Positions 1 to 64,000 of a stretch of DNA of 64,000 bases are shown in pieces (the stretch's first letter is position 1; each line of letters begins with the position of its first letter). Location of the stretch: assembly GCA_916610825.1 (NCBI GenBank), contig OU744453.1, positions 8,283,845 to 8,347,844 of the forward strand, written 5' to 3'. The notes under the pieces were generated by a model. The model saw only the letters and a program-made list of their open reading frames with translations. It ran no database searches and was not told where the DNA came from. The position numbers and the translations under genes are program-made. The stretch comes from Haliclystus octoradiatus. Taxonomy: Eukaryota; Cnidaria; Staurozoa; Stauromedusae; Haliclystidae.

Positions 1-876
1 TTTTTTCCATTGCCCGCCATGATGGCCGACTCGCAGCTTAGCGAGATTACAATTGCATTATTAAATGAAATGTTTTCTAATACTCCTGGATTAGTTTACA
101 TCGTGATTATCTCTTCATTGGTAGAACACATGATTGTTTTCTTCTTCTCGTCATTTGAAATGGTTAATGAAAGGTTTTAATCGTTCTGTAACATCACTAT
201 TTGAAGTGAAACTTCGAAGATAATTGTTGTTGTGCTTTGACCATGAGAACTTTTAAACCGACAATTCATCATTTGTTTGGGGGCTAATAGACAAGACAGT
301 ATTATATATTTATTGTTTGTATTGTTTTCTGAAGTTCTTCATTACATCAAACTGCTAAGCCAGTCGTCATGGTTTTATTTGGTTTATTAAAATGTTTTAA
401 TTCTGCTGCGACATCAGCTTAAGAAGAGACAATTTCGCAAGTCATTTACAACTCACACCTGTATTATAAGTAGTGAAAATCACTTCATTTGTTATTATCT
501 TGGTATGGTCTAGTGGTGAAGCGTTTGCATTGGGCCCGCGGGGTCTGGGGTTCAATCCCATCGGTCTGACTTCCCATTTTTTTTCTTTTTATTATTCGAT
601 TTATTATTTGGATATATTTTTCTTTATATTATTATATTATTTGGATATTGTTATAATTTATTTCATTTTATTTGATTGAAGTTGATTTTTTTATTTGATC
701 TGATTTTTATATCATTCGATTGGATTGTTTTACTTTTTTTTTTGAATTTGATTTGATTTTATTTTTCTTTGCATGATGATTTGATTGATATGATATTCTA
801 TTGAATTTGATTTCAATTGGTTTATTTTGATTATTATATTATTCACCATGAGTCCGAGCGTAGCGGAGCTATTTTT
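1..876 (+). repeat. Family R dispersed repeat, copy R1 (left end cut by window)
   Basis: First of four copies of a long dispersed repeat. The same order of blocks recurs at 33369-35497 (minus), 35496-36220 (minus, variant middle) and 43035-48027 (plus). The blocks are a segment starting near CCATTGCCCGCCATGATGG, a tRNA-like head near 500, an AT-rich stretch, and the closing motif CCGAGCGTAGCGGAGC followed by TATTTTT. Full copies begin with TGACTCATGGTTAC and carry ACCATGAGTC near the other end, so the element has short subterminal inverted repeats. No protein is encoded. It could be a SINE-like composite or a non-autonomous DNA transposon that captured a tRNA-like promoter. Confidence 0.75.
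501..571 (+). promoter_or_regulatory. tRNA-like head with A and B boxes inside repeat R1
   Basis: An A box (TGGTCTAGTGG, 506-516) and a B box (GGTTCAATCCC, 549-559) lie at tRNA-like spacing. The head looks most like tRNA-Glu or tRNA-Asp, which share TCTAGTGG. The same head recurs in the other R copies (near 47476-47545 plus, 33668-33709 joined to 34126-34160 minus, 35870-35942 minus). No acceptor stem pairs, so this is a Pol III promoter relic or SINE head rather than a working tRNA gene. Confidence 0.65.
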
Positions 877-2099
877 CTATTCCAATCTTGACAGTGAACA
901 CATTAGTTTAACTTTATAAATGTCTATATACATTCCCGTAATAATAATTCTTCTAATTTATCGCAATTATTAATTTGTTAGCATTAATTAAAAATAACTA
1001 ATTTATTCTTAAATTCGTATTCATGTAAGAGCAAAATTTGCATTGCCTTTGTATATGCAACCTGTTTATTTTGAGATGGTATGTCCTGCCAAGAATAAAG
1101 ACACACAAATACAAAGAGAGTAACTGTTGTACATGCACTTGTACTATATGGTTGATGGTATATGATCATTTATGATTACAAGGTTTATATTAAATGTAAA
1201 TTCTGAAGAAGTTTGATTTTAAAATCACCATTACAATATTTTGTTGTAGTTTGCTATTTTGACAAGAAAACCAACCCATTTTCATGGTTAATTTTTTAGT
1301 TTCTTTTCATTTCATAAATTCAAAACATTGTTGTCAAATTGTCTGATAGAAGGCATCGAGAGAAAGAGAATTTCCAAAATTTCCCCCGCGTCTCCGTGGA
1401 GGCAAACTATAGGCTTCGCCCTTCAGTATCGTCCCCATTGGACCAATGTACCACAATCGCATTCCATGAAAAAATGTTTGGCATGCCCTTTTTTGTCAAG
1501 CAGAACACTTTGCATCCCTCTGCCAACTTGAATACTTAGTTTCGGCCGTGACTCTAGTATAGTTACTAGCCAGCGATCCACAATAGTTGAGTAGTTGTAA
1601 CAATATTTCATAGCATTTTTACTTAGATGATTTATAATGATGAGGGATTGTCGCATACCAAACCAGGATCCGCTTTTCCATAAGGTCGGAGCATGACCTG
1701 GTGTGGAATCTACCGTCCTTAAACGAATACGAGAGAAAGGCGAACAACAAAATTCACGGACGAACAGATTTTAATCTCTGTTACTCAGACTTCCAGCTGC
1801 CGGAACATCATCCACTTCGAAGATAAATCTATATATTAATCTATGATATAAAAATCGATTTAATCACATTGACATACATCATACAGACGTTACTTGAGCT
1901 AATTTAAGTTAGCTTCTAAAATTCTATTTCAAAACATCTTGATCATGATTTATTTCAAGATTTCTAATCTAGATCGTATGATCGTGAGGCTTGTGTAAAA
2001 ATATAACACGGCGAATAATCTACTACATTCCAAGTACTCCTTATGGTAGGTAGATACCAATTATGTGTTCCTATAGTCAATTATACGATTGCCAATATT
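877..2099. other. Unassigned sequence
   Basis: No gene, repeat partner in this window or splice-bounded exon could be supported. A somewhat GC-richer patch at about 1330-1800 has only short overlapping reading frames on both strands with no recognisable motif. Confidence 0.5.
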
Positions 2100-3075
2100 A
2101 AAGGAACTTCATGATATGCCAGTATCAGACCATTTAGGTAACATCGTGTATTACTTGTCAACGCAATAAAGTATCTAGGAGGCCAAAGAGTGGAGAGATA
2201 CACCCACTTATATCATTAAAACCTTTCGATCGAGTTAGTCTAGATCATATCGGTCCTTTGACACATTCAGCCGAGGGCCATAGACATATATTGATGTTTG
2301 TTGATTTTTCACACGTTGGACAATTATTGAACCTACAAAATCGACTGATGCTTTAACTATAGTTAGGTTTCTAGTAGATAAAGTATTTCTAGTTCATGTA
2401 GTCCTCTTGAAATTTAGCTGAAAGAGGTAAGGCATTCAGAAATAAATTAACGTTCGCTATCTCTTCACGTATGAAGATAGATCATTGTTTCACTAGTCGT
2501 TATAATCCACAATGAATGGGAGGTGTGAAAGAAGAAATAGTGACATTATTATGGTCATGCTTAGACACTATGTGAATGAAATTTACAACGATTGGCATAT
2601 ATTTGCTCAGCATTTGCATATGCAACTAACGGGGCAACTAATGCTACTCCACATGCTGAAACGAAGGTTGCTCCTTTTTATGCGTTATGTGGCAGAGAGC
2701 CAAATACACCGTTAGACGCTTGGAAGGAATCTTCTTCAAATCCGTCTAAAGAAGAGAAATTTGAATCATCTATTCATCGTTTTACCGAATTAGCCTTATC
2801 AGCTCAAAGTTTAGTTCGCCGCTACAATATAAAAATAAATTGCGAAAGAGATGAACAACAGATCAAAGAATCAGGAAAAGCATCGATTATTACGTTTCGC
2901 GATTGGAGATTTTGTACGGAGGAGAAATAATAACTTTGAAGTTGGCATATCGCGTAAACTGCAACCTTTGTTTGATGGTCCATTTAAAATAACTGAAGCT
3001 CGAGACAATGATAGCTACTAAATAGAACGTATTTCTAAATTTACAAATAAATAAGTAATGTAGACGGTGTCGCCC
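2100..3075 (+). pseudogene. Decayed Ty3/gypsy integrase fragment
   Basis: Pieces in different frames read as the end of a gypsy-type integrase. Around 2230-2330 are DHIGPL and a VDFFTRW-like stretch, the first catalytic aspartate region. Around 2480-2540 comes a YNPQ...GRCERRNSD stretch carrying the catalytic glutamate. From 2600 to 2930 there is the conserved tail with FYALCGREPN, and near 2970 the C-terminal FDGPFKI motif. Several stops and frameshifts separate these parts, so it cannot make a working enzyme. No LTR was identified on either side, so this is a truncated or eroded copy. Integrase inserts retroelement cDNA into chromosomes. Confidence 0.75.
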
Positions 3076-3332
3076 TACCGAAGGCATCCGTACCATTCCT
3101 CTATTTCTAGATTAGTGGCTTTTTTCGCTGAGAGCAATGATTTTAAACGCTCTTTGTTGATCTCAGCTGCGACACTGCAGATCAATTTCAACAGATTTCA
3201 TGGCAGATAAGTCTTGATTGTCAACGCGCAACGATGCGCCGCAGCTACTCACAATGCAATTCCCTCTGGACCATTCCATCCGCCATCCTCAGATGGTACT
3301 CATTTGATGTTTCAGATAAAGTCAAGGCTGAG

Positions 3333-3418
3333 TTGACCTTCAGGGGATTTGAACCACAGTCGATCAGATATGATCCGATCTGAAGTTCGGTTGCTCTGCC
3401 ATCTGAGCTAATTCTCCT
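3333..3418 (-). other. tRNA-like sequence, probably SINE head or tRNA pseudogene
   Basis: On the minus strand an A box (TAGCTCAGATGG, at 3399-3410) and a B box (GGTTCAAATCC, at 3345-3355) are present. A D-arm-like GCTC...GAGC pairing and a CCGA...TCGG anticodon-stem-like pairing can be drawn. The anticodon loop would be 8 nt, the variable region is long and the two presumed acceptor strands do not pair. A functional tRNA is therefore unlikely. It lies about 80 bp upstream of the dispersed repeat at 3455-3582. Confidence 0.5.
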
Positions 3419-3454
3419 AATATACAAGTACACTCCTCAATCAGCACATGTACG

Positions 3455-3582
3455 TTATTATCAACTTAGCTCCCTGTCGCTGTTTGAACTATAGATCGCC
3501 ACACTTCATGGGATAATAAATGAGTGAAAAGAGGACAAAAATTCGCACAGGCACGGCAATTTACGCTCCACTTGTATATAGG
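3455..3582. repeat. Dispersed repeat shared with 11885-12015
   Basis: The segment containing CGCCACACTTCATGGGAT and AGAGGACAAA matches 11930-11990 with scattered substitutions. The BEL/Pao element at 3583 is inserted at the right end of this copy. Its origin is unknown and it has no coding content. Confidence 0.55.
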
Positions 3583-3818
3583 TGGAATTGCACTTCAACT
3601 TATCTGATCACCATAAAATCCACATTTCAATTTACAAATAACTGAGACAAATGTAAATAACTATAACTTGTTCTTAACAAACTTGGTTTAAAAACATGTG
3701 GACAATCCGCCATTATAGTAATACATTTTAGGGGCGGTATCCCATTTAGTAGCCTCAAATTATAGCATTCAAAAGAGGATGCCTTACATCATACGCTATT
3801 AATAATAAAATTCTTACA
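3583..3818 (-). repeat. 3' LTR of BEL/Pao 1
   Basis: A 236-bp direct repeat matching 9282-9519. It contains ACATGTGGACAATC and ends ATTCTTACA on the plus strand. It is outwardly flanked by ATAGG. Confidence 0.88.
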
Positions 3819-3899
3819 GTCCTTCTCAGCATTATGTACTCATAGTGCGCTATAAAGAACATATTATTTAAATCAAATTGGTTTCACTAATCCATAATC

Positions 3900-6800
3900 T
3901 ATTGCTTTTCAAATTTATTCTCCACCCCAACTTGTAACATTTCGTCCTGCTTAAGCTCTTCTGCAGTTGCTATGAGAACTTCATTTGTGAATTGGCCGTA
4001 AGTATTTCCCATTTTTGGTCCTAATCAACACCTTTCTCACTAATCCGTCGTCTCCAGCTTGACATTGGTCTACAATGGCAACTTCCCAAGTTGCTCTAGG
4101 CAAAGAACCATTCAAACCTTTCTTCAGTACTATGAGATAGTCACCAATCCTCAAATTTTCTCTTTAGCGGTACCACTTATTCTGAAGATTCAATTGTGGT
4201 GGCATATATTTCACCCATTGTTGCCAGAACAGCTCAATCCTTCTCTGTACAAGGTCCATGCGGTTTCTTGGGTTGATTCTATCCTTCTGGACTGGTTGAT
4301 CTACCACATAATTATTTCCATGAAGAATTCCATTGAGGGTAACAATTCCTGCTTCATCCAATGGGTTATTAGAATTTCTAGGAAACAATGGTCTTGAATT
4401 CACCAGATACATTGCTTCATACAGGAAGGTTGACCATTCGTCTGGTGAAAGAGATCTAACTTCCCCATCAAAGATTCTGCACCAACAAAATTTGACCCAC
4501 CATCCATGTACATTGTACCTGCCCTATTTCCTTTAAGAGTGACATATCTTCTGAACGCTAATAATAATGTTTCAGTTGTCAGTCCTTTTCCACCACTCAC
4601 AGTATCATAGACCAACTCCAGATGGATGGCTCTTGTTGTTATGCAACTAAAATTAACAACGTTTCCTTCGCTGGTTTTATTTCTAAATAATTTAACAGAG
4701 AAAGGACCAAACCAATCAGCCGATGTTGCTTCAAAGGGTGCCTGGTCCTTAGCATACGAAATGAAGGTAATTCACCCATTTTCTGCTCAAGTAATGGTCG
4801 ATGCTGAATTCGACACCTAAGGCATCGGTTTGCTGCATGGAAAAGGTACCTCGAGACTCCCATGATCCAAAACCCATTTGCTTCTAATGCTGCTTGTGTG
4901 CCTCGGTTTCCTGCATGACCAGACACCTGATGATAATGGTGATAATGATAACTACTTTCTTTGCCAAATCAGACTTTGGAACAATAACCGGGGATACCAT
5001 TTCCTTAGTCAGCCAATTGACCTTACCAAGACGTCCTCCCGACCTTATCACCTTGCCTTCTGCATTAAAGATTAGGCCCATTTTTCTCAAAGTTTTACTC
5101 TTTACATCCATATGCTCTTGTAGGGACTGCATTATCCTTATCACTGGATCAATTTCATTCTCATATTCCTCTCTCACTGCATCTATGCTCTCTTTCAATG
5201 TTTTCTGTGATTCCGCTATTCCTAATACCCGTTGGTGCTCTAAGCCTTCATTCGACATTGCTACTGATGAACTAATTGTACCTTTTGTTCCATGTTGAGG
5301 TGGGGCTCTCACTTCATGTGTTACTTCTTCTTTGTAAACATCGTCTACATCTTCAGAATTTTCTGTCTCTTTTGGCAATTGACTTCATGTTTCAAAAATG
5401 CTGGACATTTTTGCCATGTTTTGAAGTCTTCCATTTTGATTGGCTTCGTCAATGCATCTGCATGACTCAGTACTTCAGGCACGTATCTAAATACATGTGG
5501 TGATAAGGTCTCTTGCACTTCAGATACTCTGGATTGAATAAATGCTTTGAACTTTTCTGAATCTGATTTTTCCCAATTTAGTGCTGTCATTGAGTCTGTC
5601 CAGCAAACAACACTTTCAAATGTTGATATTAATGCTTTTTTCACTGCATCCACTAATCTTGTCATTATCACCACGCCAACTAGCTCAATTCGAGGAACAC
5701 ATGTGATTTTGCTGCCACAAATTGTAATTGATATTCCGCTTCGTCTGGCATCCTCCAACGCAAGTACAATACCGCTCCATTTGCATCAAGGCTACCATCA
5801 GAAAATGCATGCCATTGTGGTTCACCAATTGCATCCTTGGGACGTAAACAACGTTCGCTTTTGATTTCCATGGCTGGCCACAAATCTTCAAATCTTACTT
5901 GTCATTGTTCCTTTTCAGATTCTGACAATTCAATATCCCATCCAATGCCTCTTTCCCACAACTTTTGCAGCTCAATCTTTGGTCCAATTGCTAGAGGCGA
6001 TACCAATCCCATATCATCCCAAATTCGATCCAATCCACTCAAGATTCGACGTTTTGTAAATACAGATAGTGAAAGTGGCCTCTCGCGAGATTTTACTCTA
6101 ATTTCATTTTTTTTTTATCCCATTCATGTCCTAAGACATTTACTTCTGAATCAGTTGATGTAACATTGATTTCTAGCGACTTAACATTCGAGTGCCAACA
6201 TTTGATGGAAAGGCCGCCTTTTGAAAGTGTCAAAATATTTGATGGCCAGCTCTGCTTCTTTATTGGTTGCAAACGAACTGGCAATGTCGTCAACGTAAAA
6301 TATCTTCCTTGATTACTTTCATCGCTAGTGATTGTTCTGTAGAGAATGCATCTACAATGTGTTGGATAGAACTGCTTGCTAAATCTGGGCTGGGTTTGTC
6401 TCCAAACAAAACTCTGGTCCATTTCAAGGTTTTAATATCTGCTGTACCATCACAACCACGCTATAAGATACGTTGAAAGGGCTGATCATCTTCTTCGACG
6501 TGTACCCTGTCGAACATTTTTGAGATGTCACCATGGATTGCAACACAGCTTTCCCTCCACCTCATGAGAACAGAAAACAATTGATTGTTGTAGCCTGGCC
6601 CTTTTCAAAGCTGTCATTATATTGAATGCCAGGTTTTATCTCCATGGCAGCGTTGTGCACAATTCGAAGGGGAGTAGTTTTACTTTCCTCGCGATATACT
6701 GGGTGGATGTCCAGGTAGAAATCTTTTTCATCTTTTTTGGGACTGAATTACTTCAAAAATCCAAAGGAAATAAGGTCATGGACTTGTTTATCAAACTCTT

Positions 6801-9255
6801 CCAGCTTCTCTTGACGCTTCAATCTCTTTTCCAGTGTATCTAATGCTTTCACTGCTGTAGCTCTGTTGTTTGGAATATCATCTGGATACCCATTCTTCCA
6901 CTGCAACCGAACAATTACATGGTCATCTTCAATTCTGGTATTTTCTTTAACAGCTTTTTATGAATCTTGCTTCATTGAATTCCTTTTCGCTACATGCACA
7001 CAGCTGAGTTGGTTTAACTACAACTAGATCAGACAATAACAGTTTTCTGATATCTTCTTCCTTTGAGTCAATATAATTTGAACATTGCTGACTCGTTTGA
7101 GCCCTGATAATGACTTTTTATTTGAGTCCCCGCTCAAGGTTTTAGCTCTAACCTCGCCCATCACTGCCCATCCTAAAGGGTACTGTACTCCACGTGGTGA
7201 ACCTATACCGGATGTCAATTTTCTGAGCTCCTGTATCAACTGTCCATTTCCAATGTCTTGGTCGATTAATATGTCCACTCTACCACCATTTATATCAAGC
7301 ACTGACTTTATTGATTTTAAATGATTATTGCCATTAAAAAACATATCGTATAATTTTGGTGCTGCACCACAAGGCTTTCCAATGACATAAGCTCTAATGT
7401 CAACAATAACGCTTTTGTCTGGATTTTGGATCTGGCTTCTGTATAGTTTTGTCTTTTTCTTTTTAATACGTCCACCGACAACTTCATACCGTGTGTCAAC
7501 TTGCTCTCATGCAATGCCAAGCTACTTTGTAAACGCTGCTCTTATCAATGTCGTATCTGATCCTGAATCAATTAGGCATCTTGCTGACCTCCATTGACCT
7601 TCAATATCTTCAATTTGTGCCATTAACACTGGTAGACGAATGACATCCTTCCTGATTGCATTTAATTGAATCTTTACTTCCTTTGGAACTGAAATTGCAT
7701 TCGATGATGTTTCTACTGCTGTCCTGGGTTTTGATTGGAAATACTGCACGTGGACTAGATCATGATTTCTACCTTGACATTTTAAGTAGCCATTTTTTAA
7801 TGTGCAACTTCTAGCTCTATGACCTCTTTCTAAGCAGTTGAAACATCTACTTTGTTGAGCGATCAACGAACGACGATCGGCTATTGACTTTGCTTCAAAT
7901 AATGGGCATCTTCTTAGTGTATCACATATAGCTTCACACCCACAATCTTCATCTAATGAATTCACTGAAGCAGATTTGATATTGCGACCATAATTGCTTT
8001 TTATATAGGATTTGTCGTTCTTCGTTGGAAGGGATTTCGCAGCATTTCTCAAATATTTTTCCAGATGGTCAATGTTCATAGCTTTCCCCAACTCATCGCA
8101 TAATACTCGGTAGTTTGATGACATTGTCGATGGTAGCTGGTTATCAAGTATTGTCTCCATCAACCTTTTACCATCTGCTTCTGACTCTTCTTCAACCCGT
8201 ATTAATCTCTCTTTGTGCCTTTCAATTTCTGTTGCCATCTTGTTAATCTGCTCGCTTTTTCTTTCAGCACGAGGCAGCACATCAAAGTAGCTTATGGTTG
8301 CCTTATAGACCCTATTGCTAGTAGCCCTCATCTCAATTCTAGCAAATGCTTCCTCAAGTTTTTGCTGGTTTTAACATTCCATGAAAGTTAATAGGTACTG
8401 ATTTCAATAAGTAATACTTGCCTTCTGAATGATTATTTTGGTTTGCAGCTTGTAATGTCTCCTTAAAGGACGACTTCCAACAGAAATAATCTTTGAAATC
8501 TCCACTCCAAGAGTCTGGCATAATCGAGCCTAAGAGGACTCCTTGTCCATTCTTACTTCCTTTAGAAATTTGTACGAACAGCTTTTGATTAAGTTCATTC
8601 ACTTCTTTTTGACCTTTCATCACTTCAGTTAGCTGTTCAAATGCTGCACTTAAATCAGATACAGTAACATTGCTATGTACACTTTGTCTGCCAATAGAAA
8701 CAGGATCCTCATCAGTTATTTCATCTGAAACATGATTACTTCATTAGTAAAGTCCTTCTCGGTATGAGAATTATCTCTTCTAGTTCCACTAGTGCTAGGA
8801 ACATCTGCCGTTTCTATAATTTGATTGTTTAATTCAGACTGTGTTGCTTTGTTATAATTAAGTTTAGCAAGTTTCTCTTCGTGCTGTCTTTCTTTCTCTC
8901 TTTCATTTCGTTGTAGCTGTTCATTTTGGAGAGCCCTTGTCGCTTCTCCCTTAATTATACGAGCCATACTTGTCCTTGTCGAATCCAAAAACTCCTTGTA
9001 GTTTTCAATCATTTCTTCATAGCTCTAAGTGTCATCATCTTCGATAATCTCAGCTTCTTTTGCATTACAAATATGTCGGTCAATAATTGTCTCTAAATTG
9101 TTTACATTTACAGAGCATTTATCCCATAGAAAATGCAAAGTATCAGTGTCCAACTCTTCTATAATAGCATGTTCCAGATTCTTACGAGACTTTTCTGCTT
9201 TACGTTCAGTTTTCTTCAACTTCTTCAAGTCTTTCTCTAGCAGAATTCCCGTCAT
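3900..9255 (-). pseudogene. BEL/Pao 1 gag-pol polyprotein, multiply broken
   Basis: Reading right to left: the gag start near 9255, with an in-frame TAG at about 9026; a glutamate- and lysine-rich coiled-coil-like part (8716-9012); a gag zinc knuckle CFNCLERGHRARSC near 7820; an aspartic protease motif LIDSGSDTTLI near 7560; a PLGWAVMG segment near 7165. RT follows at about 6100-7000 in scattered frames. RNase H (HAFSDGS, then IELVGVV) lies at 5345-5880, an integrase zinc-binding part at 4639-4926 (GHAGNRGTQ, then CLRC), the integrase core at 4164-4615 and a C-terminal tail near 4000. Ten or so frame changes mean no polyprotein can be made. Confidence 0.85.
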
Positions 9256-9281
9256 TATTCTTATATCCTATTTTTTTAACC

Positions 9282-9519
9282 CGGAATTTTCACTTCAACT
9301 TATCTGATCACCATAAAGTCCACATTTCAATACACAAATGACTGAGACAAATATAAATAACTATAACTTGTTCTTAACAAACTTGGTTTAAAAACATGTG
9401 GACAATCCCGCCATTATAGTAATACATTTTAGGGGCGGTGTCCCATTTAGTATCCTCAAATTATAACATCAAAAAGAGGATGCCTTATATCATACGCTAT
9501 TAATAATAAAGTTCTTACA
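9282..9519 (-). repeat. 5' LTR of BEL/Pao 1
   Basis: A 238-bp direct repeat of 3583-3818, followed by the target duplication ATAGG at 9520-9524. As the 5' LTR it would carry the element's promoter on the minus strand. Confidence 0.88.
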
Positions 9520-9584
9520 ATAGGTAAATTTCCTTGCGAGTTGAAAATAAAAGGTATAGATAATTTCAAACAATTTAAAAGGTA

Positions 9585-11530
9585 TCCCAGCAAACACGTA
9601 TGGTCTGGGAACGTTTATGGATGGTCGAGAAGGCTACACAGCGGTCGTATCTCTAATAAAGCTTGGTGATGCATAAACTGTTGACAAATTCCACAATTTA
9701 TACATAGCTTGAATGATGCCAGATGGTCCCAGATGACTGTTCTGTTACCTTCAGCTCTGGTCAAAATATTAATTACGATAACCAAGGTGATGATGACGAA
9801 TGATGACGTGTAGTGACATAAAAGTAGTATTTTGAATCTCGCGTGATAGCTCGTTTTGATTACGCGATTGACACTTGACAAACTTGGCGGTTTTTAAAAA
9901 CGTAACGTATTTTAAAATGGAGACATTTTTTGCAATCTGCAAATTTCAATTGATTCAACCAAAGAAACGAAAACTAAAAGCTAACTAAGTAATTAACTCG
10001 TGTTGTACTATTTTGCTCTGTTATTGTGTTATTGATTTCTAAATTTAAGCTGTGTGGTTTCTTGTTGCAGTTATACTTATACCAAGGGCATGATGATTTT
10101 CAGTAAATCTCCTTCTTCACGAAATCAGATTTACTGATTCATTACGTGGATATTGTTTGTACGTTGAGGGCTTGATAAATAGTTTTAAAAAAGACTTTGT
10201 TTACTGTCCTTTTCACTATTCAGTGTTAACATATCATCTAGTCAAGCATGGCTCATTTATAATTGCAGTTCAACGTACGGGGAAAACTCAGGTTTGATTA
10301 GCCTTCATAGACCTGTTCTACTTTCACTGTACTACATAAAAATTAGTTTCAACGTAAGTGCAATTCTTGAGTTTGTAGACACTTATACACTTTAATAGAC
10401 TGTATTTTACTTACATCCTTGTTAACTTATTTTCTCTAAATCATTGTTTTTTGTTGTGCTTGTATATAGCTATAAACGGAGGTCTGGTCTAAAACATGAA
10501 GTTGTTCTCACAACTGTTTGTAACGCCGTCGTTGGTAAGCCAATTTATAAGTTTGTTTGTAAATATTAGGCATTTTTATACTGTACACTGTATTGTATAT
10601 CACAGGCTATATTTCATCGCTATCACGGTGTTCCACTCAGGACTGTAACCATTTTGCAGATCTCTGACTGAAGTTCTGAGGTAATTTTTACGTTATTTTA
10701 CTTTTTTCAGGTGCTTCCATGGCATGCCATTCAAACATAAATGTGCAAGCAATTGACAAAGCTGTAGACGAGGACTATCTAAAATGTTGCCAAGAAATGC
10801 TTCGACGACTGAAAAGGAAGATATGATTTGATCAAGACATTATAATTATAGAACTAAATATGGTACGCTCCTGGATCTTAGTGTTATATACCATTTTTGA
10901 AATTGTATTATTATTATCCGTTCTTTTATAGGAAGAAGAAGCCAGGTTGAGTGACAATGATGTAGGCAAGGATGGTTGGAGCAATCAAGAGGAATACTTT
11001 CTCCTACGGATATTTTATATTTGAAACCTTAATCTGATACTGATCGGTCATGCTGCCCAAAATAATATATACATTTATCTTGTAATATATACATATATAG
11101 TCAATTTTAATTTTGAATTATTTTATTGATAATATATTTGAAACGATGAATTTGTCAACAATTAGTATTGGTTAGCCTTATTCTCACATTATAAGATTGT
11201 GCCTGATATTTAAAGATCAAAGATGAACATCGTCTTCTACAATTTTTGGCATGCATTCAATTTGCAACAATTATTGACTATCCACAAATCAATTTAATTT
11301 TAGATCATCTAAAAAATAAATTATTAATAAGTTGGTCCCGTGAAAGTTCCAAGTTGTACTTCTGATGGCTGCTGGAACGTTCCCTGGGCGCCACTGGAAC
11401 GTTCCTGTGACGTACCAAGTAGTCCACAGGGCGACCGTCGATGACCGTTCCAGGGAACGTTCCTGTATCCTTCTGTGTACCTTTAGGAACGTCCAGGAAC
11501 GTTGCAGGGACGTTCCCTTGTTTGCTGGGA
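9585..11530. mobile_element. Non-autonomous TIR element, TCCCAGCAAAC ends
   Basis: Inverted termini TCCCAGCAAACA (9585) and TGTTTGCTGGGA-like (ending 11530, with one base difference) bound 1946 bp. A TA dinucleotide on each side (9583-9584 and 11531-11532) may be the target duplication. No transposase is visible. Two short stretches behind plausible splice acceptors (10712-10862 and 10932-11024) encode only short peptides, one with an acidic EEEARLSDND segment. The right 150 bp is packed with GGAACGTTCC palindromes. The superfamily cannot be named from this. Confidence 0.6.
11374..11520. repeat. Cluster of GGAACGTTCC palindromes
   Basis: The perfect 10-bp palindrome GGAACGTTCC occurs at 11374-11383, 11396-11405 and 11454-11463, with near copies (GGAACGTCC, GGAACGTTGC, GGGACGTTCC) up to 11520. 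It sits at one end of the TIR element at 9585-11530; a single related GGGAACGTTT lies near the other end, at about 9608. Confidence 0.8.
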
Positions 11531-11532
11531 TA

Positions 11533-13104
11533 GATATCTTTTAAACCCCACAAACCTATGTAACAATGTGGACTGCTTGAAAGATACATTTCGTTTCTAG
11601 TTGAAAATGAAGTAAAAAAATATGCAATTTGATAATCGATTTTTCTTAAGTCATTAAACAGTGTGTTTTCTATAGATATGTCAATTCAGTATTTAGCTGA
11701 ATGCTTCCCATGGGGCCGTTTACTTATTTAGGCTAAAACAATAGCGGCGCTCTTCAATCAAAGCCAACGGTGTATAATTACCAACTTAACAAAAGGTCAA
11801 AGCTAAGGCTGCAAATATCAGATAGTTTTGTTGATAATTCTTACTATCTTTTTATGCAAGGCGAATATGGAGGCAATTATTAGCCTAGCTCGCTGTTTGG
11901 ACTATTACGATCATTTTAAACTAAATTTCGCCACACTTCATGAGATAATAAATGCGTTAAAAGAGGACAAACATTCAGACAGGTACGACTAGTTATGCCC
12001 CATTTGTATATAGATGGAAGGGCTACTCCGAAGCAGGAGCAATGTAGGAACCAGGAAGTTATCTAAAAAGTCGTTACAAATATTATTAAAAATATTGAGC
12101 ACTACCAATCAACTATTTATACAAACATGTACCAATGTTGTACTGTACTCTGGTATGGCACTGTAGAGCGAAACATTTTGAGATAAATTACATTTAATAT
12201 CCAATTACTATCTAACTATTTCTTTTTCTTTGTATTTCTTTGAGTAGTACCATTCGCAAGGCGCATAGGAGGTGTTAAACTGATCAAACAATAGAATCAC
12301 AGCAGGACAGCTAAACCCATCTTAGCTCAAATGCATATAAAATGGTCATAGAAACTGGAAAAAGATTACAAAATTGCTATATGATGTCTGAATTTTTATA
12401 TATCACGATTCCATTCTTAAAATAGGAAATGAAGTTTCAGCAAAGTCTAAAATGAGACTAGAATGTGCTATATTTGGCAAAGGTTTATACTAGAAGTGTT
12501 TGGTGCTTGACCAAGACTTCCAGCTGTGTGTCGATATTGGTCGCGTGACTGAGCCTTGCGAATTGAGACCATTGATGGCTCGCGTGTCAACCGCATCCTT
12601 TTTTGTTTGCTTATCGGCTTATTAACTATTCATTTTGATGTTCTGTTTGTTCACTACACTTCTGTTTGTTTTTCTGCTGCTTAACCTGTAGTCTCATTCT
12701 GATACTCCAAAACACAATAGAACCTCTATTTCAACGCTTCCATGAATCTCTCCGCGTCTAAGAAGACCTGCCATGTAGATAGATTTTAATTTCAGTTTAC
12801 TATCATTTGTCAAAAAGTTATTGGAAACTGTTTGTAATAAGAAAACTAATATTGGCACTGGTTTTTTGTACATATTTTGTTGGGAAGTATGAGCATATAT
12901 AGAAATGATCCAAAGTTCAAGAAAAACTACATCTGTCAACATCTTTCCATTTCACACCTATGTTTAGTTTTATAGAAAACCACACACTTCAATAATCTGT
13001 GTAATCTTCAAATTTTCAGTATAGGTTCTCATCCAATAGACTCGAAGACTCTAATCTAAAGAGTTCAGCAAAATAGCCAAAACTGTAGGCTTGTATAGCC
13101 TACT
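11533..13104. other. Unassigned sequence, includes one dispersed repeat copy
   Basis: Apart from the second copy of the 3455-3582 repeat (about 11885-12015), no gene, RNA or mobile element could be supported. The sequence is AT-rich and the open frames are short and without motifs. Confidence 0.5.
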
Positions 13105-13127
13105 TGGGCTTTTTACTAATTTATAAA

Positions 13128-15482
13128 ATGGCTTATCGCTTGTTCGAAGGAACGAAGCATGCTGCATTATATAGTAAGTTCCGACCAGGCTATACACCTG
13201 ATCTTTACGAATATATTTTGAGTTATTTGATGAAAGGAAATCCAAATTTTGATCAACTTATTGATGTTGGCTGTGGATCTGGACAAAGTACAAGATATTT
13301 GGCTGGAAAATTTACGCATGTGCTAGCAACAGATATCAGCGAAGCTCAGATAAAAGCTGTGAGTTGGGTGCATTTCTGACGTTAAAGTCATTAAAATAGA
13401 CCCGTAGAATAAAATTTAATTATCAATCCGATAATTATCTGATGTGATAGATTGTTATGAGTTATGACATTATTGCGAGACAAAGGCCCTTCTAACCTTC
13501 AAGCCAAAGAACATGCACTGCACAAGCTATTAGACTTGTCAACACAAAATAAATTGAATAATCATGTCAAGAGACAGATTTCAACTACTACGAGTAAGCA
13601 GGCTGAGCTGTAATAACTGAAGACTGTAAAGCTAGCTTGCTAATTAGTTTTCACTTGTTTACTGCTCACTTTAAATACTACCAAAGTGTGGGCCTATATC
13701 TTGTATTTGGTGCAAGGCCAAACATAAACAGGCATAATAGATCGTGAAAAAGTCTGATCCAATTCGTAATTGAAAAAATCCTATCCTAATCTGAAAAAAA
13801 TATGACTGTATCGGATTCACAGACCTCTATTCCATTCATAGTGAGTCTTTAGTTTCATTGACAGATCTGGGGTTGGTCTTAAGCCCTGGGCAAACGACGG
13901 CAACATTTGCGCGACTTTTAAATAATTCGAAAATCCTTGTTGTTTAGCCATTCTTTCGATTTTGTCTGACGTGTTGCATCGTGTATTTTATTTGTATTTT
14001 GTTTGAAAGATTTTCCAAGACTTTCCAACGATTTTTGTTGTCGAACGTCTTCGTTATCCTTTTCGAACTATTTCGTTCGAAATGTATCGAGCTCTTCCGA
14101 TGTTGTGGCTTTTCCATAGCTTCTCTTTAAGATCAATTTGGGTTTTTTAGAAAAGTCTCAAGAAAGTCGTGCCCGTTTAGCCGCTCTTGAAAAACTGCCT
14201 TGGAAAACGAAAAACACTCATCGGATAAAACAGATTTGTTGCGCAAAAGTTGCCGTCGTATGCCCAGGGCTTTAGTTGTAGTCTACATCGATCATTTTTC
14301 ATCATTATCATTATACAAACAAACACAATTGATCGTAGTGTACTATAGGCTTAGGCTACCTGTAATATGCCTTGATATACACATAAAATGCTGATCCAAA
14401 ACTGGGGATTTAATATTCTGCTTAATTTAATGTGCAATCACACTGTGGATGATTATCAATTAGACAACGATCTTGAGCTGTGTACCTTTCCAAAAGGCAT
14501 GATGTTGAATGCTAAATCTCATATACTCCTACCATTCTCTGAAACTCCCAAAACTCTGGATTGCAACTATAGTTTTGAGTGATGATGACAAAAGAGGTTT
14601 TTCAAAAAGCAATTTTGAAATTCAAAATGCAATGTTACAATAAAAATGTGTTTTGGATGTAACCTTTTGATTTTTGATGGCCATATACTAACGAACTTTC
14701 AATAATCCTGCTATTTTTGACATTTTGACCATACAACCTGGAATAATTTATAGATTTTTACAATATTAATTGTGTATTCCAATCTCCTAGAAAGTCTGAC
14801 TGCATAACCCTGCCCTTCAAAAAGTTCATGAACTGTTTGTGAACATGTCATGATTTTTACCAATATCCATGAACTGTTTCTAACACCTTATAAACATTTC
14901 ATGAACGGCTTCTGGTATAGTTCATAAACATGAACAATTATAGTACATATCGTACATTTTAAGAAACCATAACTGTTGATAATTTTGACGTTTTTACTAC
15001 TTTTTATTAAAGAAATGAATCTCTTACGAATGTGGTTGAAATGTCTGTGGCCGATTATACCTTGTATCATAGTACCACATCTAGTTATCAATCATACCAT
15101 ACTAAAGTTGAAGGAGAAGAAGAATTATTATTGAAAGGATTTCAAAACAGGTATGCAACGTGTTTACATTGTATTGTATATTTTTTTCACTAGGCAATGA
15201 TTTCCTATTCTTGACATCCAATCTATTGATGTCTCTAATGTCATAGTTGGTCATATAATAGGGCCGTGATATCATCACCAATTTTGAGATGATGCCAAAT
15301 GTTGTGTCACCTGTTCTCTTTCATCGAATCATGAGGGATCATAATAGTGGTTATAATTTTTATCAACCCATATCAATTGTCGGCTGATGAATGCACTTCA
15401 GAGCACCCAATCACCAGAAGAAACAATGATTACCGTTAACTATCCTTTGTTTGTTGTCTTATCTCGAAAGACATCGATTTAA
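13128..15482 (+). pseudogene. SAM-dependent methyltransferase gene, decayed duplicate
   Basis: Exon 1 (13128-13358) is open for 77 codons and ends before a GTGAGT donor. It contains SAM-binding motif I, LIDVGCGSGQST, and the following LATDIS strand. Exons 2 and 3 of the sister copy (37242-38835) are absent: the sequence jumps from intron 1 to the region downstream of exon 3. Exon 4 is recognisable at 15013-15150 and exon 5 at 15383-15482, both the same lengths as in the sister (138 and 100 nt). The exon 5 acceptor AG is changed to CG at 15381-15382. A 390-bp MITE sits in the joined intron. Without motif II and the substrate region it cannot make the enzyme. A truncated transcript remains possible. 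Confidence 0.85.
13882..14271. mobile_element. MITE, PIF/Harbinger-like, with 3-bp TTA target duplication
   Basis: Termini AGCCCTGGGCAAACGACGGC (13882) and its inverse ending CCCAGGGCT (14271) form TIRs of about 23 bp with few mismatches. TTA flanks it on both sides (13879-13881 and 14272-14274). The sister duplicate lacks it at the matching site near 37140, which confirms insertion after duplication. A 3-bp TTA duplication fits PIF/Harbinger. There is no coding capacity in 390 bp. Confidence 0.75.
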
Positions 15483-17975
15483 TGGAACTGTTACCAGTTG
15501 AACTGTGAAAATATTTGACGTTACCATTTAATGGATAGATCTATTCTGTGCTAGAGATGGTAATCAGAACTACAGGTCAATATAAAATGATCACTTTGTG
15601 ACTATCAGATATCTCACCATATCTCTTCAGATACGATAGAATATAGATTATTTCAAATAATTTTTGTAAATTTATTGCAAATTGACATTTTTTATTCAAT
15701 TTTTTCGGTCAGCTCTTTTTAATTAATGTTGCTGTTTGCTTGTATCGAAATTAATTATTGCATAGTATTCGAAATAGAACGTGAGTCACGAAGAATCCAC
15801 CATAATGGTATTTCAAACCCTTGACATGTTTGCATTATTAAAAATATAGTAATAGTTACATCTGAATGTCCAAACTCCCAAGCTGTTTTTCTTATATATT
15901 TGTCTAAATTGAAAAATGGAATTTCAAATCAGCAATTAATAATTACAGAGTATGCATTTGATTTGATTTTATAAAAGTTATTCAATTTGTCGCAGCTCGT
16001 CGCCATTTTTAAAACAGGTGATCGGCTGACTGTTTGGGTAAACCGACAGGTATGTCTATACGTTTATACCAGACATATCACGAAAACCAATATACTTTTA
16101 GTGGTTGCCATGGAATGTCGTGAGCTGTCTTGAAATAGCCGCAAGTAACATGGCACCAATCCACCAATCACGCTTTTATTCAAGTGATTACTACACAGAT
16201 TTGATAAACTGTTCATTAACACAATAAATGGCCTGGTATTGTGTTCCTCAACTGTGAAAGACCTCAGTTAATGCTTTGTAGGGTATGTGAACACACTCTC
16301 TCGTAAGCTATACTATCAAATTGATTTAACAGAAAGCAATTAAAAGATAATTGTAAAACAAATAATGAAAATTGATCGATTAATAGGGTAAATTCATTAG
16401 CCCTTTAACGCTCATAAACTGTTTCATAGTTTATTTATCATCGCTTTATACTCTGTGATGAACTGATTCACACGAAACGTTAGAAAGTCTTTCTTGATAT
16501 TCAACACAAGTAAAATTCATGAACTGTTCCAGAGCTGTTTATTATGTGCTCCTGAAGTTAATTAGTATTTGTGTAGTGAATTTTGAAATCTATATAAAAT
16601 CAAAATATTCACACAACTGTTCACGGAGACGAGGCTGAAACACAAAATTACTGAAACGAAACAATATATATGACACGACAAATTTTAACGCAGATTGGAA
16701 TAGAAAAGGATTTTTCAATCGAACCCGATCGGATCGAAGCGGAGATATTTGAAGTTGAATAAACCTTGTCTTCGATCATTCACGCTTACTATAGAAAAGG
16801 TGAAGCCAGAATTATAAGAACTCATATCCCCTCTCTCGCGAAATCAAAAGTTTCAAACGTCCAAGTCAGCTATGCCCACACCCTTAGGACACCTTTTCTG
16901 CTTGAAATAAATTTATCTTATTAAGAAATACATGAAATACAAAGATTTTTAGTAATTGGATTTACTTCTCTCTATCAAAAATATGTCAATCATCCTCCGC
17001 GGCATGTAGTTGGGACTGTTCACCCGCTGTTTTAGGTACACATCACCTCCATTGGTGACAGGTGTTTGTCAGTTGTTTGAGCCTTTTCTACAGAAAACGT
17101 TAATTCAGCTAGTAAGCGTTCTTTTATCTCATGTGATTCTCTGTTAAATGAGCTCGATTCGAGCAAAAAAGGTGTCTCAAACTTGTAGACATAGCTGACT
17201 TTAACGTTGAAAGTTTTGATTCCGCGAAAAAGAAGATACGATTTTTTAAAGTTTTCAATTGTCATTTTTCCTATAGTAAACCCACTTCTCATTTAGACTA
17301 TCGTTCCGAATTTGGAAAATGTGACTGGTTGAAAATAGGGAAGATTCTATATTAAATTATCTTCTAATACGCGTTCAAACTAAAAAATGATAGTCGCCAT
17401 TATTCACCATCCAGCTTCAACTTTTCAAATCTGTTTCAAAATTGTTCGTGTCATGTGCACCTTGCATGAAAGCAATTAACACATGTTAGTCTCTAGGAAA
17501 ATATGCACAACTTTTCTGATATTATAACTTCAAAAATACGCTGTAGTTTTCAATTTTTTCAGCTTTGGGCCTTTTGAGAAATTTTTGAAAAATTTTTGTC
17601 GTAGAATTTTCAAATACATGAACCAACCAATCAAATTGAAGTATTGGGTTCGATTATCACTTCAAATTTTTGAAAACGCATTTCTATTGCAAATTTGTGT
17701 TTCATTGCCTCAAGGAAATGGCTGTTCATTTCTTTATCGGCTTCTAAAAAGTAAGTTTACAGCATCTAAATTATCGCAACTATTTAGCTCTTTTACAGCA
17801 TCTGAAAAACAATCTCGCTGATAAAACTGATATCACCGCAGCTAAATATAGCTTTAACCAGTTAATCGTCTAAACGTTGCATATTTGTTTAATCATAGGA
17901 TATAACTGGATCTCAGACAAATATCAATACTTTTAATCACAATTTAATCATGGGCTCTATTAACATCAATTTTTG
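15483..17975. other. Non-coding 3' part of segmental duplication copy 1
   Basis: Matches 40275-42665. It holds no conserved reading frame: the 86-codon frame at 17032-17292 (minus) is interrupted in the sister copy. A diverged inverted repeat is present, with arms at about 16838-16905 and 17160-17240 (CAAAAGTTTCAAACGTCC against its complement), also found at 41500-41900. Near-palindromic TTCATGAAC motifs are frequent at 14820-14935 and 16400-16530. Confidence 0.6.
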
Positions 17976-18769
17976 GAAAGAGCAATTATACGTTCTGATA
18001 TAATATTAAATACTAAGGTCAATATATTTTTAAAAAGGATTTCTGTGCCTAACTTGGCATTATTTCAAGTGACTGCCGAGTGCGATTTACATTGGATATC
18101 GTAGCTTTTTTATGGGACTATCTTTTACATTTCATCGTTAACATTTCAAAATGGTTTGAGATTTTGCATAAAGAAACGAAGAAATTTGAGAAATAAAAAG
18201 CTTGAAAAGGCAGTAGACGATGCTAGTTAGCTTGGCAATCATCGCGACGAATAACTTAGCTATTATTTCAGATCATCACAATCATACAATTGATTACCAG
18301 TGATATTTCTGATTATTTTCGTGCTGGATTTCTTTTGACTTCAATTTTTAATTCATCACGTACTCTCTCACTTCGATTTGTTTACCATGCAATTTGAAAA
18401 ACGTTAGTTCGGTACACAGGCAGTGTTGATTTTTACAGATTATAAATACTACTGCGTGTAGAGGATTAATCCATCATTGCTATTATAAGTAATAATAATG
18501 ATAATATGTAATTCCGAAATCTAAAATCGTTGTAATGTTAACATGTAATTGTATTCGTCAAACCAACAAACAATTGTTCGGTTTACTCCCGTGACCATTT
18601 TTGACATCACGGCGTGCAGTCAACGAATTTCCGCCGAAGCAACAACAATTTGGAACTCGTTGAAATATGTAAGTTTTTCATATATTTTGCAATATTAAAC
18701 AACAATTGGTTATTAACATGGTTAATTTGTTTCTTAATTTACATTAAAAGCTGTTATGCTCGTTTCGTT
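17976..18769. other. Unassigned sequence
   Basis: No supported gene or repeat. AT-rich. A run of CGTTTCGTTTC-like pentamers at about 18765-18795 leads into the LINE fragment. Confidence 0.45.
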
Positions 18770-18799
18770 TCGTTTCATTTCGCTTCGTTTCTTTTCGCA

Positions 18800-19070
18800 A
18801 AGTACAGTAAGCCTAAAAATTCAGATATAGCTGTAATTAAACATGGTGTACCCAAAGGGTCAATCCTTGAGTCGCTTTTAATTTCAACTTATATAAACGA
18901 CATTTGTGTTACTGTAAAGAGTGTAAATTAAATCTTTATGCTGATAACACTTTTAAAGATATAACAGACATAGAAAATCTACTAACACAGGATTTAAATA
19001 AAATATGTCTTTGGTGTTGTTCAAATAAATTGAGTTTGAATGTATCTAAAACAAACTCATTGTTTAAATG
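18800..19070 (+). pseudogene. LINE reverse transcriptase fragment
   Basis: The frame around 18837-18930 reads as the RT fingers/palm block HGVPKGSI...LLISTYINDI. After a frame change, an ADNTF-like version of the catalytic YADD box follows at about 18940. It is truncated at both ends. The same fragment occurs on the minus strand at 48975-49215, there joined to more upstream LINE sequence. Both copies pass directly into the same minisatellite. Confidence 0.75.
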
Positions 19071-19335
19071 TTAGCTCGATTGTTAACTTCATTGTTTGTT
19101 TTTTAGCTTTAATGACCTCATTAACGTTAGCTTCATTGTCTTCTTCATTGTTTGAACGTTGGCTATACTGACGTCATTACAGTTAGCTTCACTGTTAGAT
19201 TCATTGTTTGAATGTTAGCTTTAACGGTGTCATTGAGGTTAGCTTCATTGTTAGTTTCATTGTTTGAATTTGTAAAGAATCCCTTGTCCTAGAACTCTCC
19301 TTTTACATCTACTATCGTGATCCATTGCAGCATGT
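19060..19335 (+). repeat. Minisatellite tail of the LINE fragment
   Basis: Diverged repeats of TTAGCTTCATTGTT and TTTAATGACCTCATTAA, followed by a unique end GAACTCTCCTTTTACAT. Both the repeats and the unique end recur in inverse at 48415-48975, so they belong to the mobile unit and not to the site. Confidence 0.7.
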
Positions 19336-19510
19336 CAAAGTCCAAGCGCTGAAGTTAAATTTCGGAGCAAAACCTTCAACTGCACACTGCTTCCTCAGCA
19401 ATCCCTCACCTTTCACCAACTGTTGCATTCTGCAGGACTGTTCATGTTAATATAGCAATAAACAATTAATCAATAGATATTATTTTTCTCTTGTTATTAA
19501 TACAATTGTA

Positions 19511-19744
19511 ATGTTTTCTTTGTTAAGAAATTGGTTCATTCCGTCGTCTGAATGTAAAATGTTCAATAAAATGTTTCACGAAATCTATGCATTGTTAATA
19601 TATTCAGAATCAAAGTCCATTCGTGATTTATGCACAAAATTTCTTAAAACAGGAGATGACGTCACAAGAATAGAAGAATATGTGCTTGATGAAAAAAATT
19701 ATTTTTTTAAAATCAATAATTTAGTCACAATGAAAATGAGCTAG
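19511..19744 (+). other. Small open reading frame of unknown status
   Basis: An open frame of 77 codons from MFSLLRNWF to a stop at 19742-19744. No recognised motif, no visible splice context and no second copy in the window. It may be chance in AT-rich DNA or an exon. Listed only because it fills otherwise empty sequence. Confidence 0.15.
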
Positions 19745-19764
19745 TATTTTATAAACCAATTATG

Positions 19765-19907
19765 AAATTCTTGGCGTTTTTAGTTGGAATTTAATACACT
19801 TGAGATGCTATGAGGCACTCGAAAGCCTGAAATTTTTGATGCCTCTCTCTTTGTGTCATAACGCATCTCTTCGTGCATTAAATTCCAACTGAGGATGCCA
19901 AGAATTT
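19765..19907. mobile_element. Hairpin element A
   Basis: Arms AAATTCTTGGC...TTGGAATTTAAT and ATTAAATTCCAA...GCCAAGAATTT fold into one long hairpin of 143 nt. The centre reads CTCGAAAGCCTGAAATTTTT then GATGCCTCTC. That central motif reappears in the hairpins at 27391-27563 and 28953-29025, which have different arms. Confidence 0.6.
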
Positions 19908-20261
19908 TACAATTGCTTACTATCAAATATTTACGTTTCGTTACTTTTCTGGATAGAATGAGACAAAAGAGAGAAGCAAATCCAATAATATTCCTGACTA
20001 TATGTAATTAAAAGGCTGTGCATATAATCTATATTTTTCATATTAAGTATTCATAGCTTGATTTAAATGAAAAGTTTAAGATAAGATTATATCACAAGTC
20101 TGTTTGGGAAGCTTGCTTGTCTTATTTCGTGCTGTAAAATTTGGTTACAGTTTGGTGTAAAAAGCCGTGTAATTAAATGTTATGAAGTATTACACTCGCT
20201 GCAGTGGCTCGGAATTTTCTCATGATCTCTGTTTCCCTCTGTTTGTCTACTGTTTCCATCG

Positions 20262-20427
20262 ATGTTGTGAAAATGCTGGCTTCATCTTGCCACCCCTGCC
20301 AGCATTTTCACAACATTTGATAAATTTCGTAACAATGTTGTGAAAATGCTGGTTTCATTTGGCCACCCCAGCAAACATTTTCACAACATTCTCATAACAA
20401 CGCGATAGATGTTGTGAAAATGTTGGC
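20262..20427. repeat. Tandem array of short perfect hairpins
   Basis: Two and a half units of about 74 bp. Unit 1 (20262-20316) has a 19-bp perfect stem, ATGTTGTGAAAATGCTGGC, and a 17-nt loop. Unit 2 (20335-20389) has the same stem with two changes. Unit 3 (20409-20427) keeps only the left arm and is followed by GGCTTCATTTGGCC as in the others. Confidence 0.75.
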
Positions 20428-20593
20428 TTCATTTGGCCGGGGCTTTATATATGTTCTTTGCTCAGCGTTGTGAAGGAACTGTTTCACCGTTCTTTCTGAA
20501 ATAAAAAATAACGATCAGCAATCAGCACTTGTAAAACACGACAGATTTTCTAGTGATTTGGATGATTAACTCCCGTGCTTGGATCACGTAAGC

Positions 20594-20958
20594 TGTTTTG
20601 CACAGCTTTCAACAGCTTGTGACTTTTTAGAAAACTCAAAGGCGAATCTGACAAATATCAATCTTTGAATAAAATCAAATCAACAACAACAACAGACATA
20701 TCCTTTGTTGTGCTTAATCTATTCACTATAATATCCTTTTGTAAATTCTAATTTGCCCTTTGGCTAAACCAAACTAAGTTAACTCTAAAACATAGTAATC
20801 ATAAAATACACCCTTTTGGAAACATGTGCTCTTCTATACTCTAGCCTCACATTCGCAATTAATACATCTAAATGAGACTAGTGAATAATGTTCAATTTAA
20901 ACATTAAATATAATCAATAACAAATTATGCTAAACTGAAGAAAGTTGAAGTAATAACA
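20594..20958 (-). repeat. 3' LTR of BEL/Pao 2
   Basis: 365 bp, paired with 26603-26967. Three of the four differences seen between the LTRs cluster within 10 bp of its element-internal end (minus-strand start). Confidence 0.93.
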
Positions 20959-21026
20959 CTCCCCCTTAGTGCAATCTTTAATGTACGATATAATCATGCA
21001 CTTCATAGTTTATACTTTCATCAGTT

Positions 21027-24000
21027 TCATTGAACATCTACAATAAATTGTTGTTCTCGTTCTGGTAAAACGACGTTATCCTTTAGTTCAGCGGCCGTTG
21101 CAATCAAGCATAACTTTGTGATTGGTCTTTGATAAGTACCTTTTCTTGACTGCACCTTCACTTTTCTTACCATTCCATCTGCACCTGGATACGTATCTCT
21201 GATTATACCCAACTCCCACATTGCTCTTGGAGCATCTGAACCAACGTTACTCTTGTGCAGTATAACCAAATCTCCAACATTGACATTTTCAGCTTTCTCC
21301 AGCCATTTTGGACGTAGAAGAAGAGAGCGAGGCATATTCTGCATCCAAGCTCTCCAAAACGTTTGAACTCTTCTCTCTATAGCATCAACTCTTTTTGGTA
21401 ATACAACTGCACAGTCATTGGTAACCATTGATTGTGGAACACACTCTCCGTGTCCATGGAGTAAGAAATTTGGAGTTATTGTTCCATCTACTTCAAGTGG
21501 GTCTTGACCTCTGTGTGGCCATAATGGTCTTGAATTAATCAAGTAGGAAATCTCATAAAGCACCGTACTCCACTCATCTCCAGATAATAATTTGTCATGA
21601 TAGCCGACAACAACATCTAAGGCATATCGAACAGATCGAATAAGTCTTTCCACGCGTCCATTCATATGTGATGCTGTTGGTGTGTTCCATATCCACTGGA
21701 AATTTACTCCTCTTTTCTCATTTTCTGTTCTGAGTTCTTTCACAATAACTTGGTTGTCCCAATTTTCTCTTTCTTTTGCAATAAAATCCTCTGATCCTAC
21801 AAAGTTAGTACCATAGTCCGAATACATGGTTGACACTTTGACACCTTTTAGTGACACAAATCTTCTAAATGCAGATAGGAATTTGTCGCTTGACATTCCC
21901 TCACCTCCTTCCATGTCGTAACAAAATTCAATATGAATAGCACGAACTGTTGAACAAGTAAATAAGGCAGCATGTCCATTCATGACTGATCTTCTGCCAA
22001 CTTTGGTTTTAAATGGTCCAAAAAAATCTACAGCAGTGTGTTTGAATGGTGGCTCACCAATTGCAAAACAGAATTCAGGTATGAGTCCCATTTGTTGACT
22101 CAATAACGGATTCCACCTCTTTCTACATTCAATGCAGCGATTTTTAACGTAATCAAATAACTTTTTAGCTTTACAAATCCATAGACCACATTGTTCAGCC
22201 ATAATTTTACATCGATTTGATCCTCCATGACCAGCTTGACTATGAATGTGTTCCGCAAGCAATAACAGAATGTGAAATCTGTCTGCTTCTTCACATGTGT
22301 TACCTTTTGGGAATTTTACGGTGGGGATGATAACCGGGGCTGCAACATTAAGATGGAATTCCTCTATAGAATGTAGTCTCCCGCCAACTCTCACTACTTT
22401 GTGTTGTGCGTCATATACAGCACATAGTTTTCTATACTTGAGATCTGACTTGAATTTCTCTGTACCTTGCATGGCTTGTAAGAGCAGCATTTGGGCTTCT
22501 TCTGTAGTTTTAACTTCGCTGCGTTGTTTCACTAAGTCGACTGCTTCAATCCATGATATTGCTTTTGATGTTGTTTCTAAGATCTTTCCAGTTTCTTTAA
22601 TATCACTAATTTTCTTTTCATCATCTTCAGTTAAGTCTCTAAATTGAGCTACTTGGATTCTTGCATTCTTTACTTCTTTCTTCGTTTCCCTTCTTTTTTT
22701 CAATTTATTCTTCTTTTTTCTTGGTGGTAATACTTCTTCCAGTACTTGCTCTTTATCGATGGCTTCTTTTACTTTAGCTGATTCAAATTGTGGGATGATT
22801 TCTTCCTTCAAGAAGCTTGGTACTTCATAAAACTGCTCCAAGTCAGGCTGTGGAGTTTCTTTTGTCAAAACATCTGCTATGTTTTTTGCAATTGGAACAT
22901 AACGAAATCGCTCACTGTCCACACTCTCTTGAATTTCGGCTACTCTTGTTTCTACAAATACCTTGTTTCTGTTGCTATCTTTTGCACGGATCCAATGAAG
23001 AACAACTTTCGAATCTACCCAGTATGTTACTGACTTAGGGTCACAATGTAATGATTTCATCACTGATTTTACCAGTCTTACCATGACTAGTGCTCCAACC
23101 AATTCAATTCTCGGGATTGTCCAAACACCTTTCACTGGTGTAACAAACGATTTAGATGCGACATAACGAGTTTCTATGCTTCCATCATCAGTTTGCCATC
23201 TGAAATAAACAACAGTTCCATATGCTTCGCTGCCACCGTCCGAAAAAGCATGTACTTCAACATCTCCTGTGCTATTATTTGGTGTCAAACTTCTTTTGAT
23301 GCATGAGTCAAGATATGTTGTTGCATTTATCATATTTTCTCTCCATCTTTCAGAAAGTTGATTACCAAGCTTGTCATCCCAATCATAATTGTGACGCCAC
23401 AGCTGCTGGAATTGTATTCTTAGACCAACCATTACAGGGTTTAGAATGCCTAATGGGTCCCATACGCTGGCTATAAACCCAAGTATATTTCTTTTCGTTA
23501 CTTCTTCAGTTATATTGTGCTTTCCTTTTCTTAGACTAATCAGATCTGTATTTTTATCCCAGCAATGTCCCAATACATTCGTCTCTATATTATCACAGGT
23601 TAATAACTCTTTGTTCACTTCTTTCTCCACTTGGCTTTTGTTTGAATGCCAATATTTTATACCGAATTGTCCTTTCGCAAGAATATCATTTACTTCTGAT
23701 ATAGTCATTTTAGCATCTTCTTCATTAGCACATGAACCCGCAACATCATCCATATAGGTGTTTTTCATGATAACTTGTGAACCATCAATTAGTTCTTGAC
23801 TAAAATTTGTGACCAAATAATTCAATGCATTTATTGCCAAATCAGGACTGGGTGCATCTCCAAATATTAGTCTTTTCCATTCATAAGAGTAAATGTTCTC
23901 ATCTTCTCCCCACCACAGGAATCTTTGAAATGGTCGATCTTCTTCTCTTAGACTGACCATGTTAAACATCTTACGAATGTCACCCAAAAATGCTACAGCA

Positions 24001-24059
24001 TGTTCTCTAAATGATATTAAGCAATGAAATAGTTTGTTTAATAGGTCAGGGCCTTTCTC
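21027..24059 (-). CDS. BEL/Pao 2 pol: RT (part), RNase H, integrase
   Basis: An open frame of about 1010 codons after the stop at 24060-24062, with the first methionine at 23987. Residues counted from that methionine: RT catalytic box YMDD at 78-81; RNase H with AFSDGGS (aspartate about 250), an IELVGAL segment (about 295) and YWVDSK (aspartate about 325). A lysine/arginine-rich linker spans 423-440. An HHCC zinc-binding part with GHGG and CIEC lies at 580-621. The integrase core has AVDFFGPF (aspartate about 654), SDYGTNF and HMNGRVERL. The frame continues upstream without a shift into the gag-protease frame, so a single nonsense codon splits the polyprotein. The product would reverse-transcribe and integrate the element in virus-like particles. 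Confidence 0.9.
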   Translation of the reverse strand, partial: EKGPDLLNKLFHCLISFREHAVAFLGDIRKMFNMVSLREEDRPFQRFLWWGEDENIYSYEWKRLIFGDAPSPDLAINALNYLVTNFSQELIDGSQVIMKNTYMDDVAGSCANEEDAKMTISEVNDILAKGQFGIKYWHSNKSQVEKEVNKELLTCDNIETNVLGHCWDKNTDLISLRKGKHNITEEVTKRNILGFIASVWDPLGILNPVMVGLRIQFQQLWRHNYDWDDKLGNQLSERWRENMINATTYLDSCIKRSLTPNNSTGDVEVHAFSDGGSEAYGTVVYFRWQTDDGSIETRYVASKSFVTPVKGVWTIPRIELVGALVMVRLVKSVMKSLHCDPKSVTYWVDSKVVLHWIRAKDSNRNKVFVETRVAEIQESVDSERFRYVPIAKNIADVLTKETPQPDLEQFYEVPSFLKEEIIPQFESAKVKEAIDKEQVLEEVLPPRKKKNKLKKRRETKKEVKNARIQVAQFRDLTEDDEKKISDIKETGKILETTSKAISWIEAVDLVKQRSEVKTTEEAQMLLLQAMQGTEKFKSDLKYRKLCAVYDAQHKVVRVGGRLHSIEEFHLNVAAPVIIPTVKFPKGNTCEEADRFHILLLLAEHIHSQAGHGGSNRCKIMAEQCGLWICKAKKLFDYVKNRCIECRKRWNPLLSQQMGLIPEFCFAIGEPPFKHTAVDFFGPFKTKVGRRSVMNGHAALFTCSTVRAIHIEFCYDMEGGEGMSSDKFLSAFRRFVSLKGVKVSTMYSDYGTNFVGSEDFIAKERENWDNQVIVKELRTENEKRGVNFQWIWNTPTASHMNGRVERLIRSVRYALDVVVGYHDKLLSGDEWSTVLYEISYLINSRPLWPHRGQDPLEVDGTITPNFLLHGHGECVPQSMVTNDCAVVLPKRVDAIERRVQTFWRAWMQNMPRSLLLRPKWLEKAENVNVGDLVILHKSNVGSDAPRAMWELGIIRDTYPGADGMVRKVKVQSRKGTYQRPITKLCLIATAAELKDNVVLPEREQQFIVDVQ

Positions 24060-26571
24060 TTAGACATCATTCAAGCAAAACCCAAGTGAGTTTCTTCTGG
24101 CTGCATTCCAAACGATCCTTACTGGGGTTGATTCACTGTCATTTCTAATAACATGTTGGTGTATAATGTAATATGCTGATTCTTCGGGCTTTGCTTCTAC
24201 TAATTCCACAAATCCAGATTGTACAAGTTTTGCCATTTCTTTAGAATACAGTTCAAATTCAAGAGTTCTTTTCAGTCTTTTCTTCTGTCGATGAAGATCC
24301 TTTGCTGCTTCATTGTAATTGTTTGGAAGTCCTTCGGGATAACCTTCTTTCCATGGCAAGGCAACTTCAACCCTTCCTTCTTTATTGATCGTTGTGTTAA
24401 GCTCTACTGATTTAATAAAATTATATTCAATGATTTGATTATCTGAACATACACATTTCTTGGTAGGTGAAACTCCAGTTAAATCGGAAACAAATACTGA
24501 TTTAACTTTGTTAACACAATCTTCTGGTTCCATCTTTGAGATTCTGTAAATCTTTCTCTGTTTCTGTTTCTCAATTACTCCTACTATGGCCCAGCCCAAT
24601 GGATATTTAATGCCTATTGGTGCATGCGGATTTTCGATTTCCTTCTCAGCCGGTGGTGTTATGAATAAGGTTTCTTGGATGAAGGCTTGTGCATCTCTGC
24701 CAATCAAAATGTCTATTGTTCCACCTTGTATGTCTACTTTTTCTTTGATCCCTTTCAGATATGTATAGTCTTCAAAGAAGGTTGAGTCAATTTTTGGGAT
24801 GTCCTCACAGATTCTGTCCATAGAGTACACAGTCAATGTTCCCCCATTAATATGGTCGCTATCTTTGATTTCTATATCTAATTCTGTAGATTTCTCTGAT
24901 TGCTGTCCACCACCTGCGACACTGTAATGTAGTGTTGTATTTGTACCTTCGATTCCTAATCTTTGGGCAAATTCTTTACTTATCAAAGATGTATCTGAAC
25001 CTCCATCTATGAAACATCGTGCTTTCAGCCATTCTTTTTCTTTCCCTTTGCATTTTACGTCAATGATGACTACTGGTAGTCTAGTGGATTGTTTTGGTGC
25101 GTGATTAGCAGATTTAAGTATCAACGCATTGTTATTTGCAGTCTGACTGCTTTCCTCGTTGTTGTTGCTACTAGAAGAAATATTTTGTGTAGATTGATGT
25201 GTATTTATTTCATGGTTGTTGGATGACTCTACAATCATACACAGCATATCATTGTGTCGACCATTGCATTTGCTGCATTTTGAACAAGTATCTTGTCTTC
25301 TATGGGATGTATCCAAGCAGCTGAAGCAAAATCCTTTTTTTCGAACATAAGCCAAACGATCCTTTGGTAACCATCTTTTAAATGCGAAGCAATCTTCTAG
25401 TTTGTGTTGATGTTTACATTCTTTCCTTCCACAAAGATATTTTTCTTCAACATCATAGGACTTTGTAATTGCATTAATTTTACTAGATCTGTTTTTGCTT
25501 GTTTCTTGAAGCATTGGAGTAGTACGTCTTTTTTCACTGCTTATGCTGCTGTAAGTTGTTGCTAATTCTCTTAAATGGGCAATGATCCTCTTTACATCTA
25601 ATTCAATTGGACTCAAATTATTTATTGTTCTTGTTTCATTTGTAATTTGCAACGATGTCTTTATTGTATTTTGGAAGTCTGCTGGTACTTTTCTCATTAT
25701 GTCATTGGTGAATACAATTCCTTTTGCACGTTCATGACAGCCAGCACTCGCAATCTGATGACAATAATTTTCAATACTGTTAATAAAAACGAGAATCTCT
25801 TCTCTGTCTTTGATTTTTATTGCCTTTACTTTTCTGTATTCGGTTTCAATGTCCTGGATGATTCTTTCCTTTGTTAAGGCGATCTCCATATTATCCCATA
25901 CATCTTTAATAGTCTCACATGTATTTATGCATAACTGCCATTCATCTGGTATTGATTTTTTCACCCAGTGTATAATTATTGTACTTTGATGGATTGCTGC
26001 AGCTTCCATAGTGTCAGTAAATGTTTTCTTCCAAAAATAATATTTTCGTGGAATCCCATCCCATTCAGGGGGTTCAAATCCTGACAACTTTATAGTGCTA
26101 TAATTACGCTTTGGTTTTTCAGTTTTACTGTATTCCGGCTTGCTACTTTCTTGCAATCTGACTTCTAATTCCATCTTCTTAAGTTCATGCTCCATCATCT
26201 TAGCATCTTCAATCTCTTTGTTTTTGTATTTCTTTCTTGATATATATCGTTTTAGCTTGTCCATTACAATCCCACATTCTTCTAGAATTCGACTTTCTTC
26301 TTCTTCCCACTTTTGTATCTCTTTATCATATAGTTCTTTGGTAATTTCCCCGTTTCTTTTTCCCTATTTCTTAGAAGTAAATTTCAACATTTCTCTCTAC
26401 ATCTTTTGCAGCAGATTGTAGGCATGCTGTCTTCTCTGTTGCCTCTTCGAGGTCATGACAGGTTTCTTCATCCCTTGTTACTTCTTCAAGTAGATTTGTA
26501 GTTCTTTTCACAAGATCATCATATCTTTTGATACTTTTCTTCAATTTCCTGATGCAAAGTTCTACTTCCAT
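24060..26571 (-). pseudogene. BEL/Pao 2 gag-protease and RT N-terminus, two breaks
   Basis: The probable start is the methionine at 26571, just inside the 5' LTR and priming region. The first 66 codons end at a stop (26371-26373). The frame is then shifted until a 734-codon frame, whose first methionine is at 26264, runs to the stop at 24060-24062. Within the 734 residues: a charged helical gag region, zinc-knuckle cysteine/histidine clusters at about 278-345 (including CFSCLDTSHRRQDTC), an aspartic protease motif FIDGGSDTSLI at about 417-428 and PLGWAIVG beyond 550. The last part, NSLGFCLNDV, is the RT N-terminus and continues in frame past the stop. The two lesions look recent. Suppression or a second site cannot be excluded. 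Confidence 0.85.
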
Positions 26572-26602
26572 GGCTCCAAGCCTTACAGGTATTAGAATTT
26601 TC

Positions 26603-26967
26603 TGTTTTGCACAGCTTTCAACAGCTTGTGACTTTTTAGAAAACTCAAAGGCGAATCTGACAAATATCAATCTTTGAATAAAATCAAATCAACAACAACA
26701 ACAGACATATCCTTTGTTGTGCTTAATCTATTCACTATAATATCCTTTTGTAAATTCTAATTTGCCCTTTGGCTAAACCAAACTAAGTTAACTCTAAAAC
26801 ATAGTAATCAAAAAATACACCCTTTTGGAAACATGTGCTCTTCTATACTCTAGCCTCACATTCGCAATTAATACATCTAAATGAGACTAGTGAATAATGT
26901 TCAATTTAAACATTAAATATAATCAATAACAAATTATGCTAAACTGAAGAAAGTTGAATTCATAACA
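26603..26967 (-). repeat. 5' LTR of BEL/Pao 2
   Basis: 365 bp matching 20594-20958. It is flanked outwardly by the target duplication TAAGC. The primer binding site should lie at about 26580-26602 on the minus strand, but no tRNA match was recognised there. Confidence 0.93.
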
Positions 26968-27390
26968 TAAGCCGAAACAAATTGAACATTATGAGAGATA
27001 TAAACAAAACACCAAAAATTTCTAAATGTTTCTAAATAAAAATTTGAATAAACGTTAGCATCGTCAATGACATATAATTATAATTCAGAATGTTATAATC
27101 CAGAGCATTCTTCTTCTTTGCGTCATTTTGTTTGGTCGTAGTGGCTATTCTGAGAACACAGAAAAAACTAAATTAAGATACCAGAAAAAGGTTGCAAAGC
27201 AGCAGAAATAAGAAACATGGCGATTATAAGATTCGGAAGTGGATCGAAACTACAACCCTGGATCTGTGACTCGAAGAAAGGCAAATATAACGATGACGGG
27301 AAGATTTATATGAGATAATTGATTTAATCAGTCAAATATTTTATGCTAAATTTGTGTAAAAGTAGTAACATTTTGTTTTATTTCACTAAA

Positions 27391-27563
27391 GGGCTACTGC
27401 ACAGCAGCCTTGTGTTTGGATTCTCTCATACCAACACTTAGGATGTTGGTAGACAATCGAAAGCTGAAAAACACTCGCTGTACGGGCTCTTGTTTTTCTG
27501 ATGCTTTCTCATCTCTTACCAATTGTTATCAGAGAACCCAAACATGGCCGCCGTGCAGTAACC
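27391..27563. mobile_element. Hairpin element B
   Basis: Arms GGGCTACTGCACAGCAGCC...TGTTTGGATTCTC and GAGAACCCAAACA...GTGCAGTAACCC pair over most of their length. The interior reads CGAAAGCTGAAAA then ACTCGC and TTTTTCTGATGCTTTCTC, the same core as element C. No clear target duplication. Confidence 0.65.
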
Positions 27564-28952
27564 CATTATTAATTCATAATCATCATTTAAGTCATCTTCT
27601 ATAACAATCATTGATAAACCCTATTCAAACGCCTTTAGCCTGTGTGCATTACGTCAGAACTCCATTCCATACCTGCAATTCCTCGGTCTGAATAATTCTC
27701 AATATTACGCGCAGGCTCATTCAATAATTGCTTTAATAAAATTAACAATTAATAAATAGTAATTAATAGTACCCACAAATAAAGCTTTTATAAATAATAA
27801 AGAAATAAATGAGTTTATATTATTAAATGCTATCTAATAGCAAAGAATATAATGCTCATAATCAATGCCACAAATAGCAGAACTGTAAATAATTATAATA
27901 GAAATGGAAAGGATTCAGAGACATATATATAGATAGACAAATATATTCTCACATTAAACTTAAAGCACTGAGATGTCACCAATGTTATATATAATATATT
28001 TTTCATATAATATAAGTTCGAATTGAATCATAAATAAATTTGAATTATATAAAATATAAAATCATATTAAATTTTTTAAATATATATTAAAATATTTGCA
28101 TGGGCAACACATCAATTTGAATGCTCAATGCTAAAAGCAGAGCAATATAAATAGTAGTATGTATCACATCATCAGGATTATCGTGTCGCTTATGCAACGA
28201 GACTGGAACTCCTGATCAATATCACAGAAATAGTATTTAGATGAATTTTTTGAGACGAAAAATCTTAGGCTTCTAATAGCGCTGCTCTTCGTATTTTTGA
28301 ACATAGAATTATTTTAAACCTCCAGTAAGGTTCCAGGTAAGTTAAAATACATTTTCAGTATATATATATAGAACATATCAAGGATCTGCTACGATTTATT
28401 CTTGCAATTTGATTGGTTAACGCCAATAACGCCATTTCACCATAGCCGAGCTTGACCCCATCGAATTCAAGAAATTTATGAAAATACCAAACAGCCAATC
28501 ATTATTTAAATATGGCATTATAAACAGCAAGTAATTAAACGTACAAAGCAAATACCGTGAATATGTGTAGAGTCATATACAGCTTCATTTTCAAATTGTT
28601 CAAAATAAATCAAATGGCTTGCAGGAGAAATATCTGAGCCAGTAAACAAACATGTTTAAAGTGTATAGAAATATTTTGCATAAATTAACAATTTGCATAA
28701 CTTTTACTTTATTGATAATTGTGAAAACATAGCATAACATAACTTCATTTCATTAATACATCCCCTTATAATTTAATGGCCAATTTTTGCAAGTTCGTAG
28801 AAATAAATAAAAACTAATTCCTAGCATAGAAAAGAAAGCTTTCGATGAACTACCGAAACATAAACATATAGGCTAAACAGAATCAACCGCTAAAATTTCA
28901 AATAATTAAACCATTTCTCCAAATGAAAGTTTGCTAAATCTCGAGTCACTTC

Positions 28953-29025
28953 AGGAGAAAACTCGAAGGCGAAAATTACTCGCCGAGGCGGCTCGTAATT
29001 TTCTGATGCCTTCTCGTTTTCTCCT
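28953..29025. mobile_element. Hairpin element C, 73-nt near-perfect hairpin
   Basis: AGGAGAAAAC pairs with GTTTTCTCCT, the inner CGAAGGC with GCCTTC, and GAAAATTAC with GTAATTTTC, around a GC-rich loop. The result is a compact stem-loop of pre-miRNA size. The core CGAAGGCGAAAA...TTTTCTGATGCCTTC is shared with element B and in part with element A. Confidence 0.6.
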
Positions 29026-29619
29026 TACGTGCCTCTCGTTGCGCTATCAGAGCATAGTTCACGGAAAGCATGAACTATTTGTTTAATATAATTAGATAAA
29101 TATGTATCTCGCAACATTAATTAAGCTTTCAGGTCGAAGACTTTAAATATTTAACATTTAACATCATACTTTGAAGTGCTAGTATGGGAAATATATAACC
29201 TATCATCATTAAAGATTCGCAAGGAAATATTTCTGTTCACTTTTTGAATGTGGTAGGCCGGTATACAAATAGTGTGTATATAGAAGCAGCAAATGGGCAA
29301 CTGCAAATATGTTGCTATAAGGGCTTTCCAAACAACTATGTTCCAAATAAGCAAACTAATCCTCAATGCAGTAATATACATCGGTATAGGCACAATTCAA
29401 ATAATGTTGTGAGCTGAGCTACGCTCCTAAATCCTAAAAAACATCAGAGTCGTTCATTTCATATAAATCTAATCAACACCATTTGAATCTTGAACGGCTA
29501 CATACTGATCTTAACGCAATTATCAACATAAACTTTGCTATATGAGCACATCCGTTAGGAAGTTACAATTCTAAGATATCTCAATAATTCTAAGAAACTA
29601 TTTTGTGCCGTGGAAAGTG

Positions 29620-30010
29620 AATATCTCTTTGATCTTTAGTTGATCAGTTTAGCTATAGCCTGATCAGCACTGATCAATCGTGTCCAATCTTTTGACGTAA
29701 ACATTTTCGAAGTTGGGCGTGGTAATTGGGGTGGGGGGCCAGGGAGATGCTATAAGATGAGCCTAAAATGTGAATATTTTGTTGATCGTAATTTGATCAG
29801 CAATATAAATGCCTCATCAGTACTATGAAAGCGTGATAAAACTTTTGATATGTAAATTTTCGAATTTGGCGGGTTGGGGGGCCGGATTCTCATTAGCACT
29901 CCACCGTCAACAAAATCGTTAATAACTTTGACAAATTTGTTTGATCAGTCTTAAAACCACCTGATCACAACTGATCAATTACTGATCAAAGTATTTATGA
30001 TGATTTGGAC
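29620..30010. repeat. Three diverged tandem units rich in TGATCA
   Basis: Units start near 29620, 29770 and 29915 and share TTGATC...TGATCAG, a CTGATCA...ACTGATCAAT pair, TTTTGA...GTAAA, TTTTCGAA and a GGGGGGCC block in the first two. The TGATCA palindrome occurs about seven times. The array ends about 200 bp upstream of the second methyltransferase copy. Confidence 0.6.
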
Positions 30011-30095
30011 AAAATTTGAAGAGGCGAAAAAATGTTCCGTGCATGACTGCACGCAAGTGACGTACTTCATAATCTTTCAGCCCTCTGGTTAAAGA

Positions 30096-30103
30096 TGACG
30101 TCA
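30096..30103. promoter_or_regulatory. CRE-like palindrome TGACGTCA
   Basis: A perfect TGACGTCA lies 108 bp before the methyltransferase start at 30212; a second half-like AGTGACGTAC lies about 40 bp further upstream. This is the consensus for CREB/ATF dimers in animals. Whether it works here is unknown. Confidence 0.3.
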
Positions 30104-30273
30104 ATACATAAATATGCGCACGCGTCGTATGATCAATGATGGCTCCGCTAGCTTTTGAAACGAAATCTGTAGCCTGCAGTACCTAGGCTTTAATTTTTAC
30201 TTATTGATAAGATGGCTTATCGCTTGTTCGAAGGAACAAAGCATGCTGACGTATACAGTAAATTCCGACCAGG

Positions 30274-32581
30274 GGCAATCCTGACTTCTACGGTATCAAA
30301 ATCGTGTTTACGTTTTAGGAATTTATAATTGGTGTGAACAACCCACCTTTCCGAAAACATTGACGCGCTTGTAGACATCACATGTCTGTCAGCTACAACC
30401 CATTTGCTGCTGAAAAGTACCTCGTTTTCAAGCTTTGTATGTTATCAATTATCCGTCCTCCGGTTATAGCTTGAAAAAAGCCGGTTTTTATGTTTTTCAA
30501 CTTTAAAATGTCTCTCATACAAAAACGGGCGATACAATTCATTTCATTTCTTAGTATGTCATAGTCAAACGTGTATCGAAGTGATTTAAAAAAACTAGAT
30601 AAAAAAATATCAAGTCTATATTTAGAAACAGCCATTTAAGTTGACCTCGGTGTGATTTCACCTCTTTTCAGATTTTGAAAAAAGCCGGTTTTCTACTTTT
30701 TTTCACTTTAAATGTCTCTCATACTAAAACGGGCTATACAATTCATTTCATTTCTTAGTATGTCATAGTCAAACGTGTATCGAAGTGATTTAAAAAAACT
30801 AGATGAAAAAATATCAAGTCTATATTTAGAAACAGCCATTTAAGTTGACCTCGGTGTGATTTCACCTCTTTTCAGATTTTGAAAAAAGCCGGTTTTCTAC
30901 TTTTTTTCACTTTAAATGTCTCTCATACTAAAACGGGCAATACAATTCATTTCATTTCTTAGTATGTCATAGTCAAACGTGTATCGAAGTGATTTAAAAA
31001 AACTAGATGGAAAAATATCAAGTCTATATTTAGAAACAGCCATTTAAGTTGACCTCGGTGTGATTTCACCTCTTTTCAGATTTTGAAAAAAGCCGGTTTC
31101 TACTTTTTTTCACTTTAAATGTCTCTCATACTAAAACGGGCAATACAATTCATTTCATTTCTTAGTATGTCATAGTCAAACGTGTATCGAAGTGATTTAA
31201 AAAATCTAGATGGAAAAATATCAAGTCTATATTTAGAAACAGCCATTTAAGTTGACCTAGGTGTGATTTCACGTCTTTTCAGATTTTGAAAAAAGCCGGT
31301 TTTTATGTTTTTCAACTTTAAATGTCTCTCATACTAAAACGGGAGATACAATTCACTTCATTTCTTAGTATGTCATAGTCAAACGTGTATCGAAGTGATT
31401 TAAAAAAACTAGATGAAAAAATATCAAGTCTATATTTAGAAACAGCCATTTAAGTTGACCTCGGTGTGATTTCACCTCTTTTCAGATTTTGAAAAAAGCC
31501 GGTTTTCTACTTTTTTTCACTTTAAATGTCTCTCATACTAAAACGGGCAATTGAATTGAATCGCCCGTTTTAGTATGAGAAATATTTAAACTTGAGAAAG
31601 TAGAAAAACCGGCTTTTTTCAAAATCTGAAAAGACGTGAAATCACACCTAGGTCAACTTAAATGGCTGTTTCTAAATATAGACTTGATATTTTTTCATCT
31701 AGTTTTTTTAAATCACTTCGATACACGTTTGACTATGACATACTAAGAAATGAAATGAATTGTATTGCCCGTTTTAGTATGAGAGACATTTAAAGTGAAA
31801 AAAAGTAGAAAACCGGCTTTTTTCAAAATCTGAAAAGAGGTGAAATCACACCGAGGTCAACTTAAATGGCTGTTTCTAAATATAGACTTGATATTTTTTC
31901 ATCTAGTTTTTTTAAATCACTTCGATACACGTTTGACTATGACATACTAAGAAATGAAATGAATTGTATTGCCCGTTTTAGTATGAGAGACATTTAAAGT
32001 GAAAAAAAGTAGAAAACCGGCTTTTTTCAAAATCTGAAAAGAGGTGAAATCACACCGAGGTCAACTTAAATGGCTGTTTCTAAATATAGACTTGATATTT
32101 TTTTATCTAGTTTTTTTAAATCACTTCGATAGACGTTTGACTATGACATACTAAGAAATGAAATGAATTGTATCGCCCGTTTTTGTATGAGAGACATTTA
32201 AAGTTGAAAAACATAAAAACCGGCTTTTTTCAAGCTATAACCGGAGGACGGATAATTAATAACATACAAAGCTTGAAAACGAGGTACTTTTCAGCAGCAA
32301 ATGGGTTGTAGCTGACAGACATGTGATGTCTACAAGCGCGTCAATGTTTTCGGAAAGGTGGGTTGTTCACACCAATTAAAATTCCTAAAACGTAAACACG
32401 ATTTTGATACCGTAGAAGTCAGGATTGAAAACGAGGTACTTTTCAGCAGCAAATGGGTTGTAGCTGACAGACATGTGATGTCTACAAGCGCGTCAATGTT
32501 TTCGGAAAGGTGGGTTGTTCACACCAATTAAAATTCCTAAAACGTAAACACGATTTTGATACCGTAGAAGTCAGGATTGCC
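30274..32581. mobile_element. Foldback-type transposon in methyltransferase exon 1
   Basis: 2308 bp that is almost entirely one inverted repeat, with its centre near 31549. Ends are GGCAATCC and GGATTGCC. CGACCAGG (8 bp; 9 bp if the preceding C is counted) is duplicated at 30266-30273 and 32582-32589. Each arm is made of a unit of about 204 bp containing GAAAAAAGCCGGTTTT. The left arm has unit landmarks at 30473, 30677, 30881, 31085, 31288 and 31491; the right arm at 31613, 31817, 32021 and 32224. At the right end the terminal 152 bp is itself doubled (32274-32425 and 32426-32577). There is no transposase. The design resembles Drosophila FB elements; an 8-9 bp duplication also fits Mutator-like or Merlin relatives. 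Confidence 0.9.
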
Positions 32582-33709
32582 CGACCAGGCTATACACCTG
32601 ATCTTTACGAATATATTTTGAGTTATTTGAAGAAAGGAAATCCAAATTTTGATCAACTTATTGATGTTGGCTGTGGACCTGGTCAAAGTACAAGATATTT
32701 GGCTGGAAAATTTACGCATGTGCTAGCAACAGATATCAGCGAAGCTCAAATAAATGCTGTGAGTTGTGTTCATTCCTGAAATTAAATTACACCCCTAGGC
32801 AGAAAATCTGATTATCAATCTGCTGTGATAGACTATTATGACATTATTGCGAGACAATAACAAAGGTCAGGCCTTTTTAGCTAGCCTTAAGGCCACATAC
32901 CATGTTGCACTGCAGAAGCTTTTAGACATGTCAACACCACAAAACGCTATCATGTCAAGAGACAAATTTCCACTACTATGAGTATATACTGGCTGAGCTG
33001 TAGGCTAACTGACGACTGTAGCTAGGCTGCTAGCAGTAGCTAGCTAACTAGCTATCACTCAAGTGTTTAGTTTACTGCTAACTTCAAATGCTACCAAAGG
33101 AAAGTGTGGGCATATATTTTGCATTTGGTACAAGGCCAAACATAACCTTAAAACCAGTGTCTATAACTTGTGTGCCTGCGTGCTGCGTGCTTTTTCAGGA
33201 AATACGTCATAATTTATCACCTTTTCGTATTTATGATGTTTAGCGTCTCAATGTTGTAAAAGAAGTTCTAGCTTGGCTAAATTTGGCAGTCGATGTCATG
33301 TCTTACTTGACGGGGACTTTTTCTATTCCAGACTGAGTTCCAGATTAAGTTAATTTATTAAGAGAATAAAGGATAGCTCCACTACGCTCGGACTCATGGT
33401 GAATGATATAATAATCAAAATAAACCAATTGAAATCAACCAATAGAATATCATATCAATCAAATCATCATGCAAAGAAAAATCAAATCGAATCAAATTCA
33501 AAAAAGTAAATCAATCCAATCGAATGATATAAAAATCAGATCAAATAAAAAAATCAACTGCAATAAAATAAAATAAAATAGATTAAAACAATATCCAAAT
33601 AATATAATAATATAAAGAAAAATATATCCAAATACTAAATCAAATAAAAAAAAGGAAAAAATGTTAACGCAGACCGATGGGATTGAACTCCAGAACCCAG
33701 GCGCCTGAT

Positions 33710-34125
33710 TATCATCATCATCATCATCATCATTTATTCAGAACCTGATAAGCTACAGGAGCTTTTTTTCACAGGACTGATTGAAACAAATATAATATAT
33801 ATGTGTACATGTGTACACGATAAGTATAAAAGGTAAGGTTTATAGTTGGTATATAGATAATATTTACAATAAAGTCTATGGCTAAAAAAAGAAAATTTGT
33901 CACGATTTGCTATGCAATTGCCTCTTGAGAAGATGTTTAAAACTGGTTCCACTAGCAACAATCTTCATCTCAGACGGAAGGTCATTCCACTTATGAGCAC
34001 CAGCATACTTGAATGAGTGTCTATGGCTTGACTCAATGTAGATGTCATTGTGGGAATGTGCACGTGTTCTAATGGAGTGTGGTTTTTGAAACAAATTGGA
34101 GAGCAAGGGAGGAGCTAAAGCAAGG
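33710..34125 (-). mobile_element. 5'-truncated LINE tail inserted in the tRNA-like head of R2
   Basis: The minus-strand frame entering at 34125 and ending at about 33903 reads as the C-terminus of a CR1/L2/Jockey-type LINE ORF2: HSIRTRAHSH, SFKYAGAHKWNDLP and a FKHLLKRQL ending. The 3' end is a TGA-repeat tail (33712-33733). TGAT occurs on both sides (33706-33709 and 34126-34129), though the tail repeat makes this duplication ambiguous. The R sequence resumes without loss. Confidence 0.8.
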
Positions 34126-34824
34126 TGATGCAGACGCTCCACCATTAGACCATACCAAGATAGAATAGATGAAGTGATTTTCACTACTTATAGTACAGGT
34201 GTGAGTTTTAAATGACGTGCGAAATTGTCTCTTCTTAAGCTGATGTCGCAGCAGAATTAAAACATTTTTATTAAACCAAATAAAACCATCACGACTGGCT
34301 TAGCAGTTTAATGTAATAAATAACTTCAGAAAACAAAACAAACAATGAATATATAACACTGTCTTGTCTAAGCCCCCAAACAAATGATGAATTGTGGGTT
34401 TAAAGTTCTCATGGTCAAAACGCAACAAAAATTATTTTCGAAGTTTCACCTTAAATAGTGATGAACTTACAGAACCATTGAAACCTTTCATTAACCATTT
34501 CAATTGACGAGAAGAAGAAAACAATCATGTGTTCTACCAATGAAGAGATAATCACGATGTAAACTAATCCAGGAGTATTAGAAAACATTTCATTTTAATA
34601 ATGCAATTGTAATCTTGCTAAGCTGCAAGTCGACCATCATGGCGGGCAATGGAAAAAAATTTATGTCAAATCCAGCTAAAAAATTGGAATTATCACACAG
34701 CTTGCCCATTGTAGTTTTAACAATAAAATGGTGTTTCTTGCGCAATCGTTTTTGTTCGACCTTTGTTAGCACGCAAAGCAGTATGTTGAACGTTATTTCA
34801 AGAGAACAAAAGATTTAGTCAAAA

Positions 34825-35440
34825 ATGAAATGTAATGAAATGAATTGAAATGAAATGAAATGAAATGAAATGAAATGAAATGAAATGAAATGAAATGAAA
34901 TGAAATGAAATGAAATGAAATGAAATGAAATGAAATGAAATGAAATGAAATGAAATGAAATGAAATGGAATGAAATGAAATGAAATGAAATGAAATGAAA
35001 TGAAATGGAATGAAATGAAATGAAATGAAATGAAATGAAATGAAATGAAATGAAATGAAATGAAATGAAATGAAATGAAATGAAATGAAATGAAATGAAA
35101 TGAAATGAAATGAAATGAAATGAAATGATATGAAATGAAATGAAATGAAATGAAATGAAATGAAATGAAATGAAATGAAATGAAATGAAATGAAATGAAA
35201 TGAAATGAAATGAAATGAAATGAAATGAAATGAAATGAAATGAAATGAAATGAAATGAAATGAAATGAAATGAAATGAAATGAAATGAAATGAAATGAAA
35301 TGAAATGAAATGAAATGAAATGAAATGAAATGAAATGAAATGAAATGAAATGAAATGAAATGAAATGAAATGAAATGAAATGAAATGAAATGAAATGAAA
35401 TGAAATGAAATGAAATGAAATGAAATGAAATGAAATGAAA
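34825..35440. repeat. Expanded TGAAA pentanucleotide microsatellite, about 600 bp
   Basis: Roughly 120 TGAAA units with only a few interruptions (for example single-base changes near 34967, 35007 and 35128). The homologous place in R4 (about 43093-43115) has only three or four units. Very long frames of repeated FISFH in all three minus-strand frames are a by-product and not genes. Confidence 0.97.
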
Positions 35441-35495
35441 GTTTCCACCATGACAGGATAGACTCAAGGTCACTTACGTAACCATGAGTCAAAAA

Positions 35496-36220
35496 TAGCT
35501 CCGCTACGCTCGGACTCATGGTGAATGATATAATAATCAAAATATACAAATTGAAATCAAATTCAATAGAATATCAAATCAATCTAATCATCATGCAAAG
35601 AGAAATCAAATCAAATCAACTTCAATAAAATAAACAATGAAATAAAATAAAATAAATTTAAAAAAAAAATCAAAGCAAAAGAAAATTAATCAAACCAATA
35701 TTATAATTATTTAAGTTAGATTAATAAAATAAATAAAAAATTTGAGATAGATGTTAAGAATGGAATAATAAAATGAAAGTTGAAAAAATTCAAAAGAAGG
35801 TAGAGTAGAACTATCAGAAAAGAAATATATCCAAATAATAAATCAAATAAAAAAGGAAAAAATGTTAATGCAGACCGATGGGATTGAACTCCAAACCCCA
35901 TGCGCCTGATGCAGACGCTCCACCACCTAGACCATACCAAGATCATAGATCGCAATCTGAACAATAACTCTGTGAAGTCTAGGCGGATATTGCGCAATCG
36001 ATGATTGTCTATGTATTGTTTGTGGGCAACGCAGTATGCGACTTGCTATTTATACAAAAATCACAGTAATGGTCACAATCACGATGGCCATGTGAAAACA
36101 TAGTCGCAGCATAATATATAAATCGCCCCATAATCACGCTTTCGTAACCGTGATTTACCAATTTGTTTTGAACCTGATAGCATAGACTCATGGATACTCA
36201 GTAACCATGAGTCAAAAATA
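35496..36220 (-). repeat. Family R repeat, copy R3, variant subfamily
   Basis: It shares the closing motif, AT-rich part and a complete tRNA-like head (35870-35942) with R1. The block between the head and the starting motif (35945-36200) is different and shorter. It ends ACCATGAGTC then AAAAATA at 36220. Confidence 0.75.
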
Positions 36221-39200
36221 AAGCCTTAGCTAAGGATTTTCCATGAATTGTTAAACATGATTGGGCATGAAATCCATCACACGAAAACGCAATTATTTGT
36301 AGGTGTTAGAAACTTCTGAAATGTTTATCGGCCATCTATTAACAAGTCAGGAATAAATTATAAGAAAGTCTGTATAATCAGTGTGATATATATATTACCT
36401 TGAAATTACTAAAAATAAGTTATGAAATTTTTAATTCAAAATTGGTAGGCCTATAATATGCTATTGTATATAAAACGTTATTGCTGTCATTAATATCATT
36501 ATTTAGCGTTGAATATTAAATGTTTAATAAATCATATTATTATTAAATAAATGAAGTATGGAGTAGAGTCCCCAACAATTACGACATAACAGCGACTGCA
36601 AAATTTAGCCAAGCTTGAACTTTTTTCATAACATCGAGATGCTAGACATCGTAAATTCGAAAAGATGATAGATAAATGAAATATTTCATGAAAAATCACG
36701 CAGCACGCACACGCTCAAGTTACAGACACCGCCTGGCCACTGCTAAACCGATGCCTTGATTATAAAGAATATGTAGGCCTAGACTAATCATCAATATAAA
36801 TATTGTAGAAATGAATCTTTTGTGACGTGTAAGTCTGTAAGATCTTAATCACAGAATAATGATTTAAATCTTCTAATATACCTAATAAAACTGCACAGTA
36901 AATAATGCAATCACTGTGATGTGACATTGGCTCTGGAAAATTTATAATTTTTCATAAAATGATCTAATTAATTCAGCAAAAATCCTATCCGAATATATTG
37001 TGCAAAATTCTTATCCAATCCGAAGCTAAAAATATCCTATCCTAATCTGAAAAACATATGACTGTATCGGATTTACAGACCTCTATTCCATTCATGGTGA
37101 GTCTTTAGTTTTATTGACAGGTCTGGGTTAGGTCTAATAGTTGTAGTCAATATCGATCATTTCTGATCCTTCAGATCTGGCTGTTATATATATGCTCATG
37201 TTCGATAAGAAATATGAAATATATTTATGTTTATAATTCAGGCCAAGCAGTCAAACCATGCTGCGAACATCAAATTTATCACAAGCCCTGCTGAAGTTAT
37301 TCCAGTAGAAGATGATAGTGTCGATCTAATCACATGTGGTCAATCATTCCATTGGTTTGATGCTGATAAGTTTTACAATGAATGTCGAAGAGTATTAAAA
37401 TCTTCTGGCTGTCTGGCAATATATGGATATCCATTTAATTATTTCAAAGATGATTCTTGTCAAAAAGTATTTGAAGATGTAAGACATGTGTTGAAAAATC
37501 GATATTCATTATTTAGTAAGTCATTCATTTTGCGATACATAATAATGATAGAATCAAGTAGGCTAGGCCGTACCTAAATGTTTATGTTTTCCTAACTATG
37601 TTCTTAGGCTTGTGTTATATGGACGAAAAACACTGAATTTAATTAGATACAACACCGAATAGCATTGAGTTTGAATTTTGGGTTATTGCCTACAGACGAC
37701 ACCAATGTTAATAATCTTGAAAAACCTTGTCAAATTTGAAAGAAAGTACCTTTCTTAAAATCAAACTGCATGATTTGAAACCCTTGAAGTGTTTTGTTTG
37801 CATTATTATTTTGCACTATTCTGTATGAAATTATTATCTTGTTTAATGAATAATGATCAAATAGAATGCGAGGAATACATATTTTGCTTACGAGGTCGTC
37901 CAGGAATATGCTGGTTATCTGCCCTAGCCATGATTACTGAAAATATCCCATAAATCGATGATCAATTTATTATAACTCATTTTCAACTGTTATATATATA
38001 GTCCTACAGTTTTCATAACAGTTCCGATATGTTTTTTTTTCTAAATCTGAGGCTACAGACAAGGGCTATTTTCGAACATAGATAGCAACATAGCAACTAA
38101 TTAATCTACAATTTATTAGTTTTTCAAACTCAAATTCAAAGTCTTCTTGTAAATTTGATGGATGAGAACGACTTTTTCCACACTAGTTCTGTTAGCATGT
38201 GTACTGAAGGTCTGAATTAATCACACAATTAGGGTAAAAATATGTTCCTTATAAGACTCTAGTTTACGAGACTCTAGTTTTTGTTTCCTAAACTTTTCGA
38301 GTGATTAAATCATTAAATGATTTCACACCTTTTACTTAAATGAATAATGTTCATTTATTGTCATAAATATAATACAAATGCTTACTTTTGTTTTTATCTT
38401 CTATAAAGAAAAGTATGCAAATTATTTGCCTTGTGCTTGTAAAACTTGAATACAACTTTTTCCTTTTCTTCCTTCTTAATTACTAGCCTTCCTGGAATCC
38501 TCCAAATTTTATCGAACCCTGATCACACAGGGTAATGGAGTTTGCCTACAGGAGATTCCTCTGGTACCATCTACTATCCTACTAACTAGAATTACGTCAT
38601 CCAGAAATCAAATCCAGTCAATGGATAGATAATCAAAGTTTTTTAAAATCATACGTAATATCATAGTATATCATACTGCTGGATGGATTAGAAAGTCAAA
38701 CATGCAATAGTCTATATATGCCTTATAATTTCTGTTGCAGTTTCAAAAGACAATTGAGTCTTATTTTTCTGACAGAAAAGCTCTACTTGACAATTACTAC
38801 AGGGATGTTGTTCCACCATTTGAAGATGTAACAAGGTATTATTGAATATCATTATCATTATACAATCAAACGCAGTTGATCGTAATGTATTATATCCCCA
38901 TCTGTAATACGCTTTGGTAGGCCTATAGACATCAAATGCTGACCCAATACTTTGGATTGCTTAGGCATTCAATTTCTGCAACCAAAAACTAAAATTAAAT
39001 AAAAGGAATAAGCTTAAAACTAAAAACTAAGATAAAAAGCTAAGAAACATTAAGCAAAAGAGTGGTACACTCTTCGAACAATGCCGCAACAGTTGAAGTT
39101 GGCAGTAGTCAAGACAAGGATTGCTACGACTTCATTTAACTATAGTGAAATCAACATCAGAAAAATTTTAAGGCAAGTAGTTCCATGTTAGTAACATATC

Positions 39201-40274
39201 ATAAAATGATACGTTGATCGATGTTTGAGGCAGCAAGAAAGAAATGTCATGTATTACGCTGTTTTGTAGGCGATTTTACGGAGTAAGGGGTAAGTTTAAG
39301 GCGAGGATGTAATGATGTCGCATGTTAAATATTACATAAACCTATTATAAAACTCTGGATTGCAACTAGAGTTTTGAGTTATGATAACAAAATAAGATTT
39401 TGAATAAAGGCAATATTGAAATTCAAATTGCAATGTTGAAGTAAAATAGTGTTGGATGTATCCTTTTGACTAATTGACTTTTGATGGTAACGAAGTTCTT
39501 GATAATCCTTCAGTTTGAAAATTTGAGCATGCAACCTGGAAAAATTAATGGACTATTACAATAGTGTATTAAAATCTCTTAGAACGACTGACTGTATACC
39601 CTTGCCCCTGAGCTGTTTCGAATACATTATGAAAGTGTTAAAGAACTGTTCATGAAAACGTTCATGAACATGAACAATTAGCTCACATTTTCTACGTTTT
39701 CAGAAACCATACTTGTTGATAATTTTGATGTTTTTACTACTTTTTATTGAAGAAATGAATCTCTCGAGAATGTGGTTGAAATTTCCGTGGCCAATTATAC
39801 TTTGTATCATAGTACCTCATCTGGTTATCAATCGTACCATGCTAAAGTTGAAGGAGAAGAAGAATTATTATTGCAAGGATTTCAAAAAAGGTATGCAACG
39901 TGTTTACATTGTATTATATACTTTTTCACTACGCAATGATTTCCTATTCTTGACATCCAATCTATTGATGTCTTTAATGTCATAGTTGGTCACATAATGG
40001 AGTCATGATATCATCACCAATTTTGAGATGATGCTGAATGTTGTGTCATCTGTCCTCTATCGTCCTACAAATCCTGTGAAAAAAGTTACTATGATGATGA
40101 TAACTTAATAAAAGGTTCTGATTTGCAACATGCAATATTTTTGTATAACTTTTTTCAACCCTTATCGATTGTAGGCTGATGAATGCACTTCAGAGCACCC
40201 AATCACCAGAAGAAACAATGATTACCATATACTATCCTTTGTTTGTTGTGTTATCTCGAAAGTTGTCGATTTAA

Positions 40275-42665
40275 TGTACCTGATTGTTACCAGTTGAACT
40301 GTGAAAAATATTTGATGTTACTATTTAGTGGATAGATCAATTGTGTGCTAGACTTGGTAATTGCTTTTAGAATATCACATATCTCACCTTATTTCTTCAG
40401 ATACGAGAAAATATAGATAAAATAATTATATGGTAACTTTATTGCAAACTGAATTTTGTTAATAAATATATTCGGTTAGCTCTGTTTGATTAATGGTGCT
40501 GTTTGCATCTATCGAAATCAAATATTGTATTGTTTTCAAAATAGAACGCGAGTCACGAAGAATCCAACATAATAGTTTCTCAAACCCTTTACATTTTTCA
40601 TTACTAAAAATATAGTAATAATAGCTACATCTGAATATCGAAACTCCCAACCTCTCATTTTATTTTATTTTTCCGAGTGGAATCTTAAATTAGTAATTAA
40701 TAATTACACAGTATTGCATTTGATTTGATTTTATAAAAATTAATCAATTTGTCGCTGGTCGTCGCCATTTTCAGAACAGATGTACCCTGTTTGGATGATT
40801 ATTACACATATTCGATGAGCAGTTCATCAACATATTAATTGGCCTGTTATTGTGTTCCTGAACTCTGTTGATGCTTTGCAGGGGATCTGCAACACACTCT
40901 CTCGTAAGCTATACTATCAAATTGGTTTAATCGAATGCAATGCAAAGATAACTGTAAAAAAAGTTATGAAAATTCATCAATTAAATGGGTAAATTTATTT
41001 TCCCTTTAACGTTCATGAACTGTTTCCATAGTTTATTATCATTGCTTTTCACTCTGTGATGAAATGATTCACACGAAACGTTAGAGGGTCTTGCTTAATT
41101 ACATTTTATTTATTCGCCACTTATAAAATTCATGAACAGTTCCGGACCTGTTTATTATGTGCTACTGAAGTTTATGAGAATTTGCGAAGTGAATTTTTGC
41201 AAGAGATCTAAACATGATGAATCATCTGTAAAATCAAAATATTCACACCACTTTTCACGGACGGACTAAACTAAAACACAAAATTAAAACACGAGACTAA
41301 AACACAAAATAATTGGAACGAAACAATATACATGACACGAAAAATTTTAAAACAGGTTCGCTTAGAAAAGGATTTCTCAATTTTGATACGCATAATCGGA
41401 GATATTTGAAGTTGAATAAACCTTATCTTCGATCATTCACGCTTACTATAGAAAAGGTGAAGCCAGAATTATAATAACTCGTATCCCCTCTCTCGCAAAA
41501 TAAAAAGTTTCAAACGTCCAAGTCACCTATGCCCACACCCTTAGGGCACCTTTTCTGCTTGAAATAAATATATTTTATTATCAAATACATGAAATACAAA
41601 TATTTTTAGTTGTTGGATTTATTTTTCTATGTCAAAAGTATGTCAATCATCCTCCGCGGCATGTAGTTGGGACTGGGTTCACCCGCTGTTTTGGGTACAC
41701 ATCACCTCCATTTGTGACAGGTGTTTGTCATGTGTTTGAGCCTTTTCTGAAGGAAACCCTATTTCAACTAATAGATGCCCCTGTATCTCATTTGTTGCTC
41801 AGTTAAATTACCTCGTTTTGATCAGAAAAGGTGTCCCAAGCGTGTAGACATAGCTGACTTGAAAGTTGAAAGTTTTGATTCCGTGAGAAAGACGATACGA
41901 TTTTTTAAAGTTTTCAATTGTCATTTTTCCTATAGTAAGCCCTCTTATCATTTAAACTATCGTCCGAGTTTTGAAAAAGTGCCTGATTGAAAATAGGGTA
42001 GATTCAATATTAAATTATCCGCTTATACGCGTTCAAATTAAGAAGTCATAATCACAATTATTCCTCATTCAGCTACTGAAATTTGTTTGAAAATTGTTCG
42101 TGTCATGTGCACTTTAAATGAAAGCTATAAACGCATGCTGCTAGTCTCTAGGAAAATAGTTACAACCTTATTGTATTTTTATTGATATTATGTTTTTAAT
42201 AATACGCTGTAGTTTCCTATTTTTTAAGCTTTGAGCCTTTTTTAGTAAGTTTTTGAAAAATGTCTATTGTGGAATTTCCTAATACATGAACGAAACAATC
42301 AAATTGAAGTATTGAGTTCGATTATCACTTCATAATTTTGAAAAGGTATTTCTAATTTTTGTTTCATTGCCTCACGGACTAGAGAAATAGGATCGCTGTC
42401 TCTGGGAATTTATTCTAATTAGTCTTGGCTATTCAGCTCTAACGCAGCATTTAAAAAGTATGTTTACAGCATCTAAATTATCGCAGATATTATAGTTCTT
42501 TTACAGCATCTAAAAAACGATTAAGTAGATAAATATAGCTTTTGCCAGGTAATCTTCTAGACGCTGCGTATTTTGAATATCAAAGCATAATTGATCTCAG
42601 ACAAATATCAATACTTTTAATCACCATTTAAGCATGGTCTTTATTAACACCAGTTTTTGGAAACA
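40275..42665. other. Non-coding 3' part of segmental duplication copy 2
   Basis: Matches 15483-17975 block by block. It contains the same diverged inverted repeat (about 41500-41900). No frame is conserved between the copies. Confidence 0.6.
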
Positions 42666-43034
42666 ACAACAATATCATCTAATATTAGATTAAATAGCAA
42701 GATACTGTATAGAATGTGATATAATTAAGTAAAGTATGCATATGATCTTCATCAGCACAAACGGAAGCAAATTAACGTCTATTGATTATAGGCATGTTAA
42801 GCGCTTGAAACTCTGAGTAAGGGAAACAAGCCTCATCTTTGTCTCTTATTCTATAGGGACCATGTTCTAACATAGTTCTAATGATCAAACTATCACAACA
42901 AATGACGAGGAAAAAGCCAATCTGATTATCGCCAATAATTTTTGAGCGTGTTTTTACCGCTTTTACTGAAGGACTTTAATCAAGACATTGAAAGTTTTGA
43001 GAGCCTTAGCAGAATTTATGATGGTTATACAGCT
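42666..43034. other. Unassigned sequence
   Basis: Nothing recognised between the duplication end and repeat R4. Confidence 0.4.
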
Positions 43035-43489
43035 TATTGACTCATGGTTACGTAAGTGACTTTGAGTCTATGCTGTCATGGTGGAAAAGTTTTCATTTCA
43101 TTTCATTTTTGACTAAATCTATTGTTCTTTTGAAATAACGTTCAACACACTGCTTTGCGTGCTAACAAAGGTCGAACAAAAAACGATTGCGCAAGAAACA
43201 CCATTTTATTGTTAAAAATACAATGGGCATGCTGTGTGATTATTCCAAATTTTTAGCCAAATTTTTTTGACAAATTTTTTTTTCCATTGCCCGCCATGAT
43301 GGCCGACTCGCAGCTTAGCGAGATTACAATTGCATTATTAAATGAAATGTTTTCTAATACTCCTGGATTAGTTTACATCGCGATTATCTCTTCATTGGTA
43401 GAACACATGATTGTTTTCTTCTTCTCGTCATTTGAAATGGTTAATGAAAGATTTTAATCGTTCTGTAACATCACTATTTGAGGTGAAAC

Positions 43490-43825
43490 TGTAGCGGGTG
43501 GAATGAGTCGATGTATTGATAAATTACTACACGCGTACATAGACGTTGATTAGATATATATTTGATGTAACAGTTGTAGCTGGCCACCAACAGTGAGAGG
43601 ATGAATAAGGGTTAATATGACCGTTGATAAACAGAGCCTCTATGAAGGTGGACCAGCTTTGCTATTATAGGTGCTGTCGCCACGAAGGGCAGACGTTAAG
43701 AGAGTTGATATATTACATACAGTGATTTACATTTACAAGGTATACGTGATTACAAACGGAAGCTTTACAGTTGACAAAGGAAATACATTATGGATAAGAC
43801 AATAGACATAAAACAATCCACTACA
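43490..43825. mobile_element. Solo LTR, 336 bp
   Basis: An insertion starting TGTAGCGGGTGG and ending CCACTACA, flanked by a 4-bp AAAC duplication (43486-43489 and 43826-43829). Copies R1 and R2 have an empty site here. TG...CA ends, size and a 4-bp duplication fit a gypsy-type solo LTR left by LTR-LTR recombination. It differs from the neighbouring gypsy LTR. Confidence 0.8.
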
Positions 43826-43914
43826 AAACTTCGAAGATAATTGTTGTTGTGTTTTGACAATGAGAACTTTTGAATCGACAATTCATCATTTGGTTGGGGG
43901 CTTAGACAAGACAG

Positions 43915-44085
43915 TGTAGTGACCGTTATCTACGTCACAACTGTGCTGTAATTAGCGACATAAATATGTATTGCGAAATAGATAATTATCGACATGATGC
44001 AGTCGAAAGTAATTCATTACAACTTTACCAAGCAAAACAACTAGTATTATTTGAGTATCTCTTCTCTATCTTTAACACAGCTACA
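43915..44085 (+). repeat. Gypsy 5' LTR
   Basis: 171 bp, TGTAGTGACC...CAGCTACA. The tRNA-Trp type primer binding site follows at 44087-44097. Confidence 0.93.
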
Positions 44086-44156
44086 TTGGTGACCCCGCAA
44101 GAACACACAAATCAAATATATTTTTACCTTTTTAATATCAACAACAATTCGTCAAC

Positions 44157-45026
44157 ATGTCAGTTCCTTCAACATCAACAACAAATAACGTCGCTCCTGC
44201 TCCAATGTCTGGTTCAATTGCTGATCAACCAATCTCGTATATTCACGCTATTGCTTATAAATTACCTGCTTTCAGGCCAAACGATCCTGCTTTATGGTTT
44301 ATGCAAGTAGAAGCCCATTTTGCAACCCATGGCACAAGTGTCGATGCAACCAAGTATAATTACGTCGTTGCTGCATTAACACCATCAATTGCTAGCGAAG
44401 TCAGAGATATTATTGCTTCTCCTCCTGCCGCTGATAAATACCACAAGCTAAAGCTGGCATTAATCGAGCGCACATCGCTCTCCAACAACCAGCGTATCCA
44501 TGCCTTGCTGGCGAACGAGCAACTCGGCGATAGAAAACCTACTCAATTGTATCGCCGTTTTCAACAACTACTCAATAAACACGACGAAATAGCTGATCCT
44601 CTTATCAAAGAACTTTATTTTCGTCGTTTACCAACTAGAGTTCGTGTTGCTCTAGCTACTTGTACATCTCTTCCTTTGAGCGAACAAGCAACGTTGGCTG
44701 ATGACATTATGGACGATCCTGGCTTACATTCAGGGCCCGAAGTTCCTTTTGGACAAGTGTCAGCGGTTTCTGATTCATTTCCGGTTGATCCGCAACTATT
44801 TTCAGTCCATAATCCGGAAGTCCGCAACGCGATCCGTAACGGACCGGTCGACCTAGCAGCTGAAATTGCAGCATTACGAAGAGAAGTTCAAGCACTAAAA
44901 CAGTCTCCACCCACATCTTCTCCTGTTTCTGATGGGCTTTGCTGGTATCACGCCCGTTTTGGTCAACGAGCTAATCGATGTAACAGCCCTTGTACCTGGT
45001 CGGGAAACGATCAAGCCAGCCGTTAA
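44157..45026 (+). CDS. Gypsy gag polyprotein
   Basis: An intact 289-codon frame. Residues 28-170 are a retrotransposon gag capsid-like region (AYKLPAFRPNDPALWFMQVE at about 32-51, then the LLANEQLGDRKPTQLYRR block). Near the C-terminus CWYHARFGQRANRC is a zinc-knuckle variant typical of this gypsy lineage. Gag forms the particle that packages element RNA. The frame ends at TAA 45024-45026 and overlaps pol by 37 nt in the -1 frame. GC content is visibly higher than in the surroundings. The start chosen is the first ATG after the primer site. Confidence 0.88.
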   Translation: MSVPSTSTTNNVAPAPMSGSIADQPISYIHAIAYKLPAFRPNDPALWFMQVEAHFATHGTSVDATKYNYVVAALTPSIASEVRDIIASPPAADKYHKLKLALIERTSLSNNQRIHALLANEQLGDRKPTQLYRRFQQLLNKHDEIADPLIKELYFRRLPTRVRVALATCTSLPLSEQATLADDIMDDPGLHSGPEVPFGQVSAVSDSFPVDPQLFSVHNPEVRNAIRNGPVDLAAEIAALRREVQALKQSPPTSSPVSDGLCWYHARFGQRANRCNSPCTWSGNDQASR

Positions 45027-47123
45027 TGACGACTACTGTGTCTGGCTCTTCTAGTCGTCTGCTATTTGTCCATGACACTGCTACTGGCATCACATTTCTA
45101 ATTGATACTGGTGCTGAAGTCAGTGTGTATCCAGCTAGTGTTCACGTCCGTCGTAACTGTCCTGCGCTGGAAACTCTCAAAGCTGCAAATGGCAGTCCAA
45201 TACGAACATTTGGCACACAGTCCATTATTTTGCATCTTGGTCTGCCCACACCGTTACCTTGGTCATTCCTTGTTGCTGAGATACAGCACCCGATCATTGG
45301 TGCTGACTTCCTTCGTCATTATGAACTCTTAGTCGACTTGAGGAACAATCAACTCATCAACGCTTCACAGTATTATCGTATTCCAGCTCAACTTTCAACT
45401 GTCATTTCTTCCACAATTTATCATGTTACTGCTGCAACTTCCCCATTTAACCAATTACTTAATGATTTTCCATCCATTACCCATCCCTGCTATACGGAAA
45501 TTGGTATCCATCATCAGGTCAAACATTTCATTCCTACAACAGGTCCTCCTACATTCGCCAAATCTCGCCGACTTGCCCCAGATCGTCTCGCAGCTGCTCG
45601 GAAAGACTTTGATGTCATGCTGTCCCTTGGTATCATCCGTCCTTCATCTAGCAGTTGGGCCTCTCCATTACATCTCGTTGCAAAAAAGTCTGGGAGTGGC
45701 GTCCATGTGGTGACTATCGTGCTCTCAATAATGCAACCATTCCTGATAGATATCCAATTCCACACATCCAAGACGTTGCTGCCTCTCTTCGTGGTATGAA
45801 AATTTTTTTCAAGATCGATTTGGTACGAGCATATCATCAAATCCCTGTCGCGCCAGAGGACATTCAAAAGACTGGCGTTACCACTCCCTTTGGCCTCTTC
45901 GAATTCACAAGGATGCCCTTTGGACTATGTAATGCGGCCCAAACATTTCAAAGCTTCATGGATGACGTCTGCCGCCCACTCAATTTTGTCCATGTCTATC
46001 TGGATGATATTCTCGTAGCTAGTCCAACCTTCGAACAACATCTAGTTGACTGTCGCAGCCTTTTCACACGCCTGGCAGAGTATGGTTTAATCATCTATCC
46101 TACCAACCAAGTGCCAATTTGGTCAAACCACTCTCGACTTTCTTGGGCATAAGATTGATGTTGCTGGAATCAGTCCATTGCCTGACCGTGTCGCTGCTAT
46201 TTCACAGATTCCAACCCCTACAGATCTTCGATAGTTGGACCTCTCCCAATCTCTAACGGTCACATTTATGTTTTTACAGTCATTGACCGCTACACACGTT
46301 GGCCAGAAGCCATTCCAATGTCAGATGCTACCGCTATGTCTTGTGCCAAAGCATTACTCTACCACTGGATATCACGTTTTGGGGTGCCTTCAACATTGAC
46401 TTCCGACAGGGGACACCAATTCATATCTGATCTCTGGACTGCACTCAGCACTCTTTTGGGTATTCATCGACAACGCACCACATCTTATCATCCACAGTCC
46501 AATGGCCTGGTTGAGCGTTTCCATCGGCAACCGAAAGCTTCCCTTCGTGCTCGTCTGACAGGACCCAACTGGACAGATGAACTACCTATTGTTCTCCTTG
46601 GCCTTCGTGCGCTGCAGTTAAAGAAGATTTGTCTTGCTCACCTTTTGAATTGGTTTATGGTTATCCTCTTCGATTACCTGGCGAATATTTTGCCCTTCCT
46701 ACAGGTACACCAGATCCTAATTCCTTCTTAGACAGTCTTCGTTCTTACATGCACCACATCACACCACCTGTCACAAAGTCTCATGGCCACTCACCTTCTC
46801 ACATTCCATCCGCACTCGATACGTCTCCCCATATTTTTGTTCGACACGATGCCCACCGTACTCCACTTCAACCACCATATGACGGACCTTTCAAGGTGCT
46901 ATCACGATACAAAGACTACTTCATCTTGGACTTTGGTCATCGTAAAGATTCGGTTTCTATTGCTCGTCTCAAACCTGCTTTCCTTCCTTCCTTGATTTTA
47001 AATACTCCTTTGGACTCTACAACTGGCAACACCAACAACACCATCCAGCCAACAAGTCTTCCTGTTAAAAGTACAACTCGCTGTGGTCGTCTCACTCAAC
47101 CACCTCTACGTTATTCTGCCTAA
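44990..47123 (+). pseudogene. Gypsy pol: protease, RT and truncated integrase, frameshifted
   Basis: Protease with LIDTGAEVSVYP at about 45090-45125. RT begins in the first frame (to 45799) and continues in another frame from about 45690 with [21 protein letters not shown], the [16 protein letters not shown] block and catalytic YLDDIL near 46000. A second frame change near 46100 precedes FLGHKI. At about 46232 the RT connection region jumps directly into integrase (VGPLPI), so RNase H and the integrase zinc finger are deleted. The integrase core keeps TSDRGHQF and NGLVERFHRQ; a third frame change at about 46615 precedes SPFELVYGYPLRLPG and the C-terminal YDGPFKVLSR part. Stop at 47121-47123. 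Confidence 0.9.
45002..45059 (+). promoter_or_regulatory. Programmed -1 ribosomal frameshift signal with possible pseudoknot
   Basis: Heptamer G GGA AAC at 45002-45008 lies in the right register of the gag frame for a -1 slip into pol, six codons before the gag stop. Five nt later a 6-bp stem (45014-45019 with 45042-45047) interleaves with a perfect 8-bp stem (28-35 with 52-59 of the 45000 block). Together these form an H-type pseudoknot layout. The heptamer, spacing and structure match known frameshift sites; function is inferred. Confidence 0.6.
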
Positions 47124-47164
47124 CCGTGAACATTGATCAAACATCCTCACTGGTGGGGGAGTAA

Positions 47165-47335
47165 TGTAGTGACCGTTATCTACGTCTCAACTGTACTGTA
47201 ATTAGCGACATAAATATGTATTGCGAAATAGATAATTATCGACATGATGTAGTCGAAAGTAATTCATTACAACTTTACCAAGCAAAACAACTAGTATTAT
47301 TTGAGTATCTCTTCTTTATCTTTAACACAGCTACA
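47165..47335 (+). repeat. Gypsy 3' LTR
   Basis: 171 bp, paired with 43915-44085. It is followed by target duplicate ACAG. Confidence 0.93.
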
Positions 47336-48049
47336 ACAGTATTATATATTTATTGTTTGTATTGTTTTCTGAAGTTATTTATTACATCAAACTGCTAAGC
47401 CAGTCGTCATGGTTTTATTTGCTACTCACACCTGTATTGTAAGTAGTGAAAATTACATCATTTGTTGTTATCTTGGTATGGTCTAGTGGTGAAGCGTTCG
47501 CATTAGGCGCGCGGGATCTGGAGTTCAATCCCATCGGTCTGCCTAACGTTTCTTTTCATCTTTTTACTTTGATTTATTATTTGGATATATTTTTCTTTAT
47601 ATTATTTGGATATTGTTATAATTTATTTTATTTGATTGGATTGATTTACTGTTTTGAATTTGATTTGGTTTGATTTTTCATTGCATGATGATTTGATTGA
47701 TTTGATATTCTAATGAATTTGATTTCCATTGGTTTATTTTGATTATTAAATTATTCACCATGAGTCTGAGCGTAGCGGAGCTATTTTTCTTTATATTATT
47801 ATATTATTTGGATATTGTTGTAATTTATTTTATTTGATTGAAGTTGATTTTTTTATTTGATCTGATTTTTATATCATTCAATTGGATTGATTTACTTTTT
47901 TGAATTTGATTTGATTTTTCTTTGCATGATTATTTGATTGATTTGATATTCTATTGAATTTGATTTCAATTGGTTTATTTTGATTATTATATTATTCACC
48001 ATGAGTCCGAGCGTAGCGAATCTATTTTTTTTTTAATGATGGGTATACA

Positions 48050-48350
48050 GCTTTGAAATTGGCCCTGTCGAGATTGAATGTGCAATGTACAGAATTTTCT
48101 CATTATCCAAACGAACATGGTATGAAAATCGTCCATTTCGAACCAACACTATTAACTCAATGATGAAAACAATAAGCAAAGAGGCACATAATTCGAAAAT
48201 GTATGCAAATCATTGCATTAGGGCAACAACAATTACATCATGTGTGGTCTAATGCAGCTCTTAGCATCATGTCAACTTCTGGACATCGAAGTGAGAATTC
48301 CTTGAGCCGTTACAATCAAAGATCATCGTCGGAACAAGTTGAAATCTTGT
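48050..48350 (+). pseudogene. Crypton-like tyrosine recombinase C-terminal fragment
   Basis: From 48118 the frame reads WYENRPFRTNTINSMMKTIS, then NHCIRATTITS. After one frame change come LSIMSTSGHRSENSLSRY and a stop near 48350. NH.IRATT and SGHRSE are the catalytic arginine and histidine boxes of the tyrosine recombinase domain of Crypton elements and their domesticated relatives (KIAA1958/ZMYM type). The N-terminal part is missing and a frame change is present, so it is inactive. It lies directly after repeat R4. Confidence 0.7.
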
Positions 48351-48414
48351 AGTAATGAGCTAACAAATGATCTTTCAAATCCTCATACTTATAATCGTGA
48401 CAATCGTGAGTAAA

Positions 48415-48975
48415 TGTAAAAGGAGAGTTCTGGGACTATGGATTCTTTACACATTCAAACAATGAAGCTATCTATGAAGTTAATTTTATTGAGGGCATTA
48501 AAGCTAACATTCAAACAATGAAGCTATCAATGAAGCTAACTTTAATGAGGTCATTAAAGCTAACTAACAAACAATGAAGCTATCAATGAAGCTAACTTTA
48601 ATGAGGTCATTTAAGCTAACATTCAAACAATGATGCTAACAATGAAGCTAACTTTAATGAATTCATCAAAGCTAACGTTTAAACAATGATGCTAACAATG
48701 AAGCTAACTTTAATGAGGTCATTTAAGCTAACATTCAAACAATGATGCTAACAATGAAGCTGACTTTAATGAATTCATCAAAGCTAACGTTTAAACAATG
48801 ATGCTAACAATGAAGCTAACTTTAATGAGGTCATTAAAGCTAACGTTTAAACAATGATGCTAACAATGAAGCTAAGTTTAATGAGGTCATTAAGCTAATG
48901 TTTAAACAATGATGCTAACAATGAAGCTAACTTTAATGACCTCGTCGAAGCTAACATTCAAACAATGAGTTTGTT
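48415..48975 (-). repeat. Minisatellite of 56-bp units forming a LINE fragment tail
   Basis: About nine units of CAATGATGCTAACAATGAAG, CTAACTTTAATGAGGTCATT and AAAGCTAACGTTTAAA at a spacing of 56 bp (for example TGATGCT at 48631, 48687 and 48743). It ends in GTAAAAGGAGAGTTC as the inverse of 19290-19330. Not a CRISPR array: there are no unique spacers. Confidence 0.85.
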
Positions 48976-50190
48976 TCAGATACATTCAAACTCAATTTAT
49001 TTGAACACAGCCAAATACATATTAAATTTAGATCCTGTGTTAGTAGATTTTCAATGTCTGTTATATATTTAAGAGTGTTATCAGCATAAAGATTTAATAT
49101 GCAATTCTCTACGGTAACACAAATGTCTTTTATATAAATTAAAAAGAGAAACGGCCCAAGAATTGACCCTTTGGAAACACAATGTTTAATTACAGCTATA
49201 TCTGAATTGTTAATATTTACATTGCTTCCTACCGATCAAATAAGATTTAAAGAAGTTTATACTATTAAACTATTTACTTCGCTCCGATATAATTTAAGTT
49301 TATCTAGGAGTATATAAATACCCATAGTACCAATGCCTTTTTCTAGTCTATGCTGACTACACCTACAAGTTTGCGATTTAGGCTACAAAACAAAACTATC
49401 AAAACAAAATTCTGAAAAACATGTTATATACTACGGGTGCAATCTTTTCCAAGATCTTAGAGATTATAGGAAGAATCGATGTAGGTCTATAATTTGTTCT
49501 CTCAACAATCGAACTTCTTTTGTGCGAAGCAATTACTTTAGCGATTTTTAAAGCCTCAGGAAAGATACTATTTTTCAAAGATAAATTAATTATTTTTGTA
49601 AGGCTTGGAGAGATACTATGCGCAATGAATTTTAGTAGCCTGGCTTCGATTTTGTCAACACGTTCCGTTTGTTTGGAAATTCATAAATGAGAGCTTTTAT
49701 ATCAGCAGTACATGTTGGTTAAAATTCAAATTGATTTGAAAGAAAATTAGAATTTGTAATTATAATTGATTAATTTTTAATTGGTTTTTATCCACAATGG
49801 AGAGGAATGACGTCTGTTAAATTTTTAGCTACATCTAGAAAATAAGAATTATATTTTTTGTCGATTATTGATTTATCAGTAACTAATTGATCATCTATGT
49901 TCAGTTTATTTATTTGTACAGGGTTAGATTTCTTTTCATTATTTGTAATATTTTTACAGTAACAGTTCGTTTTACATAATCTAAAGTATTCAGCGAATTC
50001 ATTTCTTGTTTGTTTATACAATTTAAAATGATTAGCATCATTGGTTCTTATAGATACTTTGTGATAGGTATCACATTTAATTTTCAGCATAATAGTATGG
50101 TCATCAAAATAAATAATTTTTTTTTTTATTTGATCTTTATTTGTTTCAAGGACGCAAATTGTAAGACAGTCAGCCACGCATTATATGCAT
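48976..50190 (-). pseudogene. LINE ORF2 fragment, CR1/Rex/Jockey-like
   Basis: The minus-strand frame 50177-49788 is the linker between endonuclease and RT: KLYKQTRNEFAEYFRLCK, then a YFLDVAKNL-type segment. RT block 1 follows in broken frames near 49620-49440 (HSISPSLTKIINLSLKNSIFP region, then ERTNYRPTSILPIISKILEK), and the catalytic ADNT box lies near 49095. It ends inside RT and passes into the minisatellite. Several stops make it inactive. Confidence 0.75.
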
Positions 50191-50411
50191 TTTCCACATA
50201 TTGAAATCAGATAAAATGAAACTACTAAGTTTAATGAGGTAAATGAAAATGAAAAGTACAAAATATTGCAAAATATGTAATGATTTGAAAAAAATAAATA
50301 ATAGAAAATACAATTGTATATATATACACATACGCTTTCCTTCTTCTTTCTTTCTGCTTTATTCTTATTGTTAAATAAATAAAACGAGTCAAAAAAGAGA
50401 CATACTGTTCC

Positions 50412-50433
50412 CGCTACTCCGAGCTTCACGCCA
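50412..50433 (-). ncRNA. Diverged 3' half of a second hammerhead motif
   Basis: The minus strand reads GCGTGAAGCTCGGAGTAGCG. It aligns with the 3' half of the complete ribozyme (GCGAAACTCAGAGTAACG), but the CTGATGA half is lacking. It may be a remnant of a tandem terminal repeat. Confidence 0.35.
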
Positions 50434-50439
50434 TACAAC

Positions 50440-51890
50440 TTTACATTATTTATCTATATATATATAGAAATTCTGACTCAAAGATTACGAGTTCGGTCCG
50501 TTACTCTGAGTTTCGCGTAGAGACGCTCATCAGACGGTTTATTCATAATCAAAAATATACGTGTATCAACGCAAGTTTATACATATCATACTCAGCAGCA
50601 GTTGCTAGTATCGACCATTTGATGTTGTAGTTGATGTTTTTTTCTTTTAATTTCCAGACAAGTTTTGATAATTCTGTGCTCTTCTGATACTTTTTGTTTC
50701 TAAAAGATGATTTATGCTGCGTGTGGCGCTGTTTGAAAGTGCCTTCCGTTAGTCCGATGTAATTTTTGCCACAGGGGTCTCGCGTTGTGGTGACGTTTGC
50801 GTTATACACTACGCTTGAGGTTAGGCACCTGTTATCGAGCGGGCAATTGGCTTTTGTTCGGCAGTTATATAACTTTTTCCGTCCCTCGTTGCTTTTTGTA
50901 TCCAGAATTTTCTTATTATGGCATCTAATTATGGTTTCCATGTTTGCCATACAGCTATAGCTTACCTTTACGTTATTCTTATTAAATATCTTCTTAAATT
51001 TGTGAGTTTTTGGAAAATTTTTGTTAATAAGTGTTAAAAATTTCTTAGCTACATTAGTGTTGACATTTAAGCTGTAAGGCGGGTTAAACCAAATAATATT
51101 GCGTCTTCATTTTTCTTGCCTGTTTGTAATAGGTTCTGTAGAGTTGCGCTCCTTGTAGCTAAATTCGGCGGCGTACCCACTAGATTTTAGTGCGGCTATA
51201 TATGGTGCTTTAGAAGTTTCAAATGCCTCTTCATTAATAGATAAGTCCAAGATTCGTTGATTTATAGCTATCGGAATTTGGTTGATAATATTTCTTGGAT
51301 GGTTTGATTCAGCATTAATGTAGGTAGGTTCGTTATTGGGTTTTCTATATGGTTGGTAGGTACCATTATTTAGATTAAGCGTAATATCAAGGAAATTAAT
51401 TACTTTTAAATTAGTTTGAATTGTGATTTTTAGGTCAAAACTTTTAAAGATTTTAATCAAGTCTTTTCTCACCCTTTCTGCTTTTGGTCCTGATGTATTT
51501 TTTAATAAAGCAATACCATCATCTCGGTAGAGGCCAATGTTGCCTATTCCATACTTTTTTGTAATCCTGTCTAAGATAAAAAGTCCAACAAGCTCGCAAA
51601 TTTCAGCACCGTCATAGCTGCCCATGGTGACGTCAGATAATTGGCCTTTGTTCTTTTTCATCCATGGTGTATTGTTATCAAATAATAATGATTTCCTAGC
51701 ATGCAAGATTATTTTTATTTCATTTTGAGATATATTTGTGAACTTTTGCGCGTAATTTATTGCGTCCAGTAAGAGTTTTTCCGTAATTGATGGGTAATAG
51801 TTTTCTATGTCAAAAGTGGCAAATGAGTGTTTTCTTTTATATTCAATAGAGGAAAACCAATTGATAACAGCGCTTGTGTTTTTTGCTTGT
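50440..51890 (-). pseudogene. Penelope-like element (PLE), RT plus GIY-YIG endonuclease, 5' truncated
   Basis: On the minus strand from 51890: FATFDIENYYPSITEKLL, then a frame to 51107 with DVTMGSYDGAEICELVG, the catalytic YRDDGIALLKN and FLDITLNLNNGTYQPYRKPN, which is typical of PLE RTs. A frame change near 51105 leads into a linker and the frame 50950-50549. That frame has a CPLDNRCLTSSVVY segment and a GIY-YIG nuclease core CGKNYIGLTEGTFKQRHTQH. PLEs use this pair for target-primed integration, often at telomeres. The N-terminal RT part is missing and one frameshift is present. A hammerhead ribozyme follows the stop. Confidence 0.88.
50498..50537 (-). ncRNA. Hammerhead ribozyme of the Penelope-like element
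   Basis: The minus strand reads CCGT, then the conserved CTGATGA, stem II GCGT-CTCT-ACGC, then GAAA, a minimal stem III (ACT-CAG-AGT, sharing the last A of GAAA), A17 and ACGG. CCGT and ACGG close stem I. Every invariant core nucleotide is present and self-cleavage would fall between 50502 and 50501. Hammerheads with very short stem III are known from PLE terminal repeats. It starts 11 nt past the nuclease frame stop. Confidence 0.85.
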
Positions 51891-52447
51891 GGCTAAGATC
51901 GTTTTCATATTATGTGTACAACTGTAACTAACTTTCACTGTGTTAAGGTTGAATATCTTGTGATGTGGATGTGTGTGCGTTTCATCGTTGTACATTTTCA
52001 TGGTGTAATGATGACACTTTCATGGCATTTTAATGATTTTGATGTTGGTGTGACACAACCCCTGTAAAAATACCTCACAATCAGTTCATGGAAAACATGC
52101 TATTTGACATTCATGAATCCCGGTGAGAATCACCGTAATCATACATAATTATGCAACATCAGTGTGATTCTGATATGACGCCCGGCCGACAGAGAAACCG
52201 AGCAATTCACACAGACCCCATTATCTCGTTAATTGGCTAATCGAGATACAGATCAGTTATTCTATCCTCTATACATATCTACTGTACATATGCACTAGTT
52301 CAGAAACTGCAAATTAGCTGATAAACTGTTGAGAATTTTGAATTCTGCATCTCGATAACACTGCAATTGTTATTGTAACTTTTACAATTCCAGTCATAAA
52401 TTGTAGAATAATAAATTTCATTCATAGAACAATCAAGTCATTTTTCT
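51891..52447. other. Unassigned sequence
   Basis: No supported gene or repeat was seen. This covers the DNA left of the candidate exon. Confidence 0.4.
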
Positions 52448-52754
52448 TCATTTTGTTTTTATCAAATGCAAAATGGCGGGATCCCAGATAGAACCATCGG
52501 TGACAGTATGTTTTGTATTTCCATCTATATAGTCTATATCATTTATGTATACAATAGCAAAACGTTGTCCATACATAAAAGGCATGTATTTGCTACCAAC
52601 TAATAAAATCCTAACCACAAGATGACTGTTCACCGTGAAATTGACCAAGTGTCAACATTTTCTATTTGATAAAAGTCGATTTCGTATTCACTATTAAAGT
52701 TGAAGTTAAAATGGTATCCAGTAGGCATAACTAGTTTCAGTTTATATTGCTTGA
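52448..52754 (-). pseudogene. Candidate degenerate exon of unknown secreted-type protein
   Basis: On the minus strand a good acceptor (TTTTCCTAG) at 52755-52763 opens a frame rich in alternating hydrophobic and polar residues (YKLKLVMPTGYHFNF) that hits TGA near 52632. In a second frame VVRILLVGSKYMPFMYGQRF and NDIDYIDGNTKHTV run to a stop at 52448. The two halves would join by one frame change. It could be a pseudo-exon or a chance frame. No family was recognised. Confidence 0.25.
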
Positions 52755-52980
52755 CTAGGAAAATGGGTCAGGTAAGAAATTTGCAGGTATTTTTGAAAAT
52801 TAGGTGGTCGCATTGAGGCACTGAAAATGTTTTCGACCCGTAAACTATTTTAATTGCTTATTGATAGATTTAGTTCATCATTTGTCTGCTTACCATTTTA
52901 TTGCATTATCTAAACAGTTTCAGTTAATTTGCAGCTGGCAGCAGTGAAGAAAGTTACATAGTTAAACTGAAAAGAAGTGC

Positions 52981-52987
52981 TATAAAA
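52981..52987 (+). promoter_or_regulatory. Possible TATA box
   Basis: TATAAAA lies 57 nt before the start codon at 53044. In the paralogous region the same place reads CAGAAAA and a TATATAAA occurs about 18 bp further on (56222-56229). The box is therefore not conserved in position. Confidence 0.3.
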
Positions 52988-53043
52988 TCATTGCCGCAGT
53001 ACAAGAAAAATCTGTCTGTAGAAAAGTTAAAGGAAATACAAAA

Positions 53044-54332
53044 ATGTGGAAAATTCAACACTGTGGATTTGATTTCATGTTAATCGGATTGGTTATTATT
53101 CCGTCTGTATATGTGTCGTTGGCTTCGGCAGATTCGTTTAAACCATTTTCTGGTGATTCGTACAGAATCTACGAAGGCAAGCAAATGATCTCATCGTCAT
53201 CGTCTTTTTCAAATATTTTGAAGGAAATTAAAACAAGATCTTTTCTCGAATGCATTCAAATGGCAATTCATTCATCAAATTCAAGATTTATTAATTTCAT
53301 GGAAAATACAAGATTATGTCAAATGCTAAAAAACTATGGAGAAATTATCGATTCAGAAAATGCAACCTATATCGAGGTAAGCATAATTGTATTACTAAAT
53401 TCGCTTTTTAATATTTCTAATAATTGTGTTATGTGTATTTACAATGATTAAAACGAATGGGGAATCTGAATCTATATTTATTTTTACTTTCTCTAACAAA
53501 TTGCTGTACTTGTGTAGCTTTTAGGCTTTATGGTCTTCTTTCTTGAAAGGACGGTCCTATAATCATAATAAAATATAGTTATATTATAGTAGGAATATAA
53601 TTTCTTTGCAGATAACTGTTGATTCTTTGATAAATTTTTGATAATTGATATCGTTACTTCATTTAAATTTGTATTGTATATGCATTGAATTGTCTAATTG
53701 TTAATCATTGCCTTTTTATTTTTATTGTTTAGATGGCAGTAATACCAGGTAAACATTTTTTTTAACTTATACTGCTATTTGATGAGTTCTGCATTTACCA
53801 AAATAAATTGTTTATTCATCATTAACATATATATTTTGTTATTTTCGAAACTTTTTTACACTACACAAAACTTATATTGATTATAATTGTTTTATATATA
53901 TATGAATTTTCAGTGTTGGCATTGAATGTTGGTGAAATTTCTTTTGGAATGAAGAATGAAGAATTTGGATCTTTCCAATTTCCTTTTAAATCTGCAACGT
54001 ATCAAATCTTCATTAAACATGTCAACGGAAGAGCAGGCTGTAACTTTGATGAATCATACAACAGAATTCTAGCTTGTTATTATCCCAATCTCGACATGAA
54101 AATCCATTTTGCACCCGTTTTGACAGATAGAAGTAGAATTCCTATTTTGAGCCAATTTGACATAACTGATGGAAATAATGAAGCAACTAGTTTTGTGTCA
54201 ACATCTACAAACATTTACTTGCAACAAGGAGAAGAATACAGATTGTGGTTTTTTCAAGATATTAACAACCAGTCAGAAGAAAACAACAGTGGCAGATTGC
54301 TTTTAGATATTTATGTGGTCGAAAGGCATTGA
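53044..54332 (+). CDS. Small secreted protein gene, three exons, family unknown
   Basis: Exons 53044-53376 (111 codons, donor GTAAGC), 53733-53748 (a 16-nt microexon, donor GTAAAC) and 53914-54332, giving 255 residues with phases 0 and 1 consistent. Residues 11-30 (MLIGLVIIPSVYVSLASA region) form a signal peptide or N-terminal anchor. A serine-rich patch (SSSSSFS) and a helical part with RLCQMLKNYGEI follow. Exon 3 encodes a beta-rich domain with LNVGEISFGMKN, two cysteines and YLQQGEEYRLWF near its end. That layout faintly recalls C1q/TNF-like jelly rolls, but no diagnostic motif is present. A degenerate paralogue lies at 56268-58280. No premature stop was seen, so the gene is probably functional. 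Confidence 0.7.
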
Positions 54333-56267
54333 AAACCAGTATACTGTATATAGTTTGTATATCAAGTAAACCACACTAAAACTCAATCTTGCAATTTCAC
54401 ATTTTTCCTTGTTTGGTGTGTATTTCACAGAAACATTAGATACATATTCTACTGTACTGACTGTAGCAACTTTATGCTTATTTACTCAAAGGAAGAATGG
54501 CATTTGAAGCCCACTGTTTAACAAATTTATTAATATTTAAAATTGATTCTAAATAAATGTAAATTTTATGTGGAAGATAGTCTATTCCATCTCACTATTA
54601 ATCGAGCTCAAAGTATATTGAAAACAACATTAGCTGGTAGTTTTGATTAGCACGATAAATATTTGGAAAGAGCTTTAAGCATACAGCTGGATTTACATTT
54701 AAACCAAGCTAAAATAGAAATATTTAAAGTATGTATTGACAGAAAGAAGGGCATGTAAAATCCATTATTTAACAAATGTATTAATATTTAAAATTGATTC
54801 CAAATAAATGTAAATTTTATGTGGAAGATACTAAGTCGATTCTATCGCACTATATAAATATTTTCAGTATATATTGACAAGCAGAAGTGCATGTAAAGCC
54901 CATTGTTTAACCAATTTATTAATATTTAAAATCAATTCCAAATAAATGTATATTTTATGTGGAAGATAGTCGATTCTATCGCACTATTAATCGAGTTCAA
55001 AGTATATCGATGACAACATTAGCTCGTGATTTTTATTAAGCAGGATTAATATTTTAATATAAAAATATTTAAAGTATATATTGACACGTTACTGTAATGA
55101 ATATCTGATTATGTAATAGCGGATTTAGTGACCTCTTTATGATGTAGTCTCTTTGGAGTTAGTTATTAGTCACATATTATCCAGTCTGTGAATCGAATCA
55201 TTCTATTTGTTGCGCATAAGGACTCATTATATATCTGAACATAGTAGATTCTTAATTGTCTTGATTGTCTAATGCTTGAAAATTTAATTGGAAATTAATA
55301 ATATGGAAAATCTATAAAACTGCGGGGCAAATAATTATTGTTCCCCGGAATTTAGCTCGAATTGGATGCAGAACAGGTAGCAGGCAGACTCCATATTTGG
55401 TTTACTCTCAGCTGCATTTGATCTAATTTCTTTAATCTCCGAAATTGATGTGTCGAACCGACACATATTGGATATGCGTGTATGCGTACCAAAACCGCCA
55501 TAGTACTATAGCAAAGCCATTCCTATTTATCCGGGCAAAACAAATACGCCAGATGGCCGATACCATACTTTGGATAAATAAAAAAAATTGAGGAAAAAAA
55601 ACCGCAATGATATAGATCGACAAAAAATGTTAAGTTCAGCTCTTCAGTCTACATTAAAGTTACATAACTTTTTGTCGACGCTTTACTTGCATATAACGGT
55701 TTTTTTATCAACGATTGCAAAAAAATTGTCTATTACACGTTATTATCGCCATTAAATCTGCCATAAGATAGGAACATGTTTCAGCAAATTAATTGAAAAA
55801 GCAGATGTCATAATTATAAAGTGTTTACTATCAGAATTTATCCCAACTCGGCTAATTTGTCACATAAATTCAGTAAATGCGTTGTGGCTCGATACAAATT
55901 ACATTCTATGCACAAAGAAGCTATAGTGAATCACTCGCATTTTTTATCGGTCCGTCCGAATAATGGATAAATTAAACTTTCATATTATAGTTGAAAATAG
56001 TCAAAACTTAGACATTCATTTTGCTAATTAAAGTTCAACGCCTAAGCGATCATCAGGCAATTTATTAAAGGAAAAATAATACGCGAGGATACCGTTTGGA
56101 AATACATTGAAATTAAAAGCTATTGTCCACTTTATATCGTTTAAAATTGTCAGTAAATATGATTTATTGTTGATTGTTTCTGTTACTTCCTGCTACAGAA
56201 ACTCCAGAAAATCATTGCTGCAGTATATAAAAAATCTGTATGTGAAAAAGTTGAATTAAATAAGAAA
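54333..56267. other. Intergenic sequence with 3' tandem triplication
   Basis: Contains the triplicated block listed at 54490-55085. No gene was supported in 55090-56267. Confidence 0.5.
54490..55085. repeat. Three tandem copies of an AT-rich block
   Basis: Units begin near 54491, 54741 and 54879 and share CCCATTGTTTAAC, TTATTAATATTTAAAAT, AATAAATGTAAATTTTATG and TGGAAGATAG, then TCGATTCTATCGCACTA. Units 1 and 3 also share a following ATTAATCGAG...ACAACATTAGCT part that unit 2 lacks. It lies just past the secreted-protein stop and may overlap its 3' UTR. Confidence 0.75.
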
Positions 56268-57259
56268 ATACGGAACTCCAAACATAGTGGATTTGGTTAC
56301 ATGTTAATCGGATTGTTTACTATTTCGTTTGCATCTGTGTCGTTGGCCTCGGTAGATTCGGATAAACCGTTTTCTGGCGATTCTTGCAGAATTTACGAAG
56401 GCAGACAAATGAATCATTGCCATCGTCTTTTTCAAGGTACAAGATTATGTCAAATGCTAAAAAATTATGGAGAAATTATTGATTCCAATAACGGAAAGTA
56501 AATTGAGGTAAGAATAATCATATTATTAAATTCAGTGTATATATTTTAAAACAGATTTAATCAAAAATCGATTGTCGGAAATCCCTTTATCTAAATTGAT
56601 TAAAAATGGCACCCTTAATTGTAATTTCTTAATTATTTAAAATCATTTAAAAGTTATACCACCTAATATTTGGCCCGTCAGTTTTTTATTGACAAATAAA
56701 CTGCTGACAAATTATAAATTATTATAAACTACTATAAATTATTGACAAATAAACTACATACAATCAAAGAATGGCGTCTTGCCTAGAATAATATCAAAGG
56801 AGGCCGACCAGAATAGATGCATTCTAGTAGGAATTTGATTGGTCGATTGATCGTTGCAATTATCAATCTAATTGTCGATTGATCACTAGCCAATCAAAAA
56901 ACGGATAGTTGGCGAGGCTTTAAATGCACACCAAATTATAAATTTACAATTCTTTCAGGTTGTGAAAGACTAGTGTGCATTATTCATGATTCAAGCCTTC
57001 ATTTCGCCTCTTGCTCATTACTTAATTACACATTCGATTCGATTTTGAGATAAAGTACGGTAACTACTATTCATGAACCCTTTAATTATTGTTTATTGAA
57101 TGATTTTTCATGAACCCTTTACAGTTTATAACTTTAATTGCTTAACTACAGTGTTTTTAATTGCGAATTTATGATGCTTTTTTTCTCAAATCATTATTAC
57201 AAAATGTAATCGTTTTCAAACTCTGATATGCTTATTTCTATAGATGGCAGCAGTTCCAG

Positions 57260-57540
57260 TTAAGCTGATGCAACTTTGCTTGAAGAATTCAAAACATTAA
57301 AAAATCCGATAATGGATTTTAATCTCCTTTTATTTTTATCCTCATGTGCTTGAGAAGGCAATAGAACAATTGATTGTTGAATAATAAATCGTAAAGTAAG
57401 ATCCAAGAATCTGACAACCAAGGGTTGAGCATTGCATATTCCGCAAACCTGAGTACCTATAACATCAAGGATCTGGATTAAATTATCACCAACAAACAAA
57501 AACCGAAGAAGAAAAACCTAAAATTGCGTGGACAGTTTTC
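57260..57540 (-). other. Unknown insertion next to the dead microexon donor
   Basis: A minus-strand frame (57499-57260) reads VGDNLIQILDVIGTQVCGIC and on to KNKRRLKSIIGFF with no recognised family. It begins exactly where the microexon donor is lost, so it may be an inserted gene fragment. A chance frame is also possible. Confidence 0.2.
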
Positions 57541-57597
57541 CCCTATGACACCCTTTTATTATGAGAACCCCATTTAATAATTCTAAGCTAAATCATT

Positions 57598-57852
57598 TTT
57601 GATTTGATTTTGATTTGATTTATTTGCCAAAAAATTTGATGTTAAAACTAAATACAAATTTTGGCAGGCAAACACAGGAAAGTAATACAATTACTTACAC
57701 TATACGTGTGGCCTTGGGAAACATTTACAATATGGTGACAAGTCTACTGAACCAAGACGGTTTTTAAATAATGGGATAGAAGTTGAAGCTATCAATTCTT
57801 CTGGTAGAGAGTTCCATATACTAATTATTCTATTGGAAAAAGAATATTTAAC
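57598..57852 (-). mobile_element. 5'-truncated LINE tail in pseudogene intron
   Basis: The minus strand reads VKYSFSNRIISIWNSLPEEL, then FKNRL, the usual C-terminus of CR1/Jockey-like ORF2. It ends in a short AAATC-type tail at 57598-57625. Its family differs from the 33710 tail. Confidence 0.75.
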
Positions 57853-58280
57853 TGTATTATTATTTATATCACAATTTGTAATAATTATATATTTTTCAGT
57901 GCATGCCTTGAATGTTGGTAAAATTTCTTTTGATATGAAAAATGATGAATTCGGATCATTTCACTTTCAATATTAATTTGCAACCTATGAAATGTACTTG
58001 AAGCATATCAAAGGAAAAGCAGGATGTAGCTCACATGGATTCATGAACAAACCATTAGCTTGTTTTTTCGTTAATGCGAAGACTGGAAAGGTAATTTTTG
58101 CACGTAGTCTGATGTTGAACAAAAGGCAGTTTAACATTGAAGATGGTCTACAAATATTTACTTGCGACAAGGAGAAGAATACAGATTGTGGTTTATCAAT
58201 ATTTGAAAAACCAATCGGAAGACAATAATGAAGGGAGATTGTTTGTGGATATATTTGTGGTGGAATTGTGCAATGACTAA

Positions 58281-58906
58281 AGTCGCATGACAATCATTTT
58301 AACCAATCATAAATAATCAACTGTTGGATTAACCAATCACAGACCTGAAGCAGAATATAATTATGCAGCCATTCTAATTGCGTGAAATTTATTTAAACAA
58401 TCACAGAGCGAGCTGACCTGTGTGTCCATGAATTTTCGCTCAATCGACAGAGATAGATAAATCGATATAAAGTTTCCAGACTAAGACCGTAGGAAGTCCG
58501 ATAAGTTCTAAAATCGACCAAACATTTTATTTCAAGGTTTATTCAACATGAAAAGGCACAGTACGCCATCTTAAAAACTGCTTTGTGACAGCAGCAGCAG
58601 GGGTACCCAGAATCTAACAAAAATAGTTTCACAATTTTTGGAATAGTGGGAGAATAGGTGCATTAAATTGAGATACCCAGGTTGACGGGACCGATGATGT
58701 CAACTACACGCACATAACTAGCAAATTGTAGGTAGAATATTATGGTAAAGCATAGAAACACTTCTGATTGACTGTTTTTTAGGCTGTATATGTAGAACTA
58801 TAATTAACTAATCAACACATACGTAAATGAGCAACATTGATCGGCGGTCGTTACGAGCTCAACTTGAACTAATCTCAGCATAAAATCAATGATCGATATC
58901 TGTCTT
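58281..58906. other. Unassigned sequence
   Basis: No supported gene or repeat was seen. Confidence 0.4.
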
Positions 58907-59082
58907 GGCTACAAATCTCAAGATTTCGGCATGGTTTCAGGTCAAGGAGAAGAATAATTTTGCCTACAACAAGCAATTTTTTTTTTACTAGAATTATTTT
59001 GCTCAGAATAAGTAATTTTTTTTGGAGTTGAATTATTTTACCCAGAACAAGTAAGTTTTTACTTGAGTAGAATTATTTTGCC

Positions 59083-59114
<32 letters not shown>

Positions 59115-59415
59115 TTATTTATTTATTAAGCGCTATTTCCATAATTGCTCAATAGCGCTTTACACTTGCGATAAAATTGTATAAAATATAATAAAATTGT
59201 AAAATATATATAAATGTGATTAACGCATAATAAGAATTAAATTAAAAGCAATAAATTTATGTATAAATTAATGATTAAAAGCAGATAAAATTTTACGTAT
59301 AAACTGTTAAAATTAGAAAATATATTTTAATCTAGTAAAAAAAAATTACTTGTTGTAGGCAAAATTATTCTACTCCTTGACCTGAAACCATGCCGAAATC
59401 TTGAGATTTGTAGCC
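58907..59415. mobile_element. Inverted-repeat element with 80-bp arms
   Basis: GGCTACAAATCTCAAGATTT...CCTACAACAAG at 58907-58988 is inversely repeated at about 59335-59415 with few mismatches. Between the arms lie TTTTACTTGAGTAGAATTATTTTG repeats (written here as TTTTACTTGAG then TAGAATTATTTTG) and a TAA microsatellite with TTATTTATTAAGCGCTATTT (59088-59135), a typical LINE 3'-end-like motif. Confidence 0.6.
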
Positions 59416-59590
59416 AAAAAAATTATATAACAACTTATTTCTTTTGAGTAGAATTATGCTGTTGAAAATAACTAACATTTTACTTGAGTGAATTATTTTG
59501 CTCAGAACAAGTAAATTTCATATTAGCAGAATTATTTTGCCTATAACATGTCATTTTTTACTTGAATATAATTATCTTTATCTTTCTCAT
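58975..59590. repeat. Diverged minisatellite with GAATTATTTTGC units
   Basis: Units of about 40 bp built from AGAATTATTTTGCC, CAGAACAAGTAA and TTTTTACTTGAG occur at 58975-59085 and again at 59430-59590, on both sides of the 59335-59415 arm. Confidence 0.6.
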
Positions 59591-60102
59591 ATTGTACTAA
59601 ACAATTTACATCATATAATAATTTACCTCATGGACAAGTAAAAGTTTACTTGAAACTAGTAAAATATTACTTAAATGAGAATCAATTTTTTGCATTGTAG
59701 CATTTAAAACGTAGAATGTATGCCAAAAATCACGGTCAAACTCTCTCGTCATAAATAATAATATTGTTCCGTTTGTGGTATAAAAAGTGGGACACGAGAG
59801 TCCCGGAATATCATCTTCAAGGCAAGTTTTGACGAAGAAAGAGTCATGCTAAAACGCAACAGTGGCATGTACGGATAGAAAAATATTTCTTTCCAACATT
59901 ATTGTGTCCGAAAAGGCGATATATATACACTTCAATGATCCGCATTTCACTGGCGAATTCTATAGAAAGTTACTGCTTCACTTATAGAAGCAAATTTAAG
60001 ATAACCGCTGGTTCTCCATTAAGCACGCAAAATTATGCTCGTGATTTTGCGAATAAATAGATTAAAACCAAGGTAATAAATCATTTGATATTCAATAAAC
60101 AT
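59591..60102. other. Unassigned sequence
   Basis: No supported gene or repeat was seen. Confidence 0.4.
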
Positions 60103-60104
60103 TA

Positions 60105-60682
60105 TTAAAGTGTATATCCCGGATATTGGGAGATTTCTTCTTTAGATAGAGAAACATTCTCTTTTCGTACATGATCTTCTTCTGTTTTTACTTTGCGCGA
60201 TCATTTCTCCTTCAAAAATGCAGTCAAAGTGACGATTTTTGTTTAATTTTGTGTCTCACTCTTTTTCCTCCAACAGGAACCCGTTTATTTTCATCAAGAG
60301 AGTTTACACCAGAAAAACATTAAACATTTTACTTATATGTCTCTAAATAAAAAACAGCAGAAATGACAATATGTGTTAATCGCGTGAGCACTTGAGTGAG
60401 AAAAATCAAAAACTAAAAACGTTGACTTTTGAGGCTTATCTCCCTTGAGATTGCCATTTGATTCAGCCGTTTTTTATTTAGAGACAATTACGTAAAATGT
60501 TTAGTGTTTTTCCTGTGTAAACATGTTGGAGGAAAAGAATGAGACACAAAATCGTAACTCCGTTTGCATTTTTGAGGGGGAAATGCTTGCGTAAAGTAAA
60601 AATACAAGAGGATCATGCATTAATAGAAAATGTTTCTCTATCTAAGGCAACAATCTCCCAATATCCGGGATATACACTTTAA
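60105..60682. mobile_element. Foldback MITE, 578 bp, TA target duplication
   Basis: The arms (about 250 bp each) start TTAAAGTGTATATCCCGGAT and end with the inverse, with TA on both sides (60103-60104 and 60683-60684). Shared inner blocks are CTCTATCTAA, AATGTTTAGTGTTTTTC and GAGACACAAAAT. The centre is about 70 nt. TA duplication suggests a Tc1/mariner-type source. No coding sequence. Confidence 0.8.
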
Positions 60683-60684
60683 TA

Positions 60685-61847
60685 TATTCAACAGTAGATA
60701 ATTTGACAAAAAAACTAACTCGAATTAACAGTATCAACTGATAGTAAGGAGCAGCTTCGCAGCCTTTTCAATGCGGACTTTTGTTCCAATTTGTCTGGAG
60801 TCGAACACTTGAAAATCCTTCCTAACTGTCCAGCTTCCAAGTGAATATTTAGGGTATTCAACAGCACTATAACTAATTGTTATTATAGAATAAGAAAAAA
60901 GATGAGGCAAAAGCCTTACTCAGTTATTCAGAGTTTCACTCATTTAGTTGCAATCTTCATTCCATAATACTAAAAAATTAAAAAGGCACAATTCCATAAT
61001 GCTCTAGTTAACATTGAGCACTTTCATATACATGAGTGTATCAATAGTGAATTTATATTCAATAATTATAACTGTGATCATAATTATTTTTAAATTTAAT
61101 ATTGTAGTTTGCTATTACAGAAAAAATAAACTACCAGGGTAGAAGTTATTGATTTGTTTTCGAGTTTATCTAGTTTTTAAAATTGAACTAATGTAGCAGT
61201 AGCTACATATCTAGAACACCATTAGCTATGGCGTGCTTTATTGTTATTGTACGTAATTATACCATACTACATGTACTATGTTCTATGTAGATATCTATAC
61301 CTCCATTGCTTGCGTCATTACATTTTATTGTATACATGCTCTAAGCAGCATCTTTACTTTGTATTATTAGGTTCTTTGTTTGTATGCCACGTCTCGAATT
61401 ATTTCCATGAATCCACATTTATCATTTTCAAGGAACCTCCCAGCTAGGGATGCAATAGACATTAAGTTAGTTTGGCACACATCTACAGGCAGAGTTTGAT
61501 AAGTATATCGCCAGTCTGGTGAAAAACTGTCATTTCTAGTAACTTTGTAGAAGAATTTTGAATATACAACTTGTGATCCACTTTTTGAAAATGCTTTAAT
61601 TGCAATTTAATTCAAATGAATTACTAACTAGCAACATCAGTCAATAAAATGGGATTTGGAATACCACAATTTTTACTATTTTGGCTTCATCAAGGGGCTA
61701 TCCATAAAGTACGCACTCAGTTGTGGGGGAAGGGGGTATTACCAAACGCATAGCTGTGCGCATGTGAAAGGTGTCAGCCATCAAAGTACATACTCATCTT
61801 GACTGTCTCTGTAGCACTTTTTGGACAATTATACACGTTTTGAAAGG
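60685..61847. other. Unassigned sequence
   Basis: No supported gene or repeat. AT-rich with short open frames. Confidence 0.4.
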
Positions 61848-62082
61848 TTGTAATGCGACTAATTATCAGTTTATTGATGATTCAACTAATTTCATCACAA
61901 GAGCGAAGTACGATAAACTCATTACTAATTCATACTTTGGAAACAAAGAATGCAAAATTCATAAAAATGCGGGGGTTTGCAGAACTGTCAGTACGAAAGT
62001 AGTTTCAGTTTTGGAATTCTGCTTTGGAAATTCTTGTTTCCGCTATCGAAACAGGAAAATGTCTTGCTGTGAGGTGACATAA
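61848..62082 (+). CDS. Candidate terminal exon of a cysteine-rich secreted protein
   Basis: A possible acceptor TTTTGAAAG (to 61846) opens a frame of about 78 codons ending at TAA 62080-62082. Seven cysteines are spaced like a small disulfide-rich domain: GCNATNYQ, NKECKI, GVCRTV, LEFCFG, NSCFRY and a closing SCCEVT. The alternation of basic and hydrophobic residues between them resembles cystine-knot or growth-factor-like folds, but no family can be named. Upstream exons were not found. The acceptor has a weak pyrimidine tract, so the call is tentative. Confidence 0.35.
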
Positions 62083-62848
62083 ACCCTTCTGTGGGGTGCC
62101 TTAATGGCACTAAAAAAACTAAATAGAAAAAAACTGAAGTACTTATGCTGTATCAACAATCATCGCAAAATCTCCGGGGAGAAAGACCAGTCATGCTAAT
62201 GGTATTACAAACTTATGATGTGATGAAACTATACCTGACCGGGAACAATACTTCCTTACAACAGTAAATATTTTTCTTGCATACATTTAGATTTACATGA
62301 GTGGTGTAATTTTTCAAGCCATTATAACTATTGTTTGTGTGGAACAGAAAAGTTTTACAAAACTCAAACGAGTAACAAAAATAAAGGTTCAAGATAATCA
62401 AAAAAGAAATTAATCAGCTATATCAAGCCAACCAGCTGAAAAAAGTAATTGGCTAAGATTTCAAAAATAGTAATAAATACAGATCATACAAATTTTTGTA
62501 AAAATATAATTAAACATTCAAGTATAAGCTGCTGAACAAGCAATTTTAATTACAATAATTGAATTGCTTTAGTAACGATTACTAGAAGTCCTGGTTGTTT
62601 GCTTTCAATCTCATAACACAACCCGAGCGCATGGTAAAAGCGTTTTATGACTATTGACTATAGTCCTACATGCTGAATTAGACAGATGAATTCAATATTC
62701 AATGTGTTTATTTTTACATATTAATATATTATTAAAAGATATCTGTTATAAAATAAAAGTCGATTTAAATAAAATTAGAAAAAAAAAAAATATATATATA
62801 TATATTCGTAAAGATGAATGTCATTTCGCAAACTCTAATATCACTTAC
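62083..62848. other. Unassigned AT-rich sequence
   Basis: No supported gene. Contains a poly-A run followed by a TA dinucleotide repeat at about 62780-62806. Confidence 0.45.
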
Positions 62849-63028
62849 CTTTGGTCATAGGTAAGATCCGATCCTGTTAATGGTCGATTGAGAAATCCAG
62901 AGAGATTATTTAACTGAACACCAATTGCAAGATGGTCCAAAGCTACCCCTGCAGCTGTCACCATACCAACGATCAGGTACTTTTTACCGGCAGTTAAACG
63001 GACTGGGGAGCCAGTTTGCGATGCTTGC
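62849..63028 (-). CDS. Internal exon resembling a PA14-type domain
   Basis: 180 nt between an acceptor (TTATTTCACAG on the minus strand) and a donor (CAAAG then GTAAGT), open in one frame throughout: one base completing a codon, 59 codons, two bases left. It reads SPVRLTAGKKYLIVGMVTAA, then ALDHLAIGVQLNN and LTGSDLTYDQR. The order, a strand ending AGKKY, a hydrophobic strand, then DHLAVGVQ, matches the C-terminal half of PA14 domains in fibrocystin-like and other extracellular animal proteins. The same region might belong to another beta-sandwich domain. Neighbouring exons are not visible: to the right lies a gypsy element, to the left unassigned DNA. Confidence 0.55.
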
Positions 63029-63119
63029 CTGTGAAATAAGTAAATTGTATGCTAATTATGTGCATTGGAAATCCTTTCTAATATCAGCAAATTTTGATCT
63101 TACTATCATATTGTAAGAT

Positions 63120-63317
63120 TGTATTATAGAGTTTTAAGGACGAAATAAGACAAACGACCAAACAATCAAGAGAACTTGTGAAACTCAGTTTTATTAATCA
63201 TATACGTGTTAGTTTTACAACGCTGTGCAATACACTCCTGTGTGCCTAGTTTACAACTAAGTGTGATTAGTTTAATGACGCTGCAAATATTAGTATTATT
63301 AATTACTATATACTACA
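63120..63317 (-). repeat. Probable gypsy 3' LTR
   Basis: On the minus strand a purine tract GAGGGGAGGCA is followed by TGTAGTATATAG at 63317; the sequence closes at ...TATAATACA near 63120. The partner LTR is outside the window, so the borders are provisional. Confidence 0.55.
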
Positions 63318-64000
63318 TGCCTCCCCTCGAAGATTTAACTTCATTACCATGTTTCGTCTTTATGGCTGATACAAGTTAGGAGTACGACGGATACGGGTTG
63401 AACTTTTTTGTTGACAATTGTCTTTATCTTTTCCTTGGTATGTGCCTTGATCTTTGCCTTGGGTGGGATCTTGATGGTAGGGGCAGAGAATTCGTCGGCT
63501 ACGCCACTTGAGGCGGGTTGTTTCTGTCTTTATTAGATAGCTGTGTCGACCTTTATATGCTTCAATTATGCTGGCAACGGAGTCCCACTGTTGTGTTCTT
63601 GGATTTTGTACCAATTCTACTGTACCAGGTAATAAATCTTCTAAGGGTTTGGAATGTTGGTCTTCTTGTAGGCCTTTTTCTTCTGCCGGGGAGTGGAAGC
63701 TTTCTTATCAGTAGCTTTTATTTCTTTTCTTATATCTTCACAAAAGATTGCAGGTCCAGCTGGCAAGCGCTTTCGAGTTGGACGTCCAAAGAGGCGTTGT
63801 GCGGGCGATATTCTATCCTTTTTGGGGGTGTTTTCTTGTATTAATACTTCCTTTAGGCGTGGCATTCTTTACTAGAGTTTTCATAGATTTGATTGCTGCT
63901 TCGGAAAATCCATTATATTGGTGGTTGTATGGGGACGAGGGATCATGTTTTATACCCCTCACTTAACAAAAATTTAGGACGCCTTGTGACTTGAACTGTG
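63318..64000 (-). pseudogene. Ty3/gypsy integrase C-terminal part, cut by window end
   Basis: The minus-strand frames from 64000 read an integrase core end with SSPHY..YNGFSEAAIKSMK (catalytic glutamate). SPAQRLFGRPTRKRLP follows at about 63770-63815. Then comes a shifted frame 63614-63360 with VQNPRTQQWDSVASIIEAYK and RSRRILCP, the end of the integrase. At least one frame change lies between 63641 and 63614. It belongs to a different gypsy lineage from the 43915 element. Confidence 0.8.

Follow-up and report, generated by a model that had tools for sequence, protein, structure and literature searches.

A five-exon methyltransferase gene is split by an inserted element

The window that we analysed is a stretch of 64,000 nucleotides (C10:8283845-8347844) of a 262-Mb genome in 33 contigs, and positions given without a contig name refer to this window. 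On its plus strand lies a methyltransferase gene, here called copy D, whose first exon is divided into a 5' part (30212..30273, from the ATG to the end of a left target duplicate) and a 3' part (32590..32758, followed by the donor GTGAGT), with exons 2 to 5 located at 37242..37478 (ending in GAT, before GTAAGA), 38741..38835, 39753..39890 and 40175..40274, the last of them closing with the stop codon TAA. When the five exons are joined across the flanks of the element, 801 nucleotides are obtained, that is 266 amino acids and a stop codon, and all introns are of the GT-AG type. A later GTAAGT was also considered as the donor of exon 2; the resulting frame fails to join exon 3, and thus the end of exon 2 is best set at 37478.

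The product of the joined exons matches Methyltransf_11 (4e-23 in a Pfam profile search), its SAM-binding domain spanning residues 45-137, and in a phmmer search the nearest solved chains were PDB 4hg2 (2.7e-16) and, next to it, 3g5t, a trans-aconitate 3-methyltransferase (1.7e-13). With a Methyltransf_11 domain that carries VGCGPG, which we take to be SAM motif I, the product is a class I SAM methyltransferase, and the five-exon, 266-residue enzyme of this class described in an earlier note on this DNA is borne out by the continuous reading, the introns and the profile match. It has the SAM-binding domain in common with 4hg2 and 3g5t; here, the genes form a local four-copy cluster. Within intron 1 of copy D, about 124 AAATG units are arrayed at 34823-35440, adjoining repeats that are common to 1-882 and 43034-48033.

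Copy D is one of four paralogues, two of which are intact

A genome-wide search with the methyltransferase protein gave 22 matches, 19 of which fall in one cluster on C10 (8256804-8324115), and exon-by-exon tblastn separates this cluster into four copies, A, B, C and D. Copies A and B are placed 2-27 kb upstream of the window, on the same contig as D. Copy A runs on the minus strand, with tblastn exon matches at C10:8269344-8269108 and 8265552-8265316 for the first two exons and at C10:8261872-8261780, 8258053-8257916 and 8256902-8256804 for the last three, and copy B extends, again by tblastn, on the plus strand from C10:8269674 to 8282002. The two stand head to head, with start codons 329 bp apart, and each has all five exons, a 266-codon open frame, GT-AG introns and an empty site where D carries the element. 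The claim that D is the only copy with all exons therefore holds within the window but not genome-wide, as A and B are complete upstream of it.

Copy C is a plus-strand pseudogene composed of exon 1 (13128..13358), exon 4 (15013..15150) and exon 5 (15383..15482). It lacks exons 2 and 3, and the acceptor of its exon 5 is broken (CG for AG). Both the empty site and the loss of exons 2 and 3 that had been reported for this sister copy at 13128 were seen, and the empty site, TTCCGACCAGGCTATACACC, is present in all three of the other exon-1 copies (A, B and C).

Some further features of the paralogues were observed. In copy C, a segment of about 400 bp (13880-14280) replaces the stretch where exons 2 and 3 would be expected, and it has inverted ends (AAGCCCTGGGCA and TGCCCAGGGCTT) and is MITE-like by eye. 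Identity between B and D amounts to 91% at 39677-40361 of the window and 90-91% at exon 1, but drops to 79-80% in the blocks surrounding exons 2 and 3, and this unevenness along the gene possibly reflects gene conversion. Intron 1 of copy B contains, at C10:8271436-8271625, a relative (about 75%) of the 204-bp unit described below.

The element in exon 1 of copy D is a foldback without a core

Between two plus-strand copies of the 8-bp target duplicate CGACCAGG (left, 30266..30273; right, 32582..32589) lies a non-autonomous foldback element of 2308 bp (30274..32581), with the ends GGCAATCC...GGATTGCC. Its left terminal domain of about 197 bp (30274..30470), common to other copies, is followed by a left arm of about 5.3 copies of a 204-bp unit on the plus strand (30471..31557) and a right arm of about 3.3 inverted units on the minus strand (31558..32233), the inner boundaries of both arms being approximate. 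The right terminal domain (32234..32581) contains an exact tandem duplication of 152 bp (32273-32424 and 32425-32576); such adjacent direct copies were not found in the other fetched stretches of the family, L021-L040. The inverted arms are 97% identical over 897 aligned bases, and there is no central core between them. We also considered a nine-base duplicate, CCGACCAGG, which was rejected as it breaks the symmetry of the ends, and as a length of eight bases suits those sister copies whose duplicates are exact.

The insertion looks recent and probably inactivates copy D

Translation from the ATG of copy D enters the element and yields 38 residues before it meets a stop codon, without reaching SAM motif I. 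The insert and one duplicate together make 2316 bp, a multiple of three, and therefore it is stop codons, and not the frame, that block D. Loss of the element leaving both duplicates behind would retain 8 extra bases and thus cause a frameshift. Two places for a restart of translation were considered and rejected: the 3' part of exon 1 is preceded by 38 open codons that contain no Met, and Met is likewise absent from the core of D, between residue 1 and exon 5 of the 266-residue reading. Judged by its sequence, copy D is probably a null.

Pairwise dN/dS is 0.41 for A-B (16 synonymous and 26 non-synonymous changes), 0.20 for A-D and 0.26 for B-D. Copy C, which was kept outside the count of private changes and compared pairwise over exons 1, 4 and 5 alone, gives 0.28 with A and 0.36 with both B and D. 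Private changes, synonymous and non-synonymous, number 9 and 9 in A, 7 and 17 in B, and 24 and 18 in D, where one of the 18, at codon 210, is a counting artefact; these changes are unpolarised, and the count for D includes the A-B stem. Set against 21% synonymous sites, the synonymous share of D-private changes has a P of about 3e-7, and the A-B comparison a P of about 0.008. Because this share is high in D, we infer that copy D was under constraint through much of its history. Copy B itself may be weakly constrained; its private changes are near the neutral share, and thus the case for B covering the loss of D is the weaker one.

No other lesion was seen across the 801 coding bases of D or at its splice sites, and the previous description of the foldback insertion, with its exact 8-bp duplicate, as the sole lesion was accurate. 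End domains of the closest family copies are 99% alike, those of other copies down to 79%. As no other lesion accompanies it, as the target duplicate is exact and as the closest end domains are 99% alike, the insertion in D looks recent. The recent gene loss that had been suggested thus stands in so far as one paralogue is inactivated, but it is not the loss of a sole complete gene, A and B being intact. The same signs of youth also favour a presence/absence polymorphism, in which other haplotypes carry an intact D. The one assembly has a single D locus, which speaks against such a polymorphism without being direct counter-evidence; we give it slightly less than an even chance, and it is compatible with the explanation that we prefer below.

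The foldback family includes two copies with an open transposase frame

The left 207 bp of the D element match at least 42 places in the genome (40 of 83 candidates were scored), and twenty family stretches, L021-L040, were fetched. In its general plan, the family has end domains of about 197 bp and inverted arms built of tandem 204-bp units. Eleven two-ended copies range from 2.3 to 11.2 kb and have 3-37 units per orientation (a count that excludes both L024 copies and L034-L040), and the arms of family copies measure about 0.8-5 kb; a twelfth two-ended copy, in L024, is 1.4 kb long. Among these 12 copies, D included, the 8-bp flanks agree at all eight positions in five, at seven in two and at 0-3 in five, and of 132 control cross-pairs of flanks none reaches 7 or more matches; this count excludes the second L024 copy, which has no proper left end, and L034-L040, which are one-ended or diverged. 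The copies with 0-3 matching positions (C8 at 5.88 Mb, the first copy of L024, L025, L032 and L033) may be recombinants. GG is found at both ends of 10 of the 12, the exceptions being the left end of L033 (TA) and the right end of L030 (last base changed). The copy at C8:5877190-5887955, 10.8 kb long and without a target duplicate, is made almost entirely of 204-bp units (37 and 13 by orientation).

Two copies, at 16.6 Mb of C10 (L025) and at 9.54 Mb of C7 (L027), each possess a core of 2.3-2.4 kb in which an open frame runs, from stop to stop, for 317 and 315 codons, respectively. In each frame DDE_Tnp_IS1595 is the sole profile match at E <= 0.001 (3.4e-15 in L025 and 7.3e-17 in L027), and the two frames differ by 13 mismatches and one gap (98% identity). 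In the 299-aa reading, D141-60-D202-40-E243 was picked as a putative catalytic triad by motif and not by profile alignment. The transposase of the C7 copy is located at C7:9546551-9547447. This copy is flanked by an exact target duplicate, and the C10 copy by none. An open transposase frame is missing in nine of the 11 measured copies; the core of L033 holds a stop-bearing fragment, and that of L032 an ORF for a LINE-type reverse transcriptase. In L035, of which only the right end was found, a THAP/DDE_Tnp_4 ORF lies about 6 kb from the last family unit. The profile scan covered four ORFs, one each from L025, L027, L032 and L035, out of a set that also has ORFs in L037, L038 and L039, a second frame in L032 and two more in L035.

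Genome-wide, there are 41 transposase-like matches, 34 of them with an internal stop. At C6:6448454-6450875, N-terminal fragments of the Merlin transposase follow one another every 360-410 bp or so, apparently as a tandem array built from the transposase gene.

The family is assigned to the Merlin superfamily

According to PMC8101967, the inverted repeats of Merlin elements measure 24-462 bp and start with 5'-GG, the duplicates are of 8-9 bp, the transposase domain is DDE_Tnp_IS1595, and internal tandem repeats occur in some of the elements; the published Merlin range set beside the D141/D202/E243 spacing comes from a figure legend of the same paper. As our family shares with Merlin (related to IS1595/IS1016) a DDE_Tnp_IS1595 transposase of about 300 aa, GG-ended termini and 8-bp duplicates, we assign it to this superfamily on sequence grounds. 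Its arms exceed the published 24-462 bp, a range which is no rule of membership, and each arm holds 3-37 tandem 204-bp units, most measured copies being coreless. A foldback is marked by long inverted arms containing tandem repeats, and given arms of this length we therefore regard the family as a foldback variant of Merlin.

Foldbacks may come independently from different lineages, and most of them seem to be Mutator elements, according to PMC4079207. It could thus be argued that the family is of the Mutator or P type, the usual foldback hosts, or depends on some other transposase, the IS1595-type gene being a passenger. An open frame in just two of the 11 measured copies would fit this idea, as would the THAP/DDE_Tnp_4 ORF of one-ended L035, which is unplaced as to inside or outside the element. 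However, duplicates of 8-9 bp and GG termini are Merlin features in the account of PMC8101967, the IS1595-type frame is located centrally, within the core, in both copies that carry it, and among the other two-ended copies the core of L032 carries a LINE-type reverse transcriptase; we thus consider a passenger gene unlikely and retain the assignment to Merlin.

Tandem repeats inside long inverted arms, as observed here, are described for Tetris (TIR-220) and Galileo (PMC4079207), and long inverted arms also for Tm1, assigned to Mutator, and Galileo, which belongs to the P superfamily. Foldbacks can be hard to assign without an autonomous copy, as for Tetris, for which none was found by the account in PMC4079207; unlike Tetris as presented there, the family described here has two copies with a transposase frame, of the Merlin type. 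As an open Merlin-type frame lies between these shared ends in both copies, the foldback structure can be tied to a further superfamily and arm growth becomes testable; the most units in one arm are 24 in transposase-bearing copies and 37 in the others. As one transposase-bearing copy has an exact duplicate, a single living lineage would offer both the foldback state and the transposase for joint study. No Merlin element with foldback arms was found by title in the open-licence literature; Repbase, where a long-armed Merlin may already be described, was outside the scope of this search. It seems somewhat more probable than the contrary that a Merlin lineage independently evolved foldback architecture, while still keeping copies with an open transposase frame. 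We find this mobile element to be the more interesting part of the locus, compared to the gene story.

A recent Merlin-foldback insertion best explains the state of copy D

In the scenario that we propose, a young non-autonomous foldback element of the Merlin superfamily would have entered exon 1 of D, copying 8 bp of the target. It was probably inserted in trans, by the Merlin transposase of long family members with the same ends, and paralogues A and B, of which A is the likelier, would probably cover the loss of D. We consider a recent insertion of this kind, breaking D as one of four paralogues, to be the best explanation overall, with a probability of roughly 87%. The gene side of it is quite ordinary, as one of four paralogues is lost to a young insertion while two intact copies adjoin it.

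The earlier note had also proposed that the element might be spliced out as part of an exonised intron. Precise splicing-out was rejected, since the junction is GG and offers no GT. There is, however, a cryptic donor at 30258 which could act with the acceptor CAG of the right duplicate, and the element would then be removed as a new, introner-like intron. A scan of 28 donors and 31 acceptors gave 22 GT-AG pairs that are in frame and free of stops, the best of them joining 30257 to 32589; its acceptor score of 0.1 falls inside the range of D's own acceptors (-1.4 to 2.3), and introners that borrow splice sites from duplicates or from the neighbouring exon are reported in PMC9860276. Yet the donor at 30258 (GTAAAT in D versus GTAAGT in A, B and C) scores -2.0, less than any of the four real donors that were scored (-1.4 to 4.3), all these scores resting on typical consensus frequencies, and the spliced product would miss five residues, KFRPG, which A, B and C retain. 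Moreover, 64 of 731 simulated placements of the same element in D, the real site included, score equally well or better. The introners of PMC9860276 are likewise DNA elements that lie in an exon, have inverted ends and are bordered by a target duplicate; unlike them, the D element offers no precise or outstanding splice pair, and read-through hits a stop. With no GT at the junction and so many placements performing as well, the proposal is weakly founded, and we consider removal as an intron very unlikely. Least probable of all is an assembly artefact (merged haplotypes or a mis-joined repeat), for which the exact 152-bp tandem duplication at the right end, peculiar among stretches L021-L040, might be invoked, against the clean 8-bp duplicate at both junctions, the proper family termini and a gene frame that resumes exactly.

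Other repeats in the window

Long minus-strand ORFs (21027-26363) that look, by eye, like a retroelement lie between direct repeats at 20593-20958 and 26602-26967, the two repeats being 99% identical. A 56-bp tandem repeat located at 19064-19269 recurs in inverse orientation at 48451-48968.
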